Source: Bacillota bacterium | Lineage (GTDB): Bacteria; Bacillota; SHA-98; UBA4971 | DNA: 64,000 nucleotides | Direction of reading: 5' to 3' | Assembly: GCA_024653485.1 (NCBI GenBank) | Contig: JANLFY010000002.1 | Span: 124,001-188,000, forward strand | Shown here: one piece after another, positions 1 to 64,000 of the stretch | How positions within the stretch are numbered: the stretch's first letter is position 1 | Layout: each line of letters starts with the position of its first letter | Translations under genes and position numbers: made by a program | The notes under the pieces: model-generated | Databases searched by the model: none | What the model was told of the DNA's origin: nothing | What the model saw: the letters and a program-made list of their open reading frames with translations, nothing else

Positions 1-2
1 CA

Positions 3-1673
3 TCCGTGGTGCAGACCGTCGCGACTACGGTGGCGCCCGGGGACATGATATACTTCTATGTCCGGAGGGGCAACTGGCAGGACTGCGACGGTATGTACTA
101 TAGCTTCACGATAACTTACGATCCCAACGCCGACCTAGAGCCGCCGGTGTCTAACTTCATGGTCCAGGGAGACACGATTAGCTTGTTCGCCGAGGATGCT
201 GGAAGCGGCGTGGCCACCATAGAGTACTTCGTTCGCGACTGGGAAGGAAGACAATCCGAGTGGAGGACTTACGAGGGCCCGCTCGTCCTGGACAACGTCG
301 AAAAACTGGTGTTCAGAGCGATGGACAATGTCGGCAACTTGGAGCCTTATCACATAGTCAACGTGGGCGAACTGATGTCCCATGCCTACCAGCCCGGGCC
401 GGGGTATGAAGCGGCGGTGGAGGCTCAACCGCAGCCTATGCCGGAGGGCGAACCCCCCTCCTCGTCCGAGTCGTTCGAGGAGGCCCTCGAGGGAATCTTC
501 AGCGGGTTGTTCTCTGCCCTGTTGGGGGGCCAGTCTCCGACTGCGCAGCCACAGCCACAGCCTCTGCCTCAACAGCAATCGCAGCCGCAATCGCAGCCGC
601 AACCCCAGCTCCAGATCGTGCCCTCGGCCGGCCAGGTGCTCATCGACGATCCATCGTTCGTGACGCTTACGGCCTTTCCCAACGCGTCGGGCGGGGCCTT
701 CGCGGCCTCCTACGACCTGCAGATCAAAGCCAACAATCCAAGCTACCCGGTGGAGGTCTCATACCTTCTGCTCAGCGCGAGTGGGACGCCCGACCGTCCA
801 TCGTCCGGCATCGATGTCCATCCCGCGGGAGAGTACGAGTCAGTCTGGGATCCCAACAAGCAGCAGTTCTACCAGACAGAGGTCGGTGGCTGGGCGCAAC
901 CGAAGTACAGGGTGAACCCTCAGGTCCTCTCACTGCCGGCGGGCAGGGGGGCAGTCTTGATGTTGGCCCGGTACCAGAAGATCTACGTCATCTTCCTGAA
1001 CGAGTCGGATGGCCACCTCGTCTACGAGGTGTTCAGGGGCGGGGCGTTCAACGGCCTCGACGTCCCCGGGCTTGGGCAGGTGACTCGGTCGGGCGACAAG
1101 CTTAGGATCCATTCGCTGGGAGAGCCCGTGGAGGTGGGCATCTGGGGCACAGGGCAGTACCTCCACGATGAAGTGATGGGATTCGCACAGCAGGGCTATG
1201 TTGCCAACGACAAGCTGTACGACATTCCCAAGTACGGAATGTTCATGCTGGCGATCGCCAGATATGACAAAATCGGGCTCATCATCGGGAACTTCAACGA
1301 CGGACAGCTAGGTGCGCTGTCATTCACCGGCTCGAGGCGCCTCGAGACCGAGACCGTCCCGGGCCTCTGCGAGATACGAGATGGCGGCATAGTGGCGGGA
1401 CCGGACACCACTGGTCCCATACCACTGGTTCACGTGACCGCTACCTCTGGAAGGCCCGTTGACTTCCTCCACTTCGCCTTCGACAACACCTCTTGGCGGT
1501 GGCAGGTAGGTGGCTGGTCTCGTCCGGAGTACGTCAGGAATCCGCAGGTCCTCCAGCTGAGGCACTATACACCCGGCTTCTTCATGGTGAGCGGCCAGGG
1601 CAGGGTGGGGGTGTTCTTCTACAACGAGAACGACATGGAGACGGGCGTCCTGCCCCTCACGCAGGTGCGGTGA
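3..1673 (+). CDS. Probable exported repeat protein, 5' end outside window
   Basis: The frame is open to the left edge, so the true start and any signal peptide lie outside; a GTG at 6 is only the first possible start in view. The first ~125 visible residues resemble an Ig-like/OmpL47-type beta domain (EDAGSGVATIEYFV, then FRAMDNVGNLEP). A Pro/Gln-rich linker of repeated PQ pairs follows at about 537-615. The C-terminal ~330 residues contain two clear copies of a unit with the pattern VGGW..P.Y..NPQVL (about 882-935 and 1503-1556) and a weaker copy between them (from about 1146). I do not recognise the family of these repeats. The build suggests a secreted or surface protein with modules joined by a flexible linker. 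No enzymatic motif is visible. It reads as an intact 3' portion with a normal stop. Confidence 0.6.
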   Translation, partial: SVVQTVATTVAPGDMIYFYVRRGNWQDCDGMYYSFTITYDPNADLEPPVSNFMVQGDTISLFAEDAGSGVATIEYFVRDWEGRQSEWRTYEGPLVLDNVEKLVFRAMDNVGNLEPYHIVNVGELMSHAYQPGPGYEAAVEAQPQPMPEGEPPSSSESFEEALEGIFSGLFSALLGGQSPTAQPQPQPLPQQQSQPQSQPQPQLQIVPSAGQVLIDDPSFVTLTAFPNASGGAFAASYDLQIKANNPSYPVEVSYLLLSASGTPDRPSSGIDVHPAGEYESVWDPNKQQFYQTEVGGWAQPKYRVNPQVLSLPAGRGAVLMLARYQKIYVIFLNESDGHLVYEVFRGGAFNGLDVPGLGQVTRSGDKLRIHSLGEPVEVGIWGTGQYLHDEVMGFAQQGYVANDKLYDIPKYGMFMLAIARYDKIGLIIGNFNDGQLGALSFTGSRRLETETVPGLCEIRDGGIVAGPDTTGPIPLVHVTATSGRPVDFLHFAFDNTSWRWQVGGWSRPEYVRNPQVLQLRHYTPGFFMVSGQGRVGVFFYNENDMETGVLPLTQVR

Positions 1674-1713
1674 GCAAAGGAAGTATGCCGAGCCCAGAGC
1701 GTGCTCGCGTGTG

Positions 1714-1773
1714 TCAGAGTGTGACCGTGTGCGTCAGAGCGTGTCCGATTGCGTCTGAATGTGTCCGAGACGA
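1714..1773. repeat. Degenerate 20-bp tandem repeat, three copies
   Basis: Three consecutive 20-base units begin at 1714, 1734 and 1754. They share the skeleton TCxGA(G/A)xGTGxCCGxxxxCG. Identity falls from copy 1 to copy 3. They lie just after a stop codon and before a hairpin, so they may be part of a transcript end or simply a slippage product. Confidence 0.6.
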
Positions 1774-1778
1774 ACTGA

Positions 1779-1802
1779 GGCGCCCCGGTCCGCCGGGGCG
1801 CC
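1779..1802 (+). terminator. Hairpin, possible terminator of the first gene
   Basis: GGCGCCCCGG and CCGGGGCGCC form a perfect 10-bp stem with a four-base loop (TCCG). There is no T-run after it, so termination is uncertain; in GC-rich Bacillota such hairpins can still mark 3' ends. Confidence 0.4.
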
Positions 1803-2020
1803 AGCGCGTCGTTTCGGAGCGGTGGGCCGACTTCTCTCCGCAGCTGCGAGGCAGCGATGCCGGAACCAAGACGGCTGCATTCGGCCACACGTCGCCTGCC
1901 CGCAGGCCGCCCCACGCGGCCCCACTCGGATGAGAGGGAAAGAGCGTACTTGGGTTGAAGTAAGTGATGTTCGGAGTGCTCGCATCGCTCGGGGCGATCT
2001 GCATGGAGGGAAGGCTCACG

Positions 2021-2941
2021 ATGGACGGGGTTTGGGTAGTGAAGGAAGAGGTCGCCGAGGGCATCGCTCAGGGGATACCCGTGGTCGCCTTCGAGTCCAC
2101 GGTGCTCACACATGGCCTGCCATACCCGCAGAGCAGGGATCTCGCCCTCGACGTAGAGAGGATCGTCAGTCTTCAGGGTTGCGTGCCCGCGACCATCGGC
2201 ATAATCGAGGGCGTGATCCACGTTGGGATGACCGAGGATGAGATCGACCGCCTCGCCGGCGACAAGACGACGTGCAAGGCTTCCGCGTTCGATATTGCGA
2301 TGGTGATCGCGTCGCGCCGTTCCGCAGGTACCACCGTGTCCGGAACCCTCGCGATAGCGGAGCGAGCCGGCATCAGCGTGTTCGCCACGGGCGGAATCGG
2401 CGGCGTCCACAGGGGTTTCGCGGAGCTGCACGACGTGTCACACGATATCTCGAGCCTCGCTCGGTCGCGGGTCGTTGCGGTGAGCGCAGGCGCCAAGGCC
2501 ATCCTGGACTTGCCCAAGACCCTTGAGTGCCTCGAGACCGCAGGGGTCTGCGTGGTCGGGTACCGGACCCGAACTTTCCCTGCGTTCTATTATCGCGATT
2601 CGGGCTTGGCGTTGAACCACTCGGCGGAGACAGCAAATGAGGTTGCACGCGCTTTCATCCTGAGGCGCGAACTTGGGTTGCCAGGCGGGCTGCTGGTCGC
2701 GGTGCCGGTGCCCGAGGAATACGAGCTACCTCGGGAGCTCGTCGACAGCGCCATAGACCGGGCGCTCGCCGAGGCCGACGCGCGAGGGATCCGCGGCAAA
2801 GAGCTTACGCCGTTCCTGCTAGCCCGCCTCGCGGAGATCACTGACGGCCGCTCTGTCGAGACGAACCTGGCTTTGCTGAAGAACAACGCCCGGGTTGGCG
2901 CGGAGATCGCGGTGGCGATAGCCGCCGATCCCTGGACGTGA
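2021..2941 (+). CDS. psuG: Pseudouridine-5'-phosphate glycosidase
   Basis: PsuG reversibly splits pseudouridine 5'-phosphate into uracil and ribose 5-phosphate in the cytoplasm, salvaging modified nucleosides. The family landmarks are all present: FESTVLTHGLPYP near the N-terminus with its catalytic Glu, the ATGGIGGVHRG segment leading to the metal-binding Asp region, and the C-terminal VETNLALLKNNA motif. The ATG at 2021 is chosen because GGAGGGAAGG precedes it and it gives 306 residues, the usual family length; starts at 1964 or 1967 would add an uncharacteristic tail. The usual partner, a PfkB-type pseudouridine kinase (PsuK), is not adjacent, so this copy is an orphan here. It converges with the next gene, which is on the other strand, with 58 bases between them. 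Confidence 0.93.
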   Translation: MDGVWVVKEEVAEGIAQGIPVVAFESTVLTHGLPYPQSRDLALDVERIVSLQGCVPATIGIIEGVIHVGMTEDEIDRLAGDKTTCKASAFDIAMVIASRRSAGTTVSGTLAIAERAGISVFATGGIGGVHRGFAELHDVSHDISSLARSRVVAVSAGAKAILDLPKTLECLETAGVCVVGYRTRTFPAFYYRDSGLALNHSAETANEVARAFILRRELGLPGGLLVAVPVPEEYELPRELVDSAIDRALAEADARGIRGKELTPFLLARLAEITDGRSVETNLALLKNNARVGAEIAVAIAADPWT

Positions 2942-2999
2942 CGTGAATCTCGTCCGAAGAGGCGCTGAGCCCAGTGTTCGGTCTCCAGGTGTTCGGTTT

Positions 3000-3731
3000 C
3001 TAGGAGAGTTCGTAGATGATTCTCTTTATAGCTTCTACAGCCAGCCTTGGGCTAGTCAGTATCGGGGCCTCGACGCGGCCGCCAAGAGTTGGGGCAAGTC
3101 GCGCCATAGACACCTGGGCAAGCACGACAACGTCTACCTCTCTGGAGATCTCCTCGACGTGTCCTGTCAGGAGCCTGTCGTGCTCCTCCGGATCCCCTCG
3201 GAGGAGTGCGTCAAAGGCGTTCGAACACAGGGCATGCCTGACTGATACAGTCATGCCTTTCTCCGCCGCCTTTCTCTTGATTAGACGCGCAGTAGGATCC
3301 AGGGTTGTTTTGACCGTTGCCACGACGCCGATGATTCTTCCAGTTTCAACGGCCTTCTCCGCCATGGCCTCGTCCACCCTGACAATGGGTACGCTCACTA
3401 AGCTGCGCGCCACATCCACCACGTCGCCCACTGAAGAGCAGGCATTGAGGATCACGTCCGCACCCATGTCTTCGGCGATCATCATGTACTGACAGAGTCT
3501 TCTGGTCACCTCCTTTGTTACTCCGTCGGCAGCCATCACGTCTTTCAGAAGGCCATCCTCAACGATGTTCACAACCCGGATGCCCGGCAGTAATTCGGCG
3601 ATCAAGCGACCTAGAGGCTCGACCGACACCGGTCCGGTGTGGATCACCGACAGTGTCTTGGCTATTCCTCTGTGCTCTCTACCTACGCGTTGCTGGATCG
3701 GGTCCTTGCGAGCGCCGTGTCTCATTTCCAT
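3000..3731 (-). CDS. Asp/Glu racemase-fold protein with one catalytic Cys missing
   Basis: The 243-residue protein has the aspartate/glutamate/hydantoin racemase fold: an N-terminal IHTGPVSVEPL strand-loop, the first Cys motif NACSS (Cys98), and a long second half. True racemases of this family use two opposed cysteines. The second motif here reads LAQVSM (about 204-209), with Gln at the expected Cys position. That argues against a two-base racemase and for a one-Cys relative such as a decarboxylase or isomerase, or a divergent enzyme. The start is an ATG preceded by GGAGGTGA. It lies 20 bases downstream of the threonine-dehydrogenase-like gene and should share its transcript, and so the sigma-54 promoter at 4927-4942. 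The substrate is unknown; an amino-acid or C4 acid is a fair guess from context. Confidence 0.75.
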   Translation of the reverse strand: MEMRHGARKDPIQQRVGREHRGIAKTLSVIHTGPVSVEPLGRLIAELLPGIRVVNIVEDGLLKDVMAADGVTKEVTRRLCQYMMIAEDMGADVILNACSSVGDVVDVARSLVSVPIVRVDEAMAEKAVETGRIIGVVATVKTTLDPTARLIKRKAAEKGMTVSVRHALCSNAFDALLRGDPEEHDRLLTGHVEEISREVDVVVLAQVSMARLAPTLGGRVEAPILTSPRLAVEAIKRIIYELS

Positions 3732-3751
3732 CTCACCTCCTTGACGGGCGC

Positions 3752-4789
3752 TTAGGGCAACAATATGACCTTTCCGGCATCCTCGGTCTTGATCAGGACC
3801 TCAAAAGCCTTATCATAATCGGACAAGCTAAAGCGGTGGGTTATGACCGGCCTTGGATCAACTAAGCCGCTTTCCAGGAAGGCGGTTACTCTGTACCAGG
3901 TATCAAACATTCCCCGACCGGTGGAGCCGAAGACTCTCGCTTCCTTGTAGATGATCTCCTGAGTCAGGTCGAGGGTAACCGGTTGAGCTGGAAGGCCGAT
4001 CAAGGAGACTGCCCCTCCGTTGCGAAGTGCCGCGAAACCCTGCTTGACCGCGGCGGGGCTCCCGGACAGCTCGATGAAGCAATCAACCCCTGCGCCTTTG
4101 GTTTGAGCAAGTATGGCTGCGGGCACATCCTGTTTGTTGGGGTTGAACGTCATGGTGGCCCCCATCTGTGTTGCGAGTCTCAAGCGGGTATCAATGACGT
4201 CCACAGCGAATACGTGGGAGGCGCCTGCCGCTCGCGCTATGCCCACGGCGAACAGCCCTATGGGTCCGCATCCGAAGACCGCGACGGAGCAACCGGCCAG
4301 ATTGTGCATCAAGACTCCGTGCGCCGCCACGCCAAATGGCTCGTAAATCGCGCCGACCTCCGGATCGGTTTGTGGAGGCAGCTTCCATGCGCAAATCTCG
4401 GGAATGACGGCGTAGTCTGTGAAAGCTCCGTCTGTGTGGACCCCCAGGATGGCCATGTGCCTGCAGATGTGCTGGGCGCCCGTCCGACATTGGAAGCATG
4501 CGCCACACGGTATGTGCGTTTCCGCAGCAACCAGATCGCCGGGGCTGAGCTGAGTAACGTCCTCTCCGGTTTCTACTACCTCTCCACAGAACTCATGGCC
4601 GAATATCATAGGTGGTCTCACTCGCGCGCGAGCCCAGTCGTTCCAGGCATATATGTGGATGTCGGTGCCGCAGATGGCTGCGGCTTTGACCTTGACCAAT
4701 ACGTCCTTGGGACCGAGTTCGGGAACGTCCACTTCTTTCAGAGCAGCGCCCGGCACGGGTCGTTCCTTCACCAGAGCTATTCTCTTCAA
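3752..4789 (-). CDS. tdh: Zinc dehydrogenase, L-threonine 3-dehydrogenase-like
   Basis: This 345-residue medium-chain dehydrogenase matches threonine 3-dehydrogenase closely in landmarks: AICGTDIHIYAWNDWA with the catalytic zinc Cys40, GHEF (His65, Glu66), the four-Cys structural zinc lobe (CGACFQCRTGAQHIC), the NAD-binding GCGPIGL, and the Tdh-like stretches GMFDTWYR and ITHRFSLSDYDKAF. Tdh oxidises L-threonine to 2-amino-3-ketobutyrate with NAD. The start is a TTG at 4789 behind an AGAGGGTGA ribosome site. The usual partner glycine C-acetyltransferase (Kbl) is not next to it; an Asp/Glu-racemase-fold gene is instead, so a related hydroxy-acid or polyol substrate remains possible. A consensus sigma-54 promoter lies about 140 bases upstream, facing the gene. 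Confidence 0.82.
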   Translation of the reverse strand: MKRIALVKERPVPGAALKEVDVPELGPKDVLVKVKAAAICGTDIHIYAWNDWARARVRPPMIFGHEFCGEVVETGEDVTQLSPGDLVAAETHIPCGACFQCRTGAQHICRHMAILGVHTDGAFTDYAVIPEICAWKLPPQTDPEVGAIYEPFGVAAHGVLMHNLAGCSVAVFGCGPIGLFAVGIARAAGASHVFAVDVIDTRLRLATQMGATMTFNPNKQDVPAAILAQTKGAGVDCFIELSGSPAAVKQGFAALRNGGAVSLIGLPAQPVTLDLTQEIIYKEARVFGSTGRGMFDTWYRVTAFLESGLVDPRPVITHRFSLSDYDKAFEVLIKTEDAGKVILLP

Positions 4790-4926
4790 GGCTTGTCACC
4801 CTCTCCCTTGTCATCCGCATACCCTTCACGAAGTCCAGCCATCAGCAGGTGGAGTCGGTCGGATCAGCGGATCATGTTGCCCGGTTGCACGCGGTCGCAA
4901 TCAAGCAATCTTCCGTGCGGTATCAG

Positions 4927-4942
4927 TGCAATTCTGGTGCCA
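4927..4942 (-). promoter_or_regulatory. Sigma-54 promoter (-24/-12) for tdh-like operon
   Basis: Read on the minus strand, TGGCAC, five bases (CAGAA), then TTGCA match the sigma-54 consensus at every defined position. Transcription should begin near 4915, giving a leader of about 125 bases. The gene for a sigma-54-dependent activator is immediately divergent. Confidence 0.85.
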
Positions 4943-5057
4943 ATGTCCTCACGCGTCGCGTCGTCACAGACAGGCGCGAAACCGGCTGGAAGAAGCGGTT
5001 GAGGGCCTCAAAGGCATCCACGTTGGGGGACAGGCAGCACGAACCGGCGGTACACGT

Positions 5058-5063
5058 TATAAT
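5058..5063 (+). promoter_or_regulatory. Possible -10 box of the activator gene
   Basis: A perfect TATAAT stands 93 bases before the activator start. No convincing -35 box is found 16-18 bases upstream, so this is only a candidate for the housekeeping promoter of the regulator. Confidence 0.3.
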
Positions 5064-5156
5064 GAAGCTACAGGCACATCTTGTCCCCCGCGTCCGCGGG
5101 CACTACGATTCCGCGGCAGCCCCGGACGAGAGCTGCGCGGAAAGGAGGCTCCGTCG

Positions 5157-7064
5157 ATGAGCGTCAAGATCGGACTCGTCGCTCCGTATCCCGATCTTGC
5201 CAACCTTGCGCTCGAGGTTTGTCGAGAACTCGGCGAACATGTGGACGTGCGCCAGGGTGACCTGAGTGAAGGCGTCCGAATCGCTCGCGAAATGCAGCGA
5301 CAAGGCGTGGAAGTCATCATCAGCAGAGGCGGCACGGCCTTGGCCATAGAACAGGCTGTCGATGTGCCGGTGGTCACGATCCAAGTGAGCGGGTTCGACA
5401 TAATGCGGGCCATACACGCTGCGCGCGAATTCGGTCAGAGCATCGGCGTCATCGGTTTCAAGAACGTCATCTACGGGACAGACAGTGTGCAGGACATGCT
5501 CGGCGTCACCCTGAAACTGATCTATCTCGACAGGGAGGCGGATGCTGAAGCCCGGATCGAGACCGCGGTCAGGGGCGGTCTCCGAGTGATCGTTGGCGAT
5601 GCCATCTCTACCAGGGTTACGGCGAGGCACGGAGTGAAGGGAGTCCTCATTCGGTCGGGGAAAGAAGCCATCGTCAAGGCGATCGGAGAGGCAAAGCACT
5701 TGGCCGGCGTCAGAAGACGCGAAAGGCAGCGGGCGGAAGAGCTGAAGGCGATTCTGGACTTCTCTTATGAAGGGATAGTCGCTGTGGACCAGGATGGAGA
5801 GATCAAGTTCTTCAATCCCATTGCCGAGAGGATTCTCCACCTAAATGCAGCGGACGTCATCGGAAAGCAGATAGGCAAGGTGTTGCCAGGAGTCAACCTG
5901 GACGCGGTTCGCACGAGCGGTCGCCCGGAGCTCGGAAGGATTCGACGCATTGGAACGACGTTCATCGTGAGCAACGGCGTTCCTATCACGGTAGGGAAGG
6001 AAGTTGTCGGGGCGGTTTTTACGTTTCAGGACGCCAGACACATCCAGCAAGTTGAGAAGGAAGTAAGGCGCGAGCTGTACCTCAGGGGACATGTGGCGAA
6101 GCATACGTTTGGCGAAATGATAGCCACCGCCACTGCGATGCGCGAGGTAATCGGCCGAGCCAAGATGTTCGCGTCGACCGAGTCCACCGTTCTCATTCTG
6201 GGCGAGACGGGCACCGGCAAGGAGCTTCTCGCCCAGAGCATCCACAATGCGAGCGGCCGAAGGACGGGGCCGTTCGTTGCCATCAACTGTGCGGCACTTC
6301 CTGAGAGCTTGCTCGAGAGCGAGCTGTTCGGCTACGAGGAAGGCGCCTTCACTGGGTCCCGAAAGGGCGGAAAACCCGGGCTCTTCGAGCTCGCCCACGG
6401 AGGCACGATATTCCTCGATGAGATCGGAGACATGTCCCTTCCGATTCAAGCTCGTCTCCTGCGCGTACTCGAGCAGCGGGAGGTCATGCGCCTGGGCGGC
6501 GACAGGATGCTTCCGGTGAACGTACGAATCATTGCCGCCACCCACAAAGAACTCGGGAAGGCAGTGTCACAGGGTTCGTTTCGGCCGGACTTGTACTACC
6601 GACTCAACGTCCTGAACCTTGTGATCCCGCCCCTTCGCGACCGCAGGGAGGACATTCCTGAGCTTGCCAAGAGCTTTCTTGCGGCTTCATGTGAACGCCT
6701 CGGACTTGCGCGGAAGACGCTATCTCGTGAAGCCATGGACGTGCTCGTCGCACACTCGTGGCCGGGAAACGTGCGCGAGCTGAGAAACGCATGCGAACGG
6801 CTTGCCGTAGGGGTCGAGGGAAAGGAGGTTTGTAAGGAGGACGTGTTGAAGCTGCTCGAGCTTACCGACGGCGGACCCGATGTGGCGTCACGATCGATGA
6901 ACATAGCGGTGAAGTTGGATGGTGGCGGATTGCGGATGATGGAAGAGGAGATCATGCGCCAGGTGCTTGAAAAGGTGGGTGGTGACAGGACCGAAGCGTG
7001 TCGTCTCCTGGGCATCAATCGATCCACGCTCTGGAGGAGGGTCATCAGCCGGCGACAACCTTGA
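5157..7064 (+). CDS. Sigma-54-dependent activator, PrpR_N-PAS-AAA+-Fis HTH
   Basis: The 635-residue activator has a PrpR-type sensor domain (about 1-190, similar to the propionate regulator PrpR), a PAS domain (about 205-300), an AAA+ domain with Walker A GETGTGKE near residue 349 and the sigma-54 contact loop GAFTGS at about 396-401 (the usual final Ala is Ser), and a C-terminal Fis-type helix-turn-helix (ACRLLGINRSTLWRR, about 613-627). Such proteins bind enhancer sites, sense a small molecule through the PrpR_N domain, and hydrolyse ATP to open sigma-54 promoters. The ATG at 5157 is set by GGAGG eight bases upstream and by the start of the PrpR_N domain; the frame is open further upstream but that part is not protein-like. 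Consensus sigma-54 promoters lie on both sides, so it very probably controls both the leftward threonine-dehydrogenase-like operon and the rightward C4-acid operon. Confidence 0.93.
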   Translation: MSVKIGLVAPYPDLANLALEVCRELGEHVDVRQGDLSEGVRIAREMQRQGVEVIISRGGTALAIEQAVDVPVVTIQVSGFDIMRAIHAAREFGQSIGVIGFKNVIYGTDSVQDMLGVTLKLIYLDREADAEARIETAVRGGLRVIVGDAISTRVTARHGVKGVLIRSGKEAIVKAIGEAKHLAGVRRRERQRAEELKAILDFSYEGIVAVDQDGEIKFFNPIAERILHLNAADVIGKQIGKVLPGVNLDAVRTSGRPELGRIRRIGTTFIVSNGVPITVGKEVVGAVFTFQDARHIQQVEKEVRRELYLRGHVAKHTFGEMIATATAMREVIGRAKMFASTESTVLILGETGTGKELLAQSIHNASGRRTGPFVAINCAALPESLLESELFGYEEGAFTGSRKGGKPGLFELAHGGTIFLDEIGDMSLPIQARLLRVLEQREVMRLGGDRMLPVNVRIIAATHKELGKAVSQGSFRPDLYYRLNVLNLVIPPLRDRREDIPELAKSFLAASCERLGLARKTLSREAMDVLVAHSWPGNVRELRNACERLAVGVEGKEVCKEDVLKLLELTDGGPDVASRSMNIAVKLDGGGLRMMEEEIMRQVLEKVGGDRTEACRLLGINRSTLWRRVISRRQP

Positions 7065-7135
7065 ACAGCCCGAGCGTGGCAGGAGAGCGTGACAGGAGGC
7101 CGCCCTTCATTGTCTTGTGTCGTGTTGCGGCGCGT

Positions 7136-7150
7136 GGTGCAATATGCAAC
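7136..7150. promoter_or_regulatory. Upstream activator site, copy 1
   Basis: GGTGCAATATGCAAC matches the perfect palindrome at 7201-7215 at 12 of 15 positions. The two centres are 65 bp apart, about six helical turns, which would place two activator oligomers on the same face of the DNA. Confidence 0.6.
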
Positions 7151-7200
7151 ACTTAGAGTCAAGCAAGCATCGAACGTTTCGGTGATGCCTGCGATCGATG

Positions 7201-7215
7201 GTTGCATCATGCAAC
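7201..7215. promoter_or_regulatory. Upstream activator site, copy 2 (perfect palindrome)
   Basis: GTTGCATCATGCAAC is a perfect 15-bp palindrome about 170 bp upstream of the -24 element at 7380, a normal enhancer distance for a Fis-type sigma-54 activator. The activator gene ends 137 bases before it. Confidence 0.7.
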
Positions 7216-7378
7216 TTAACGGATGAGCAATCGGTCTGTGTCTCCGACCGTCGGAAACGCTTCTCGTTCGTCTCGCTCAGCCGGCATTCAGCTCTCGTGC
7301 CTTGCCCAAAGCCATCTCGTTGTCATCAGTGCCATCAGAATTGCAGACGCCGGTCGTGGCTCGTCACTGCTCGAACAG

Positions 7379-7394
7379 TGGCACGAGGGTTGCA
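7379..7394 (+). promoter_or_regulatory. Sigma-54 promoter (-24/-12) for C4-acid operon
   Basis: TGGCAC, five bases (GAGGG), then TTGCA match the sigma-54 consensus exactly, with GG at 7380-7381 and GC at 7392-7393. It faces the DUF1537 kinase gene. Confidence 0.87.
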
Positions 7395-7583
7395 CATAGT
7401 GTCTCGCGGCAACAGCGATTGCGGTTGCAACAGAGATCACGGTTACCGTCCCGAGTAAAGCGAGGCGTCCACAAAGGACGCGTCGGCTGGCATGTTGGCG
7501 AGAGGTGGGTGGCAGGTCGGGGACTGGAGCGCGGTCTCCGTCAGATACCGGCGGTCATCGCGCGGCCGGCTTCTCCCGCCCGA

Positions 7584-9008
7584 ATGTCGAACATGGAGCA
7601 GAGGCGACTTGGCATCATTGCAGACGATCTCACCGGTGCTAATGACACGGGGGTCCAGTTCTCGAAGCGCGGCCTCGTCACGACGGTGTTGCTGGATACT
7701 GAGGCGTCTCGAGACGTGATGGGCGACGCGGATGTCGTGGTGATCAACACCGACAGCAGGTGGATCGATCCGAACGCGGCATACAGGCGGGTCAAAGAAG
7801 CGGCAGAAGTCTTGAGAAGCGCTGGCATCGCGAAAGTATACAAGAAGTTGGACTCGGCTCTCAGGGGGAACGTGGGGGCAGAGCTCGATGCCGTTATGGA
7901 CGTTCTTCAGGCGAAGGTCGCGTTCGTGGTTCCGGCCTTTCCGGACGCCGGCCGCGTGACAGTGGGAGGCAAGCAACTCCTCAAAGACACGCCGTTGGAC
8001 AGGAGCGAGATGGCGTGCGATCCTCTCTCTCCGATTACCGAGTCCCACGTGCCGACCCTTGTAAGCCGGCAATCCAGACGCAGGGTCGGGCACGTGCCTC
8101 TCGAGGAGGTTGCGTCCGGCCAGGATGGTCTTCGGGCATCGTTTGCGACGAGGATATCCTCAGGGGATGAGATCGTTGTAATAGATGCCGTGGAGCGCGA
8201 ACATCTTCGAGTGATAGCCCGGGCTCTGGCGTCCCTTGACTTGCCACTGGTCACAGCGGGTTCCGCAGGGCTTGCCGCGGAGCTTCCCGAGGTGCTCGGA
8301 ATGACGTCGAAGGACCGGATGGGCTCCAAGGCGTCGCGCGGAAGCGGCGTGCTGGTAGTCTGTGGCTCTGCGAGTCCCACGGCAGAAAGACAGCTGACCT
8401 ATGCGACGACGGCTATCGGGGCGCTATCCATCGCGCTTGATACGTCAGGCATCCTGTCAGGCCTCGATTCCGACGAAGACCGGGTTAGGGAGATAGTGTA
8501 CAGAGCTTCGGCAGGTCTCGCTTGCGGCCAGGACGTACTCATACGAGTGAACTCGGATAGGTGCCGGTCGCGCTCTTCTCCGTTGCGGAACCGGGACGGT
8601 AGGTGTCGCCTCGACGCCGATTCGGGATCAACGCCGACCGGTCTTGAGAACCCATCCGGGCTCGGCGAGGACCGATGTCCGAGGCGGGACGATGCCGCGA
8701 GGCGCGTAGAGGATAGCCGGAAGATCACGAGCCATCTGGCGCTTCTCGTCAAGAGAATCCTCGGCCGGTGCGCTGTGGCGGGGCTCGTTTTGACAGGTGG
8801 AGACACAGCGCTCGCCGTTTGCAGGGCCCTGGGAGCTTCGGCAGTCGCTCTCGTAGACGAGGTGGTACCTGGCGTGCCGTCAAGTCGTCTCGTTGACGGA
8901 CCGCATACTGGCCTTGTCATCGTGACCAAAGCCGGGAGCTTCGGCGAGACAGACGTGATCGTGAAGGTCATCAACTACTTGCGCGACGCAGCCTTCCAGA
9001 GGCGTTGA
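7584..9008 (+). CDS. Four-carbon acid sugar kinase (DUF1537; DtnK/OtnK-type)
   Basis: The family phosphorylates C4 sugar acids such as D-threonate or erythronate at O4 with ATP. Visible landmarks are the N-terminal IIADDLTGANDTG, KKLDSALRGNVG in the substrate domain, the C-terminal VLTGGDTALAVCRALG, and TKAGSFGETD near the end. Its pairing with a PdxA2-type dehydrogenase is the known signature of threonate/erythronate pathways. The ATG at 7584 is the last plausible start before the conserved domain; the ribosome site is weak, and 7593 is an alternative. An Arg/Ser/Asp-rich stretch near residues 330-380 looks like an unusual insertion in the C-terminal domain. It is the first gene after the sigma-54 promoter. 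D- versus L-threonate or erythronate cannot be told from sequence alone. Confidence 0.85.
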   Translation: MSNMEQRRLGIIADDLTGANDTGVQFSKRGLVTTVLLDTEASRDVMGDADVVVINTDSRWIDPNAAYRRVKEAAEVLRSAGIAKVYKKLDSALRGNVGAELDAVMDVLQAKVAFVVPAFPDAGRVTVGGKQLLKDTPLDRSEMACDPLSPITESHVPTLVSRQSRRRVGHVPLEEVASGQDGLRASFATRISSGDEIVVIDAVEREHLRVIARALASLDLPLVTAGSAGLAAELPEVLGMTSKDRMGSKASRGSGVLVVCGSASPTAERQLTYATTAIGALSIALDTSGILSGLDSDEDRVREIVYRASAGLACGQDVLIRVNSDRCRSRSSPLRNRDGRCRLDADSGSTPTGLENPSGLGEDRCPRRDDAARRVEDSRKITSHLALLVKRILGRCAVAGLVLTGGDTALAVCRALGASAVALVDEVVPGVPSSRLVDGPHTGLVIVTKAGSFGETDVIVKVINYLRDAAFQRR

Positions 9009-9103
9009 GCCTGGGCAACAACTGGCCTCAAACGTCCTTGGGCTGCCTCTGGCTGAAGAGAGAAGAGACTGAGGGAAAACCCTTAAGATGGGGGGAAGGC
9101 CTG

Positions 9104-10168
9104 ATGCTGACTGGCGACGGCTCCGGGGGACTGGATACGAAGCTCCCCATGATCGCCATCACGATGGGGGATCCCGCCGGTATCGGCGCCGAGATTGCCG
9201 TCAAGGCGCTGGAATGTCCTGAGCTGCACGCCACATCTCGGCCCATCATCGTGGGAGATGCGAGAGTGGTGGGCGATGCCATACGATTCACTGGCTCAAA
9301 GTTGGAGATGCGGCGGATCTCCGATATTCGGGAGGCGAAGTTCGGTCAGAGCTCTGCCAACGTGCTTGACTTGGCAAACGTGGACATGAGGTCGCACGCC
9401 TACGGCAGGGTAAGCTCAGATGCCGGCCGGGCCGCGTTTGAGTATATCCGATGTGCCATAGAGCTTGCCATGGCCGGGACGGTGGACGCGGTGGTCACCG
9501 GACCCATTCACAAGGAAGCCCTCAATCTGGCCGGGTACCATTACTCCGGGCACACTGAGATATTCGCAGACCTCACAGGTGCCAAGGATTACGCCATGAT
9601 GTTAGTCGATCGGGGTATGAGAGTCGTGCACGTGACGACCCACGTTTCACTCCGAAAGGCTTGCGACCTTGTGAAAAAGGAACGCGTGCTCGTTGTCATC
9701 AAACTTGCTGACAAGGCAGCCAGGGCTTTGGGCATGGCGTCGCCCCGAATCGGGGTCGCCGGGCTGAACCCCCACGCCGGCGAGGGTGGCTTGTTCGGAA
9801 CTGAAGAGATCGAGGAAATCGGCCCGGCGGTGCAGGAGGCGCGGGCGCTGCAAATCAACGTTGAGGGACCGATCCCCCCGGATACCCTCTTTGCGAAGGC
9901 TCGCGGTGGCCAGTATGACGTTGCCGTAGCGATGTACCACGACCAAGGACACATCCCGCTCAAGACGGTGGGTTTCGAGTTGGACGGCGTAACCGGCCGT
10001 TGGGCAGCAGTGAGTGGTGTCAACGTGACTCTTGGGCTTCCCATAATACGAACGTCCGTCGACCACGGCACGGCGTTCGGGAAGGCTGGCAAGGGTACGG
10101 CAAACCCCGAAAGCATGATCCAGGCGATAAGGCTCGCGGCGCGATTCGCCGCAGGAAGAATCGGCTAG
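9104..10168 (+). CDS. pdxA2: PdxA2-type 4-phospho-sugar-acid dehydrogenase
   Basis: PdxA-family enzymes oxidise and decarboxylate 4-phospho-hydroxythreonine or, in the PdxA2 branch, 4-phospho-D-threonate/erythronate, yielding dihydroxyacetone phosphate and CO2. The protein (354 residues) shows ITMGDPAGIGAEIAVKAL, TGPIHKEALNLAG, the metal-binding SGHTE, and the C-terminal MYHDQGHIPLK and SVDHGTAFGKAGKG motifs. The chosen ATG at 9104 follows GGGGGAAGG; a TTG at 9005 overlapping the kinase stop would add 33 unlikely residues. Position directly after the DUF1537 kinase strongly favours the catabolic PdxA2 role over vitamin B6 synthesis. Confidence 0.9.
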   Translation: MLTGDGSGGLDTKLPMIAITMGDPAGIGAEIAVKALECPELHATSRPIIVGDARVVGDAIRFTGSKLEMRRISDIREAKFGQSSANVLDLANVDMRSHAYGRVSSDAGRAAFEYIRCAIELAMAGTVDAVVTGPIHKEALNLAGYHYSGHTEIFADLTGAKDYAMMLVDRGMRVVHVTTHVSLRKACDLVKKERVLVVIKLADKAARALGMASPRIGVAGLNPHAGEGGLFGTEEIEEIGPAVQEARALQINVEGPIPPDTLFAKARGGQYDVAVAMYHDQGHIPLKTVGFELDGVTGRWAAVSGVNVTLGLPIIRTSVDHGTAFGKAGKGTANPESMIQAIRLAARFAAGRIG

Positions 10169-10406
10169 GCAAGGCAGAGACGTGCAGCGTCAGGACAAGC
10201 GGCATGACGGGAAGAAGCTGAGGACGAGAATCCGCCCTATGGGACGGGACTTAGACTTATGCGAAGGTGCTTTGCGTGACGCCTGTGGATTGGGGGTGGG
10301 ACCGGGCGAACAAGCCTGGATACGCTGGGGTAGGGACTGAATTCGGTAGGGTACGAACGGCAAGTATCTCGCAAGTATCTCGTGGGTATGAGAGGAGGGC
10401 TCGACA

Positions 10407-11381
10407 GTGAGAAGAAATGTCACGAAGTTGTTGGGACTTGCGCTGTTGCTAGTCATCGTGTGGACGGTTGGAACCTCCGCATTCGCCCAGGGTCAGTTTC
10501 CCACCAAGCCGATACGCATCATCGTGCCGTACGCTGCAGGAGGCGGCACGGACCTGGTCGCGAGGAGGCTCGCCCAAGATCTCGAGAAGATACTCGGAGT
10601 TAATGTCGTTGTGGCGAACGTAGTCGGTGGCAGCGGCGCTATCGGCCGGGCTGAGGCGGCAAAAGCTCCTGCGGACGGCTATACTCTGTTCATGGATGAC
10701 AAGGCGTTTCTCAGCTCCTATCATATGGGTGTCAGTACGGTGAATTGGCGTGACATGGAGCCGGTGTGCCGCCTTGACGGCGCCTCGTTCGTGCTCGTGG
10801 TAAGCTCGAAATCTCAGTTCAAGACGATCAACGATCTGATTGACTATGCCAAGAAGAATCCAGGCGTCGTCACGATAGCCGTCTCTGGCATCGGGGGAGT
10901 GTCGCATCTGAACGCCGAGGCGATAAAGATCGCGGGCAACGTCAACATAGTCATCGTCCCGTTCGAGGGCGGCGCCATGACGAGGACGGCCGTCGCAGGA
11001 GGGCACGTGACTGCCACAGTCGCCCAGATCGCCGAGATATACAGCTTCGTGAAGGCTGGAGACTTCCGGATTCTCGCCGTGTCGGATGACAAGCGCAACC
11101 CAGGAATCCCCGATGTGCCCACGTTCCGCGAGTCGGGCGTGAATTTCAGCCTCGATCAGTGGCGGGGAATATACGCGCCCAAGGGCACTCCTACGGCCAT
11201 CATCGAGAGACTCGAGAAGGCGTTCCAGCAAGCGATGGAGACCGAAGGATTCAAGGGACTCTGCGCTCAGAACTTCACACGGCCCTTGTACCTCGACCAT
11301 AAGGCCTTCGCCGCTGAACTCGAGAACACGGATGCGATCCTCAAAGACATCGTGACCAAGGCCGGGTTGCTCAAGAAGTAG
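10407..11381 (+). CDS. tctC: TctC-type substrate-binding protein of TTT transporter
   Basis: A 324-residue extracytoplasmic binding protein of the tripartite tricarboxylate transporter (Bug/TctC) family. It has a signal peptide (about 1-27, ending SAFA) and the family core FPTKPIRIIVPYAAGGGTDLV. These proteins capture carboxylates and hand them to the TctA/TctB membrane pair. The GTG start at 10407 is preceded by GGAGG eight bases upstream. TctA and TctB are encoded 1.25 kb downstream, after a hairpin and a PLP-enzyme gene. The operon context (C4-acid kinase and PdxA2) suggests a threonate- or erythronate-like ligand, an inference only. Confidence 0.9.
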   Translation: MRRNVTKLLGLALLLVIVWTVGTSAFAQGQFPTKPIRIIVPYAAGGGTDLVARRLAQDLEKILGVNVVVANVVGGSGAIGRAEAAKAPADGYTLFMDDKAFLSSYHMGVSTVNWRDMEPVCRLDGASFVLVVSSKSQFKTINDLIDYAKKNPGVVTIAVSGIGGVSHLNAEAIKIAGNVNIVIVPFEGGAMTRTAVAGGHVTATVAQIAEIYSFVKAGDFRILAVSDDKRNPGIPDVPTFRESGVNFSLDQWRGIYAPKGTPTAIIERLEKAFQQAMETEGFKGLCAQNFTRPLYLDHKAFAAELENTDAILKDIVTKAGLLKK

Positions 11382-11448
11382 GTGGCACTTCTGATCCGGG
11401 ACGGTTGCGTGACGGGCAAGCGTAATGGAGCTGTCAAGTGGCTGTCAA

Positions 11449-11469
11449 GGGGCGGGGGCACCCCGCCCC
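11449..11469 (+). terminator. Hairpin after the binding-protein gene
   Basis: GGGGCGGGG, three loop bases, CCCCGCCCC form a perfect 9-bp GC stem between tctC and the next gene, ending about 10 bases before the next ribosome site. It probably protects or attenuates the transcript so that the binding protein is made in excess, rather than fully stopping transcription. Confidence 0.5.
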
Positions 11470-11493
11470 CAGCCCGCAAGGGGGAACGAAATC

Positions 11494-12585
11494 GTGCTCA
11501 AGCCTGTTGGCGTTCATAAGTCAGAGATCGACACGCCGGCACTCGTCGTCGACCTTGATGCGATGGAGAGGAACATTCGTCGCATGGGGGATTACTTTGC
11601 GAACCGCCCGGCCAAGTTGAGGCCTCACGTGAAGACCCACAAGTGTTCCATAATCGCGCACAAGCAGATCGACGCCGGGGCTAGGGGTGTGACGTGTGCG
11701 AAACTTGGAGAGGCAGAAGTGATGGTGGCAAGCGGGATAAGGGACATCCTTATCGCCAACCAGATAGTCGGTAAAGAGAAGATCGCAAGGCTTGCCTCAC
11801 TGGCTCGGCATGCTTCGGTGATCGTGGCTGCGGACAATGCGTCCAACCTGCAAGACCTCTCCGATGCCGCTCTCGCTTTCGGCTCCGAGATCGGGGTTGT
11901 GGTTGAGGTGGACGTGGGCATGGGGCGTTGTGGGACGAGAAGCGTTGACGAGACCGTGTCGCTTGCCAGATTGTCCGAATCGCTCAAAGGTATCAGATTC
12001 CGGGGTCTCATGGGATACGAGGGGCACTGCGTCTTCATTCAAGATCGCCAGGAGAGGGTCGAGAAGTGTCATCTAGCCAACAGCATGCTCGTCGAGGCCG
12101 CGGAAGCCGTGCGCCGTGGCGGGGTCGATGTGGAGATAGTCTCGGGCGGGGGCACGGGCACCTACGACATCACAGGAGACTATCCAGGGATCACTGAGGT
12201 GGAAGCGGGTTCGTACGTATTCATGGATGCGCGCTACATCGGGGTCATTGAAGGATTCGAGCCCGCTTTGACTCTGATGGCAACGGTGATCAGTAGACCT
12301 ACCAAGGACATCGCGATCATTGACGCTGGTCTGAAGGCCGTGACGAATGAGTTCGGGATGCCTGTTGTAAAAGGCGTCCGCGGCGCTGAGGTCGTCAAAC
12401 TCTCGGAAGAACACGGGAAGATACATCTTTCCGAAGACGCTCGTGACCTCAAGCCTGGGGACAAGGTAGAATTGATTCCCAGCCACGGATGCACGACGAT
12501 AAACCTGCACGACTTCTACTTCGGGGTTCGTGGTGATCGGCTCGAGACTGTGTGGAGTATAGCAGCGCGCGGAAAGGTACGATAG
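11494..12585 (+). CDS. D-threonine aldolase / D-serine deaminase-like PLP enzyme
   Basis: The 363-residue protein belongs to the fold-type III (alanine-racemase-like) DSD1/D-threonine aldolase family. It shows the N-terminal IDTPALVVDLDAMERN, the PLP-lysine motif RPHVKTHKC, the barrel motif VEVDVGMGRCGT, the phosphate-binding SGGGTGTYD, and the C-terminal metal motif PSHGCTTINLHD. Known members cleave D-threonine-type hydroxy amino acids to glycine and an aldehyde, or deaminate D-serine. The GTG start at 11494 follows AGGGGGAA; a longer version from 11425 would add 23 residues. It sits inside a transporter operon between tctC and tctA, which suggests it acts on the imported compound. The exact reaction is not predictable. 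Confidence 0.82.
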   Translation: MLKPVGVHKSEIDTPALVVDLDAMERNIRRMGDYFANRPAKLRPHVKTHKCSIIAHKQIDAGARGVTCAKLGEAEVMVASGIRDILIANQIVGKEKIARLASLARHASVIVAADNASNLQDLSDAALAFGSEIGVVVEVDVGMGRCGTRSVDETVSLARLSESLKGIRFRGLMGYEGHCVFIQDRQERVEKCHLANSMLVEAAEAVRRGGVDVEIVSGGGTGTYDITGDYPGITEVEAGSYVFMDARYIGVIEGFEPALTLMATVISRPTKDIAIIDAGLKAVTNEFGMPVVKGVRGAEVVKLSEEHGKIHLSEDARDLKPGDKVELIPSHGCTTINLHDFYFGVRGDRLETVWSIAARGKVR

Positions 12586-12632
12586 GCCGTCGACGGCTGC
12601 AAGGTAGTCGCCGGCTCTGGGGGGTCAAGTCA

Positions 12633-14123
12633 ATGGAAGCTCTTGCCACTGGTATTCAGGTGGTTTTCCAGCCGGGAACGCTAGTACTGATGGTGGCAGG
12701 TGTTGTAGCAGGCATAGTCGTTGGAGCCATCCCGGGACTTACTGCAACCATGGCAATGGCTCTGATGACCCCGTTCACGTTCGCGATGTCCTCGGGCGTG
12801 GCTATCTCTGTTCTTCTTGCCATATACGTCGGAGCGATCTCCGGCGGGTTGATATCCGCCATACTCCTGAAAATACCAGGCACACCCTCTTCCATCACCA
12901 CGACGTTCGACGGTTTTCCCATGGCTCGCCGGGGTCTTGCCGGGCAGGCTTTGGGAACCGCCATCATCTCGTCATTCATCGGCGGTGCCATAAGCTTCGT
13001 AGTGCTCATGCTGGTTTCGCCCCAGCTTGCCCGGTTTGCTCTCAAGTTTGGACCTCACGAGTACTTCGCCGTGGGGATACTCGGGCTCAGCACAATAGTG
13101 AGCATAGGCGGCAACTCCCCGATCAAGGGCCTCATTGCGGGAGCGTTCGGTCTTCTTCTGGCAACGGTGGGTCTTGACGTGGTGACCGGAATTCCCAGGT
13201 TTACCTTCGGTGTCGTGGAGCTGACATCAGGGTTTGACTTCGTGGCCGTCCTCATCGGCTTGTTCGCCATTTCGCAGGTGTTGACCGACATAGAGAACAT
13301 CTATCGTAAGACCGAGGTCGGGGCGAAAATCGGGAACCTCTTTCCGTCTCTTTCCGAGTTGAAGAGGAACGTCACCAACTTCCTGAGGTCCGGTCTGATC
13401 GGAACGTGGATCGGAGTACTGCCCGGAGCGGGAGGCAGCATCGCCTCGCTCATGGCGTATGACCAGGCTAAGAGGTTCTCCAAGACGCCGGAGAAGTTCG
13501 GGACGGGATTCGTGGACGGCATCGTTGCCTCCGAAACGGCGAACAACGCCGTCATCGGCGGAGCGCTCATCCCTCTACTTACCCTCGGGATCCCTGGTGA
13601 CACGCCGGCCGCTGTGCTTCTCGCCGCTTTGACTCTCCACGGACTCCAACCCGGGCCGCTTTTGTACCGGACCAATCCAGAGGTGTTCCAGACGGTTTTC
13701 ATATCGCTTTGCGTGGCAAACTTGATGATGATCTTGATCGAGATGGCAGGCATCAGGGTATTCATCAAGATCCTCAGAATACCGAAGTACATTCTCCTTC
13801 CGCTCATCGTGGGAATGTGCGTGGTGGGTTCGTACTCGATCAACAACAGGTTTCTCGACGTCTGGACGATGTTTGGATTCGGCGTGTTGGGCTATCTCAT
13901 GGAGAAACACGGGTTTCCGGTTGCTCCCACAGTTCTTGGCGTAGTGCTGGGTCCGATGATAGAGGGGGAGTTCCGCAGGGCTCTCTTCATCAGCCGGGGC
14001 AATCTGGCCAGCTTCATCACACGACCGATCTCCGCCGCTGTCCTGGTTCTCACGGTGGTAATGCTAGTCCTTCCACGGCTCAGGAGTCAAAGAGGGGGTG
14101 CGCGAGGAACGCGATGCGCATGA
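12633..14123 (+). CDS. tctA: TctA-type large membrane subunit of TTT transporter
   Basis: A 496-residue polytopic membrane protein of the TctA family (about 11-12 hydrophobic spans). Both family signatures are visible: GAIPGLTATMAMAL in the first half and GVLPGAGGSIASLMAYD in the second, plus IPGTPSS and IPGDTPAA loops. TctA is the ion-coupled transport channel that accepts substrate from TctC. The ATG at 12633 is preceded by GGGGGGT. Its stop codon overlaps the start of the tctB-like gene by 10 bases, indicating coupled translation. The order tctC, PLP enzyme, tctA, tctB differs from the common tctCBA layout. Confidence 0.92.
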   Translation: MEALATGIQVVFQPGTLVLMVAGVVAGIVVGAIPGLTATMAMALMTPFTFAMSSGVAISVLLAIYVGAISGGLISAILLKIPGTPSSITTTFDGFPMARRGLAGQALGTAIISSFIGGAISFVVLMLVSPQLARFALKFGPHEYFAVGILGLSTIVSIGGNSPIKGLIAGAFGLLLATVGLDVVTGIPRFTFGVVELTSGFDFVAVLIGLFAISQVLTDIENIYRKTEVGAKIGNLFPSLSELKRNVTNFLRSGLIGTWIGVLPGAGGSIASLMAYDQAKRFSKTPEKFGTGFVDGIVASETANNAVIGGALIPLLTLGIPGDTPAAVLLAALTLHGLQPGPLLYRTNPEVFQTVFISLCVANLMMILIEMAGIRVFIKILRIPKYILLPLIVGMCVVGSYSINNRFLDVWTMFGFGVLGYLMEKHGFPVAPTVLGVVLGPMIEGEFRRALFISRGNLASFITRPISAAVLVLTVVMLVLPRLRSQRGGARGTRCA

Positions 14124-14635
14124 CGACAACTCGCTACATCGGACTTGCCATTATCGGGGTATGCGCCGTCTTGTTTGCAGTTACGTTCAGCTTCCCGACC
14201 ACCCCGATCGGTGGTTCATACTATGGACCAGCTTTTTTCCCGCGGCTGCTGGCGCTGTTCATCGCCGTTCTCGCCTTGGTCTTGGTCGTGACCGGGAAGG
14301 ATGACATTGCATCGGAACGCAGGAGTGAGGAGGTTGGCGAAGGGAAGGCCGCTGCGGACAACGACCGGAAAGGCGCCAGCGAAGGAATATCCGCAGGCCG
14401 ACTGGTTGCACGGATCCTCGTGCTGACCCTCGCGTACTTGGTTGCCATGCGGCCCGTGGGGTACTTTCTCTCCACTGTAGTGTACACCTTTGCATCAGTA
14501 TGGATGTTAAGGCCGAAGGATCATGTACACGTTGCATGGGTGCTGTTGGGCTCGCTTGCGTTTGCAGTCGCCTTGCAGTACCTGTTCGGCACAGTAATGA
14601 ACGTAATGCTTCCACCTGGGTTGCTGTATTGGTAG
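14114..14635 (+). CDS. tctB: TctB-type small membrane subunit of TTT transporter
   Basis: A 173-residue membrane protein with four predicted spans: an N-terminal pair including SYYGPAFFPRLLAL and a C-terminal pair ending MLPPGLLYW, split by a charged cytoplasmic loop (about 58-95). This is the layout of TctB, the accessory subunit of the tripartite tricarboxylate transporters. It starts inside the last codons of tctA. Sequence conservation in this family is low, so the call rests on topology, size and position. Confidence 0.85.
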   Translation: MRMTTTRYIGLAIIGVCAVLFAVTFSFPTTPIGGSYYGPAFFPRLLALFIAVLALVLVVTGKDDIASERRSEEVGEGKAAADNDRKGASEGISAGRLVARILVLTLAYLVAMRPVGYFLSTVVYTFASVWMLRPKDHVHVAWVLLGSLAFAVALQYLFGTVMNVMLPPGLLYW

Positions 14636-14747
14636 GTGGTCGAGTTCCTGCGGCCGTCGTTTTGACGCAGTCGGCCGTTCGAGGCGTGCGCCGAGGACTG
14701 CGCGTGATTGAGGCGTGCCCGCACAGGCAACCACGGAGGTGAATGCG

Positions 14748-15911
14748 TTGGCTAGCGCCTTGCCAAGGTCGTTTTGCTTCGTTGAACGGGTGTTCTTTGG
14801 GGCGGGGGCCATCGAGTCCCTGCCCGCGGTGGTGAGAGACCTCGGAGTCACCCGGGCTCTGCTGGTCACGGACAAGGGGGTTACGGAGTCCGGGGCAGCT
14901 GGCCTGGCGGAGGCTCGTTTGCGTGAACAGGGCATCGCTGTCGCAGTCTTTGACGATACCCAACCGGAGCCCGGCGCTGAGGTCGTCGAGCGTGTCATGG
15001 AAAGGGCACGAGGTGAGGGCATAGACGGGGTCGTCGGCCTGGGTGGCGGGAGCCCCATGGATACCGCCAAGGTGGCGTCCGTCCTACTCAAGCTGGGCGG
15101 ATGCCTTCGCGATTACCTTGGTGCGGGTCGGATTCATGGGCCCGGCTTGCCCCTGATTCTCGTCCCGACGACTGCCGGGACAGGCTCTGAATCGACGCCT
15201 AACGCGCTCTTCCTGGTTGACGGGGAAAAGCAGGCGGTAATCAGCGAACACCTTCTTCCGAATGCAGCGATAATCGATCCCAGCCTTACTCTGAGCATGC
15301 CGCCCACGGTCACGGCTGCGTCCGGCGTGGACGCTCTGGTCCACGCGTGTGAGACGTACACGTCGCTTGCGTCGACCAAGCTGTCGGAGATGTACTCGCT
15401 CCGCGCAGCGGAACTCATCGCCCGTTCCATCAGAACCGCAGTGTGGCGAGGTTCGGACCTCGAGGCACGTACGGACATGGCGCTTGGCAGTTATCTTGCC
15501 GGGATCGCCGTGGCAAACGCGGGGACGGGAGCCGTGCACGCGCTTGCCTATCCTCTCGGAGGAAAACACCGAATTCCCCACGGCGTTTCCAACTCTCTCA
15601 TGTTTCCTTACGTCGCTGAGTACAACGTAATGGCCGACTTGCCCAAGTTCTCCGCTCTCGCAAGAGCCCTTGGCGAGAAGGTGGACGGGCTCACTCCTCG
15701 AGACGCTGCGCTCTGCTTTGTGAACAGCGTGAAGGCGCTCGTCCGTGACGTGGGGCTCCCCACGACCCTTACAGAGGTGGGCATAAGTCCGTCTGAGCTC
15801 CCGCACCTAGTGGATGTTGCCGTACGACAGACTCGCTTGCTGAGCAACAACCCTCGCACGCTCACCAGAGGGGATATCGATACCATATACCGTAAAGCAC
15901 TGGGGCTCTAG
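14748..15911 (+). CDS. Iron-containing (group III) alcohol dehydrogenase
   Basis: The 387-residue protein has the NAD-binding GLGGGSPMDTAK, PTTAGTGSE, and the metal-binding residues in GVDALVHACE, GAVHALAYPLG and RIPHGVSN. These enzymes interconvert aldehydes or ketones and alcohols with NAD(P)H. The TTG at 14748 is chosen because GGAGG lies eight bases upstream; an upstream GTG at 14715 would add 11 residues. It is the last gene of the TTT transporter run and is followed by a strong hairpin. A role in reducing an aldehyde released by the PLP lyase, or oxidising a hydroxy acid, would fit, but the substrate is not shown by sequence. Confidence 0.88.
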   Translation: MASALPRSFCFVERVFFGAGAIESLPAVVRDLGVTRALLVTDKGVTESGAAGLAEARLREQGIAVAVFDDTQPEPGAEVVERVMERARGEGIDGVVGLGGGSPMDTAKVASVLLKLGGCLRDYLGAGRIHGPGLPLILVPTTAGTGSESTPNALFLVDGEKQAVISEHLLPNAAIIDPSLTLSMPPTVTAASGVDALVHACETYTSLASTKLSEMYSLRAAELIARSIRTAVWRGSDLEARTDMALGSYLAGIAVANAGTGAVHALAYPLGGKHRIPHGVSNSLMFPYVAEYNVMADLPKFSALARALGEKVDGLTPRDAALCFVNSVKALVRDVGLPTTLTEVGISPSELPHLVDVAVRQTRLLSNNPRTLTRGDIDTIYRKALGL

Positions 15912-15962
15912 GTCACGGAAGACCCTTGAACTCGCTCCTCGACACTCTCACCCCTTGGAAGA

Positions 15963-15990
15963 GACGGCGCGAAGGTGTCTTTGCGCCGTC
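15963..15990 (+). terminator. Strong hairpin, probable operon end
   Basis: GACGGCGC and GCGCCGTC pair, and the stem continues inward through one G-T pair and AAG/CTT to a four-base loop, about 12 bp in all. It lacks a T-run. Its place 50 bases after the dehydrogenase stop suits a transcript end. Confidence 0.5.
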
Positions 15991-16082
15991 CCGACTCGAA
16001 CCACGCATGGCGCCACTCTCGCAGCTACTCGCTGCCGTATCTCGAAAGGCAGCAGGCTCATGTCACTCGCAAGTACAGTGAA

Positions 16083-16092
16083 GAAAATTTTC
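16083..16092. promoter_or_regulatory. Candidate RpiR operator
   Basis: GAAAATTTTC is a perfect palindrome in an AT-rich patch 234 bases before the RpiR-family gene. RpiR-type regulators often bind GAAA/TTTC-like inverted repeats, so autoregulation is plausible, but only one copy was noticed. Confidence 0.3.
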
Positions 16093-16325
16093 TCGATACA
16101 TTATGAAGGAATCCAGCGGACCTTGTTGAATAGATGTCAGCAAGATATATCGGCGAAGCAATGCGATGCGTCCGTGTGGCTGGGCCGTGAAACTAGGTTT
16201 CCAGCATGGCGTCACAGGTTCTAATGATGGGCATGGCGAACCACGATGAAACCAAGATTCAGATGCTTTGCCCAGCCGGCGGCACCTGCACGAAGATGGC
16301 ACTCAACCGGTAGTGAGGGAACGCA

Positions 16326-17198
16326 ATGGAAACAATCGACAAGAGCTCCGTGGAGTCTATGACCTGCACAGCGCGAATCCGCGAGATGAAGGCGTCTCTG
16401 AGAAACGCGGAGGAGCAGGCGGCCAACTATATCCTGCTCCATCACGGTGAGATCATCAATCTCACTATCACCGAGCTCGCGGAGCAGGCCGGAGTAAGCG
16501 AAGCGACGGTCGTGAGAATGTGTCAGAAGCTCGGATACAAGGGTTTTCAGGAACTCAAGATCGCGCTCGCCCTGGAGCTCGTCAAACCCGTCCAGGCGAT
16601 CCACGAAGAGATTCACGAAGACGACGAGGTGGACCAGGCCGTGGAGAAAGTCTTTCGCGGCAACGTCTTCGCCATAGAGAACACATTGCGGGTGCTCTCC
16701 AAGGGAGAAATGAGGAAGGCGGTAGATGCCTTGGCTGGCGCACGCAAGATCGAGATATACGGCGTCGGGGGATCTGCGGCGGTAGCGAGGGACGCCGCTC
16801 ACAAGCTCATGAAGACTGGCATCCCTTGTGTGGCTTACGACGATCCGCACATGCAGATAATGTCCGCGAGCTTGCTCGGGCCGGGATGCGTCGCAATCGG
16901 GATCTCTCACTCCGGGAGCAGCAAGGACATAGTCGAGGCGCTCAACGTGGCTAGGGAGACCGGCGCGACCACGATATCCATATCCAACTACGCCAAGTCC
17001 CCCATTGACAAGGTGTCCGACATCAAGCTGGCGACGGCGTCCAAGGAGACGAGCTACAGGACGGAGGGCACGGCGTCCAGGATTGCCCAGCTGTGCATCA
17101 TCGACGCTTTGTTCGTAGGCGTGGGGCTGAAACGTACCGGCGACATCGTCGACAACATTCAGAAGACGCGGAGGGCAGTGGTCATCAAGCATTACTGA
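16326..17198 (+). CDS. RpiR/MurR family regulator (HTH_6 + SIS)
   Basis: The 290-residue protein has an N-terminal helix-turn-helix (about 38-80, with LTITELAEQAGVSEATVVRM) and a C-terminal SIS sugar-isomerase domain (about 125-265, with GVGGSAAVARDAAHKL and ISHSGSSKDIVEAL). In this family the SIS domain binds a phosphosugar that changes DNA binding. It begins the long plus-strand carbohydrate run and stands next to a cupin phosphoglucose isomerase, so a hexose- or ketose-phosphate effector is a reasonable guess. The ribosome site is GAGGGAA, with the ATG at 16326. Confidence 0.93.
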   Translation: METIDKSSVESMTCTARIREMKASLRNAEEQAANYILLHHGEIINLTITELAEQAGVSEATVVRMCQKLGYKGFQELKIALALELVKPVQAIHEEIHEDDEVDQAVEKVFRGNVFAIENTLRVLSKGEMRKAVDALAGARKIEIYGVGGSAAVARDAAHKLMKTGIPCVAYDDPHMQIMSASLLGPGCVAIGISHSGSSKDIVEALNVARETGATTISISNYAKSPIDKVSDIKLATASKETSYRTEGTASRIAQLCIIDALFVGVGLKRTGDIVDNIQKTRRAVVIKHY

Positions 17199-17351
17199 GT
17201 CAACCGCCCCACCCGACACCTGCGACAGTTGACTTGGGCTGGCTCGCGGGGTTCTCGCGGGGTTGAGGTATGACGTCGAGGTGCGATGTCCAATGCCGAG
17301 GCGTCGAGTGGAAAGTCTACGGGGAGTCCGTACGGAAAGAGGGGAGTATGC

Positions 17352-17939
17352 ATGGTCTCTCTGCGGCAGCCTTTCAACACTCGTCTGGACTTCACCGCGG
17401 GCGCGATAATCCCGGAAGGCGCGAAGGTGGTCCGCCGGCTCGGCGACATGAGAGACATGTACCAAGATCGAGAAGCGGTCCAGCGCCTTCTGGATGGTGG
17501 AGACCCCTTGATCTACGTGGTACACAACGTGGAGGTCCCGGAGGATTCAGGGGAGCTCCAGCACTGCACGAGCGTGGTGTACCCAGGCCGAGTCGGCGAT
17601 GAATTCTTCATGACCAAGGGACACTTCCACGCGAAAGCAGGCACCGCCGAGATCTACCTCACGCTCCGCGGAAAAGGCCTCCTCCTTATGCAGACGCAGG
17701 ATGGGGCCACCGCCACCCTGGACATGTTCCCGGGTTCGGTGTCGTACATCCCGCCGTACTGGGCGCACAGATCGATCAACGTGGGCGATGAGCCTCTCGT
17801 ATTCTTCGCGGTATATCCCGGGGACGCGGGTCACAACTATGGAGTCATCGAAGAGAAAGGCTTCGCAAAGATCGTGGTTGCGAGAGGCGATGATGTCGCC
17901 GTGGTCGACAATCCGAGGTACGGCGGTTGTCGCACGTAG
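17352..17939 (+). CDS. pgiA: Cupin-type glucose-6-phosphate isomerase
   Basis: Interconverts glucose 6-phosphate and fructose 6-phosphate using a metal-holding cupin barrel, unrelated to ordinary Pgi. The metal ligands are in place: His91 and His93 in KGHFHAK, Glu100 in TAEIY, and His139 in WAHRS. The spacing equals that reported for the archaeal enzyme (88, 90, 97, 136). The chosen ATG at 17352 has AGAGGGGAG before it and gives 195 residues, the normal size; upstream in-frame codons from 17286 look non-homologous. This type is best known from Archaea and scattered bacteria. Its place after an RpiR gene makes it either a housekeeping isomerase of this sugar operon or an isomerase for another phosphosugar. 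Confidence 0.92.
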   Translation: MVSLRQPFNTRLDFTAGAIIPEGAKVVRRLGDMRDMYQDREAVQRLLDGGDPLIYVVHNVEVPEDSGELQHCTSVVYPGRVGDEFFMTKGHFHAKAGTAEIYLTLRGKGLLLMQTQDGATATLDMFPGSVSYIPPYWAHRSINVGDEPLVFFAVYPGDAGHNYGVIEEKGFAKIVVARGDDVAVVDNPRYGGCRT

Positions 17940-18020
17940 TCACGTTCGTCCTTCAACCTCAATCTCCTTCGGCGTTTCACTGGGGCGGGCCCTGCGATGG
18001 TCGTGCGGGAGGTGTTGTCG

Positions 18021-19880
18021 GTGTTCAGTGGGGGATACCTCGGAAACGTCCTGAGAATAGACCTTTCCTCGCGGACGTGGCGGTCCGAACCTATCGACCC
18101 GTCCATTCAGCGCAAGTACCTCGGGGGCAGAGGGGTCGCCGCCCGGTACTATCTCGACGAGATTCCGGGCATAATCGATCCAAGCGACCCTGCGAACAAG
18201 CTCTTCTTCTTCACCGGGCCGCTCACCGGCACGCAGGTCCCTGCGAGCGGCAAGTTCCAGTGCTCCACCGTATCCTCGGAGACCGGCCGCTATCTTTGCT
18301 CCAACTCCAGCGGCAACTTTGGTCCCAATCTCAAGTTTTCGGGGTACGACGGGCTCATCATCGAAGGCAAGGCCGACCGGCCGGTGTACATCTGGATCTC
18401 CGACGGGCAGGTGGAGATAAGGGACGCCGCGCCGCTGTGGGGTCTCAAGGTGAATGAGGTCGTGGACCGCCTAAAGGAAATGACCGGCGACGCGAAGATC
18501 AGCACCATGGTCGCCGGCCCGGCGGCCGAGCGTGGCGTGAGGTTCAGCTCCATCCAGGTGGACGGGCGCAGCTTCGGCCGCGGCGGGGCCGGAGGGGTCA
18601 TGGCCGGCAAGAACCTGAAGGCGGTCGCCGCTCACGGTACCGCTGCGGTGCCCGTGGCCGACGCCGAATCGCTCTCGCAGGCAGTAAGAGAGGCGGTAAG
18701 GCATGCCCGGGAGACCAAGGCCCTTCACACGAAGTTCGGCACGGCCCAGTACACGGAGGTGCTGAACACCCTGGGCTGCTACCCCACGCGCAACTTCCAG
18801 ACCGCCGTATTCGACGGCATATCCACCATATCAGCGGACTACATGGAGAAGAACTACAAGGTGAAGAGTCTGGCCTGCTTCAGGTGCCCAGTGGCGTGCG
18901 CGCAGCTCTGCGAGGTCAAAGAGGGTAAGTACGCCGGCATGCGGAGCGACCCGGAGTACGAGACCATCGGGTCTTTCGGGGGCCAGTGCGGGATCTCCGA
19001 TTTCGGGGTAATAGTCGCGGCGAACGCACTGTGCGACGAGTACGGGCTCGACACGATGTCCACGGGGACGATCGTCGCGTACGCCATGGAGCTTTTCGAA
19101 CGCGGCTTTGTCAGCACAGCCGACACCGGCGGTCTCGAGCTCCGATTCGGCAACGGAGACGCCCTCATTGAGACGATCCACGACATCGCGCACCGGAAGG
19201 GCTTCGGAGACGTGCTGGCCGAGGGGTTTCGGGGACTGGCACGGAGGTTCCCGGGAAGCATGTCCTTCATGATGCAGGCGAAATGGATGCCGTTCGCGGC
19301 GTACGAGCCGCGCGCCTTCCACGGGATCGGCCTGTCCTTCGGCACGTCCAGTCGGGGCGCCTGCCACAACGTGGGTGGCTGGACGATCCGTGACGAGCTA
19401 CTGAGCGGCGAGTATGACAGGTTCGCCATCCGCGGGAAAGGAGAGCTCGTCAAGAGGATACAGGATGTCCGTGCTTACGTGGACTCCTTGGTGATATGCA
19501 CGGTGGTCAGGAGCGGGCTCGGTTTCACGGACAAACCCAAAGGCAAGGTGCTGGAGTACGTGACCGGCATCGACTTTACACCCGAGCTGCTCGAGATAGG
19601 TGAACGCATCTACACTCTCGAACGCGTGATACTTGCGAGAGAGGGCGTCCGCCGGAAGGACGACATGTTGCCGGAGAGGATCATGACACAGCCGCTGCCA
19701 GAAGGGATGGCCAAGGGCCGTGTCCTGACAGAGGAAATGTATGCGGCGATGCTCGATGAGTATTATGCCGCGAGGGGCTGGGACGAACAAGGCGTGCCTA
19801 CGCGGGAGAGGCTCCTCCAGCTCCGGATGGACGAAGCGGTGCTCAAGGTCAGGGACGCCCTTGCAGGCGCTCCTCGATAG
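18021..19880 (+). CDS. aor: Aldehyde:ferredoxin oxidoreductase family enzyme
   Basis: These tungsten (or molybdenum) enzymes oxidise aldehydes to acids, or reduce acids, with ferredoxin. The 619-residue protein has the N-terminal GGYLGNVLRIDLSSRTW and GGRGVAARYYLDE, the pterin-binding FGRGGAGGVMAGKNLKAV, and the [4Fe-4S] cluster ligands Cys286, Cys289 and Cys293 (CFRCPVAC) with the distant fourth Cys near 493 (VICTVV). The GTG at 18021 is preferred over the ATG at 17997 because GGGAGG lies eight bases upstream and the family usually begins close to the GGYxG motif. No cofactor genes are nearby. Being in a sugar operon, it may oxidise a sugar-derived aldehyde such as glyceraldehyde or lactaldehyde; this is inference. 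Confidence 0.93.
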   Translation: MFSGGYLGNVLRIDLSSRTWRSEPIDPSIQRKYLGGRGVAARYYLDEIPGIIDPSDPANKLFFFTGPLTGTQVPASGKFQCSTVSSETGRYLCSNSSGNFGPNLKFSGYDGLIIEGKADRPVYIWISDGQVEIRDAAPLWGLKVNEVVDRLKEMTGDAKISTMVAGPAAERGVRFSSIQVDGRSFGRGGAGGVMAGKNLKAVAAHGTAAVPVADAESLSQAVREAVRHARETKALHTKFGTAQYTEVLNTLGCYPTRNFQTAVFDGISTISADYMEKNYKVKSLACFRCPVACAQLCEVKEGKYAGMRSDPEYETIGSFGGQCGISDFGVIVAANALCDEYGLDTMSTGTIVAYAMELFERGFVSTADTGGLELRFGNGDALIETIHDIAHRKGFGDVLAEGFRGLARRFPGSMSFMMQAKWMPFAAYEPRAFHGIGLSFGTSSRGACHNVGGWTIRDELLSGEYDRFAIRGKGELVKRIQDVRAYVDSLVICTVVRSGLGFTDKPKGKVLEYVTGIDFTPELLEIGERIYTLERVILAREGVRRKDDMLPERIMTQPLPEGMAKGRVLTEEMYAAMLDEYYAARGWDEQGVPTRERLLQLRMDEAVLKVRDALAGAPR

Positions 19881-20093
19881 TACGCCGGCACAGCCGTCGT
19901 GGAATCCGGGTCGTTCAAGCGCTGGACGCGGAGACGTTGGATGCGCTCACACGTTACCGACCGCCTTCCAACTCCAACGCCGATCGCCGAGGCGGCTTGT
20001 GTCGAGGGGGCGGATGTCTGCTGGAGCCCGGTTCACCTGCCTGTTGATCGGTCTGCTAGCGGGGACGGTGCGCCGGCGTAAGGAGAGACGACA

Positions 20094-21047
20094 GTGAGAT
20101 ACAAAGTGCTCGTCACACCGAGATCGCTTGCCGAGACCTTCGACGAACCGCTGAGGGTACTCGAAGACTCCGGCCACGAGGTGATAAGGAACCCACACGG
20201 CCGGCCGTTCACGGAGGAAGAGCTCCGGGTCCTGATAAAGGACGTGGACGGGATAATCGTGGGGATAGACGCGATTTCGCGAGAGGTCATCGCCGCAGCC
20301 GAAAAGCTCAAGGTCATCTCCAAGTACGGCGTGGGTGTGGATAACATCGACCTGCAGGCGGCACGGGGGAAGGGCATCATCGTAACGTACACGCCGGGCG
20401 GAAACAGCGAGGCCGTCGCGGATTTGACCATAGGACTCCTGCTGGCGGCCGCCCGGAGGATTCCCGCCGCCGACAGGGCTGTTCGCCTCGGCGACTGGCG
20501 GAGAGTGGTCGGGCTTGCGGTATGGAAGAAGACCATCGGTGTGGTGGGGGTCGGCCGCATCGGACGGGGAGTCGTTCGTCGGGCGTCGGGCTTTGGGATG
20601 AAGATCCTCTGTTGCGACAAGGTGATCGACAACGAGTTCGCCGCGAAACATGGAGCCGAGTATGTGTCCTTGGATCTGTTGCTTCAGCAGTCCGACTTCG
20701 TCACGCTCCACGTTCCTTTGACTGACGAAACGAGAGGCCTGATTGGCGAGAAGGAGCTATCGCGAATGAAGCGGACGGCGATTCTCATAAACACCGCCCG
20801 CGGAGAGGTAGTGGACGAGGACGCGTTGTATCGAGCCTTGGTCGAGAGGACCATAGCCGGAGCGGCCTTGGATGTCTTTCGAAACGAGCCTCCTGTCGGG
20901 TCCCGGCTGCTGGAGCTCGACAACGTCGTCCTCACGCCTCACATAGGGGCTCACACAGACGAGGCCGTCCTCGAAATGGGGCGGAACGCCGTGAGGAATC
21001 TCATGGCCGTGCTCAACGGTGAGCTCCCGGAGGCTGTGGCTTGGTGA
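20094..21047 (+). CDS. D-2-hydroxyacid dehydrogenase (SerA-like)
   Basis: A 317-residue NAD-dependent D-isomer-specific 2-hydroxyacid dehydrogenase. It shows the NAD motif GVVGVGRIGRGV, catalytic Arg in NTARGEVVDE, Glu in DVFRNEPP, and His in LTPHIGAH. The regulatory ACT domain of full-length 3-phosphoglycerate dehydrogenase is absent. The GTG start at 20094 follows AAGGAGAGACGACA. The family includes phosphoglycerate, glyoxylate and sugar-acid dehydrogenases; surrounding sugar genes suggest a hydroxy acid made or used in the same pathway. Some 213 bases without a recognisable gene separate it from the oxidoreductase before it. Confidence 0.9.
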   Translation: MRYKVLVTPRSLAETFDEPLRVLEDSGHEVIRNPHGRPFTEEELRVLIKDVDGIIVGIDAISREVIAAAEKLKVISKYGVGVDNIDLQAARGKGIIVTYTPGGNSEAVADLTIGLLLAAARRIPAADRAVRLGDWRRVVGLAVWKKTIGVVGVGRIGRGVVRRASGFGMKILCCDKVIDNEFAAKHGAEYVSLDLLLQQSDFVTLHVPLTDETRGLIGEKELSRMKRTAILINTARGEVVDEDALYRALVERTIAGAALDVFRNEPPVGSRLLELDNVVLTPHIGAHTDEAVLEMGRNAVRNLMAVLNGELPEAVAW

Positions 21048-21125
21048 TGTGAGGGTGGTCTAGCGGGTGGAGCTGGTTTCACAGGTCGAGCGGCCGTGAT
21101 TCTACTATTGCCGGAGGGATGCTCC

Positions 21126-21887
21126 ATGGGATTCGACGGTAAGGTGGCCGTGGTAACCGGGGCGGGTCTCGGGATCGGCAGGGCGGCGGCGCTCCTGCTC
21201 GCGAAAGAGGGAGGGAAAGTCGCCGTGCTGGACCTCAACGAGGGCAGCGGAGAAGAGACGGTTCAACTCATCAAGGGCTCCGGAGGCGAAGCTCGCTTCT
21301 TCCAAGCCGACGTGAGCTGCGCCACGGACGTGGAGAGAGCCATCCGAGCAGTCGAGAAGGCGTTCGGGAGAATAGACATCCTGGTCAACAACGCCGGAAT
21401 CTACAAGAAGGGCGACCTCTTCGGGACATCCATCGACGATTGGAACAAGCTGATGGCCACAAACCTCACAGGTGTCTTCCTGTGCTCGAAGTACTGTGCG
21501 GAGACCATGGCCGGACAAGGCGGGGGCGTCATCGTCAATGTGGCGTCGGAGGCCGGGCTCGTGGGCATTAGGGGACAGGTCGCGTACAACGTCTCGAAGG
21601 GCGGCGTGATAGCCCTCAGCAGGAGCGCGGCTGTGGACCTCGCCCCGATGAACATAAGAGTGAACTGCGTCTGTCCGGGAACCACTGAGACGCCGCTCGT
21701 CGCGAAGGCGATAAGCATGGACCCCGACCCGGAGGGGGCGCGACGCGCCCTCGAGAGCTGTCGCCCGGCGAACAGGCTGGGCCGGCCGGAGGAGATAGCG
21801 CAAGCAATCCTGTTCCTGGCGTCGGATGAGGCGGCCTATGCCACGGGCTCCGTGCTCTCCATAGACGGAGGGTACACAGCTCAGTAG
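21126..21887 (+). CDS. Short-chain dehydrogenase/reductase
   Basis: A classical SDR of 253 residues: cofactor loop TGAGLGIG, Asp at the end of the second strand (VLDLNEG) favouring NAD over NADP, NNAG, the catalytic Ser/Tyr/Lys set with YNVSK, and the C-terminal SIDGGYTAQ. It probably oxidises a sugar, polyol or hydroxy acid. The ATG at 21126 follows GGAGGG by about eight bases. It lies 78 bases after the hydroxyacid dehydrogenase and before a Gfo/Idh/MocA oxidoreductase in the same direction. Confidence 0.9.
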   Translation: MGFDGKVAVVTGAGLGIGRAAALLLAKEGGKVAVLDLNEGSGEETVQLIKGSGGEARFFQADVSCATDVERAIRAVEKAFGRIDILVNNAGIYKKGDLFGTSIDDWNKLMATNLTGVFLCSKYCAETMAGQGGGVIVNVASEAGLVGIRGQVAYNVSKGGVIALSRSAAVDLAPMNIRVNCVCPGTTETPLVAKAISMDPDPEGARRALESCRPANRLGRPEEIAQAILFLASDEAAYATGSVLSIDGGYTAQ

Positions 21888-22020
21888 CGGCCGGTGGCAA
21901 GACGTTGGTTGCGCGAGGCGCCCCGCTCGAGAGGCTGGGGAGGAGCACCGCTCGACCGGTTGCGCTCGGGCGGCTCGAGCGGTTGGGGCTGGATCGGAGA
22001 GGGGAGAGGGGGTCCTGCGG

Positions 22021-23097
22021 TTGTCTCGAGAGGTAGGTGTTTGTGTGATCGGCGTCGGCCGGGCGGGGATGGTGCACGCTCGAAACCTGAGGGCAGGGAT
22101 TCGAGGCGCGAGACTCGTCGCCGTGGCTGACGTTGACCCCGCTTGCGCGGCGCGCGCCGCCCAAGAGCTCGAGCTGGAACGTGTGCACACCGACTACGCC
22201 GAGGCCGTCGCCGACGAAACGGTCGACGCGGTATGTATAGCCTCTCCGGTGTTCACCCACGCACAGGTTGCGCTGGCGGCCGCCAAAGCGGGCAAGCACG
22301 TGTTCTGTGAGAAACCGATGGCTCTCACTCTCGACGAGGCGGACTCGATGATAGAAGCCTGCAGGCAGGCCGGAGTGAAACTGCAGATAGGTTTCATGCG
22401 GAGATTCGATGCGGGCTTTCGAGAGGCGAAGAGGCTCATCGACGAGGGCGAGATCGGCGACGTGATACTCGTCAGATCCGTCGGACGCGGGCCTGGCCTT
22501 CCCGGGGAGTGGTACTTGTCCTTCGAGAGGAGCAACGGCCTCCTGGCCGAGGTCAATAGCCACGACTTCGATACCGTAAGGTGGCTCGGCCGGGGCGAGC
22601 TGTCGCGCGTCTACGCGGAAGCCGGCGCGTTCGCCAGGCCGGACCTCAGCGAGAAGCATCCCGGCTTCTTCGACAGCGCCGTCGTGAACATCAGGCTCGA
22701 GAACGGAGTGATGGGGGTCATCGAGGGAACGTGCCCCGACAACTACGGGTACGATGCGCGGGCCGAGATCCTCGGCACGAGGGGCGTCCTTTTCGTGGGA
22801 CAGATCGAGGAAGGGTCGGCGGCCGTGTGTCGCAAGGACGGCTGCACAAGGCCGGTAATCCCGTCGTGGCAACGCCGCTTCAGACAGGCCTACGTCGACG
22901 AGATGACCCATTTCGTCGAGTGCATCGTAAGCGGCGCCGAACCCGTCGTGACGGGGCTCGACGGTAGGAAGGCCTTGGAAGGAGTGCTCGCCGCCAACCG
23001 CTCGCTTGCCGAGGGCGTCCCCGTGACACTCGGCACTGGGCTCGGCTTGAGTTCACGTGTCGGCTCGAGTGCTATGGAGGATTCTCCAGACAGATAG
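22021..23097 (+). CDS. Gfo/Idh/MocA oxidoreductase, inositol 2-dehydrogenase-like
   Basis: The 358-residue protein has the N-terminal Rossmann motif GVGRAGMVHARNL, the catalytic Lys in CEKPMALT, and SHDFDTVRWL holding the Asp/His pair used by inositol 2-dehydrogenase and its relatives. These enzymes oxidise a secondary hydroxyl of myo-inositol or sugars with NAD. The TTG start at 22021 follows GAGAGGGGGT. It is a candidate for the first, otherwise missing, inositol oxidation step of the pathway encoded at 39.8-44.3 kb, or for a separate sugar used by its own operon. The two options cannot be separated from sequence. Confidence 0.88.
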   Translation: MSREVGVCVIGVGRAGMVHARNLRAGIRGARLVAVADVDPACAARAAQELELERVHTDYAEAVADETVDAVCIASPVFTHAQVALAAAKAGKHVFCEKPMALTLDEADSMIEACRQAGVKLQIGFMRRFDAGFREAKRLIDEGEIGDVILVRSVGRGPGLPGEWYLSFERSNGLLAEVNSHDFDTVRWLGRGELSRVYAEAGAFARPDLSEKHPGFFDSAVVNIRLENGVMGVIEGTCPDNYGYDARAEILGTRGVLFVGQIEEGSAAVCRKDGCTRPVIPSWQRRFRQAYVDEMTHFVECIVSGAEPVVTGLDGRKALEGVLAANRSLAEGVPVTLGTGLGLSSRVGSSAMEDSPDR

Positions 23098-23117
23098 GAA
23101 TAGCGAGGCCGGTGCAC

Positions 23118-24701
23118 ATGAACAAGGGGACCTATCTCGTCGGCGTGGACATCGGCACCATGGGAACGAAGGCCGCTGTGTTCGATCAGTCCGGTGGACT
23201 CCTCGGGGACGCGTTCGAGGAGTCGAAGCTGGTGTATCCGCGCGCCGGATGGGTGGAGCAGGACATGGAGGACATGTACGGTTCCTGCCTCCGGACCATG
23301 AATGCTGCCGTCCAGAAGGCGGGGATAGAGCCGCGGCGCGTCGCCTCCATAGCCGTGGACGGCCAGATGGCGGGCATCGGCGGAGTGGCTGAAGACGGGA
23401 CAGCGTCCATCAGGTACGATTCGTGGCTGGACACTCGGTGCGAGCCGTACATCGACCTCATGAACAGGGAAGCGGGGGGCTCTGTGCTTTCCATATCCGG
23501 CAGCCCGCCCACGTACGACCACGGTCCGAAGATACTGTGGTGGATGCACGAGGAACCCGAGGCGTTCAGACGCACCGCGAAGTTCGTGGTGCCCTCGGCG
23601 TACGCGGCGATGAGGATGTCGGGGCTCGCCGCCGCCGACGCGTTCATCGATTACACTCAGCTACATTTCTCAGGGTTCGGAGACACCCAAAACCTGACCT
23701 GGTCTCAGGAGCTGTGCGACGCGTTCGGGGTTCCGGTCGAGAAACTGCCCAGGATAGTCGGTCCGTGCGATATCGTTGGGAAGCTCACCGCCGAAGCCGC
23801 GGACCGTGCCGGACTCGTGCCGGGGATTCCCATCGCGGCTGGTGCAGGAGATCAGGCTGCCACATCGCTCGGCGCGGGGATCGTTGAGCCCGGCCAGGTT
23901 TTCGACGTGGCGGGCACGGCGTCCGTGTTCTCCGTTTGCGCGGACCGGCGCGTTGTCGACGTCCTGCACCGAACGTTCCTGTGCGCGAGGTCGGTCGTGC
24001 GCGACCTGTGGGTGCCTATCGCGTACATAAACGGCGGCGGCCTCTGTCTGAGGTGGTTCCGCGACGAGATCGGCCTCGGAAAACTGGGGACGAAGGCCAC
24101 CGGTCAGGCTGGCAACGTATACGCACTCCTCGACCAGGAGGCGGCGAAGGCGCCGCCGGGCGCCGACGGCCTGGTCTTCCTGCCTCACTTCGGAGGCCGG
24201 GTTACTCCCAATGATCCCAATGTCCGAGGGGCTTGGGTGGGGCTCACGTGGGGCCACAACGCGGCGCACCTCTACCGGGCCATCCTCGAAGGCGTGGCTT
24301 ACGAGTACCGTTACTACGCTGATATTCTCGCCGAGCTCCTGCCGGACCTCGAACTCAAAGAGGCCCGCGTCATAGGCGGCGGCGCCAAGAGCTCCATCTG
24401 GAACCAAATCAAAGCGAATGTCCTGGGGATCCCCTACGTCCAGCTGGACCGCAGTGAGGTTGCGGTATGGGGATCGGCGCTCATCGCCGGGTACGCGGTG
24501 GGGGTCTTCGAGGACCTGGTCGGCGCCGCCAAGGCCTTCACCCGTCCTGTGAATCGTGTGCTGCCGGATCAAGGGGCCTACGAGAGTTATCAGCCGTACG
24601 TGCGGGTCTACAAGGGACTCTTTGACGCGCTGCGGACGTCGTTCGAGGTCATACGAACCGCCAAGGCGAGAGAGACGACTCGAGCGGGAGGGCGACAGTG
24701 A
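23118..24701 (+). CDS. FGGY-family carbohydrate kinase (xylulokinase-like)
   Basis: A 527-residue two-domain sugar kinase. The N-terminal phosphate loop GVDIGTMGTKAAVFD, the domain-joining GAGDQAATSLGAG and FDVAGTASVF, and the C-terminal RVIGGGAKSSIWNQIKAN are typical FGGY features. It transfers phosphate from ATP to a pentulose, hexulose or related sugar. The ATG at 23118 (or GTG at 23112) has a weak ribosome site, suggesting coupling to the gene before it. Its stop overlaps the start of the next gene. With the isomerase-like gene at 26776 it makes an isomerase/kinase pair of the fucose, arabinose or xylose type. Confidence 0.9.
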   Translation: MNKGTYLVGVDIGTMGTKAAVFDQSGGLLGDAFEESKLVYPRAGWVEQDMEDMYGSCLRTMNAAVQKAGIEPRRVASIAVDGQMAGIGGVAEDGTASIRYDSWLDTRCEPYIDLMNREAGGSVLSISGSPPTYDHGPKILWWMHEEPEAFRRTAKFVVPSAYAAMRMSGLAAADAFIDYTQLHFSGFGDTQNLTWSQELCDAFGVPVEKLPRIVGPCDIVGKLTAEAADRAGLVPGIPIAAGAGDQAATSLGAGIVEPGQVFDVAGTASVFSVCADRRVVDVLHRTFLCARSVVRDLWVPIAYINGGGLCLRWFRDEIGLGKLGTKATGQAGNVYALLDQEAAKAPPGADGLVFLPHFGGRVTPNDPNVRGAWVGLTWGHNAAHLYRAILEGVAYEYRYYADILAELLPDLELKEARVIGGGAKSSIWNQIKANVLGIPYVQLDRSEVAVWGSALIAGYAVGVFEDLVGAAKAFTRPVNRVLPDQGAYESYQPYVRVYKGLFDALRTSFEVIRTAKARETTRAGGRQ

Positions 24702-25585
24702 TGAGATACGCCGTCAGCAACTGGATATACGGGGATGAGGCTCTCGAGACCACGTTCCAGCGTCTGTCTCGGTGCGGGTTCGACGGAGTCGAGCTGGTGG
24801 GGGAGCCGGAGCGATACCGCCCCGCGGACGTGAAGCGATTGTGTGGCGAGTGCAACCTCCAGGTTCTGTCGATAGCGGGGATGTACCCCTGGCCCACCCG
24901 CGAGAGGGACCTCGCGAATCCTGACCCTGAAGTGAGGGAGAATGCAGTCGCCTACTTGCGCACGTGTGTCGACTTCGCGTGCGATGTAGGCGCGCGCATG
25001 ATCATAGTCGTGCCATCCGCCGCCGGGAAGACGCGGCCCGTCGGATGGCGCGGCGACGCCGACACGTGGGAGGGGGCTTATCGAGACGAGTGGGCGTACG
25101 CAGTCGAGTCAGTGCGGAAGGCCGCGAGATACGCGGAAGAAAGGGGTGTCGCTCTCGCGATCGAGCCCATCAATAGGTACGAGTCGTATCTGGTGAACAC
25201 GGCAGAACAGGGCTTGAGATTCATCTCGGAGGTCGGCTCCGACTTCGTCAGGCTCCATCTAGACACGTTCCACATGAACATTGAGGAAGGCGATCCCATA
25301 GGTGCCGTGCGATCGGCCGGCGGCTTGCTCGTGAACGTCCACGTTTCCGACAGCAATCGACAGGCGGTGGGGCGGGGCCACTTCGATTTCGGCGCTCTGA
25401 TGAAGGCCCTAAAGGAGATAGGATACGGCGGCCCTCTGACGCTCGAACCCCTTCCTCCCGTTCCCGATGCGTCAGTAGCGGTGAAAATGAGCCGGTACGT
25501 CTCCCAGTGGGAGGAGTACGTAAGGGAAAGCTTACGGAGCCTGCGCGAGCTGGAGTGCTCCGTCCAGAAGGTAGAAGAAAGCTAG
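24701..25585 (+). CDS. Sugar isomerase/epimerase, TIM barrel (IolO/DTE-like)
   Basis: The 294-residue protein is of the AP-endonuclease-2/xylose-isomerase-like barrel family. Metal-binding and catalytic positions are visible: Glu in AIEPINRYES, Asp and His in HLDTFHMNIEE, His in VHVSDSNRQA, and Glu in LTLEPLPP. Relatives include D-tagatose/D-psicose 3-epimerases and the keto-gluconate epimerase IolO; the gene at 43503 is a paralogue that matches IolO more fully. The start codon overlaps the kinase stop (GTGATGA), with GGGAGGG just upstream, so the two are translationally coupled. Confidence 0.88.
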   Translation: MRYAVSNWIYGDEALETTFQRLSRCGFDGVELVGEPERYRPADVKRLCGECNLQVLSIAGMYPWPTRERDLANPDPEVRENAVAYLRTCVDFACDVGARMIIVVPSAAGKTRPVGWRGDADTWEGAYRDEWAYAVESVRKAARYAEERGVALAIEPINRYESYLVNTAEQGLRFISEVGSDFVRLHLDTFHMNIEEGDPIGAVRSAGGLLVNVHVSDSNRQAVGRGHFDFGALMKALKEIGYGGPLTLEPLPPVPDASVAVKMSRYVSQWEEYVRESLRSLRELECSVQKVEES

Positions 25586-25609
25586 GAGATGGGAAGAGGA
25601 GATAGAGGA

Positions 25610-26662
25610 ATGGTCGCTGCCGTCTTCTATGGGCCGGGGGACATCCGAATAGAGACAGTTCCAACGCCCCAGGTGGGTCCAGGCGACGTGCTCGTCCGGG
25701 TGAGGGTCGCTGCCATCTGCGGCACAGACCTGCGGATATTCGCGTCCGGCTTCACCAAACCAGACGCCGGCGCTTCGGGGAAGGGTCGCATACTCGGACA
25801 CGAGCTTGCGGGCGATGTTGAAGAGGTCGGCGAAGGAGTGACGGGCTTCAGTCGTGGGGACAGAGTCACGGTTGCACCCAACATCGGGTGCGGGACGTGC
25901 CCTGAGTGCGTTCGAGGGCTCGGCCATCTCTGCGCCGATTACAAGGCGATAGGCGTATCCCTGGACGGAGGATTCGCGGAGTACGTGTTGTTTCCGCGGG
26001 AGGCTGTGGCAAACGGGAACGTCTGCAAGATACCCGAGAGCGTTTCGTATGAAGAGGCCGCCGTGAACGAGGCGCTTGCCTGCTGTTACAACGGCTTTCA
26101 AGCGTGCCGAACTCAGCCGGGGGACACGGTCGTCGTCATCGGAGCGGGGCCGATCGGAGCGTTGCACGTGCTTCTATCGAAGCTTGCCGGTGCTCGAGAG
26201 GTGATCGTGAGCGATGTGGTCGAAGACCGCCTGGCGAGCATGGAGTCGCTCGGCGCTGACCTGACAGTGAATGCGGGGAAGCGCGATCTCGCGCAAGCAG
26301 TGAAGGACAGGACCAGAGGTCGGGGGGCTGATGTCGTGATCGTGGCGTGTTCCTCCGCCGAAGCTCAGCAACAAGCGTTGGAGCTGGCTGCGGTCGAAGG
26401 CCGTGTGAATTTCTTCGGGGGACTTCCAAGGGGTAAGGAGAACGTGGTCTTGAACACCAACCTCATACACTACAAGCAGCTCTTGGTGACGGGGACCACG
26501 CGGTCCAGCATCCATCAGTTCCGCAAGACCCTTGAGATCCTGGCATCAGGCAGGCTCGATATCAAGCCGGTGATCACCGGGCGAATCGGTTTGAGAGAGA
26601 TTGCGGCAGCGCTCAGCGGAACCCGAGATGGGAAGCGTCTCAAGACGGTAGTGGTTCCGTAG
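25610..26662 (+). CDS. Zinc-dependent alcohol/polyol dehydrogenase
   Basis: A 350-residue medium-chain dehydrogenase with catalytic zinc residues in AAICGTDLR and LGHELAG, a structural zinc lobe CGTCPECVRGLGHLC, and the cofactor motif GAGPIGALHV. The sorbitol/threonine dehydrogenase branch is most similar. It would oxidise a sugar alcohol or reduce a keto sugar with NAD. The ATG at 25610 follows AGAGGAG; an upstream ATG at 25589 would add seven residues. It lies 24 bases after the epimerase. Confidence 0.9.
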   Translation: MVAAVFYGPGDIRIETVPTPQVGPGDVLVRVRVAAICGTDLRIFASGFTKPDAGASGKGRILGHELAGDVEEVGEGVTGFSRGDRVTVAPNIGCGTCPECVRGLGHLCADYKAIGVSLDGGFAEYVLFPREAVANGNVCKIPESVSYEEAAVNEALACCYNGFQACRTQPGDTVVVIGAGPIGALHVLLSKLAGAREVIVSDVVEDRLASMESLGADLTVNAGKRDLAQAVKDRTRGRGADVVIVACSSAEAQQQALELAAVEGRVNFFGGLPRGKENVVLNTNLIHYKQLLVTGTTRSSIHQFRKTLEILASGRLDIKPVITGRIGLREIAAALSGTRDGKRLKTVVVP

Positions 26663-26775
26663 GGGTTGTGCGTCTGCTGACCGGCAACTAGTTGCAGTTG
26701 GTCGTGGCTCAAGGTTGGATCGGTGTGGGACGAGGGGCACAAGGAGGCCAAGATTGAGGGGGAGGAGGAGACGCA

Positions 26776-28257
26776 TTGATTCGCCTTGGATTGCTGACGT
26801 TCTCGGATGGTAGGCCCAAAGTCCATGAGGAGATGCTCCCGATCAACCTAGATTTCCAGAATCGCCTGGTCAACGCCTTGGAAGGCACCGGTGAGATCCA
26901 GGTCGTAACCGGGCAGGACATAGTCCATACTGCCAAGCAAGCCAAAGCGGAAGCGGAGAGATTGACCCAGGCGGGCGTTGACGCAGTCATCCTTCACTTC
27001 GCGGTGTGGTGTTTCCCCCACCTCGCGACGATCGCCGCCAACAACTGTCGCGGACCGTTCCTTCTCTTGTCCAATCTCAACCCCAATTACCCAGGGCTCA
27101 TAGCCATGCTTGCGAGCGCGGGGTGTCTGGATCAGATCGGGGTACGCCACCGAAGGGTCTGGGGCTCTGCTTCTGACCCGAAGGTGATCAACAAGGTGCT
27201 GCAGTTCGGTCGAGCCGCCCACGCGGTCAATCGGCTGAGGGGTCAGACATGCGGACTTCTCGGCGGTAGGAGCATGGGAATGTACATCGGCGCCGCGGAT
27301 CCGCGTCAGTGGCAGGCCGAGTTCGGCGTGGACTTGGAACATGTGGACCAATCGGAAATAGTCCGCATCGCGGCGGAGATACCCGATGTGAAGGTCAATG
27401 ACGCCGTGCAGTGGCTCAAGCGGAGAGTCGGGCGGATCGTTTGGGACGACAAGGGCTTGACCGAGGAGAAGCTGAGGACGCAGGTGCGTGCATATTACGC
27501 CACAAAGGAAATCGTGCGCGAGAAGGACATCGACTTCGTCGCGATCAAATGCCAGCCGGAGCTCAGCGATCACATGGTTACGCAGTGTCTGTCCCAGGCC
27601 TTCCTCAACGACATGTACGACATGGACGGCCCCAAGGAGCCCATGGTGTGCGCCTGCGAAGCGGACCTCGACGGCGCCCTCACGATGCAGATCCTGAAGC
27701 TCATAACCGGGCAGCCTGTCTTGTTCTATGATCTCAGACACTACGATCCGGTGGACGATACGTTCGTGTTCAGCAACTGCGGAGCGATGGCCACCTTCTA
27801 CGCTGCGAGATCGAGCGTTCCCGAAGAAAACCTCGAGCGAGTCACCTTCTACCCGCAGACCCCGTTCTACTACGCGGGCGGAGGCGCGGCGGTGCAGTTC
27901 ATGGCGGCGAGTGGCAGAGCCACGTTCGCGCGGCTTGCGAGACGCGATGGCAAGTACTGGATGGTCATCTTCACCGGAGAGTTCGTCGAGCGTCCGCCCG
28001 AGAAACTGAGAGAGACGTCTCCTGAGTGGCCGCAGGCCTTCGTCAAGCTCGACGTGCCTGCGGAGGCTCTCATCGAGAAGCTGGGCTCGAACCATGTTCA
28101 CACCGTTCCGGGGGACCACGTGGACTGCCTTCTCGAAGTGTGTTCGATGCTGGGAGTCAGAGCCGAGGTGCTTGGCTCGCCACGAGAGGCTACATGTCTT
28201 CAAGGACCAGGAAGTCAAGGGAGCCGAATCTGCGATGAAGGAGGAACGAGGACATGA
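26776..28257 (+). CDS. L-fucose/L-arabinose isomerase family protein
   Basis: The 493-residue protein has the layout of the FucI/AraA-like fold: an N-terminal domain with GVDAVILHFAVWCFP, a middle domain with CGLLGGRSMGMYIGA, and a C-terminal domain containing AIKCQPEL and CACEADLDGALTMQIL, which carry the acidic metal ligands (Glu and Asp) of the family. Such enzymes interconvert aldoses and ketoses with manganese. The TTG start at 26776 follows GGGGGAGGAGGAG. The last four bases overlap the start of the ABC binding-protein gene, tying metabolism to transport. The last 25 residues look poorly conserved. Confidence 0.85.
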   Translation: MIRLGLLTFSDGRPKVHEEMLPINLDFQNRLVNALEGTGEIQVVTGQDIVHTAKQAKAEAERLTQAGVDAVILHFAVWCFPHLATIAANNCRGPFLLLSNLNPNYPGLIAMLASAGCLDQIGVRHRRVWGSASDPKVINKVLQFGRAAHAVNRLRGQTCGLLGGRSMGMYIGAADPRQWQAEFGVDLEHVDQSEIVRIAAEIPDVKVNDAVQWLKRRVGRIVWDDKGLTEEKLRTQVRAYYATKEIVREKDIDFVAIKCQPELSDHMVTQCLSQAFLNDMYDMDGPKEPMVCACEADLDGALTMQILKLITGQPVLFYDLRHYDPVDDTFVFSNCGAMATFYAARSSVPEENLERVTFYPQTPFYYAGGGAAVQFMAASGRATFARLARRDGKYWMVIFTGEFVERPPEKLRETSPEWPQAFVKLDVPAEALIEKLGSNHVHTVPGDHVDCLLEVCSMLGVRAEVLGSPREATCLQGPGSQGSRICDEGGTRT

Positions 28258-29531
28258 AGAGACGTCTTGTGTGGTACGGTGCATTGGTGCTGGTAGCGAC
28301 GGTGTTGCTCTCTGTCGGCGGTGACCTGGCGGCACTGTCGGACGCCCAGGCTGCGGCGCCTGCGAAGATCAGAATAGGTGTGATCTACAGTCTTACGGGC
28401 ACGGGCGCTCCCACAGGCACGACGCAGCTGGACGGGGCCTTGTTGGCCATCAAGGAGGTCAATAAGCAGGGCGGGCTCTCGGTCGGAGGCGCCAAGCTCC
28501 AGGTGGAGGCGGTCGTGCGTGACGACGAAACCAAGGCTGACGTGGGGATCAGAAGGTACCGGGAACTCCTCGCGGACGGAATCAATGTGTTCGTTTCAGG
28601 CACATTCGCCGACATAAGCACTGCCTTGAATCAGCAGGCGAAGACAGGCGACAGCTTCGTCATGGTTACCAATGGTATCGAAGAGAAGGTATTTCGCAAA
28701 GACCAGAAGGCTCCCTATTTCCTCTCGTCTCTCGGGGCCGTGGACGCGATCGGCAGAATCTGTGCTGACTATGTGGCCAAGACTTACAAGCCGAAGCGCG
28801 TGATCCTGTGCCTCCCGGACTACGCGTACGGCCACGGCGCGCACACGGGAGCCACGCAGGTGTTCGGGAGCAGGTATCCCGACATCAAGGTCGACACTGT
28901 CTGGACGCCTGTTGGAACACCTGACTTCACTTCATACATCATCAAGATCATTGAGGCCAAGCCCGATGTCGTCATGATGGGCCAATGGGGCACAGACGCC
29001 ATCCAGATCGTGAAGCAAGCTTATGAGCTCGGACTGGCCAAACACACCCGCGTGTTCTTCAACTCACTCAACGCCAGCCTTACGCTGGGGATGCCGCCCG
29101 AGGCCCTTGACGGGGTCACGATCGGGGTATGGCTTTACCACGATCTGAGCGCGTTCAAAGACAAGGACCCCGCCACCGTGAAGGCGGTTGAGGAGCTCAA
29201 CGCGGCCTGGAGGGCCGAGTACGGCGCAGCTCCTGATGTGATGGCTGTGTACGCGTACATAGGTATGAAGGAGACGCTCCGAGCGATCAGTCTCGCAGGA
29301 TCGACCGAGCCGGCGAAGATGTACAAGGCCCTCATGGACAATCCCCAGTTCATGAGCGTGAAAGGTCCCGCGTACTGGCGCGTCGACGGAAGGCCGTTCT
29401 ACACGTACGCGAAGTTCATCGCCACGGGCAAGGGCGCATCTCAAAGGGCTGACAAGTGGGATTGGTGCAGCGTCTTCGATGCATACAGGGGTGAGGAATT
29501 GGCCCTGCCTCTGAAGGACATGGGCTACTGA
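28254..29531 (+). CDS. Liv-type ABC substrate-binding protein
   Basis: A 425-residue exported binding protein of the branched-chain amino-acid (Peripla_BP_6) class. A signal peptide covers about residues 1-34 and the mature part opens with KIRIGVIYSLTGTGAPTG. It would deliver substrate to the permease/ATPase set encoded directly after. Family members in carbohydrate operons bind other ligands, including aromatic and sugar-derived compounds, so an amino acid is not assured. The ATG overlaps the stop of the preceding isomerase gene. Confidence 0.9.
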   Translation: MKRRLVWYGALVLVATVLLSVGGDLAALSDAQAAAPAKIRIGVIYSLTGTGAPTGTTQLDGALLAIKEVNKQGGLSVGGAKLQVEAVVRDDETKADVGIRRYRELLADGINVFVSGTFADISTALNQQAKTGDSFVMVTNGIEEKVFRKDQKAPYFLSSLGAVDAIGRICADYVAKTYKPKRVILCLPDYAYGHGAHTGATQVFGSRYPDIKVDTVWTPVGTPDFTSYIIKIIEAKPDVVMMGQWGTDAIQIVKQAYELGLAKHTRVFFNSLNASLTLGMPPEALDGVTIGVWLYHDLSAFKDKDPATVKAVEELNAAWRAEYGAAPDVMAVYAYIGMKETLRAISLAGSTEPAKMYKALMDNPQFMSVKGPAYWRVDGRPFYTYAKFIATGKGASQRADKWDWCSVFDAYRGEELALPLKDMGY

Positions 29532-29579
29532 GTAAGCTCGCGCACCGAGCACAGCCCGGCGGGGAAGAGGGGCGATCGC

Positions 29580-30383
29580 GTGGCAAACGTTTTGACGACT
29601 GATGGGCTGAGCAAGCGTTTCGGAGGGCTTGTGGCTGTCAACGGCTTGGATTTTCACGCCGAAGACAGGGAGACGGTGGGGATCATCGGACCGAACGGCT
29701 CCGGCAAGACCACCTTCTTCAACCTCCTCACCGGGATGTTCAGACCGAGCGCGGGTCGGATCACGTTCATGAATAGGGACGTCACCGGGGCGCGGCCGGA
29801 ACAGAGGGTGTCAGCTGGCATGGTGAGGACTTTCCAGCTGGTATCGGTGTTCAACTCCCTTCGTGTCTGGGAGAACTTGGTCCTCAGTGTGACGCGGTTC
29901 GGTGGGGCCCGCTGTTCTCCAGGGAGGTTCATGACGTCGCCCGCGGATGATGACGCGATCCGAAGACGCTGCGATGACGCCCTGAGGCTTGTGGGACTAC
30001 ATGAGAAGTCAGACTACATGACTTCAGAGCTATCCTATGGAGACAAAAGGCTCCTGGAAATCGCGATCGCCCTCTCTCTCCGACCGAGGTTGCTTCTTCT
30101 TGATGAGCCGTTGTCGGGGCTTGGCGACGTTGAGATAGTCGATGTGTTGAACCTGCTCCGCAAGGTCAAGAGCGAAGTGACCATGGTCATTATAGAGCAC
30201 AAGGTGTCAACGGTGATCGACTTGGTGGACCGGCTCTGCGTCATGAATGAAGGGAGAATCGTGTCCGAGGGCGAGCCCCTCAAGGTGCTCCGCGATCCAG
30301 CCGTGCAGAAGTGCTATTGGGGGAAGACGGACACACCTGAGTCTGCAGCCCGCGAGGCGCCTGCGAGTGTAGTCGAGAGTTGA
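29580..30383 (+). CDS. livG: Liv-type ABC transporter ATPase (LivG-like)
   Basis: A 267-residue ATPase with Walker A GPNGSGKTT, the LivG-type signature LSYGDKRLLEIA, Walker B LLLLDEPLSGL, and the switch His in IIEHKV. It energises the importer encoded by 28254-33060. The GTG start at 29580 follows GGGGAAGAGGGG. Confidence 0.92.
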   Translation: MANVLTTDGLSKRFGGLVAVNGLDFHAEDRETVGIIGPNGSGKTTFFNLLTGMFRPSAGRITFMNRDVTGARPEQRVSAGMVRTFQLVSVFNSLRVWENLVLSVTRFGGARCSPGRFMTSPADDDAIRRRCDDALRLVGLHEKSDYMTSELSYGDKRLLEIAIALSLRPRLLLLDEPLSGLGDVEIVDVLNLLRKVKSEVTMVIIEHKVSTVIDLVDRLCVMNEGRIVSEGEPLKVLRDPAVQKCYWGKTDTPESAAREAPASVVES

Positions 30384-30424
30384 CACTGCAGGCGTGCCTT
30401 ACGACGAAGGAGGTGACGCACCAA

Positions 30425-31114
30425 ATGCTAGAGATCGCGGGGATTGACGCAGCGTACGGTCACGCCGTGGTGCTTCACGACGTTTCGCTCGACCTGGAAG
30501 AGGGGCAGATGGCGTTCGTGATCGGCAGAAATGGCGCCGGTAAGACGACTCTTCTCAGGACGATCATGGGTCTTCTCAAGCCCCGGAAGGGTTCCATCCG
30601 CTATTTGGGCAGCGACGTGACAGGAGCCCTTCCCGAGGACCTCTATCGGAAGGGATTTCGGTACGTTCCCCAAGACAAGAGGGTCTTCGGCGACCTTACG
30701 GTCAGAGAGAACATCGAGATCGCTGCTTACTCCAGCCGCGAGCCTCTGCGGCTTGCCCTGGACAAAGTGATGAGCATCTATCCGAAGTTGGAGAAGTTCC
30801 TGGATATGAAGGCGGGCAAGTTGAGCGGCGGACAAAGGCAGATCCTCCTCGTGGGACAGGCTTTGGTCGGTGACCCGAAGCTGCTTCTGATCGACGAACC
30901 GACGCAGGGACTGGCGGCCGTGGTGGTGGACGACATCGCGAGGATTCTGACCGGCTTGAGGGGAAGGGTCTCCGCCATAGTCGTGGAGCAGAACCTTCCT
31001 CTGATGCGTCGGCTGGCGGACAAGGTCTTCGCCCTGAAAGAAGGCAAGATTTCCATGGCCCTGAGTGGCGAGGCGGACATAGCTGGCACGCAATCGTTCG
31101 ACCAGTTCATGTAG
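30425..31114 (+). CDS. livF: Liv-type ABC transporter ATPase (LivF-like)
   Basis: The second ATPase of the importer (229 residues), with Walker A GRNGAGKTT, signature LSGGQRQILLVGQAL, Walker B LLIDEPTQGLA, and VVEQN in the H-loop, as usual for LivF. The ATG at 30425 is preceded by GGAGGTG at 30408-30414; an in-frame upstream TTG at 30380 overlapping the LivG stop would add 15 residues. Confidence 0.92.
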   Translation: MLEIAGIDAAYGHAVVLHDVSLDLEEGQMAFVIGRNGAGKTTLLRTIMGLLKPRKGSIRYLGSDVTGALPEDLYRKGFRYVPQDKRVFGDLTVRENIEIAAYSSREPLRLALDKVMSIYPKLEKFLDMKAGKLSGGQRQILLVGQALVGDPKLLLIDEPTQGLAAVVVDDIARILTGLRGRVSAIVVEQNLPLMRRLADKVFALKEGKISMALSGEADIAGTQSFDQFM

Positions 31115-31150
31115 GACGAGACGTCCACATCCACAGAGGATTGCTCGGCA

Positions 31151-32230
31151 ATGGGGGAGTCATCCTTGAGACCTGCAAAGAAGGAGACAGTGAACGGGCG
31201 TGCCTTCCCAAGCACGGGCGGTGTTGCCGGGAAACCTGCGGGGCGACAGGCGGAAAGGCCGGGCAGCCGGGATGTGCTCGAATTCCTGATCATTGGCGGC
31301 TGCTTCGTCGCGCTCGCTCCTCTCTTGCGCGCGCACCGAGTCACGGACTTTATGATCTTTTGTATCTTCACCCTGTCCTTCGACCTGTTGTACGGATACA
31401 TGGGTAGACTCTCTTTCGGACACCTGCTCTTCCTTGGCGCAGGTGCGTACGGTGCCGGGCTTTTCCTCAGGCACGTCACCTCGAATCCTCTTCTTGCAAT
31501 ACTCCTGGGGATGAGCGTTGCGTGCCTGCTCGCAATGATCGTGGGACTCGTCACGGTGCGCGCCACGGGGGCGTGCTTCGCCCTCATCAACCTTGCCTTC
31601 AACCAGACCGGCTGGTTCCTCGTGATGTCCCCACTACGGAAGGTGACAGGCGGCCAGGACGGGTTCGGGGTCGAAGCGGCGCGTCTCGGCTGGATCGATT
31701 TCGGCGACGCAGCCTTCCGGTTCTGGTTCGTCCTTGTGATTTTGCTCTTGATGTTCTTCCTGCTCAAGCGGCTTATGAGGTCTCCATACGGAATCTTGGT
31801 GCGTTCGATCAAGGAAGACGAAACGCGTGTGAGGTTCCTCGGATACAACACCTACCTATACAAGTGGATCACTTTCGTGATCTCCGCGTCCGTGGCTGGC
31901 CTTTCCGGCGCCTTGACCGCCCTGAACTATGGCTATGTGAACCCGAACACGATGGACGTGCACAAGAACGTCGGCGCCGTGTTCGCATGTCTCATAGGCG
32001 GCGCGGGCCATCTATACGGAGCGCTCGTGGGCGGCGTCGTCTACATGATCATCAGCAACTTCCTGCCCGTATACATCCGACGGTGGGAGATGTTTCTGGG
32101 AGCGGCATTGCTGGTTGTGGTGTTCCGGTTCAGAAGGGGGATCTGGGGGAGCCTAGAACCATGTCTGTCACGGGCAGCCGCCGGTGGAAGACTTCGCACC
32201 CCTCCCGATAAGGGGGCCCTTGTGAAATGA
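31151..32230 (+). CDS. livM: Liv-type ABC permease (LivM-like)
   Basis: A 359-residue permease of the BPD_transp_2 family. A charged cytoplasmic N-terminal tail (about 1-40) precedes 8-9 membrane spans. The family loop GYMGRLSFGHLLFLGAGAYG and the C-terminal GGAGHLYGALVGG are present. Its end overlaps the start of the LivH-like gene (ATGA). In the usual liv order LivH and LivM precede the ATPases; here they follow. Confidence 0.9.
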   Translation: MGESSLRPAKKETVNGRAFPSTGGVAGKPAGRQAERPGSRDVLEFLIIGGCFVALAPLLRAHRVTDFMIFCIFTLSFDLLYGYMGRLSFGHLLFLGAGAYGAGLFLRHVTSNPLLAILLGMSVACLLAMIVGLVTVRATGACFALINLAFNQTGWFLVMSPLRKVTGGQDGFGVEAARLGWIDFGDAAFRFWFVLVILLLMFFLLKRLMRSPYGILVRSIKEDETRVRFLGYNTYLYKWITFVISASVAGLSGALTALNYGYVNPNTMDVHKNVGAVFACLIGGAGHLYGALVGGVVYMIISNFLPVYIRRWEMFLGAALLVVVFRFRRGIWGSLEPCLSRAAAGGRLRTPPDKGALVK

Positions 32231-33060
32231 TCTACACGCTCATGTATGGGTTGACGATCGGCGCAATACTGTACTTCATTTCCGTCGGCCTTTCTCTCAC
32301 GTTCGGCACCATGAGGGTGACGAACTTCGCCCACACGATCACCTACACCATAGGCGTGTACCTTCTCATTGCCCTCGTTCAGCAGGCGAAGGTGTCGTAC
32401 CTCTGGGCGGCGGTGCTCTCGGTTCTTGCGGTCGTGCCGCTGGGTTACTTGATCGAGCGCTTCATCATCCGCCGGCTCTACGGGGAATCGCTGGACTATA
32501 CGTTCATCGCGACCTTCGCCGTCTCGCTCATAGGTGTGGACGTGGTCAAGTGGATGTGGGGTGTCCAGCCCAAGGCGCTCGGGGATCCGATAAGGAAATA
32601 CGTAGATCTGGTCGGTTTTCCCTTTCCGGTATACCGCCTCCTCATCGTGATCATCGCGATCTTGCTGTTCTTGGCCTTACAGATCTTGATGAAGAGAACG
32701 ATGGTCGGCAAGATCATCCTCGCGGCGCTCGAAGATCGGGAGAGAGTACGTTGCCTAGGCATAAAGCTTGATAAGTACTTCTCGTTTGCCTTCATCTTGG
32801 GCAGCGCGTTGGCGGCGCTCGGAGGAGTGCTGTATGCCCCGCTCACCTCGGTCCACCCGTACATGGGGACCACGATCTTGCTGCTGTGCTTCGCCGTAGT
32901 GATAGTAGGCGGTATGGGTAACCTCAAGGGGACGTTTCTAGCCGCATTCGCTCTCGGAATGGTCATAGCCGTCACGGCACGGTACTGGCCTCCTGGCGCG
33001 GAGACCATGGTTTTCGTGGTCATGGCGATCGTTCTGATGTTGCGCCCCATCGATGTGTGA
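32227..33060 (+). CDS. livH: Liv-type ABC permease (LivH-like)
   Basis: A 277-residue permease with about eight membrane spans. It has the family opening GLTIGAILYFISVGLSLTFG, MRVTNFAH, and the ATPase-contact region LAALEDRERVRCLGI, then VGGMGNLKGTF. It forms the heterodimeric channel with the LivM-like protein. It ends the RpiR-led gene run; the next 248 bases contain no gene. Confidence 0.92.
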   Translation: MIYTLMYGLTIGAILYFISVGLSLTFGTMRVTNFAHTITYTIGVYLLIALVQQAKVSYLWAAVLSVLAVVPLGYLIERFIIRRLYGESLDYTFIATFAVSLIGVDVVKWMWGVQPKALGDPIRKYVDLVGFPFPVYRLLIVIIAILLFLALQILMKRTMVGKIILAALEDRERVRCLGIKLDKYFSFAFILGSALAALGGVLYAPLTSVHPYMGTTILLLCFAVVIVGGMGNLKGTFLAAFALGMVIAVTARYWPPGAETMVFVVMAIVLMLRPIDV

Positions 33061-33308
33061 CCCTCTCGGGAGGAACGGAGGCGAAACGAGAGCGCTGGAA
33101 GCACGGTGAAAAACCTCGATGGCGGCGTATGGCCTTGGGATCACAGCCAAGTGACGAAAGGGGGGGTGAGGGAAGAACGCGTTGGAAACACGGGAGGACA
33201 TAAGGCTTGAGCAGGATGGAACGACGCACTGCGCTCCTTTGTTGGTCGGAAGAAGTCAGCTTGTCGAGAAGGATCCCAGACAACAGAGGATAAAGGGGGA
33301 GTCAGGAA

Positions 33309-34442
33309 ATGTCACGCCTGAAGAAGATTGTGTGGCTCCTGGTAACGGTTCTGCTCGGGTCTCTCGTGTTTGCGTGGGCGGCTCCTGCAGCGGAGCTTCC
33401 GAAGAAGATCGTGGTTGGCTGGACGCCACCCGACATAACCGGCGTGTTCAAGACGGCCACGGATTACTTCGAGAAGGCCGCTGCGGACGCAAGGAAACAT
33501 GGAATCAACGTGGAAATCATCGCACAAGCTCCCGCAAGCCACACTGCATTCGCCGACCAAGTATCCATCATCGAAGACTTCATCCAGAGACGTGTCAACG
33601 TGATCGCCATCTCGCCGATAGAAGTGGAGGTCATCAAGCCGGCTGTCAAGGAAGCGAACAAAGCCGGGATACCCGTGATAATCGTGAACCTCCTCGAACC
33701 TATTGAAGGAATAGACGTGGCGTCATACATAGGATTCGATAACACGGTGGCCGGCATGATATCCGGATACGCCGTTCTGGACTACTTCGGCGGCCCAGGG
33801 GTCTTGGGAACCGGGAGAAAGGTAGACGTAAAGCCCGGCACCTATCTCGATCTGAAGTGGTGGCAGGATCTGTACGCGACGGTCACAGCCCAGGAGAAGG
33901 CCGCTATACAGGCTCGCGGCGCTATAATCGAGGGCATAGCGGGAGGCTTCTTCTCGGTCGCGAGGCTAAAGGGCTTCCACAGCGTAGTGGACGCGTATCC
34001 TGGGATCAAGATCGTGGGAACGCTTCCCGCCGATTGGAACCGCGAGAAGGGAATACGGGCTGCTGAGGACTTCCTGTCCTCCAATCCGCCAGGGACCCTG
34101 AATTTCATATGGGCCGCTTCCAACGAAATGGGCCTCGGCGCGATGCTGGCGGTCGAGGCGGCGGGCAGACAGAAGGAGGTCAAAGTCTTCACCAACGACG
34201 GCACTCCGGAGTCTGTCGACAGAATCCGCGAGGAGAGGCTCATCGCTGAGACCTGGCACGGCTTCCCCGAGTGGGGCTGGTACGGAACGAAATTCGCCGT
34301 GATGCTCGCGCTTGGCCAGGAAGTGCCGAAGATATTCGACATCAGGCCCAGAACCGAGTACAAGAACAACGCGGATGACTTCTATCCCGTTCCCAAGCTA
34401 GAGCCGATCGACTGGGAGGCCATCAAGGCGAAGGCCAAGTAA
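33309..34442 (+). CDS. Ribose-type sugar ABC substrate-binding protein
   Basis: A 377-residue exported binding protein of the Peripla_BP_4 class, with a signal peptide (about 1-28) and the repeated alpha/beta core typical of RbsB-like proteins (ISIIEDFIQRRVNVIAISP, then FTNDGTPESVDRI). It should bind a monosaccharide or polyol such as inositol. The ATG at 33309 follows GGGGGAGTCAGGAA. A long inverted repeat lies between it and the ATPase gene, which should favour higher expression of the binding protein. Confidence 0.9.
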   Translation: MSRLKKIVWLLVTVLLGSLVFAWAAPAAELPKKIVVGWTPPDITGVFKTATDYFEKAAADARKHGINVEIIAQAPASHTAFADQVSIIEDFIQRRVNVIAISPIEVEVIKPAVKEANKAGIPVIIVNLLEPIEGIDVASYIGFDNTVAGMISGYAVLDYFGGPGVLGTGRKVDVKPGTYLDLKWWQDLYATVTAQEKAAIQARGAIIEGIAGGFFSVARLKGFHSVVDAYPGIKIVGTLPADWNREKGIRAAEDFLSSNPPGTLNFIWAASNEMGLGAMLAVEAAGRQKEVKVFTNDGTPESVDRIREERLIAETWHGFPEWGWYGTKFAVMLALGQEVPKIFDIRPRTEYKNNADDFYPVPKLEPIDWEAIKAKAK

Positions 34443-34548
34443 GGCGAGGCGCCGGCGGTCTCCGGTTGCCAGCCTCCGGCTGCCGGGAGGCTCGTGACAG
34501 GGAGCGACGCCCTCAGACGCGGGTGACGACTTGCATGGCGTGGCAGCG

Positions 34549-34605
34549 CTCAAGCGTGGGAGGAGGGTTTGTCAGCGGATGCACAGCCGCCTTCCCACGC
34601 TTGAG
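34549..34605. repeat. Long inverted repeat after binding-protein gene
   Basis: CTCAAGCGTGGGA (34549-34561) and its exact reverse complement (34593-34605) form a 13-bp perfect stem around a 31-base loop. In ABC operons such stems between the binding-protein and ATPase genes act as 3' stabilisers or partial terminators. Confidence 0.65.
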
Positions 34606-34669
34606 ATTGCGGAATCCGTCTTCATCTCGCCCTCGAGTGCTTGAGGAGGTCCAGAGGAGGGACCAGGAC

Positions 34670-36163
34670 ATGGCCCAGGTTCCTATCTTGGAGATGGAAG
34701 GCATCACAAAGGAGTTTCCGGGCGTGAGGGCGCTCGATCGCGTGGATTTCCAATTGTTTCAAGGGGAGGTCCACGCCTTGCTGGGCGAAAACGGCGCCGG
34801 AAAATCCACGATGGTCAAGATTCTGAGCGGGTCTCTCAACAAGGACTCGGGGCGGGTCATCCTCCGAGGGAGGGAAGTGGAAATCGGGAGCCCTTCCCGC
34901 GCTCGGACCCTCGGGATCGGCATGGTGTACCAGGAGCTCAGCCTCGTCTCGAGCTTGAGTGTGGCCGAGAACATATTCCTGGGGAGATGGCCGCGGCAAA
35001 GGTCGGGGACGATAGACTGGAAGCGGCTCCACGCGATGACCCGAACGGAGCTGGGGAAGCTCGGGCTCGACGTAGACCCCAGAATCAGGGTGGGTCTTCT
35101 GAGCGTAGCTGAACAGCAGCTCGTGGAGATAGCGAAAGTGGTTTCCCAGAACGTGTACATCCTGCTGCTCGACGAGCCCACCTCGGCCTTGTCGGACAGG
35201 GAAAGGGAGCGGTTGTTCAACCTAATAAGGTCTCTGAAGAGCGATGGCATGTCCATCATCTACATCTCCCACAGGCTTGCCGAGGTCTTGGAGATCGCGG
35301 ATAGGATAACGGTTCTGAGGGACGGGCGCAAGGTGGGGACCGTTTCCGTGGACGAAGCTCCGGAGGACCGTCTCGTGACGATGATGGTGGGACGGAGCCT
35401 TAGCGAGCAGTTTCCGAAGACGGCAGTCCCTGTCGGCGCGCCGGTCCTCGAGGTCAAGGGCATGACAGTCGCCGGGGCTCTACGCGGTCTGAGCTTTGAG
35501 GTCAGGCGCGGAGAGATCGTGGGCGTATTCGGCCTGATGGGCTCGGGAAGGACCACGCTTGCGCGCGCGCTGTTCGGCCTCGAGCGGGTCGAGTCTGGCG
35601 AAGTATACATAGACGGCTCGAGAGCGAGGATAGGTTCTCCGATGGACGCCATTCGCCTGGGCATCGGGTACCTCACCGAAGACAGGAGGCAGGGGCTGGT
35701 GCCATGCATGTCCATCCCCCCCAACGTCACTCTGTCCAGCCTGAGGGATTTCTCCCGATTCTCGTTCCTGAAGCGGAGGCTCGAGGAAGAGACCGCGGAG
35801 CGGTTCGTCAGGGACCTGAGAATACGAACCCCAAGTCTCAAGCAAAAGGTGGCGCGCCTGAGCGGCGGAAACCAGCAGAAGGTAGTGTTGTCGAAATGGA
35901 TGTGCAGGAAATCCAAGCTCATCATATTCGACGAACCTACGAGGGGTATAGACGTCGCTGCCAAGGCGGAAGTGTTCCAGTTCATGAACGGATTGGCGCA
36001 GCAGGGCATAGGTGTTCTGATGATTTCCTCCGAGCTGCCCGAGCTGCTCGGCATGTGTGACAGGATCTTGGTGATGCGGGGAGGCAAGTTCGTGGCCGAG
36101 TTCCAGGCGTCTTGCGCCACGCAAGAGCAGTTGCTCAAGACGGCCAGCGGAATAGGGGGATGA
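34670..36163 (+). CDS. Ribose-type sugar ABC ATPase, two domains
   Basis: A 497-residue double ATPase of the RbsA/MglA kind. The N-terminal half is catalytic: Walker A GENGAGKST, LSVAEQQLVEIAKV, Walker B LLLDEPTSAL. The C-terminal half has the typical degenerate Walker A GLMGSGRTT with signature LSGGNQQKVVLSKW and FDEPTRGIDV. It powers sugar uptake with the neighbouring binding protein and permease. The ATG at 34670 follows AGGAGGG; the frame is open upstream to 34466 but that part is not conserved. Confidence 0.94.
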   Translation: MAQVPILEMEGITKEFPGVRALDRVDFQLFQGEVHALLGENGAGKSTMVKILSGSLNKDSGRVILRGREVEIGSPSRARTLGIGMVYQELSLVSSLSVAENIFLGRWPRQRSGTIDWKRLHAMTRTELGKLGLDVDPRIRVGLLSVAEQQLVEIAKVVSQNVYILLLDEPTSALSDRERERLFNLIRSLKSDGMSIIYISHRLAEVLEIADRITVLRDGRKVGTVSVDEAPEDRLVTMMVGRSLSEQFPKTAVPVGAPVLEVKGMTVAGALRGLSFEVRRGEIVGVFGLMGSGRTTLARALFGLERVESGEVYIDGSRARIGSPMDAIRLGIGYLTEDRRQGLVPCMSIPPNVTLSSLRDFSRFSFLKRRLEEETAERFVRDLRIRTPSLKQKVARLSGGNQQKVVLSKWMCRKSKLIIFDEPTRGIDVAAKAEVFQFMNGLAQQGIGVLMISSELPELLGMCDRILVMRGGKFVAEFQASCATQEQLLKTASGIGG

Positions 36164-36166
36164 ACG

Positions 36167-37237
36167 TTGAAGGATGTTAGATCGAGAAGCTCAGCCACGG
36201 GGTTCACATCGTCCGACGCCGCCGTCTCGGACGCGAAGGCGGCATCGAGACGGGTCCTTCGCGGCACGCTCGGCGCCAGCTTGCTCCGGGGTGGGCCGAT
36301 TATCGCGTTGTTGCTCCTTTCTGCGTACCTCTCGTTTGCCAGCCCTTACTTCCTTACGGCGAACAACCTGGTGAACGTGGCTCGCCAGGTCTCGATCAAC
36401 GTCATTCTGGCAGTCGGGCAGACGATGGTGATCATCTCGGGAGGAATAGATCTGTCCGTGGGCGCGTTGCTTGCCCTCTCGGCCTCGTTCGGAGCCGTGG
36501 CCATGACGTACTGGGGCCTGAACATGTGGGTTGGCATCGTTCTGGCGTTGCTCGTGGGGACCACGGCCGGCCTCGTCAACGGCGTCATCATAACCCGGGG
36601 CAAGATACCGGACTTCATCGCCACACTCGGCATGCTCTCCACCGCAAGAGGGGTAGCTCTCATCCTGACGGGAGGCCTGCCCGTGCCTTCCCACCTCACC
36701 GCCACCACTCTCAAAGCGTACTTGCCTGCGCGACTCATATGGATAGGAAGCGGCGACGTACTCGGCGTACCAGTCCCGGCTTTGGTCGCTCTCATAATCG
36801 CCGTGATCGGTTGGGCGATAACGACGCGCACAGTCTTGGGCAGGTCAGCCTACGCCATAGGGGGAAATAGAGAGGCGGCTAGGGTATCGGGCATCAATAT
36901 AGAGGTGACCAAGATCTGCATATACGGAATCATGGGGGCGATGGCTGCCGTGGCGGGCCTGGTGCTGACAGGTCGCCTCAATTCCGCCAACGCCCTCATG
37001 GCTGAAGGGGCGGAGCTACAGTCAATCGCCGCGGTCGTGATCGGGGGCACCAACCTCTTCGGAGGCGAGGGCACGATCGTAGGCACGGTCATAGGCGCCG
37101 TGATCATGGGAATCCTCGCAAACGGCCTGAACCTCCTCAACGTATCTGCGTTCTGGCAGCGGGTAGTCATGGGGATGGTTATCGTGTCCGTTGTCGTGTT
37201 CGACCAGTGGAGGAGGAGGGCCTTCGAGACTTACTGA
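36167..37237 (+). CDS. Ribose-type sugar ABC permease
   Basis: A 356-residue permease of the RbsC family with about ten membrane spans after a hydrophilic N-terminal tail of ~40 residues. Family landmarks are ISGGIDLSVGALLALSA, GKIPDFIATLGML, GGNREAARVSGI and VVIGGTNLFGGEGT. The TTG start at 36167 lies 3 bases after the ATPase stop. No tighter substrate call is possible than sugar or cyclitol. Confidence 0.93.
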   Translation: MKDVRSRSSATGFTSSDAAVSDAKAASRRVLRGTLGASLLRGGPIIALLLLSAYLSFASPYFLTANNLVNVARQVSINVILAVGQTMVIISGGIDLSVGALLALSASFGAVAMTYWGLNMWVGIVLALLVGTTAGLVNGVIITRGKIPDFIATLGMLSTARGVALILTGGLPVPSHLTATTLKAYLPARLIWIGSGDVLGVPVPALVALIIAVIGWAITTRTVLGRSAYAIGGNREAARVSGINIEVTKICIYGIMGAMAAVAGLVLTGRLNSANALMAEGAELQSIAAVVIGGTNLFGGEGTIVGTVIGAVIMGILANGLNLLNVSAFWQRVVMGMVIVSVVVFDQWRRRAFETY

Positions 37238-37541
37238 TGGAACGGCGAGACGTCAGGCTTGCCTGGAGACCGTGTTCGGTGCGCGTGTGAGGGGGTCGGG
37301 TGACCCTTTTGGGGCCGTGCCTATGGGCGCCTATGGGCGCGCCGTGGAAGCGGTCGGACGAGACGGCGGGTAGGGTGGCACTGGGGTCCGGGGCAGGTTT
37401 GGTCCTGGACAGGCTTGGTTAGTCCGCATATGATCCGCACGTGTTCCGCGGGCGGCGCGCTTCGGCGGCAAGGCGCGCCGGTTGTAGTGCCGGATGACAC
37501 GGACGGGTGCCGAAGATGCAGCCGCACTGGAGGGAATTGCG
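37238..37541. other. Intergenic region, small repeat and hairpin
   Basis: The 304 bases carry a 10-bp tandem duplication (CTATGGGCGC twice, 37321-37340), a GC hairpin at 37453-37480, and the ribosome site GGAGGG (37529-37534) of the aldolase gene. No gene is supported. Confidence 0.5.
37453..37480 (+). terminator. GC hairpin before the KDPG aldolase gene
   Basis: CGGCGCGC and GCGCGCCG form an 8-bp perfect stem with a 12-base loop that may pair a little further. No T-run follows; it could attenuate read-through from the ABC operon. Confidence 0.35.
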
Positions 37542-38189
37542 GTGACAGAGAAAGAGCGAAATCTCCAACTGATGATCCAAACGGGCGTGGTGGCAGTCAT
37601 ACGGGCGCAGAGCGCGGAGTCGCTCATGGACGTGGTGGCGGCGCTGCGCCGGGGAGGGCTCAGGGCGGTCGAGATCACGATGACCACCCCCGACGCGATA
37701 GACGTGATACGCCAGACGAGCAGGAAGTTCGGTGACGACGTGCTCGTTGGAGTGGGCTCGGTCCTCGACCCCGAAACCGCGAGGCTCGCGATTCTCGCAG
37801 GGGCTCAGTTCGTGGTCGGTCCCGTCCTGAACAAGGACGTGATAGCCACGTGCAGGCGATACAGCAAGGTGGCAGTGCCCGGTGCCTTCACGCCCACCGA
37901 GATCCTCGCGGCCTGGGAGGCGGGGGCGGACGTTGTGAAAGTGTTCCCAGCCACCAAACTCGGACCCGCGTACCTCAAGGATGTCAAGGGACCCCTTCCG
38001 CAGGTGCTCCTCACTCCGACGGGAGGGATAGACCTCAGCAATGCTGGGGAGTTCATCAAGGCCGGGGCGTGCTTCCTCGGGGTCGGGACCGCGATGGTGG
38101 ACAAGAGCCTTGTGGCCGAAGGGAGATGGGATGAACTCGCCGAGAGGGCGAGACTGTTCCTGGACGCCGTGGCGCAAGCGCGCGTCTGA
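37542..38189 (+). CDS. eda: KDPG / KHG aldolase
   Basis: A 215-residue class I aldolase that cleaves 2-keto-3-deoxy-6-phosphogluconate to pyruvate and glyceraldehyde 3-phosphate (or 4-hydroxy-2-oxoglutarate to pyruvate and glyoxylate). Landmarks: GVVAVIRAQSAESL, the catalytic Glu in AVEITMTTPDA, the substrate loop AVPGAFTPTEI, the Schiff-base Lys in DVVKVFPA, and LTPTGGID. The GTG at 37542 follows GGAGGG by seven bases; earlier in-frame starts add a non-homologous tail. It could be the last step of sugar-acid breakdown, including uronates made by the inositol pathway further on. A KDG kinase is not adjacent. Confidence 0.92.
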   Translation: MTEKERNLQLMIQTGVVAVIRAQSAESLMDVVAALRRGGLRAVEITMTTPDAIDVIRQTSRKFGDDVLVGVGSVLDPETARLAILAGAQFVVGPVLNKDVIATCRRYSKVAVPGAFTPTEILAAWEAGADVVKVFPATKLGPAYLKDVKGPLPQVLLTPTGGIDLSNAGEFIKAGACFLGVGTAMVDKSLVAEGRWDELAERARLFLDAVAQARV

Positions 38190-38564
38190 CGCCCGCCTGC
38201 CATGGTCCGCTTTTCCTATCAAGCACTGTGAGGTGGTTACAAGCTAGCTGGTACCGCTCCCATCGCCGTTCCCATCGTCTTGATACTTGTTAGCGCTTCC
38301 GGCGCTGACAACGATCCCCTCACTATCAACTTCTCAAGAGCATCATCTTCGGCGGGCGCGCCCGCCAAGCCTTTAGTTTGCTTGCGCCGCGGTTCCATTC
38401 CCTGCTCCCCGGCTTTTCCACTAGAGACTCGCCTGCGGGTTGTCACGGGACAGAGATTTCTTCCGGAGTAAGGAGGAGTCCGGCCGAGCCTGCCGAATAA
38501 TGGAGCGTGGGACCGGTCCCGGTCCGGTCCCGCTTGAGCACGAAGGGTCGCACGAGGCCCTTGA
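38190..38564. other. Control region ahead of LacI regulator
   Basis: The 375 bases contain no gene. They include a 25-bp imperfect palindrome with LacI-operator character (38287-38311) and a GGGACCGGTCCC palindrome (38509-38520) followed at once by a partial repeat of the same motif, just upstream of the LacI start. Confidence 0.55.
38287..38311. promoter_or_regulatory. Candidate LacI-family operator
   Basis: TTGTTAGCGC, a five-base centre (TTCCG), then GCGCTGACAA pair at nine of ten positions. The half-site TGTTAGCGC resembles typical LacI/GalR operator halves. It stands about 255 bases before the LacI gene, in front of which no other regulator lies. Confidence 0.5.
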
Positions 38565-39674
38565 ATGAGGTGGATTGGCTTGGGCCCAACAATTCGTGAC
38601 GTCGCCAGGGTGGCCGGCGTGTCCAAATCGACCGTGTCACGCGTCTTGAACGCCGACCCCAACGTCGCCGAAGAGACCAGGTGCGCGGTGTTCGCGGCGA
38701 TAAAGGAGATAGGTTACACGCGCAACGCGCTCGCGCGGGGACTGAATACGCGGAGAACGGGCACGATCGGCCTCATCATGTCGGACATTACCAACCCGTT
38801 CCACGCAGAGGTGGCGCGAGGTGTGGAGGACCTCGCCTCGGACTTCGACAGCAACGTCATCTTGTGCAATACCGACGGCAGGCCGAAGAAGGAGGCCGCC
38901 TACATAGACCTCCTCGTAGAGAAGAGGGTCGACGGGATCATCTTCACGTCCGTCAAAGCGGGCGAAAGCGATATGAGCAATCTGCGTTCGAAACGGATCC
39001 CCTTCGTGTTCGCCGGCCGCACACTGCCTGATGTAGAGGCAGACAGCGTGGTCGTGGACAATGTGCTCGGGGGGTTCCAGGCCGCGACCCATCTTGTAAG
39101 GCTCGGCCACCAGAGAGTAGCTTACCTGGCGGGTCCCTCCCACGTATCCGCCAGCGCAGACAGGTACGAAGGGTACTGCCAAGCACTCCGCCGGGCAGGC
39201 GTGGAGCTCGACCCGCAGCTCGTCGTGGAAGGGGATTTCAAGCAAGAGGGCGGGTACCGTGCGATGAGCACGCTCTTGGACCGCGCACCTGGTGTCACGG
39301 CCGTGTTCGCCGCCAACGACTACATGGCCATGGGCGCGCTCGAGGCGATCTACGAGCGTGGCTTCAGGGTGCCCGAAGACATCGCCGTGGTGGGATTCGA
39401 CGACATCCCGTTCGCCCGTCTTCATCTCGTGCAGCTTACTACGGTCGCCCAGCCCAAGTATGATATCGGCGCGATAGCCGCGCGCATGCTGTTCGAACGC
39501 ATCGAGGGGAAGGTCGGCGACGAGCAGCAACCGCGCCGTGTGGTCCTCCCTCCGCGCTTGGTGGTGCGCAGGACGTGCGGAGAGTATCACCGCCGCGAAG
39601 GCGCGGGGGAGACGGGCGGACAGTCTCGCTCCGGTGAGCTTTCGCCGGGTGAGGCGCAGACCGCGACGACGTAG
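38565..39674 (+). CDS. LacI family transcriptional regulator
   Basis: A 369-residue regulator with the N-terminal LacI helix-turn-helix (TIRDVARVAGVSKSTVSRVL, residues about 9-28), hinge helix (NALARGLNTRRTGTIGL), and a periplasmic-binding-protein-like effector domain with SDITNPFHAEVARGVED and VVGFDDIPFARL. It likely represses the inositol/sugar genes on either side until the sugar or a product binds. A 30-residue poorly conserved tail ends the protein. The ATG at 38565 is nine residues before the HTH, as usual. Confidence 0.93.
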   Translation: MRWIGLGPTIRDVARVAGVSKSTVSRVLNADPNVAEETRCAVFAAIKEIGYTRNALARGLNTRRTGTIGLIMSDITNPFHAEVARGVEDLASDFDSNVILCNTDGRPKKEAAYIDLLVEKRVDGIIFTSVKAGESDMSNLRSKRIPFVFAGRTLPDVEADSVVVDNVLGGFQAATHLVRLGHQRVAYLAGPSHVSASADRYEGYCQALRRAGVELDPQLVVEGDFKQEGGYRAMSTLLDRAPGVTAVFAANDYMAMGALEAIYERGFRVPEDIAVVGFDDIPFARLHLVQLTTVAQPKYDIGAIAARMLFERIEGKVGDEQQPRRVVLPPRLVVRRTCGEYHRREGAGETGGQSRSGELSPGEAQTATT

Positions 39675-39849
39675 GCCGCGGTCGCAGCTTGCCGGCGGGG
39701 TCGCCGGGCTCGGGCGATGGGATGGGCAAGGATGAGACCGGCGAGGGGAGGCGTGTGTTGGACATCTCAAGGAGGCGTTCCCAGCTCTTTCGGTGGTCTT
39801 GGGAGGATTGCACGAATTCGACGAGGCGTTGACAAGGAGGCATGAAGAG

Positions 39850-41031
39850 ATGAAAGCGGTGGTTCTGTCCTGTGATTGGCAGCCTAGGCCAGGTTTCAAG
39901 CTCGGGGCGAAGGACATCGACGGAAAGCTGACATACTTGGGGAGCAAGGTGTGGCGGAACCCCAGACTTCAAGTCGTGGAGAAGGACGTCCCGAAGCCTG
40001 GCCCCACCGAGGTCTTGGTGAAGGTGAAGGCCTGCGGTATCTGCGGAAGCGACGTCCACATGGCTCAGGCGGATGAAGAGGGCTACATTTTCTATCCGGG
40101 TCTCACCGCGTTCCCGTGTACGCTGGGGCACGAGTTCTCCGGCGTGGTGGTCGAGGCGGGGAAGAACGCCATAAACAAGCGGACGCGCAAACCCTTCGAG
40201 CCCGGCGAGGCGGTCTGCTCCGAGGAGATGCTCTGGTGTGGTTCGTGCCGCCCGTGCGCTGACGGGTATCCAAACCAGTGCGAGGCCCTTCAAGAGCTCG
40301 GGTTCAGCTGCGACGGAGCGTTCGCTGAGTACATCACGGTGGATGCGAGGTACGTTTGGAGCATCGAGGAGCTGAGAGAGAGGTACGCCGGCGACGACGT
40401 ATTCGTGGCGGGGGCCCTTGTAGAGCCCACATCTGTGGCGTATACGGCCGTCATCGACGTCACGGGCGGGATCCGGCCCGGCGACAACGTCGTGATATGC
40501 GGGGGCGGGCCCATCGGACTCGCGGCTGTGGCGATAATGAAGCGCGCGGGCGCGGCTAGGGTCATACTTTCGGAGCCGTCGAAGCGCCGCGCGGAGCTAG
40601 GTAAGAAGATGGGCGCAGACTACGTAATCAACCCTGTCGAGCAGGACTTCACCGAAGCGGTGCTGGAGCTCACCCGTGGCATGGGCGCGAACCTTTACCT
40701 CGAGGCCACAGGCCTTCCGGCCGCCGTATGGCCAGGCATCGAGCAGGCGATATGGGAAGGGAAGACGATAGAGGCCACGGTGTCCATCGTAGCGCGCGCT
40801 GACGCCAAGATCCCGGTGACCGGAGAGGTCTTCCAGGTGAGGCGGGCGCGCATAGTAGGATCCCAGGGTCATTCGGGTCATGGGACGTTCCCGAGGGTCA
40901 TAAGCTCGATCGCGTCGGGCATGGATGTCCTGCCGCTCGTTACCAAGAGGATCTCCATGGACGAGGTGCCGGAGAACATCATAAGGCTTCAGACGGATAG
41001 GAGCGAATGCAAGATAACCGCTCTCATCTAG
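39850..41031 (+). CDS. iolM: scyllo-Inosose 3-dehydrogenase-like zinc dehydrogenase (IolM)
   Basis: The 393-residue protein is a medium-chain zinc dehydrogenase with landmarks I recognise from Thermotoga maritima IolM: the long N-terminal lead ending GKLTYLGSKVW, CGICGSDVHMAQADEEGYI, LGHEFSGVVVEAG, SEEMLWCGSCRPCADGYPN, and SQGHSGHGTFPRVI near the end. IolM oxidises scyllo-inosose (2-keto-myo-inositol) at C3 to a diketo-inositol with NAD. Catalytic zinc Cys and His are in CGICGSD and GHEF. The ATG at 39850 follows GGAGG by nine bases. Homologues of the next two pathway enzymes (IolN, IolO) follow at 42404 and 43503, which supports the call strongly. Confidence 0.88.
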   Translation: MKAVVLSCDWQPRPGFKLGAKDIDGKLTYLGSKVWRNPRLQVVEKDVPKPGPTEVLVKVKACGICGSDVHMAQADEEGYIFYPGLTAFPCTLGHEFSGVVVEAGKNAINKRTRKPFEPGEAVCSEEMLWCGSCRPCADGYPNQCEALQELGFSCDGAFAEYITVDARYVWSIEELRERYAGDDVFVAGALVEPTSVAYTAVIDVTGGIRPGDNVVICGGGPIGLAAVAIMKRAGAARVILSEPSKRRAELGKKMGADYVINPVEQDFTEAVLELTRGMGANLYLEATGLPAAVWPGIEQAIWEGKTIEATVSIVARADAKIPVTGEVFQVRRARIVGSQGHSGHGTFPRVISSIASGMDVLPLVTKRISMDEVPENIIRLQTDRSECKITALI

Positions 41032-41223
41032 CTCTCGTCTGGCCGGCCTGGCTCCGCGGTCCTCGCGGCACGTCTTTGCGGCGCGTCCTCGTGCCGGTCC
41101 AGAGGAGGCGAGGAGGCGCCACATGACGCTGGGAGTGCGGACGGTCCGTGGCGGGCAGTACGTGGCGGGCGATCGGGGCGGACGGTCGCACCAACCGAGA
41201 CTTGGGGTTCGGGAGGGTTTTCG

Positions 41224-42252
41224 ATGGAGGACAAGACCATGCTGGCAGCGGTCTTCGAAGGCGACGGCAAGCTCGCCGTCAGAGAGGTTCCAGTGCCGAC
41301 GATTCGCAAGGATGACGAGGTCCTTCTCAGAGTCGACGCGGCGAGCATCTGCGGCACCGACGTGCACATCCTGGAGGTTCCGCCGGGCCACCCGGCCACG
41401 CCCGGCTCCATCCTCGGCCACGAATACGTTGGGACCGTCCTCGAGGTGGGCACGGGAGTCGCGGGCTTGCGCGAAGGCGACAGGGTCGTGGTCGATCCCA
41501 ACCTCACGTGCGGCAGGTGCCGCTATTGCCGCATGGGAATGCCTAACATGTGTGAGAACATGACCACGCTCGGAATCTTCATGGATGGCGGGTTCGCCAC
41601 TTACAACGTAGCGCCCGCGCAGGCCCTCCACAAGATCTCGAAAGCCGTTCCGCCCGACGCGGCGGTGTTTGCGGAGCCCCTCTCTTGCGTGGTCAACGGC
41701 ACCGAGAAAGTGCGGCTGCACCCTGGCGAGTCTGTGGTGGTGCTTGGAGCGGGGCCGATCGGGCTTCTGTTCATACAGGTATTCCGGGCTGCTGGCGCGG
41801 GCAGGATCATCGTTTCCGAAGTGGCTGAGGTGAGAGCTGAGGCTGCCAAGAGAAGCGGCGCCGACCTCGTAATAGATCCGCGCAGCACCGACGTCAAGGC
41901 GAGGGTAATGGCCGAGACAGGTATCGGCGCGGACGTCGTGGTGGATGCCGTGGGCGCTCTGCTGCCGGCGGCGCTGGATCTCGTGAGGCGCGGAGGCAAG
42001 GTGCTCCTCTTTGGGATGAACCAGTCTGTGGCGCCCCCGGTGGCCCAGTACTACATCACTCGCCACGAGGTCGCCGTGCTCGGCACCTACATAGCGAAGT
42101 ACACGTTCCCGCCCGCCATCAAAGTCCTCGAGAGCGGGGCCATCAATACTGACGCCCTCATAACGCATCGGGTGGGCGTCGCCAACATAATCGAGGGCTT
42201 CGAGGCGATGAGGTCCGGGAAGGCCGTGAAGGTAGTCGTTACGCCCGATTAG
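41224..42252 (+). CDS. Zinc-dependent dehydrogenase, second in inositol cluster
   Basis: A 342-residue medium-chain dehydrogenase with AASICGTDVHILEVPPG, LGHEYVG, structural zinc lobe CGRCRYCRMGMPNMC, and cofactor motif GAGPIGLLF. It belongs to the sorbitol/threonine-dehydrogenase branch and is distinct from the IolM-like gene before it. Placed between IolM and IolN homologues, it may perform the first inositol oxidation or reduce a later keto acid such as tagaturonate. The ATG at 41224 follows GGGAGGG by seven bases. Exact substrate unknown. Confidence 0.88.
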   Translation: MEDKTMLAAVFEGDGKLAVREVPVPTIRKDDEVLLRVDAASICGTDVHILEVPPGHPATPGSILGHEYVGTVLEVGTGVAGLREGDRVVVDPNLTCGRCRYCRMGMPNMCENMTTLGIFMDGGFATYNVAPAQALHKISKAVPPDAAVFAEPLSCVVNGTEKVRLHPGESVVVLGAGPIGLLFIQVFRAAGAGRIIVSEVAEVRAEAAKRSGADLVIDPRSTDVKARVMAETGIGADVVVDAVGALLPAALDLVRRGGKVLLFGMNQSVAPPVAQYYITRHEVAVLGTYIAKYTFPPAIKVLESGAINTDALITHRVGVANIIEGFEAMRSGKAVKVVVTPD

Positions 42253-42403
42253 AGAGGCTGTCCCGGAGCCCGCAACAACAGGAAAGGCAGGCGGACGAGC
42301 GGCGCGAGTCTCTGCTCTCGCCAGTCTCCGCTCTGAGCTTGCTTGGGCCCGGGGTGAGGGCCCAGGTGAGCGTGGGCAATTTGCGAAGGAAGGAGCGTCT
42401 CAT

Positions 42404-43375
42404 ATGGGCAAATGGGAACTGCCTCCGAAGAAGGGGCACATGGACGAACCGTCGGGTGTGTACCTGCAGAACATGACGATGAGCCAGATCCAGGAGCGTC
42501 TGAAGAAAGACGACATCCTCATCGTTCCCGTGGGATCCACTGAAAACCACGGGCCCAACGCGTGCATCGGCGAGGATACCTTCCTCGTGACGAGGATGGC
42601 CGAGGCCGTCGCTCTCAGGACCGGCTGCACCGTGGCTCAGCCGGTCTGGTATGGTTCCCACCCGTTCCACCACATGGGTATGCCCGGCACCGTGATAGTG
42701 CCAGAGGAGATATTCTGTGGCCTCCTCAAGTCGATGATGGCCGGGTTCTGGAACATGGGGTTCCGCAAGATGATACTCCTCAACGGGCACGGCCAAGAGT
42801 ACGTCATCCCCACGGCGATACACCAGTTCGGGAAGACGTACCAGGTGCCGGCGGTCATAATCAACGTCAACTGGTACCACGCCGTGCAGGACCATTTCAG
42901 GCTGAAAGGACAGGGCGGCGTGTACGAGACTCCTTTCATCCACGCGGACGAGGTGGAGACGTCATGGAGCCTCGCGCTCTTCCCCGAGCTCATGGATCAA
43001 TCGAAGGCGGTGGACACGACGCCCAGGGGCTACCTGCCCGAAGGGCACGTGGACAAGGCGGGCAACCTGCTTCACAGGCCGATAGCCTGGTACGGGCACA
43101 TAGGGTGCGGCCCCGCGGAGTACGCAGCCACGCCCGAAGGGTGCGTAGGCAAGTCCACTCTCGCCGACCCGGAGAAGGCGAAGCCGGGCGTCGAAGCCTT
43201 CCTCGACTATATGGTGAAGCTGCACGATGACATCCTCAAGGCGTTCCCACCCGGGAAACTCCCGCCCATCGAGGAGATGAGCCAGCGGCGCCGCGAGGAC
43301 ATCGAATCCGTCCTGAAAGGACCTCTTGCGCCGGGCGGGCGGAGCATCTACTCCCTGGTGTATCCGCCGGCGTGA
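42404..43375 (+). CDS. iolN: Creatininase-family hydrolase, 3-dehydro-scyllo-inosose hydrolase-like (IolN)
   Basis: The 323-residue protein has the creatininase fold: VPVGSTENHGPNACIGEDTFL with metal-binding Glu, His and Asp, HPFHHMGMPGTV, and LLNGHGQEYVIP. In T. maritima a creatininase-family enzyme, IolN, opens the diketo-inositol ring to 5-keto-L-gluconate. The placement after an IolM homologue and before an IolO homologue makes this assignment much stronger than a generic creatininase. The ATG at 42404 follows GGAAGGAG. No amide substrate gene is nearby. Confidence 0.85.
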   Translation: MGKWELPPKKGHMDEPSGVYLQNMTMSQIQERLKKDDILIVPVGSTENHGPNACIGEDTFLVTRMAEAVALRTGCTVAQPVWYGSHPFHHMGMPGTVIVPEEIFCGLLKSMMAGFWNMGFRKMILLNGHGQEYVIPTAIHQFGKTYQVPAVIINVNWYHAVQDHFRLKGQGGVYETPFIHADEVETSWSLALFPELMDQSKAVDTTPRGYLPEGHVDKAGNLLHRPIAWYGHIGCGPAEYAATPEGCVGKSTLADPEKAKPGVEAFLDYMVKLHDDILKAFPPGKLPPIEEMSQRRREDIESVLKGPLAPGGRSIYSLVYPPA

Positions 43376-43502
43376 GCGTTGCGAAGAGCGGCGCCGCAAG
43401 CGACACGGGTGGTGGGCCGCGTGGCCTAGGGGCAAGCGGCCCTCCGGTCTTGGGCCGTCGTGGCCGCGCGAACTACCGATGAACGACCGAGGTGACGTCG
43501 GA

Positions 43503-44345
43503 ATGAAGCTGAGCATCGTGGTGAACGCGACGCCGAAGGCTACGCCGCTCGCCGCCGACATTCCGCTGGACGAGGCGCTAGGCCTGGCGGCAGAGGTGGG
43601 GTTCAGTGGCGTCGAGCTGGCGATAGGAGATCCCAAGAGCCTCGACGTCGCGTCACTGAAGCGTCTTCTCGCCGCCCACAGCCTGGAGGTCCCGGCGATC
43701 GGGACGGGGGCCGCATACGCCGAGGGATTCAGCCTGTCCCACCCGGACGCCGCACGGCGCGAGGGCGCCGTGTCCAGGCTGAAAGCCCACGTGGATCTGG
43801 CGGAGCAGCTTGGCGCGCTTGTGATAGTGGGGCTCATCCGCGGCCGCGCCCGCGACGGCCTTGGCGAGGAGCGTGCCACGGAGTGCGCATTGTCGGGGAT
43901 GCGGGAGGTGGCCGAGTACGCCGAAGTAAGAGGTGTGAGGCTGCTCCTAGAGCCCATGAACCGTTTCGAGACGGACATCTGGAACACCGTTGAGGACGCG
44001 CTCGCGGTGGCTCGGGCCTCCGGCGAAAATGTGGGCCTGCTCGTGGACACTTTCCACATGAACATCGAGGAACCGTCGATCACGCGCTCGCTTCGAGAAG
44101 CGGCACCCAGGATCTGGCACGTCCACGTCGCGGACAGCAACCGCTGGGCACCGGGTTACGGACATCTGGACTTCCGCGAGATCGTGGGCACGCTGCGCGA
44201 AACGGGTTACGAAAGCTACCTTTCCGCGGAAATCCTGCACAAGCCGGACATCCGCTCGGCGTATGCCCGAACTCGCGAGCACCTGGCGCCGCTCCTATGG
44301 ACCCCGGGACCCGCCGCTGGGTGGGCGACGCCAGGTAATCGGTAG
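43503..44345 (+). CDS. iolO: 5-Keto-L-gluconate epimerase-like (IolO)
   Basis: A 280-residue TIM-barrel epimerase. It carries landmarks I recall from T. maritima IolO: MKLSIVVNA at the start, IGTGAAYAEGFSLSHPD, VIVGLIRGR, LLEPMNRFETDIWNT, VDTFHMNIEEPSI, and HVADSNRWAPGYGHLDFR. IolO converts 5-keto-L-gluconate to D-tagaturonate, which then enters uronate breakdown. Metal ligands Glu (EPMNR), Asp and His (DTFH), His (HVHVADS) and Glu (SAEIL) are in place. The ATG at 43503 follows GAGGTGA by eight bases; an earlier ATG at 43479 is possible. The paralogue at 24701 is less like IolO. Confidence 0.87.
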   Translation: MKLSIVVNATPKATPLAADIPLDEALGLAAEVGFSGVELAIGDPKSLDVASLKRLLAAHSLEVPAIGTGAAYAEGFSLSHPDAARREGAVSRLKAHVDLAEQLGALVIVGLIRGRARDGLGEERATECALSGMREVAEYAEVRGVRLLLEPMNRFETDIWNTVEDALAVARASGENVGLLVDTFHMNIEEPSITRSLREAAPRIWHVHVADSNRWAPGYGHLDFREIVGTLRETGYESYLSAEILHKPDIRSAYARTREHLAPLLWTPGPAAGWATPGNR

Positions 44346-44412
44346 GTGCCCGGGAGGAGGGCGGGCGAGCGGTCGTCGGCATCAGAGTCAGGGAGCATGG
44401 GAGGTGCAATGG

Positions 44413-45462
44413 ATGTCTGGGAGGTTTGGATACTCCATCGAAGGTTACGAGTTTCGGGCGCAGGACTTCTTGCCTGCGAGGGTCTGCGACGACATCGTTG
44501 ACGTTAGGGTGAATGAGCCTGGGCTTGTAAGAGAGATAGCACAGAGCCGCAAGAGACGGCGCACGCTCACGCGCGATGGCAAGTTGACGATCCTGGCGAC
44601 CGACCATCCCGCGCGCATGGTGACGAAGGTCGGCGATGACCCTGTGGCGATCGGCGACCGGTACGGCCTGCTTTCGCGCCTAGCCAGGGTGCTGACCGAC
44701 CCCAGATTCGATGGGGTGATGGCAACGCCAGACATAATCGAGGAACTGCTCATCCTCGACTACCTCGTGCAGGAGGCGGGGGGACCCTCCTTCCTGGATG
44801 AAAAGGTCATCCTCGGGTGCATGAACCGAGGCGGGCTCGCGGGAGTCGTGTTCGAGATGGATGACACGATGACCGCCTACACCGCGGATTCCATCGCCGA
44901 AATGGGGCTCGACGGCGCGAAGATAATGTTCAGGTTGGATCCGGAGAACCCGGATTCCGGCAAGACGATCATGTATTGCGTGGAAGCCATCAACGAGCTG
45001 GTAGACTTGGGGATCCCGGTGTTCCTCGAGGCCCTTTTCATGCGGAGGGCCGACGGGAAACTCAAGACCCTCAAAGAGGCGGAAGCTCTCATCAAGATAG
45101 TGGGCGTCGCGGCGGGGCTCGGGAAGTCCAGCGCGTACACGTGGCTGAAGATCCCCTACTGCGAAGGATATGACAAAGTCGCAAGGGCCACGACTTGTCC
45201 CATACTCATGTTGGGTGGCGAGTCGACGGGCGATCCCACAGGCATACTCGAGGAGTTCGCCGCGGGAATGCGCGCTGGGGCCACGGTCAGGGGCGCGCTC
45301 GTGGGAAGGAACGTGACGTTTCCCGGCAAGGACGATCCAAGGGCCGTGGCTGTGGCTGTGAGCGAGATAGTCCACAGGGGGCTGGACGCGGAGGCAGCCA
45401 CGCGTGTGCTCATGGAGACGCGCGGAAAGGACATGGACGCGATAACCCGCTACTTCAGCTGA
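44413..45462 (+). CDS. Cgl0159-like (beta/alpha)8 aldolase
   Basis: The 349-residue protein belongs to the DhnA/class I aldolase-like barrels grouped with Corynebacterium Cgl0159, a protein encoded in inositol gene clusters. Motifs include LTILATDHPARMV, GCMNRGGLAGVVFEMDD, DGAKIMFRLDP (the Lys here is a candidate Schiff-base residue), FLEALFMRRADGK and LMLGGESTGDP. A keto-sugar or keto-acid phosphate aldolase role is likely. The ATG at 44413 follows GGAGG by eight bases. It precedes a phosphofructokinase-family gene, giving a kinase/aldolase pair downstream of the inositol enzymes. The product has not been fixed by sequence. Confidence 0.72.
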   Translation: MSGRFGYSIEGYEFRAQDFLPARVCDDIVDVRVNEPGLVREIAQSRKRRRTLTRDGKLTILATDHPARMVTKVGDDPVAIGDRYGLLSRLARVLTDPRFDGVMATPDIIEELLILDYLVQEAGGPSFLDEKVILGCMNRGGLAGVVFEMDDTMTAYTADSIAEMGLDGAKIMFRLDPENPDSGKTIMYCVEAINELVDLGIPVFLEALFMRRADGKLKTLKEAEALIKIVGVAAGLGKSSAYTWLKIPYCEGYDKVARATTCPILMLGGESTGDPTGILEEFAAGMRAGATVRGALVGRNVTFPGKDDPRAVAVAVSEIVHRGLDAEAATRVLMETRGKDMDAITRYFS

Positions 45463-45582
45463 GTGGTGCGACCGGCTGACAGGCTCGCGGCTCGCTCGCT
45501 GTTCGGCACAGGGCCCGCCAGGGGTGAGCCCGCCCGGGCCAGGGCGCAGCGGTCAGCGGTTTGAAACGGGAGGATGATTGGC

Positions 45583-46788
45583 ATGCCGCTGAAGGGCAAT
45601 GCAGTTGTCGGACAATCCGGCGGGCCGACCGCGGTGATAAACGCGAGTCTAGCGGGCGTGATCGAGGAGGCTCTGGAACACGCTGAGATTCAGGGCGTGT
45701 ACGGTGGGGTGCACGGCGTTCTGGGGATGCTCAGGGAGGACTTCATCGATCTCGGCAAGCAGGATCCCTCCGTTATCCGGAGGCTCAGAGCAACACCTTC
45801 CGCGGCCCTAGGATCGTGCCGCCACAAAGTGTCCCCGGAGGATTGCGCGAGGCTTGTGGAGATCTTCAAGAAGTACGATATCCGCTACTTCTTCTACATC
45901 GGCGGGAACGATTCCGCCGACACCTCCAACAAGGTGAGCAAGGCGGCCAAAGAGGCAGGCTATGAGCTTGCCGTTGTGGCGGTTCCCAAGACGATAGACA
46001 ACGACCTCGCGGTGACGGACCACTCTCCGGGCTACGGGAGCGTCGCGCGATGGGTCGCGACCGCGGTCAGGGATGCCGGGCTGGATACCGAAGCGATCGG
46101 GGTCGTGGACAACGTCAAGGTGATCGAGGTCATGGGCAGGAACGCGGGTTGGATCACCGCTGCCACCGTGCTTGCGAGGGACCACGAAGACGCGGCTCCG
46201 CACCTCGTCTACCTGCCGGAACGGCCGTTCAACCCCGAGAAATTCCTCGCGGACGTGAAGGCCGTGTACGACAGGCTCGGGCACTGTGTGGTGACGGTGT
46301 GCGAAGGGCTGAAAGACGAGGCAGGGAGGTACGTCACGGCCTCATCGCGGTCCATCGACACGGACAAGTTCGGCCACAAGCAGCTCGGCGGGGTCGGAGA
46401 GTTCCTCTGCGACCTCGTGGCGACGAACCTCAAGATCAAGGCGAGGTGTGACAAGCCCGGGACGATCCAGAGGGTATCTGCTGCGCTGGCCTCGCCGGTG
46501 GACGTCGCGGAAGCCTATGAGGTCGGCCGATACGCCGTGAGGTGCGCGATCCAGGGGGTGCTGGACAAGATGGTGGTCATTACGCGGAAGCCTGGACCCA
46601 CGTATGAGGTGGATTTCGGGACCTGCGACTTGGCCATCGTCGCAAACGCAGAGAAGCACGTGCCGAGCGAGTTCATAAGCGAAGCAGGTAACGACGTTAC
46701 CGAGGCGTTCATCGAGTACGCGTTGCCTCTCATCGGCGGGCCTCTCGAGCCGTACGCGAGGCTGAAGCGTGTTGCAGTGAGGGCTTGA
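45583..46788 (+). CDS. Phosphofructokinase family, diphosphate-dependent type
   Basis: The 401-residue protein is a PFK-family kinase. Two diagnostic positions point to diphosphate as phosphoryl donor: GGNDS at 107-111, where ATP enzymes have Gly at residue 110, and Lys136 in PKTIDND. Other motifs are GQSGGPTAVINASLAG near the N-terminus and VMGRNAGW. PPi-PFK reversibly phosphorylates fructose 6-phosphate, and relatives accept sedoheptulose 7-phosphate. The ATG at 45583 follows GGGAGG; ATG 45574 is an alternative. Its location right after an aldolase in an inositol cluster makes a dedicated ketose phosphate substrate possible. Confidence 0.88.
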   Translation: MPLKGNAVVGQSGGPTAVINASLAGVIEEALEHAEIQGVYGGVHGVLGMLREDFIDLGKQDPSVIRRLRATPSAALGSCRHKVSPEDCARLVEIFKKYDIRYFFYIGGNDSADTSNKVSKAAKEAGYELAVVAVPKTIDNDLAVTDHSPGYGSVARWVATAVRDAGLDTEAIGVVDNVKVIEVMGRNAGWITAATVLARDHEDAAPHLVYLPERPFNPEKFLADVKAVYDRLGHCVVTVCEGLKDEAGRYVTASSRSIDTDKFGHKQLGGVGEFLCDLVATNLKIKARCDKPGTIQRVSAALASPVDVAEAYEVGRYAVRCAIQGVLDKMVVITRKPGPTYEVDFGTCDLAIVANAEKHVPSEFISEAGNDVTEAFIEYALPLIGGPLEPYARLKRVAVRA

Positions 46789-47149
46789 AGACCGGGGGTG
46801 TCCCGAAGTTGCACGGCGGGATGCGTCGTGGAAGCCAAACGGGGCCGCTACCTGGACGGGCATCGCAAGCGATGAGTAGCGGAGCAAGACACTCAAGATA
46901 TTGGACTAGAGCAAGTTCCGAAGACTAGAGCAACTTCCGACAACCGAATTACAACGGACGGACAGGCAGGAAGCACCCTTGGCGACTCGGGACCACCGTC
47001 CGGTCTCCCATCGTAAAGGGGGGGGAGGTGGGAGACAGTCGGTGCGTTGGTCGAGGACCTGATGGGACTGAGCGAAGGAAACCTCGAGAACGTGGAGTCT
47101 GACGCGAGCGGTTGTCAAATTCCCGTAAGTCCAGAAGGAGGGTTTCCGC
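46789..47149. other. Intergenic region with tandem repeat before ABC operon
   Basis: The 361 bases hold a short hairpin CATCGC-AA-GCGATG (46861-46874), a 19-bp tandem repeat (46903-46940), a run of eight G (about 47018), and the ribosome site GGAGGG of the binding-protein gene. A 61-codon open frame from 47047 overlaps the next gene and was not accepted as real. Confidence 0.55.
46903..46940. repeat. 19-bp tandem repeat, two copies
   Basis: The units 46903-46921 and 46922-46940 share GACTAGAGCAA and TTCCGA and differ at two of nineteen positions. They lie about 210 bases upstream of the sugar-binding-protein gene, where a regulator binding as a dimer of dimers might sit. Confidence 0.7.
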
Positions 47150-48115
47150 ATGAAAAGGCTTGTCGGGTTGATCTTGGTGTTGTGTTGCTCTCTTGTCTTG
47201 GGCGGGTTCGGTTCCGCGGCCCTGGCCGCTGACGAGATGACGTTCTACGTCATTGCCCATGCCGGTCCGGGCGATCCATTCTGGGCGGTGGTGCAGCGTG
47301 GCGTGCAAGACGCCGGGAAGGCCCTCGGTGTCAGAGCGATCTTCCAGGGGCCGGCCGGGTACAACGTTCCCGAGCAGGTCGCCATGTTCAGAGCGGCCGT
47401 GGAGGCCAAGGCAAGCGGGATCGCCACCACGATAAGCGACGCGAGGGCGTGGGCCGAGCCGATCAAAGAGGCCAGGGGGCGCGGCATTCCTGTAGTCGCC
47501 ATCAACTGTAAAGAGCCCGCGGAGCTTCGGGGGACGATTCCCTACATGGCATACATAGGCATGGACGAGTACGAAGCGGGCAAGATGGCGGCGCGTCAGA
47601 TCCTGCCGAAGTTGAAAAAAGGGGCGCACGCGGTCGTTGCGATCCATCAAGCGGGCCACGTTGGCCTGGAGGCCCGCGCGAAGGGCATCAGTGAGGTGAT
47701 CACCCAAGAGCTTGGCGGAAAAGTCGACAAACTAGACATAACGCAAGACGCCACACAGGCCATCGGTATCCTGCGCAGCTACCTGAAAGCCAACCCAGAT
47801 ACGGCGGCCATCTTCACTCTCGGCCCGCTGGGGGCGATTCCGACGATCAAGATGATCAGGGACGACGGTCTGAAGGGGAAGGTCCTCATGGTGTCCTTCG
47901 ACCTCGACCCCACCGTCATCCAGGCCATCTCGGAGGGGATCTGTGAGGGGACCGTGGACCAGCAGCAGTACCTCCAGGGTTACATGGCTGTAGTGGAGCT
48001 CTATCTGTGCGCCAAGTTCAAGCTGAACCCCGCTGATTACGACACGGGCAGGGGCTTTGTCACGGCGGAGACCGCAAGCGCCGTCGCGTCCCTAGTGAAG
48101 CAGGGCTATAGATGA
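47150..48115 (+). CDS. Sugar ABC substrate-binding protein (Frc-type)
   Basis: A 321-residue exported Peripla_BP_4 binding protein, signal peptide about 1-26 (ending AALAAD). The core reads YVIAHAGPGDPFWAVVQRGV and YIGMDEYEAGKMAA, as in sugar binders of the FrcB/RbsB kind. It is separated from its permease by a perfect 14-bp hairpin, and the three-gene order binding protein, permease, ATPase matches the fructose-type FrcBCA arrangement. The ATG at 47150 follows GGAGGG. An inositol or monosaccharide ligand is likely. Confidence 0.9.
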   Translation: MKRLVGLILVLCCSLVLGGFGSAALAADEMTFYVIAHAGPGDPFWAVVQRGVQDAGKALGVRAIFQGPAGYNVPEQVAMFRAAVEAKASGIATTISDARAWAEPIKEARGRGIPVVAINCKEPAELRGTIPYMAYIGMDEYEAGKMAARQILPKLKKGAHAVVAIHQAGHVGLEARAKGISEVITQELGGKVDKLDITQDATQAIGILRSYLKANPDTAAIFTLGPLGAIPTIKMIRDDGLKGKVLMVSFDLDPTVIQAISEGICEGTVDQQQYLQGYMAVVELYLCAKFKLNPADYDTGRGFVTAETASAVASLVKQGYR

Positions 48116-48136
48116 GCTGCGCGATAGGCCTCGCAA

Positions 48137-48168
48137 GAGATGCGGGGAGGGGCTCCTCCCCGCATCTC
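48137..48168 (+). terminator. Perfect 14-bp hairpin between binding protein and permease
   Basis: GAGATGCGGGGAGG, a four-base loop (GGCT) and the exact reverse complement form a very stable stem 22 bases after the stop codon. It has no T-run. It should shield the upstream mRNA and reduce expression of the permease and ATPase relative to the binding protein. Confidence 0.65.
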
Positions 48169-48185
48169 GCCAAGGAGGGGTGGGC

Positions 48186-49148
48186 ATGCGGATGAAGGCG
48201 CTGCTGGGCCACCGCGAAGTCGGAGTGGCCGTGGCACTTGTCGCGGTATACGCGGTCTTCATATCCATGAAGAAGGAGTTTCTGAGCGCGGGCACGTTTG
48301 GGGACATCGTCACGGTGGCGGCCGAGCTCGGCACCGTGGCGGTGGGAATCAGCTTTCTCATGATAGCCGGGGAGATGGATCTATCGGTCGGGTCGAATTT
48401 CGCCCTCACAGGCATGCTCTTGGCTATGCTCGTCACGCGCTTGTCGTGGAGTCCGTACCTTGCCTTTGCCGTCGTCCTGGCTTGTTCTGCGGGAATCGGC
48501 GCGCTGAACGGTCTCGTGACGCTGAGCGCAAGGATACCGTCGTTCATAACGACCCTTGGCGCAATGATGTTCTGGAGAGGGGTGGCGTTGTACCTGACGC
48601 AGGGCTGGCCGATCAGTGTGTTCGCCGACGTTCCACTCCTGAGATGGCTGGGAGGAGCCAAGGTATATCATACGTTCCATATCTCCGCTGCGTGGTGGCT
48701 CGTGATAGGCGCCGTATTCTGGGTGATCCTGCAGAAGACGGCCTACGGGAACTGGGTGTTCGCGACAGGAGGCAAGAGAGCTGCAGCCCGAGCTCTCGGC
48801 GTTCCCGACATTAGAGTCAAACTCGTCAATTTCATCCTCGCGGGCGTAATGGCTGGTCTTGCAGGGTGTTTTCAGCTGGGCAGGATGGGATCGATGTCTC
48901 CAGTGTGGGGACAGGACCTGCCGCTCGAAGCCATCGCAGCGGCGGTCGTGGGCGGGAACTCCCTTACGGGGGGCGTGGGCAGCATCCTCGGGGCCATGTT
49001 GGGCGCGGTCACGATGGCGTCCATCAGGATCGGCCTCGTCATGGTGGGAGCGCCGGCTTACTGGTACATGGCGTTCGTCGGCTTCATCGTCGTGGCTGCG
49101 GTGGCGCTCAACGTGAAGCTGGGGGAGGTGATATCGTGGCACAGGTGA
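48186..49148 (+). CDS. Sugar ABC permease (Frc/Rbs-type)
   Basis: A 320-residue membrane permease with about ten spans and the motifs AGEMDLSVGSNFALTGM, ARIPSFITTLGAMMF, GGKRAAARALGVPDI and VVGGNSLTGGVGS. The ATG at 48186 has GGAGGGG seven bases before it. The stop codon lies inside the start of the ATPase gene (13 bases of overlap). Confidence 0.92.
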   Translation: MRMKALLGHREVGVAVALVAVYAVFISMKKEFLSAGTFGDIVTVAAELGTVAVGISFLMIAGEMDLSVGSNFALTGMLLAMLVTRLSWSPYLAFAVVLACSAGIGALNGLVTLSARIPSFITTLGAMMFWRGVALYLTQGWPISVFADVPLLRWLGGAKVYHTFHISAAWWLVIGAVFWVILQKTAYGNWVFATGGKRAAARALGVPDIRVKLVNFILAGVMAGLAGCFQLGRMGSMSPVWGQDLPLEAIAAAVVGGNSLTGGVGSILGAMLGAVTMASIRIGLVMVGAPAYWYMAFVGFIVVAAVALNVKLGEVISWHR

Positions 49149-50011
49149 CGTCGGCTTCGGCAGAGTCGAGCGTACCCGACCTGGTAGGCCCGGCCGAGTC
49201 GGGTGCAGTGCCGCTCATGCAAGGGGTCGGCCTTTGCAAGCGCTTCGGCAAAGTCACGGCTTTGGAAAGCGTCGACATAGCCATACGGCGTGGCGAGGTC
49301 ACGGGGCTGGTAGGTGACAACGGCGCCGGTAAGTCCACGCTCATCAAGATCCTTACGGGGGTGTACCGACCGGACGAAGGGGAGCTCCGCTTCGAGGGCC
49401 GGAAGGTGGAATTCGCGTCCCCGAAGGACGCCAGGAAGCTCGGCATCGAGACGGTGTACCAGGATCTTGCGCTCATCGAGAACATGAGTATAGCGAGGAA
49501 CTTCTTCCTGGGCGCGGAGCCTCAGCGCAGAGTGGGGATTCTCCGTCTGCTCGACGCCAAGAGCATGCGGGCTGTCACGGAAGAGGCCCTAAGGGATATC
49601 GGCATCCGCGTCAGGTCTGCGAACGACGAGGTCTCAGTTCTCTCTGGCGGGGAGCGCCAGGCGATAGCCATCGGGAGGACCATGCATTTCGGCGGCAAGC
49701 TACTCATCCTGGACGAGCCGACGTCCGCTCTTTCCGTCCACGAAACCAACAAGGTCCTGTCTTACATCGACGAGGCTCGCAAGCGGGGGCTGGCTGTGAT
49801 ATTCATCACTCACAACCTGTATCACGTGTACCCCGTGGCAGATCGGATAGTCGTGCTAGAGCATGGGAGAAAGGTTGGGGATTTCGGGAAGGACGAGATC
49901 TCCGTGGAGGAGCTCGTCCAGATCGTTTCCTTCGGAGCGCGGGGGATGACACCGGCAAAGCGACAGCACGAAGAAAGGCAGAATGACGGCGGCGACGACA
50001 GCGGGCGCTAG
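49136..50011 (+). CDS. Sugar ABC ATPase, single-domain (FrcA-like)
   Basis: A 291-residue ATPase with one nucleotide-binding domain, unlike the two-domain RbsA-type at 34670. Walker A GDNGAGKST, signature LSGGERQAIAIGR, Walker B LLILDEPTSAL and ITHNL in the switch are present. FrcA-type importers use two copies of such a protein. The GTG start at 49136 follows GGGAGG by seven bases and overlaps the permease end. Confidence 0.9.
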   Translation: MAQVTSASAESSVPDLVGPAESGAVPLMQGVGLCKRFGKVTALESVDIAIRRGEVTGLVGDNGAGKSTLIKILTGVYRPDEGELRFEGRKVEFASPKDARKLGIETVYQDLALIENMSIARNFFLGAEPQRRVGILRLLDAKSMRAVTEEALRDIGIRVRSANDEVSVLSGGERQAIAIGRTMHFGGKLLILDEPTSALSVHETNKVLSYIDEARKRGLAVIFITHNLYHVYPVADRIVVLEHGRKVGDFGKDEISVEELVQIVSFGARGMTPAKRQHEERQNDGGDDSGR

Positions 50012-50073
50012 AGCGGCGCTGGAGCGACGCTGGAGCAATGCAGCGACGATGGGGAATGGGAGGCGCTCGGACG

Positions 50074-51369
50074 ATGCCGGGAATGGAGAGTTTGAAGGCT
50101 AGAGCAAGAGAGCTACTGAAGGGGTTCAAAGGGGATAGGTACGCGTTCGGCCTCGGGGTCATCGACAAGGTAGGCGAGTTCGCTTCCGAGTTCGGGAGGA
50201 GCGCTCTCGTGGTGGCGAACCGCGCCGACTGGTTCAAGCACGTGGTGGATCCGGTGATGGAATCGCTCGCCAAGAGGGGAGTGCGTCTCTCTGGCGACCG
50301 GATCGTCCCGGACGCCGCACCCAACGCTCCAAGGGAGGATGTGTACCGCATCGCCACATACGTGCTTCAGTTCAAACCGGACTGCCTCATTGCGGTGGGA
50401 GGAGGCAGCACCATCGACGCTGTCAAGGCGGCGAACGTGCTCGCAACGCTCGGAGGATACGAGCCGGAGATCGACCCGTATTTCGGAACTGGGCAGGTTA
50501 GCGCAGCGCTCGCCAAGACGGGCAAGAGGCTACTACCCATGGTGGCGGTTCAGAGCGCTGCGAGTTCTGGAGCGCATCTCACAAAGTACTCCAACGTGAC
50601 CGACCCAGTGGCCGGCCAGAAGAAGCTCATCGTGGATGAGGCGATAGTGCCGTCACGCGCAGTCTTCGACTATGCGGTCACCAAGACCGTGCCCAAGGGA
50701 ATGACGCTTGACGGGGCTTTCGACGGGATAGCCCACTGCCTCGAGGTGTTCTTCGGGATAGGCCTGCAAAAGTATGACCTGGCGAGGGAGATAGCCGAGG
50801 TCGGCATCGAGCTTGCGGTGGCCAACATGGAGAAGGTCATCGAGGACCCCGAGAACGAGGAGGCTCGCGAGGCGCTCGGGCTCGCCACGGACTTGGGCGG
50901 GTACGCCATCATGGTGGGAGGCACGAACGGTGCTCACCTCACGAGCTTCTCGCTGGTGGACATAGCGAGCCACGGGCGTGCGTGCGCCGTGATGAACCCC
51001 TACTACACCGTGTTCTTCGCCCCGGCTGTGGAAGATCAGCTTCGCGTGGTTGGCGAGATATACAGGAAGTATGGGTACATCGCTGCTGATCTCGACAGGC
51101 TGGACGGGCGCGACCTGGGCGTGGCAGTCGCGAAGGGAATGGTGAGCCTCAGCAAGAAGGTTGGTTTCCCGACGACGCTCGCGGAGATCGCGGGGTTCAC
51201 GGACGAGCACATCGAGCGAGCCATGGCCGCCGCCAAGGATCCGCAACTCGACATGAAGCTGAAGAACATGCCGGTGTCGCTTTCGGCGTCGCTCGTCGAA
51301 GAGTACATGAGGCCGATTCTCCTTGCTGCCAAGACAGGGGATTTCGGCCTGATCAAGAACATGAAGTAG
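50074..51369 (+). CDS. Iron-containing alcohol dehydrogenase family
   Basis: A 431-residue group III dehydrogenase with AVGGGSTIDAVKAANV, the metal-binding Asp and His in LDGAFDGIAHCLE, and further His in TNGAHLTS and IASHGRACAVMNP. It is longer than the similar gene at 14748. The substrate is unknown; after the Frc-type importer, it may oxidise a sugar alcohol or reduce a keto sugar. Start choice is uncertain: ATG 50074 follows GGGAGG, but ATG 50056 and 50083 are in frame. Confidence 0.83.
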   Translation: MPGMESLKARARELLKGFKGDRYAFGLGVIDKVGEFASEFGRSALVVANRADWFKHVVDPVMESLAKRGVRLSGDRIVPDAAPNAPREDVYRIATYVLQFKPDCLIAVGGGSTIDAVKAANVLATLGGYEPEIDPYFGTGQVSAALAKTGKRLLPMVAVQSAASSGAHLTKYSNVTDPVAGQKKLIVDEAIVPSRAVFDYAVTKTVPKGMTLDGAFDGIAHCLEVFFGIGLQKYDLAREIAEVGIELAVANMEKVIEDPENEEAREALGLATDLGGYAIMVGGTNGAHLTSFSLVDIASHGRACAVMNPYYTVFFAPAVEDQLRVVGEIYRKYGYIAADLDRLDGRDLGVAVAKGMVSLSKKVGFPTTLAEIAGFTDEHIERAMAAAKDPQLDMKLKNMPVSLSASLVEEYMRPILLAAKTGDFGLIKNMK

Positions 51370-51460
51370 GGGACGCAGAAGCGCGCTCAATGCGCAGCGA
51401 GGCGCGTAGTTGGAGCAACATGGGCCGAGTTTGAGCGTTCAGGATGGGCGGTGCTTCGAG

Positions 51461-52873
51461 ATGGCGAAGTTTTCGATGGTGTTCGGAGCGGAGTCGATCG
51501 ACGTTGAGCTTCCAGCTGAAACGGTTTGCCTATCCATGTCGGAGCCTGGGCCGCTTGGGGATCCGTCGCGGGCTATCAAGGAGACCCTCGCGAGGCCTAT
51601 AGGCTCGCCGAGCCTTGATGAGATCGTGCGGCGCAAGCGCAAGGAACGGCCTGAGGCGACCGCCGCCGTGGTCATCTCGGATAACACGAGGCCCGTGCCG
51701 TACCGGGGCGAGGGCGGCATCCTCGCGCCCGTCGTGGACACGCTCATTGAGGCTGGGATACGGCCAGACCGGATCGCGGTGATAGCGGCTACGGGCACCC
51801 ACAGGGTGCTCTCCCGCGACGAGCTCGAGAGGATGATCGACCGGTCCGTCCTTGCTCGCGGGGTCAGGATCATCTGCCACGACTGCCGGGATCGGGCGAG
51901 CCTCGCGAGCTTGGGCACCACGTCGCGCGGGACTCGTGTGCTCATCAACAAGACCTATCTGGAATCCGACGTGAAGATCCTGACGGGGCTCGTGGAAAGC
52001 CATTTCATGGCGGGGACGTCGGGAGGACGCAAGTCCGTTTGCCCCGGCCTCGTCGGCGAGGAGAGCACGTACGTCTTTCACGGGCCGGCGTTTCTATCAT
52101 CGCCCAACGCGCGCGATCTCGTCCTCGAAGGGAACCCCTGCCATGAGGAATCCCTCGAAGTCGCGAGGATGGCAGGGGTGGACTTCATTATCAACGTCAC
52201 CTTGAATAGCAAGTTCGAGGTGACCGGCATCTATGCGGGAGACCTCGAGGAGGCGCACGTTGCTGCCACGAGGAAACTTGCGGAATACGTGAGCATCCCG
52301 ATAGACAGGGAGTACGACATCGTCGTGACTCACGCGGGCTTCGTGGGGATCAACCACTATCAGGCCGCGAAGGCCGCGGTAGTGGCCATACCCGTGCTCA
52401 AGCAGGGCGGGAGGCTCGTCATGGGAGCGCTCAACGTGGACGCAGACCCTGTCGGAAGCGCCACTTACAGGACGGTCTTGCACCTCTTGGCGCTGCATGG
52501 GCCGGAGGCGTACATGCGCCTCATTACGAGCTCCGACTGGAGATTCGTGCCCGACCAGTGGCAGGTGCAGATGTGGGCGAAGGTATTTGCCAAGATCCCA
52601 ATGGCGAACTTCACATACTGCGCGCCGCACATCACACCCAAAGATGCGGCCATCCTGCCGGGGCGTGACGGCAACTTGCTCCTGCCTCCCGAGAGGCGGT
52701 ACTCGCGCTCGCTTGCGGATTTGGCGCGCATGGTCGAGCTCGCCGTGGGCGAGGCGGTGGAGGAGTACAGGGCAAGGTTCGACGGTCAGAAGAGGGAGGG
52801 CGTCAGCCGGACCAGTCCCACCATAGCCTACCTAAAGGACGGACCCTACGGCATCCCTGTGCGCAGCGTGTGA
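51461..52873 (+). CDS. larA: LarA-family nickel-dependent racemase/epimerase
   Basis: The 470-residue protein has the LarA (DUF2088) motifs: SDNTRPVPY, ATGTHR with His114, and GLVESHFMAGTSGGRKSVCPG with His181 and the cofactor-binding Lys191. The spacing of the last two (10 residues) equals that of His174 and Lys184 in lactate racemase, and His114 is placed like His108. LarA uses a nickel pincer cofactor (NPN) to racemise 2-hydroxy acids; relatives include malate racemases and sugar-acid epimerases. The larB, larC and larE cofactor genes are not in this window. With sugar-acid pathways around it, an aldonate epimerase role is an alternative to lactate racemisation. The ATG at 51461 is chosen from the family start. 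Confidence 0.85.
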   Translation: MAKFSMVFGAESIDVELPAETVCLSMSEPGPLGDPSRAIKETLARPIGSPSLDEIVRRKRKERPEATAAVVISDNTRPVPYRGEGGILAPVVDTLIEAGIRPDRIAVIAATGTHRVLSRDELERMIDRSVLARGVRIICHDCRDRASLASLGTTSRGTRVLINKTYLESDVKILTGLVESHFMAGTSGGRKSVCPGLVGEESTYVFHGPAFLSSPNARDLVLEGNPCHEESLEVARMAGVDFIINVTLNSKFEVTGIYAGDLEEAHVAATRKLAEYVSIPIDREYDIVVTHAGFVGINHYQAAKAAVVAIPVLKQGGRLVMGALNVDADPVGSATYRTVLHLLALHGPEAYMRLITSSDWRFVPDQWQVQMWAKVFAKIPMANFTYCAPHITPKDAAILPGRDGNLLLPPERRYSRSLADLARMVELAVGEAVEEYRARFDGQKREGVSRTSPTIAYLKDGPYGIPVRSV

Positions 52874-52998
52874 ATCCGGGCAGCGCTGTGATTACACGGG
52901 GCGCGGAGGGGCGATCCTGCTGAGGGCGAACGCGAAGACGGCCGACGCGCGACGCCAGGTTTCCGCGCGATCCCAGGGTGCAGAGGTTTGACGGCCCT

Positions 52999-53823
52999 TC
53001 AGAAGAACCTCTCGATCACCTCGGCAATCGCGCACTCCTCGTTCGATTTCGACACGAAGCCCGCGTGTTCTTTGAGTCCTGGAGCCGCGTTCGCGACCGC
53101 CACGCCCAGACCTGCAGTCTGGATGAGAGACAGATCGTTAGGTCCGTCTCCTACGGCCACGACTTCTCTGGGATCGATCCCGAGGTGCCTGCAGAGAACG
53201 AGAAGAGCTGCGCCTTTGGAGACGCCGGGCGGCAACACCTCGAGGTACGTAGGCTCCGACTTCGTGATGGACACCCTCGGAAGTCTGGCGTGTATGGCGC
53301 GGCGCAGGCCTTCCAGCACGTAGTCATCCCCGATGATGAGGATCTTAGTGGGTCTCTCGCGGCGAGGCGTCTGTTCGAGGAAGCGCGCGAGGTCGCCCAC
53401 TTCCGCCCATCGGATGCCGTCCTTCGCTGCGTGAGCGAGCAAGGCTTCGCTCGCGCGCCGCACGTACACGCCACCGCTCAAGTGAAGCGCGGGGTGAACG
53501 TCGAACGAGGAAGCGAGCTTGAGCACGTAGGCCGCGGCTTGCCTCGAAAGACACCTTTCGAAAACGACCTCGTCGAGGGACAGGTCCACGACCTTGGCTC
53601 CGTTGTATAGAATCGCCGGTACGTTCGTCTCGAGGGCCCTCGCGTAAGGTCGCACCGAGTCTTCGTTGCGACCTGTGGCGAACGTGAACAGCGCTCCGGA
53701 CTCCGCAAGCCGCCTTATCGCTTTCGCGTTTTCCTCGGGTACCCTTTGCTGGGAATCCACCAGGGTTCCGTCTATATCAGTGACAAGAAGCCTATACCTC
53801 AAGCTATGCTGCCCCCCAGGCAT
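52999..53823 (-). CDS. Cof-type HAD phosphatase
   Basis: A 274-residue HAD superfamily hydrolase of the Cof type, with nucleophile motif VTDIDGTLVDS, the FATGRN loop, Lys in GVSKGAALLVL, and VAVGDGPNDLSLIQ. It dephosphorylates small sugar phosphates or similar compounds in the cytoplasm. It is encoded opposite to the carbohydrate genes on either side. Confidence 0.92.
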   Translation of the reverse strand: MPGGQHSLRYRLLVTDIDGTLVDSQQRVPEENAKAIRRLAESGALFTFATGRNEDSVRPYARALETNVPAILYNGAKVVDLSLDEVVFERCLSRQAAAYVLKLASSFDVHPALHLSGGVYVRRASEALLAHAAKDGIRWAEVGDLARFLEQTPRRERPTKILIIGDDYVLEGLRRAIHARLPRVSITKSEPTYLEVLPPGVSKGAALLVLCRHLGIDPREVVAVGDGPNDLSLIQTAGLGVAVANAAPGLKEHAGFVSKSNEECAIAEVIERFF

Positions 53824-53984
53824 GAACGGGTTGTGCGTGCCGGCGAGTGCAACCGGTTCAAGTCATGGACAAGTCGACCGGATGAGCGACCCATCAGCGG
53901 GCTCCCGCCGTGCGATCACGATGGCGCCGCCGGCAGCAGATGCACGCTCTTGGTCCTCAGGTTGACTCCGACGCGGCTGCCGCG

Positions 53985-54368
53985 GCTCGCGCCCTGGTCG
54001 CACGACGCCTCTTCGATAGAGGGGTCTATTTGCTGAAGCGCCGCTATGCCCGCCTGAATCCCCGTGGGCATGTTCCTGAATATGAATAGCAGGACGATTA
54101 TAGCAGCCGTCCCCGTAAGGATCAACGGAGGCTGATTGAATGCCAGGATGTAGCCGATCCCGACCACCGTTCCTGGTGCAGCGAACGTCAGCATCGACGT
54201 CAGCTCGAGCGCACGCCGCCCGAAGAACTTCTTCCTCACGACGAGGAAGGCTATGATCATCGCGAGCACGCCCGTGATGGGTGTGGCCACGGTGGACAGG
54301 AACAACGTATCTTTGATGTACTCCCATCCTATCAAGAAGACGTGATGATAGTTGGCCACGGTCAGCCG
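53985..54368 (-). pseudogene. Decayed Fe(III) ABC permease (FbpB/AfuB-like) fragment
   Basis: About 128 residues in one frame match the C-terminal half of an iron(III)-type ABC permease: LTVANYHHVF, the span AMIIAFLVVRKKFFGRRALE, FAAPGTVVGIGYILAF, and the cytoplasmic ATPase-contact loop QIDPSIEEASCDQGAS. The start, the N-terminal half and everything after the contact loop are missing or out of frame, and an open frame of 224 codons (53916-54590) joins the remnant to unrelated sequence. The ATPase and binding-protein genes are absent. Confidence 0.75.
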
Positions 54369-54761
54369 GCACTCCGCGCCCCGCAGGCTGACGCACGAGC
54401 CCACCAGGACGATGCCGTTCCGTCCTCGGCCTGTTAGGCTTCTGGAACCGTTCCCAATGCTTACGGTCCATATATTCGCCATGTCGCGCCCAATACCTCC
54501 TGGCGTGAGCGGAACGGCCAGCGCGGCGAACACGGTCTTTCCGCTCACGCGGGTGGCGCGAGGCCGACGATCCTTCTCGTTGTCATTCATTGCCGGCCCG
54601 GCTGGGTGCCATCATTCCAGGTCTGGCGACTCGTGGCGTGTCACGGTGGGGAGGTGCAGAGGCGATGGACAAGGAGGACTGCCGTCAGACGACATACGAC
54701 AGCCGACGCGCGGTATTCCCGGTGCATTCCAAGGTCAGCGCGAGATGCAATCAGGAAGTCC

Positions 54762-54790
54762 TTGACATCATCTGCGTCACTTGGTAAACT
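54762..54790 (+). promoter_or_regulatory. Sigma-70-type promoter of the GntR gene
   Basis: A perfect -35 TTGACA (54762-54767), a 17-base spacer and TAAACT (54785-54790) make a strong vegetative promoter, the best of its type seen in this window. Transcription should begin near 54797. Confidence 0.75.
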
Positions 54791-54804
54791 CAAAGCGGGC
54801 AACA

Positions 54805-54820
54805 TGCCAGACGTCTGACA
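54805..54820. promoter_or_regulatory. Candidate operator for the GntR regulator
   Basis: TGCCAGACGTCTGACA is a palindrome matching at 14 of 16 positions with a perfect CAGACGTCTG core. It lies just downstream of the expected transcription start of the GntR gene, a typical place for autoregulation. Confidence 0.5.
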
Positions 54821-54885
54821 ACCTGTTCTCGCATTACATCTTCGCACGCTGCATCCTCGATTATGCGCCATGCGAGGTGAACCTA

Positions 54886-55659
54886 GTGAACATTGCCGGC
54901 GGTGAGCGTGAGCGGTCTTCTGACGACATGTCCTCCAGACTCAAAGACGACCCGAGGCCTCTCTATCTCAGGGTAGCCGACGCCATCCGCGAAAGCATCA
55001 CCTCTGGACGATTCGACGACGCGACGAGGCTGCCCTCTGAGACGGAGCTCACGAGGGTCTTTGGCGTAAGTCGGACCACCGTGCGCGAAGCCCTGAGTGC
55101 GCTCGAACGCGACGGGCTCGTCAGCAGGGCTCACGGAAAGGGGACCTTCGCAAGGAAGCCTCAGTTCATATTGAGCCCCGGTCCGGCCCGGAACAGGGGA
55201 TTCACCGAGACGGTGAAAGCCATGGGGCTGACCCCCGGCACATCATACCTCAGTTTCAACTGGGAGCCCGCAGACCCCGAGTTCGCGCAGAGCCTGAACG
55301 TCCCGGTGGGCTCCCCGCTCGCGGTCATAAAGCGCGTGAGGACGGTGAACAACGAGCCCGTCGAGTACGCCGTGGATTGGGTGCCGGAGAAGGTCATCGG
55401 TCGTGACATGTCCGCCGAGACATTCCCCGTGTCCCTTTTCGAGTACCTTCGTGAGCAGCGAAACGTCGTGTTCGGGTACTCCGATCTCACGATCGAGTCA
55501 GTCCTCCCCAGCGCCTACCTGGCGGGGATGCTTCACTTGGAGCTGAACATGCCGGTACTGCTCATCGAGGAGACGTGTTACGCTCCAGGAGGCAGCCCCA
55601 TTCTGCACTGCCGCAACTATCATCGAAGCGACCGGTACAAGTTCAGGATACGCGTTTGA
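54886..55659 (+). CDS. GntR/HutC family regulator (winged HTH + UTRA)
   Basis: A 257-residue regulator with an N-terminal GntR winged helix (RPLYLRVADAIRESITSG, then LPSETELTRVFGVSRTTVREAL) and a C-terminal UTRA ligand domain (RNRGFTETVKAMGL to RNYHRSDRYKF). HutC-type regulators commonly respond to sugar phosphates or amino sugars. The GTG at 54886 follows GAGGTGA; an ATG at 54928 is possible. It heads the kinase, glycosidase and importer genes up to 62044 and is their probable repressor. Confidence 0.92.
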   Translation: MNIAGGERERSSDDMSSRLKDDPRPLYLRVADAIRESITSGRFDDATRLPSETELTRVFGVSRTTVREALSALERDGLVSRAHGKGTFARKPQFILSPGPARNRGFTETVKAMGLTPGTSYLSFNWEPADPEFAQSLNVPVGSPLAVIKRVRTVNNEPVEYAVDWVPEKVIGRDMSAETFPVSLFEYLREQRNVVFGYSDLTIESVLPSAYLAGMLHLELNMPVLLIEETCYAPGGSPILHCRNYHRSDRYKFRIRV

Positions 55660-55702
55660 TGCGGCACTTGACACGAGACTCGGCGCCCACGGGGGTCGTA
55701 GT

Positions 55703-56611
55703 ATGCTGGACGTCCTCATAATAACGCCTTGCATATTCGGCGACGTCATCTTCACCGGGCTGTGTGAAATGCCTTCTTTGGGCCAGGAGATCTACTCGCG
55801 CGGGTTCGGCTTCTGTCCGGGAGGGCTGGGCGCGAACGCCGGGATCGCCATGGCGAGGCTGGGCATGAAGGCTGCCGTCGTCTCGCGTGTGGGGCGCGAC
55901 CTGCTCGGCGATCTGCTCTGCCGGAGACTGGACGCCGAAGGCGTGGACGTAAGCCGAGTCGTGCGAACCGAGTCTCTTCCCACCGCCGTGAGCGTGGCTC
56001 TGTCCTTCGAACGAGATCGCTGCTTCGTAACATACCCACATCCGTCGCGCCTCGTGGAGCCCCTTCCCATCGATGTCGAGTCCGTCAGGCTCGCGCGACA
56101 TGTCCTCGTGAGCGGGCCGGACGTCACGAGAGAGAATCTTTCTCTCATCCGCGACATGAGTGTGGGCATCACCTTGGACGTCGGATGGGATGCCACGAAC
56201 GACCCCGACGCAGTCCTCGACCTCCTCCGGTTCGTCGACGTTTTCGTTCCGAATGAGGTTGAGGCCTGCGGCATCACCGGCACGCGTGACCCGCGAGATG
56301 CCATCGAGGTCCTCAGCAGGTACGTGAGCATGCCGGTGATCAAGCTAGGGGCGAGGGGATCCATGGCCATCAAGGATGGCCGCCTCGTTGAGGTGCCCTC
56401 GATTGAGGTTGAGCCCGTGGATACTACGGGGGCGGGCGACGTTTTCGCCGCGGGGCTGTTGTACGGGTATCTCCATGGCTGGGGAATCGAGGAATGCTTG
56501 AGACTGGCAAACGTGTGCGGGGCCCTGTCCACTCAGGGCGTGGGGGGAGGCTGCTCTGCACCCCGCTGGAGCGACATCCGCAGGGTCGCGCCGGACTTGC
56601 CGGCAGTCTGA
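55703..56611 (+). CDS. PfkB-family carbohydrate kinase
   Basis: A 302-residue ribokinase-like enzyme with the first PfkB signature (GGLGANAGIAMARLG) and the second, DTTGAGDVFAAGLL, which holds the catalytic Asp and anion hole. It phosphorylates a sugar or nucleoside using ATP. It precedes a family 4 glycosidase, so it probably phosphorylates the sugar released or imported in this cluster. The ATG at 55703 follows GGGGG. Confidence 0.9.
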   Translation: MLDVLIITPCIFGDVIFTGLCEMPSLGQEIYSRGFGFCPGGLGANAGIAMARLGMKAAVVSRVGRDLLGDLLCRRLDAEGVDVSRVVRTESLPTAVSVALSFERDRCFVTYPHPSRLVEPLPIDVESVRLARHVLVSGPDVTRENLSLIRDMSVGITLDVGWDATNDPDAVLDLLRFVDVFVPNEVEACGITGTRDPRDAIEVLSRYVSMPVIKLGARGSMAIKDGRLVEVPSIEVEPVDTTGAGDVFAAGLLYGYLHGWGIEECLRLANVCGALSTQGVGGGCSAPRWSDIRRVAPDLPAV

Positions 56612-56686
56612 GTATCACCGGTGCTATTGGACTGTGGTGCGATCAGACTGCACGGTTTCACCACTGTAACTAGTGGAGGGTGATCC

Positions 56687-58174
56687 ATGAAGCTGACCAT
56701 TCTTGGAGGAGCCGGCGTGAGGACGCCCGCGTTCGTTCAGGGAATCCTGAAAGCGTCCTCCGATCTCGGGGTAGACGAGGTCCACTTGACCGATTCTGAC
56801 GCCGACAAGCTACATCTCATCGGCTTCATAGTCAGGGAGATGGTGGCGAGGGCCGGGGATCCGTTCCGGCTGAACCTCTCCACGGACGCCCGCGAGGCCC
56901 TGGTCGACGCCGACTTCGTCGTGAGCGCGCTCCGGGTCGGAGGACTCGAGGGCAGGGCCATAGACGAAGCCGTGGCTCTGCGCCACGGCGTGATAGGGCA
57001 GGAGACGACGGGCCCCGGCGGGATCTGCATGGGCCTTCGGACCATCCCTGTTATGCTCGACTACGCGAAGCTGATCGCGGAGCTCGCCCCGAAGGCGTGG
57101 CTCATCAACTTCACGAACCCCTCAGGCATGATAACAGAGGCCATCCTGTCTCACGGTGGGATGAATAGGGTGGTGGGAGTCTGCGACGGGCCTTCATCGA
57201 TGGTTCGCAGGATCGCGGCGGCCTTGGGAGTGAACGAATCCCGCGCGTACTTCGACTACTTCGGCCTCAATCACCTTGGATGGTTGAGGGGTGTGTACGT
57301 CGATGGTGAGGACGTACTCGGCCCCATGCTGTCCAGGCTGGACGAGCCGGGCGTGCGAGAGCGCTTGGGAACGCTGCACGAGATATCCATCTTCGGTGCG
57401 GAATTCGTGAGGGAGTTGGGCGCCATTCCCAACGAGTACCTCTATTACTACTATTACAACCGCGAAGCCTTGGAACACATCCGGCGTGCAAGGGAAAGGC
57501 GAGGTCAGTTCCTCCTGAGGACAACGAGGGAGCTGCTCGGGAGACTCAGGGCCGCGGTAGCCAAGGGCGATGCGGCGCTCGCCCTAAGAGAATACACCGA
57601 ATACATGGACACGCGGCACAGGATGTATATGAGGACGGAGACCGGCACCGACCAGCCGGACGAAGAGGCCGCGGTGCAAGAGGTAACCTCGGCGGAGACA
57701 CGGGCGGAGATCCCTCGAGAGTCAGAGCAAGACCGGGCCCACGACGATACCGATGGCGACGGTGGGTACGATCGCATCGCGCTCGGCGTGATGAAGGCCG
57801 TGGCGCTCAACTCGAACCGGGTGATGATCCTGAACACGAGGAATGCCGGGTCCATCAAGGGACTCGACGACGACGTCGTCGCCGAAGTGCCGTGCGTGGT
57901 GAGCGCTGACGGGGTGCGCCCGATCGCCGTGGGTTCGATTCCGAACGAATGCCTCGGGCTCATGCAAATCGTCAAAGAATGCGAGAAGCTCACGATCGAG
58001 GCCGCAGTAACCGGCTCGTACAATGCGGCGTGGAAAGCCTTGGCGCTTCATCCGTTGGTTCCGTCGGTCGCTGCCGCCCGGGAGATCCTCGACGATTACT
58101 TGAGCGCTCACGGGCGCAGCCTGTCGCACATTCGCAGGCAAGGCAGCAAGCGACAAGGCTCAGGCGGGAGGTGA
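56687..58174 (+). CDS. Glycoside hydrolase family 4 enzyme
   Basis: A 495-residue GH4 glycosidase, a group that uses NAD and manganese and an oxidation-elimination mechanism. It shows the NAD-binding TILGGAGVRTP, metal-binding Cys166 in GVCDGPSS and His196 in GLNHLGW, and NFTNPSGMITEAI. GH4 members act on phospho-glucosides, alpha-glucosides, alpha-galactosides or glucuronides. An acidic insertion (about 320-360) is unusual. The cluster has an ABC importer but no PTS component, so a phospho-glucoside substrate would need another phosphorylation step. The ATG at 56687 follows GGAGGGTGA. Confidence 0.9.
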   Translation: MKLTILGGAGVRTPAFVQGILKASSDLGVDEVHLTDSDADKLHLIGFIVREMVARAGDPFRLNLSTDAREALVDADFVVSALRVGGLEGRAIDEAVALRHGVIGQETTGPGGICMGLRTIPVMLDYAKLIAELAPKAWLINFTNPSGMITEAILSHGGMNRVVGVCDGPSSMVRRIAAALGVNESRAYFDYFGLNHLGWLRGVYVDGEDVLGPMLSRLDEPGVRERLGTLHEISIFGAEFVRELGAIPNEYLYYYYYNREALEHIRRARERRGQFLLRTTRELLGRLRAAVAKGDAALALREYTEYMDTRHRMYMRTETGTDQPDEEAAVQEVTSAETRAEIPRESEQDRAHDDTDGDGGYDRIALGVMKAVALNSNRVMILNTRNAGSIKGLDDDVVAEVPCVVSADGVRPIAVGSIPNECLGLMQIVKECEKLTIEAAVTGSYNAAWKALALHPLVPSVAAAREILDDYLSAHGRSLSHIRRQGSKRQGSGGR

Positions 58175-58282
58175 GAGGCGCGGACGAACTCATTTGAGTC
58201 CGGGTCGGGTCGGTTGGAGTCTGGACACGGTACAGGACATGTGACCGCGATGCAAGGTATCTGAGAGGAGGTTAAGGTCCTG

Positions 58283-59548
58283 ATGATTACCGCGAAACGT
58301 GCAGTAGTCATGTGTGTCCTGGCGATCTTGGTCATGGGCCTTGCGCAGGGGTCGCTGGCGGCCACGAAGACCGTCAACGTACTGTGGGGAGACGTCCTCA
58401 CGCGCGGGGTTTGGGAACAGTATGCCGAGAAGTTCGAGAAGGAGACCGGCATCAAGGTAAGCACCGTGAACGTGACGTACGATCAGCGTTTCGACAAGAT
58501 AGTCACTTCGGCCATGTCTGGGGTTGGCACTTATGACGTTGTGCAGCTCGACACCATCTGGACTCCGCAGCTCGCGGAGGCGGGATGGCTCCTCGACATC
58601 ACGGAGCTCCTGCCTCAGGAAAAGAGAAAGACCATAACCCCGGCCGCCCTGGACGCAGTTACGTACAAGGGCAGGCTCTACGGACTCCCGTTCTTCAACA
58701 GCGCGAAGCTCCTGTACTACAATGAGAAAATGCTGCAAGAGGCGGGATTCTCGCGTCCGCCAAGGACCCTGACCGAGTTCCGCGACTACGCGGTCGCTCT
58801 CACGAAGGGTTCCGGAGAGAACAAGGTGTGGGGCACCGTCTGGTCTTGGGCTCAGGATGAATGTCTCATCTGTGACTACGTCGCCCTCGTTCATGCGTAT
58901 CCCGATGGCAAGGTATTCGACGAATCCGGCAAGCCGGCGTTCAACAGGGGTGGCGGGGTGAAAGCCCTCCAGTTCATGGTGGATCTCCTTCACAAGTACA
59001 AGGCTGCGGACCCGGCTTCCCTCACTTATCATGAGGACAGCGTAAACAAGATGCTGGCCGCGGGGAAGGCCGCGATGATATTCAACTGGGAAGGTGCCGT
59101 GGCCGAGGCTGACGACCCGAAGACATCCAAAGTGCCTGGTCAGGTAAGGGTAGCCCTGATCCCGGCGGAGCCTCCCATCGTGAGCTCGACAACGCTCGGG
59201 CCCGAAGGGCTTGCCATAATGAAGAACGCTCCCAACAAGGAAGCCGCCCTGAAGTTCATCGAGTACATGACGAGCCAAGAGATTCAGAAGGCCATCTTCT
59301 TGAGCGGGGGGTTCTTCCCCGTTTACGAGGCGCTCTACAACGATCCGGACCTGGGCACGAGAGTGCGCGACTTCTCCGTGTACGGGGAGCAGTTCCGCTA
59401 CGGGCACGCCAGACCGAAGGTGGGTGCGTACACCGAGATCTCGGACATACTGCAACTCGAGCTCCATAACGCTCTGTTGCAGAAGAAGACTCCACAACAG
59501 GCTCTGGATGACGCGGCCGCGAAGATCGAGAAGATCGTGAGTAAGTAG
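58283..59548 (+). CDS. ABC extracellular solute-binding protein, family 1
   Basis: A 421-residue oligosaccharide-type binding protein with a signal peptide (about 1-27, SLAATKTV) and the typical core VLWGDVLTRGVWEQYAEKF, FEKETGIKV and AKLLYYNEKMLQEAGF. It delivers a sugar or glycoside to the two MalF/MalG-like permeases encoded after it. The ATG at 58283 follows GAGGAGG at some distance. Confidence 0.92.
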   Translation: MITAKRAVVMCVLAILVMGLAQGSLAATKTVNVLWGDVLTRGVWEQYAEKFEKETGIKVSTVNVTYDQRFDKIVTSAMSGVGTYDVVQLDTIWTPQLAEAGWLLDITELLPQEKRKTITPAALDAVTYKGRLYGLPFFNSAKLLYYNEKMLQEAGFSRPPRTLTEFRDYAVALTKGSGENKVWGTVWSWAQDECLICDYVALVHAYPDGKVFDESGKPAFNRGGGVKALQFMVDLLHKYKAADPASLTYHEDSVNKMLAAGKAAMIFNWEGAVAEADDPKTSKVPGQVRVALIPAEPPIVSSTTLGPEGLAIMKNAPNKEAALKFIEYMTSQEIQKAIFLSGGFFPVYEALYNDPDLGTRVRDFSVYGEQFRYGHARPKVGAYTEISDILQLELHNALLQKKTPQQALDDAAAKIEKIVSK

Positions 59549-59812
59549 GCTACAGCCTGATTCTACGGCTGGGGCGCATTCGCGGTGCGGTCCAGATCGG
59601 CTGCCCAGCGACCGAAAGGTGAGCGCATGGGCGAAGGACAGGCCATCCCGGGGCTCCGCGTGGGCAGAGCGGGCGAGAACGCCTAAGTGCAGAAGTGAGG
59701 CGGGCGGCGCTGCCCAGGCGTGGCCCCGGGAGAAGGCCGTGTGCCGCGCAGACCCAAAGCCGACAGGCCGACCTGGCACCTATCATGCCGCCGTTTGAGA
59801 GGAATGGGGGGA

Positions 59813-60745
59813 ATGAGTGTGGCGCGAGCCCGGTCTCAATTTCCTGCACACCGAGCCCGCTTGGACGTTCGCGAGCGATTCACCGCGCTGTCATTCGTGC
59901 TGCCGGCTCTTGTCGCGATCGCGGCGGTGTTTGTGTACCCCATGTTGAACTCCCTGTACCTCTCGTTCTTCCGGGTAGAACTCGCCAAGCCTTGGCTAGG
60001 AAGGCCGTTCGTGGGGCTGGGTAATTACGTAGAGGCTCTCACGAACCCGGAGTTCTGGGCGTCCGTGGGAAGGACGGCTTACTTCACCGTCCTTTCTGTA
60101 GGGCTTGAGCTCGTTATCGGGATCGCGGCAGCGGTGGTGCTCAACGAAACCTTCCCGGGGCGCTCCGTCCTGCGTGCGACGCTCTTGATCCCCTGGGCCA
60201 TGCTTACCATAACCAACGGCTTGATGTGGATGTGGATATTCAACCCGAACTACGGGTTGTTCAACGCGGTCCTTTCGAGACTGGGCGTTCTGCATTCGTA
60301 CCGGGCGTGGCTCGCCGAACCGTTCTGGGCAATGCACGCGGTCATCCTGGCGGACGTGTGGAAGATGACGCCGTTCATGACTTTGCTCATACTCGCGGGA
60401 CTGCAACCGATACCCGACGAGATATACGAGGCGGCCGACGTGGACGGCGCGTCTGGATGGAAGAAGTTCTGGCTTGTCATCCTGCCGCTCCTCAAGCCCA
60501 CCATTCTCGTGGCTGTGGTGCTCAGGACCATGGGAGCATTCAAAGTCTTCGACGTGATCTACGTCATGACGTCAGGCGGCCCGGCGAACGCTACCAAAGT
60601 GATCACGTTCTACACGTACGGGGAGGCCTTCAGATACTTCCACGTCGGGTACGGGTCAGCCCTGTCGTGGTTGGTGACGCTGGCCTTGCTCGCCCTTGTG
60701 GCGATGTACGTAAAGCTGTTGGGGTCCGGCGTGGAGCTGTCTTGA
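59813..60745 (+). CDS. MalF-type ABC sugar permease
   Basis: A 310-residue permease with six predicted spans and the ATPase-contact EAA motif in the third quarter (YEAADVDGASGWKKFWLVIL). It pairs with the MalG-type permease at 61076. Start choice: ATG 59813 follows GAGAGGA by nine bases, with ATG 59804 and an upstream GTG as alternatives. No ATPase gene is in the cluster, so a shared MsmK/UgpC-type ATPase encoded elsewhere is expected. Confidence 0.9.
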   Translation: MSVARARSQFPAHRARLDVRERFTALSFVLPALVAIAAVFVYPMLNSLYLSFFRVELAKPWLGRPFVGLGNYVEALTNPEFWASVGRTAYFTVLSVGLELVIGIAAAVVLNETFPGRSVLRATLLIPWAMLTITNGLMWMWIFNPNYGLFNAVLSRLGVLHSYRAWLAEPFWAMHAVILADVWKMTPFMTLLILAGLQPIPDEIYEAADVDGASGWKKFWLVILPLLKPTILVAVVLRTMGAFKVFDVIYVMTSGGPANATKVITFYTYGEAFRYFHVGYGSALSWLVTLALLALVAMYVKLLGSGVELS

Positions 60746-61075
60746 CCATTGGTGAGCTTGACATCGGCCACGGGCGACGGGAAGCCGGTCGGCGGCAGCG
60801 GATCATCTGGTTTGCTGCCGAACGTGGAAGCGGCTCGGGACAACTGGCAACCTGGGGCAAACGGAGGCCCGGCGCACAGGGCGTCAGAGGACAGGTCGCT
60901 CGCCGTGATGGTCTCTATGCTGTGGGACGGGCCGATGCCTAGCCGCTGCCCGGCCGCTGCTTGGAGGAAAAGACGGCGGCTGCCGGCCGCTACCGGTTGA
61001 GAAACGGTGTGCGACATTGGCGTGACAGTGCGATCAGTGTGATCGGCGTGGCTGAAATGGTGAGGAGGAACCGGG
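60746..61075. other. Gap between the two permease genes
   Basis: The 330 bases have no gene I can support. They contain an inverted pair CGGCAGC/GCTGCCG (near 60795 and 60815) and a GC-rich patch with repeated gccgctgc-like pieces around 60945-61000. A gap of this size is unusual between paired MalF and MalG genes. Confidence 0.5.
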
Positions 61076-62044
61076 ATGGCTGGCTACACAAGCGATCGCA
61101 CCCAGACGGAGGCGTGCGACAGTATCGTGAAGGCGCCGCGCGCAGGCGGTCGATCAACTCGCGCGAAACGTGGGTACTCGAGGCCGCGGCCTCGCCTCAT
61201 TCCGAGACGCATGCTGTGGGCGGCGGTCGCGCTCATCGCCCTGTTCACACTCGGACCGTTCCTGTGGCTCGTCTCATCCAGCTTCCAGACCATGAGCGAG
61301 CTACTGAGCGTTCCTCCTCACCTGATACCGCACATGCCGACGCTGGAGAACTTCGCGCGTTTGTTCTCGCCAGAGAAAGCGGGAGTAAGCGCCATGGAGG
61401 GGTCAACGTTCGTTGCCGCCGTCACGAACAGCGTCGTCGTTTCCTCATGGACGACGATCATCTCACTCTTGCTCGGGACGCCCGCGGCATACTCGTTCGC
61501 GAGGTTGCGTTTGCCTTACAAGCGCCCGCTGCTCATCTTCATACTTGCCCTCACCATGCTACCATCGATGACGGTGATCATACCCCTCTACGTGCTCGGA
61601 CAGCGGCTCGGTCTCCTTAACACGAGGCTGGCTTTGATCATAGCGTATACCACCTTCGGGCTGCCGTTCGTGGTGTGGATCATGAACGGGTATTTCTCGA
61701 CGATCCCAAGAGAGTTGGAGGACGCCGCGCTGATAGACGGATGTACGCGTCCGTCAGCGTTCCTCAGGATCGCCGTGCCGCTTTCCGCACCCGGGCTTGC
61801 CGCGACGGCGATCTTCACCTTCCTTGCCGCGTGGGATGAATTCATCTTCGCGCTGGTCTTCACGTCAACGTACAGCGCCAAGACCTTACCGGTGGCGCTC
61901 GCAGAGTTCGTGGGGAGGTTCAGCATCGATTGGGGGCTCATGACGACCGGCGGGCTCGTTGCGACCCTTCCTCCGATCGTGATAGCGCTCGTCTTGCAGA
62001 GATACCTGATCACCGGGCTCACGTCAGGGGCGGTGAAGAGCTAG
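61076..62044 (+). CDS. MalG-type ABC sugar permease
   Basis: A 322-residue permease with an N-terminal charged tail, six membrane spans, and the EAA motif ELEDAALIDGCTRPSAFLRI. It is the second membrane subunit of the glycoside importer. The ATG at 61076 follows GAGGAGG. Confidence 0.92.
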   Translation: MAGYTSDRTQTEACDSIVKAPRAGGRSTRAKRGYSRPRPRLIPRRMLWAAVALIALFTLGPFLWLVSSSFQTMSELLSVPPHLIPHMPTLENFARLFSPEKAGVSAMEGSTFVAAVTNSVVVSSWTTIISLLLGTPAAYSFARLRLPYKRPLLIFILALTMLPSMTVIIPLYVLGQRLGLLNTRLALIIAYTTFGLPFVVWIMNGYFSTIPRELEDAALIDGCTRPSAFLRIAVPLSAPGLAATAIFTFLAAWDEFIFALVFTSTYSAKTLPVALAEFVGRFSIDWGLMTTGGLVATLPPIVIALVLQRYLITGLTSGAVKS

Positions 62045-62640
62045 TCAGCGCGGGGCAGAAGGACTGCACGATCGAGGCGTTGCTCAGTCTGGATTCAGGT
62101 GCCGAGACGAGGTGAACCTCACGACGAGGTGGTGGCCGCGACCGACGTCTGTCATCGTGGCCCGCATTCGTCCGAGGCGTGTTGCTGATCACACGAGATT
62201 GTCTCAGAGAATGTTTCCCGGGCGCTTTTCTGAGAAGGAACACATCGATCCTCGCCGAATGTACTTTGCTTGGGTCGCGTCATGCTGACGCCTGCCACCA
62301 ACAGCCATCATCCGACACCCGACGTCCACGATCGCAATGGTCGCAGTGATGCCGTTGGCTTGGGCTACGGTTCCGAAGCCGGAGAGCAGGGCCGGCTTTC
62401 TCCGCCGCGAACTGGGCGAACTGGGACGGCGGCGCCACGTGTCCAGATACCCCGTGAGATGCTCCCCGTGAGATGCTCCCCGTGAGACGCTCAGGGCCGT
62501 GGCGAGAGAAGGGAACAGGCGAGACACTGGTAGCGACACCGCCGGGTGGCTGGACCGGTGATGGCCTCGGGCAGGCCGCACGGAACACATCAGGAACTCC
62601 AGCGGAAGCAGAAGAAGAGGCAGAGGAAGAGGCACGTGAC
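62045..62640. other. Intergenic region with triple repeat
   Basis: The 596 bases have no accepted gene. They include an inverted repeat TCTCAGA/TCTGAGA (about 62202 and 62229), three 14-bp tandem repeats (62451-62492) and purine-rich ribosome-site sequence GAGGAAGAGGC ahead of the next gene. An in-frame extension of that gene to 62473 would begin inside the repeats. Confidence 0.55.
62451..62492. repeat. 14-bp tandem repeat, three copies
   Basis: CCCGTGAGATGCTC is present twice exactly (62451-62464, 62465-62478) and a third time with one change (62479-62492). It lies about 150 bases upstream of the Spo0E-MEDS gene. Confidence 0.8.
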
Positions 62641-63501
62641 ATGAAAGACGCGACGAGCATTCAGCTTGCCGCACAGATCGAGGAACTCCGCCGAGAACTC
62701 AATCGCGCGGTCCAGAGGAATCGTCTGAATCTCCACGTCCCCTCCATCCAGGTGCTGAGCACGAGGCTTGACGGGCTCATCACGGAGTTCATGAGCCGCA
62801 GGGAGACGCCCGGTGCCAAGAACCCTCCTCCGTTTCCGCGACCAGCGCCCCTATCTCCTCGACAGGCGTACGGAAACCCTTTGGAGGTCTTTCCAAAGCC
62901 CGCAACATCGTGCCGTGCGTGGTTACAAGAGGAGTTTGGAAGATCGAAACTGGACGCGATGCGACTCATTCCCTGGGGGACGCACCTCTGCCAGTTCTAC
63001 TTCAGTCGACAAGACTTGATCGACGTCGTCGTTCCATACTTCAGGGCAGGCCTGGAGAACGACGAATTCTGCATATGGATTGTCGGCGACTCTCTCAGTC
63101 GAACTGGGGCAATGGAGGCCATGGCGGCGGCAGTGCCTGGGTTCGAGTCGCACATTGAGAAGGGTCAGATGGAGATCATCTCGTGCTCAGAGTGGTACGT
63201 GAAGAACGGCGCGTTCAACTCGCAGAGAGTCTTGCGCGGCTGGGCGGCAAAGCTTTGCCGCGCTCTGTCCAGGGGATACGCGGGGATGCGGATCTCAGGA
63301 GAGACGGGTTGGCTGGAACCAAAAGATTGGGCGGCGTTCGCGGCCTACGAGAAGCAAGCGAATGAGCTCATTCGTGGTTGCCGCGTGAAGGCGCTTTGCT
63401 GCTACCCCATTGACAAGTGTGGGCACCGCGAGATAGAGGATGTGCTAAGGGAACATCGACTGGCCTTCATCAAGGACTCAGGCGGATGGCAGCTCGTCTA
63501 A
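62641..63501 (+). CDS. Spo0E-like domain fused to MEDS sensory domain
   Basis: A 286-residue protein in two parts. Residues about 1-55 form a Spo0E-like domain: an IEELRRELN helix, then VLSTRLDGLITEF, matching the SxxLDxLI signature of Spo0A aspartyl-phosphate phosphatases. Residues about 105-286 match the MEDS domain first described in DcmR-type regulators: IPWGTHLCQFYFSRQDLID, GLENDEFCIWIVGD, EWYVKNGAF, GMRISGETGWLE, and CCYPIDKCG. A proline-rich linker joins them. If Spo0E is active it would remove phosphate from Spo0A and hold back sporulation, with MEDS sensing a signal. The ATG at 62641 follows GAGGAAGAGGC; extension to 62473 is possible but not conserved. Confidence 0.82.
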   Translation: MKDATSIQLAAQIEELRRELNRAVQRNRLNLHVPSIQVLSTRLDGLITEFMSRRETPGAKNPPPFPRPAPLSPRQAYGNPLEVFPKPATSCRAWLQEEFGRSKLDAMRLIPWGTHLCQFYFSRQDLIDVVVPYFRAGLENDEFCIWIVGDSLSRTGAMEAMAAAVPGFESHIEKGQMEIISCSEWYVKNGAFNSQRVLRGWAAKLCRALSRGYAGMRISGETGWLEPKDWAAFAAYEKQANELIRGCRVKALCCYPIDKCGHREIEDVLREHRLAFIKDSGGWQLV

Positions 63502-63570
63502 TGGCCTGGACGAGCTACGCGCCTCGGGACTCTCTGTCGCGGGGCTTCGGGGGCACGCGGTCGCACGCGT

Positions 63571-64000
63571 TCACTCCCCTCGACGCCGCACTACGACGCG
63601 CCTTTTCCACAGCCCGGTCCGGTAGTACACGAAGTTAATCAAGGTCCCCGAGACTGGCCCGGCGACTATGGCGATCCAAACGCCTTTGATGCCGATGCCC
63701 GGGACTCGCGAAAGCAGCGCGGCCATCGGCACCCTCACCAACCACAGCGAGACGAACGTCGAGAGCATGCTGGTGAAAGTGTCCCCGGCCCCGCGAAGCA
63801 CTCCGGAGAGCGTGAACATGAGAGCGTACGGAACGTACGATATGGCCGCGTACCTGAGATACCCCGCGCCTATGGCGATGACGTTCGCGTTCTTCGTGAA
63901 GATGCCTATGAGGCCGGCCGGACCCGCGAGCACGGCGATGGACAACACCGCGGTGATCCCGCCCCCGAGCAGAACCGCCCAGCGCACGGTCTCGGACACC
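63571..64000 (-). CDS. MATE-family exporter, C-terminal part
   Basis: The C-terminal ~143 residues of a multidrug and toxic compound extrusion (MATE) transporter, cut by the right window edge where the frame stays open. Four to five membrane spans and the motifs YLRYAAISYVPYALMFTLSGVLRGAGDT (in parts) and RVPMAALL typical of the second MATE half are seen. It exports small molecules with sodium or proton exchange. It converges with the Spo0E-MEDS gene. Confidence 0.8.
   Translation of the reverse strand, partial: VSETVRWAVLLGGGITAVLSIAVLAGPAGLIGIFTKNANVIAIGAGYLRYAAISYVPYALMFTLSGVLRGAGDTFTSMLSTFVSLWLVRVPMAALLSRVPGIGIKGVWIAIVAGPVSGTLINFVYYRTGLWKRRVVVRRRGE

Follow-up and report, generated by a model that had tools for sequence, protein, structure and literature searches.

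The locus raises the question of how a bacterium that carries the enzymes of the Thermotoga-type inositol route would dispose of the tagaturonate that this route yields. The T. maritima inositol pathway is described as IolG-IolM-IolN-IolO, encoded at TM0412-TM0416 (Rodionova et al., 2013, in the account given by PMC12632266 and PMC5931981). A first-pass annotation of the window, the whole stretch of 64,000 nucleotides analyzed here, had read the locus as a reproduction of that non-phosphorylating route in a Bacillota-like genome. The genome (G000, 98.9% complete) indeed has Bacillota MAGs as its nearest named relatives.

Three genes, which like the rest of the operon lie on the plus strand, could be assigned to the upper half of the route. 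IolM (39850..41031), the zinc- and NAD-dependent dehydrogenase of the 2-keto-inositol (inosose) step, is preceded by an AAGGAGG-like site at about 39835 and scored 522.8 bits against the NCBIfam profile NF041097 (curated cut-off 450). It is 69% identical over 394 columns to the zinc dehydrogenase of PDB entry 3ip1, which we take to be T. maritima TM0412; this fits with the grouping of 3ip1 among Thermotogae in the IolM tree, where a 33-row clade with an SH-aLRT support of 99 holds both the window protein and the 3ip1 sequence. IolN (42404..43375; Pfam Creatininase), a creatininase-fold hydrolase assigned to the opening of the diketo-inositol ring, scored 540.6 bits against NF041098 (cut-off 245). 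As this profile also accepts a paralogue encoded in a different gene context of the same genome, it is a broad model. IolO, the 5-keto-L-gluconate/D-tagaturonate epimerase, was called as an open reading frame from 43326, and its start was revised to the ATG at 43503 (43503..44345). Its score of 292.3 bits fell just below the NF041099 cut-off of 300, and T. maritima TM0416 (2zvr) was by far its best PDB match (45% identity, E 1e-61). The profile scores, the TM0416 match and the IolM tree agree with the earlier claim that homologues of all three enzymes share one operon.

Between IolM and IolN lies ADH2 (41224..42252), a second medium-chain zinc dehydrogenase (Pfam ADH_N/ADH_zinc_N) that matched no NCBIfam equivalog. 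The inositol 2-dehydrogenase IolG was not found in the window's cluster, where ADH2 stands at that position. Across 92 loci, ADH2 was present near IolN in 29 and IolG in 24, and the two never occurred together (0/92; Fisher p 2e-5, a test that treats loci as independent, while the IolN tree requires only about 4 switches and offered too few pairs for an independent-pairs test). Because ADH2 occupies the slot of IolG and does not co-occur with it, it is probably the inositol 2-dehydrogenase of step 1, converting inositol to 2-keto-myo-inositol. This product would be oxidized again by IolM, the ring would be opened by IolN to give 5-keto-L-gluconate, and IolO would epimerize the latter to D-tagaturonate. 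The order IolM-ADH2-IolN-IolO is kept in genomes of the same genus and further out and is therefore not due to chance.

A LacI-family gene (38565..39674; Pfam LacI and Peripla_BP) lies directly 5' of IolM, also in same-genus loci, and probably encodes the local repressor of the operon. Neither Rfam families nor tRNAs were found when the window was searched for them. Behind the kinase gene discussed below, a CUT2-type ABC importer is encoded by a sugar-binding protein of putative ligand specificity (47150..48115; best PDB matches to periplasmic sugar-binding proteins), a permease-like open reading frame between binding protein and ATPase (48180..49148), and an ATPase open reading frame with Walker-type sequence (48866..50011), the true start of which is probably at about 49.15 kb. 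The binding protein following the kinase is conserved within the genus, and the ATPase clusters with those of other IolN loci. The LacI regulator, the extra dehydrogenase and the two sugar importers of the first-pass annotation are thus all present, but only the importer at 47150-50011 is conserved with the operon in the genus, and the upstream one is not. Many of the loci that contain IolG have importers with SBP_bac_6 proteins, and the conserved importer is of another type. Together with the IolN paralogue in its other gene context and with the lack of growth of T. maritima itself on inositol (PMC3750489), this could mean that the true substrate is a different cyclitol, an inositol phosphate or some related hexonate joining the route at inosose or 5-keto-L-gluconate; we consider such a substrate possible but doubtful, as the high identity of IolM to the T. 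maritima enzyme speaks against it.

With inositol as the favored substrate, the tagaturonate formed would have no known exit in the window's genome, since UxaE, UxuA and altronate dehydratase are all absent from it. The tagaturonate epimerase UxaE gave no match in this genome and four further genomes of the genus, with T. maritima positive as control, and it was also absent from 5/5 genomes reached via the Cgl0159/PFK loci L069, L072, L084, L064 and L101. The mannonate dehydratase UxuA and the altronate dehydratase family PF04295 were not found in the window's genome. These absences rest on family searches, and positive-control genomes were matched in each of the UxaE, UxuA and PF04295 searches. 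Counted by locus, UxaE (13) and Cgl0159 (10) did not coincide (0 with both), a distribution that is not significant alone (p 0.2). The claim that the Thermotoga route is reproduced is supported for the IolM/IolN/IolO half and not for the UxaE and UxuA exit.

An ending of the Thermotoga or Luteolibacter LG18 type, in which reduction and dehydration turn tagaturonate into KDG, which after phosphorylation is cleaved by an upstream KDPG aldolase, has some evidence in its favor. LG18 does take tagaturonate to KDG (PMC12632266), an Eda homologue (37494-38189; TIGR01182 185.7 bits, over cut-off) lies upstream of the operon, and the genes after IolO in a more distant relative (L036) are those of Eda, PfkB and the mannitol dehydrogenase family. 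The operon itself includes an iron-containing alcohol dehydrogenase (FeADH, 50038..51369; PF00465; conserved in the genus) and a homologue of the LarA-like nickel hydroxyacid racemases/epimerases (51410..52873; PF09861 164.8 bits), which might possibly act as the reductase and the C2 epimerase, respectively. We nevertheless judge this ending unlikely: the UxaE, UxuA and PF04295 enzymes are missing, no Eda was found close to the operon in those loci of the genus that were searched, on which ground it was rejected as a pathway member, and two further genes of the operon would be left without a role. LguH of LG18 was considered as a precedent for a KDG kinase function of the PFK homologue and was set aside.

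These two genes, encoding an aldolase of the Cgl0159 family and a kinase that resembles PFK, continue the operon and had been left out of the first-pass annotation. Its term "non-phosphorylating" can hold for the upper half only. The Cgl0159 protein (44413..45462), encoded directly 3' of IolO and followed by the PFK homologue, is a homologue of 3fok and matched PF22649 with 259.5 bits. The lysine of its WLKIP motif (WxKxP) aligns with that of MJ0400 and is invariant in 15 homologues; profile match and lysine together place it among the class I aldolases. The kinase (45574..46788) belongs to the PRK14072 subfamily (511 bits), and its GGNDS and PKTIDND motifs are of the PPi type. At the site that binds the 6-phosphate of fructose 6-phosphate it is altered, including R162->N and H249->T (E. 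coli numbering), the R162 position being variable among the PFK homologues (N/T/K/P). An ordinary PPi-dependent fructose 6-phosphate kinase, present in the operon by chance and next to a Cgl0159 protein of unrelated role, would agree with the retained PPi-type motifs and with the closest solved structures, 3hno and 3k2q, which are both PPi-PFKs and matched at about 300 bits, but is very improbable: the enzyme is the third PFK of a genome that already has two canonical ones (366 and 351 bits), its conserved ARxDKPGTxQR departs from the sequence that PPi-PFKs have at the site for the substrate phosphate, and the pair accompanies IolN/IolO in different phyla, its two genes staying side by side even outside the operon.

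We propose that the kinase is a ketohexuronate C1 kinase. It would phosphorylate tagaturonate at the C1 hydroxyl beside the keto group, with the C6 carboxylate sitting where fructose 6-phosphate carries its phosphate. The Cgl0159 protein is the proposed tagaturonate-1-phosphate aldolase and would split the product into DHAP and tartronate semialdehyde. This lower half is a prediction from genomes; the substrates of ADH2, kinase and aldolase are putative, as are the phosphate donor and the enzyme reducing tartronate semialdehyde here.

The Cgl0159-PFK pair was also found next to IolN/IolO in Armatimonadetes, Anaerolineales and Njordarchaea. Loci with one or both genes near IolN/IolO belong to Bacillota (L046, L047, L049), Armatimonadetes (L069, L072, L094), Anaerolineales (L084), Njordarchaeum (L101) and ANGP1 (L064, L070, L071), the latter three having PFK and no Cgl0159 within the locus stretch examined. 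As the Cgl0159 label requires 9 changes on the IolN tree, the association does not go back to one inheritance event. In G003 and G013 the pair adjoins an IolB-type isomerase (TIGR04378 over cut-off) and not IolM/N/O, and may therefore serve more than one 5-ketohexonate. This arrangement would also suit a pair that acts as IolC/IolJ analogues on 2-deoxy-5-keto-gluconate (DKG) and ends the canonical IolE/IolD/IolB route, a reading to which we give little credence and which is already disfavored for the window's genome. The IolB/KduI family PF04962 is absent from this genome and from three others of the genus (G002, G004, G005), the best IolD match was 21.6 bits (cut-off 715), and the three relatives have no IolD over cut-off, yet in all four the pair lies inside the IolMNO operon. 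Without a source of DKG, it cannot end the canonical route here. The IolD search in relatives returned weak matches only, far below cut-off, and so says nothing about whether G013 has the canonical route. That neither canonical IolB nor IolD was found in the window's genome agrees with the difference from the IolBCDEGJ pathway noted in the first-pass annotation.

Tartronate semialdehyde would be converted to glycerate, directly or via hydroxypyruvate, and passed on to glycerate kinase. The window's genome encodes a member of the glycerate kinase family (300 bits) and no tartronate semialdehyde reductase above cut-off. In L064, L070 and L072 a hydroxypyruvate isomerase gene lies directly 3' of PFK (TIGR03234 365.6 bits in L070, above cut-off; disrupted by a frameshift in L072), L064 has a tartronate semialdehyde reductase (TIGR01505 401.7 bits, above cut-off), and in L101 a hydroxypyruvate/glyoxylate reductase-like gene lies directly 5' of the pair. 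FeADH, which reached no equivalog cut-off in NCBIfam, is a speculative candidate for the reductase. Together with the LarA homologue, which scored below the NF033504 cut-off, it is not explained by the proposed pathway.

Overall, we consider it fairly probable that the operon LacI-IolM-ADH2-IolN-IolO-Cgl0159-PFK-importer encodes a hybrid inositol pathway with a Thermotoga-like upper and a glycolysis-like lower half. Loci with IolN are present in many phyla of bacteria as well as in Bathy- and Asgard archaea, so that their occurrence in Bacillota is unsurprising in itself and the route is not restricted to Thermotoga. If the proposal is correct, it suggests that the IolM/N route extends far beyond Thermotoga, including Asgard and Bathyarchaeota genomes. 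Whether IolM/N/O with a PFK-type 1-kinase and Cgl0159 form an undescribed pathway that is widespread in bacteria and archaea, with a zinc dehydrogenase for IolG in many lineages, we regard as evenly balanced. A literature search, with most subscription papers outside its coverage, returned nothing relevant on the proposed lower half, on Cgl0159 or on inositol use in Lokiarchaeota. If correct, the Thermotoga inositol route would have a second, carbon-conserving ending that yields two C3 units per inositol with no CO2 lost before pyruvate. Functions would also be gained for a PFK subgroup and the Cgl0159 family, which automatic annotation would list as ordinary glycolytic enzymes or as uncharacterized, and annotations as "diphosphate--fructose-6-phosphate phosphotransferase" in such operons may be wrong.

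The predicted pathway shares parts with several known systems. The L-glucose pathway of Luteolibacter LG18 also has an IolO-like C-4 epimerase that converts 5-keto-L-gluconate to D-tagaturonate and a PPi-using kinase, but LG18 then reduces and dehydrates the product and continues through KDG kinase and KDPG aldolase, and neither IolM nor IolN is reported in it (PMC12632266). With T. maritima the window shares the clustered IolM, IolN and IolO homologues and the same predicted intermediates to tagaturonate; it differs in having ADH2 for IolG, the Cgl0159 aldolase and PFK-like kinase after IolO, a genome that lacks UxaE and UxuA, and a LacI regulator in place of the ROK-family IolR (PMC3750489). 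The predicted lower half follows the same logic as IolBCDEGJ of B. subtilis, in which a 5-ketohexonate is phosphorylated on the CH2OH adjoining its keto group before a DHAP-yielding aldolase acts, whereas the IolB family and an IolD over cut-off are lacking here. IolC of the B. subtilis-type pathway is a PfkB-type kinase, in contrast to the PFK-family kinase of the window, and the partner of DHAP is malonate semialdehyde there and predicted to be tartronate semialdehyde here. In sulfo-EMP glycolysis, an analogue of fructose 6-phosphate with an anion at C6 receives a phosphate at C1 and is then cleaved into DHAP and a C3 acid aldehyde, which is the chemistry proposed for this operon, with a sulfonate there, a carboxylate here, and unrelated gene sets.

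Homologues of IolM, IolN and IolO, which the first-pass annotation had read as a Thermotoga-type inositol route, were confirmed in the window (G000:C2:124001-188000; 3.0 Mb genome, 98.9% complete) at 39850-44345, with the starts of IolM and IolO best read at 39850 and 43503. IolM (522.8 against 450) and IolN (540.6 against 245) passed the NCBIfam equivalog cut-offs and IolO (292.3 against 300) fell slightly below. The identity was 69% between IolM and PDB 3ip1, and 45% between IolO and TM0416 (2zvr). In the phylogeny, IolM grouped with 3ip1, Thermotogae and Lokiarchaeota in a 33-row clade (SH-aLRT 99). Scanning named genomes with an IolN alignment gave 346 encoding stretches, from which 80 loci were kept. 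As these span Bacillota MAGs, Thermotogota, Armatimonadetes, Chloroflexota, Planctomycetota, Aerophobetes, Bathyarchaeota, Lokiarchaeota and others, finding the route in Bacillota is one case among many. The genome encodes a second IolN-family hydrolase (G000:C23:14381-15340; L029:10189-11247; 61% identity, 549 bits to the IolN model), from which the NCBIfam equivalog appears too broad. Its neighbours are a DUF1537-type kinase, PdxA, GntP permease, Ldh_2 dehydrogenase, cupin, CoA-transferase and TctA/TctC; the cluster contains no IolM or IolO.

The reading as the Thermotoga route stood for the upper pathway but not for the exit from tagaturonate, as neither UxaE nor UxuA was found in this genome (G000). 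In a family search in which the T. maritima control matched, UxaE was not found in G000, G001-G005 or the five genomes reached via loci L069, L072, L084, L064 and L101, and was present in Thermotogota and Aerophobetes genomes. G000 gave no match to PF04295, the family of altronate dehydratase, of which one same-genus genome, G002, has a member. The IolB/KduI family was not found in G000, G002, G004 and G005, and no IolD match came close to the cut-off. In LG18 (Luteolibacter) the exit from tagaturonate is an altronate route (PMC12632266). By these families, the Thermotoga, LG18-type altronate and 2-deoxy-5-keto-gluconate (DKG) routes are therefore all unavailable in G000.

Downstream of IolO, the operon encodes a Cgl0159-family aldolase (start best read at 44413; PF22649, 259.5 bits) and a phosphofructokinase (PFK)-family protein (PRK14072, 511 bits), the third PFK in G000, which has two canonical ones. 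When window proteins were compared to the loci by tblastn, both genes adjoined IolN/IolO in Bacillota (L046, L047, L049), Armatimonadetes (L069, L072), Anaerolineales (L084) and Njordarchaeum (L101); L094 had Cgl0159 without PFK, and the ANGP1 loci L064, L070 and L071 had PFK without Cgl0159. The IolN tree required 9 changes for the Cgl label and 11 for PFK. In a same-class genome lacking an intact copy, ORF calling recovered only a PFK-like fragment after IolO (L034:9474-9854; 54% identity), possibly reflecting decay of the lower branch. In G003 and G013 the Cgl0159-PFK pair adjoins an IolB-family isomerase (TIGR04378 over cut-off). The pair may serve there as counterparts of IolJ and IolC, with DKG or some other isomerised uronate as substrate. 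Such a context supports 5-ketohexonates as a substrate class rather than one exact substrate.

The operon PFK keeps the PPi-type motifs GGNDS and PKTIDND and the catalytic positions when aligned with the PPi-PFKs 3hno and 3k2q; the ANGP1 copies carry GGNGS. At the F6P 6-phosphate site, it and its operon-linked relatives share a distinct motif, ARxDKPGTxQR, with T at E. coli H249 and N/T/K/P at R162 (E. coli PFK numbering). In Cgl0159 proteins the WxKxP lysine is invariant and aligns with the MJ0400 lysine; from family knowledge, it is presumably the Schiff-base lysine. Given a ketose with an anionic C6, PFK would phosphorylate the CH2OH that adjoins its keto group, and the aldolase would then split the product, giving DHAP. 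DHAP aldolases generally need the C3 configuration common to fructose and tagatose, and IolO epimerisation would fix it in the ketose.

Hydroxypyruvate isomerase is the next gene after PFK in L064, L070 (365.6 bits, cut-off 353.45) and L072 (frameshifted). L064 further encodes a tartronate semialdehyde reductase, at 401.7 bits to TIGR01505 (cut-off 340.75), and in L101 a glyoxylate/hydroxypyruvate reductase-like gene lies immediately upstream of Cgl0159-PFK. Such neighbours are the set expected if the aldolase yields tartronate semialdehyde. In G000 no tartronate semialdehyde reductase exceeded the cut-off; candidate reductases are the iron-containing alcohol dehydrogenase (50038-51369) and two D-2-hydroxyacid dehydrogenase homologues (window 20115-21029; G000:C2 ~121.5 kb). 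A Hyi-like gene on G000:C6 is a further candidate, and a glycerate kinase family gene was found. At G000:C6 ~28-31 kb (L202:7288-11631), a hydroxypyruvate isomerase-like gene, a 57% paralogue of the operon's second zinc dehydrogenase (ADH2), a LacI regulator and an E1-dehydrogenase gene adjoin, possibly as a second cyclitol or sugar-acid cluster.

A Cof-type HAD phosphatase (52999-53823, minus strand) lies where the operon ends; in several IolN loci, similar phosphatases adjoin IolG and importers of the SBP_bac_6 type, which suggests inositol-phosphate use.

In Thermotogaceae L097 and L102, a TIM-barrel-Cgl0159 fusion adjoins an ADP-dependent PFK; with a transketolase-like gene, the pair lies upstream of IolM-IolG-IolN (L102:1034-7624 and the L097 equivalent). 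In Pseudothermotoga (L085:1883-7742), PFK (GGEDS plus an insertion), a LarA-like gene (its highest-scoring model, for a putative hexonate epimerase, stayed under the cut-off), mannonate oxidoreductase, UxaE and DeoR are divergent from IolM. ADH2 fills the slot between IolM and IolN that holds IolG in Thermotogae. Of 92 loci, 29 had ADH2 (identity of 40% or more) close to IolN, 24 had IolG and none had both (Fisher p 2e-5); only ~4 switches are needed on the tree, so independent events are few. ADH2 probably performs the first oxidation. The upper pathway is already known and the operon is a further member; genome content and synteny, the only basis used, support the predicted lower half as a new variant.
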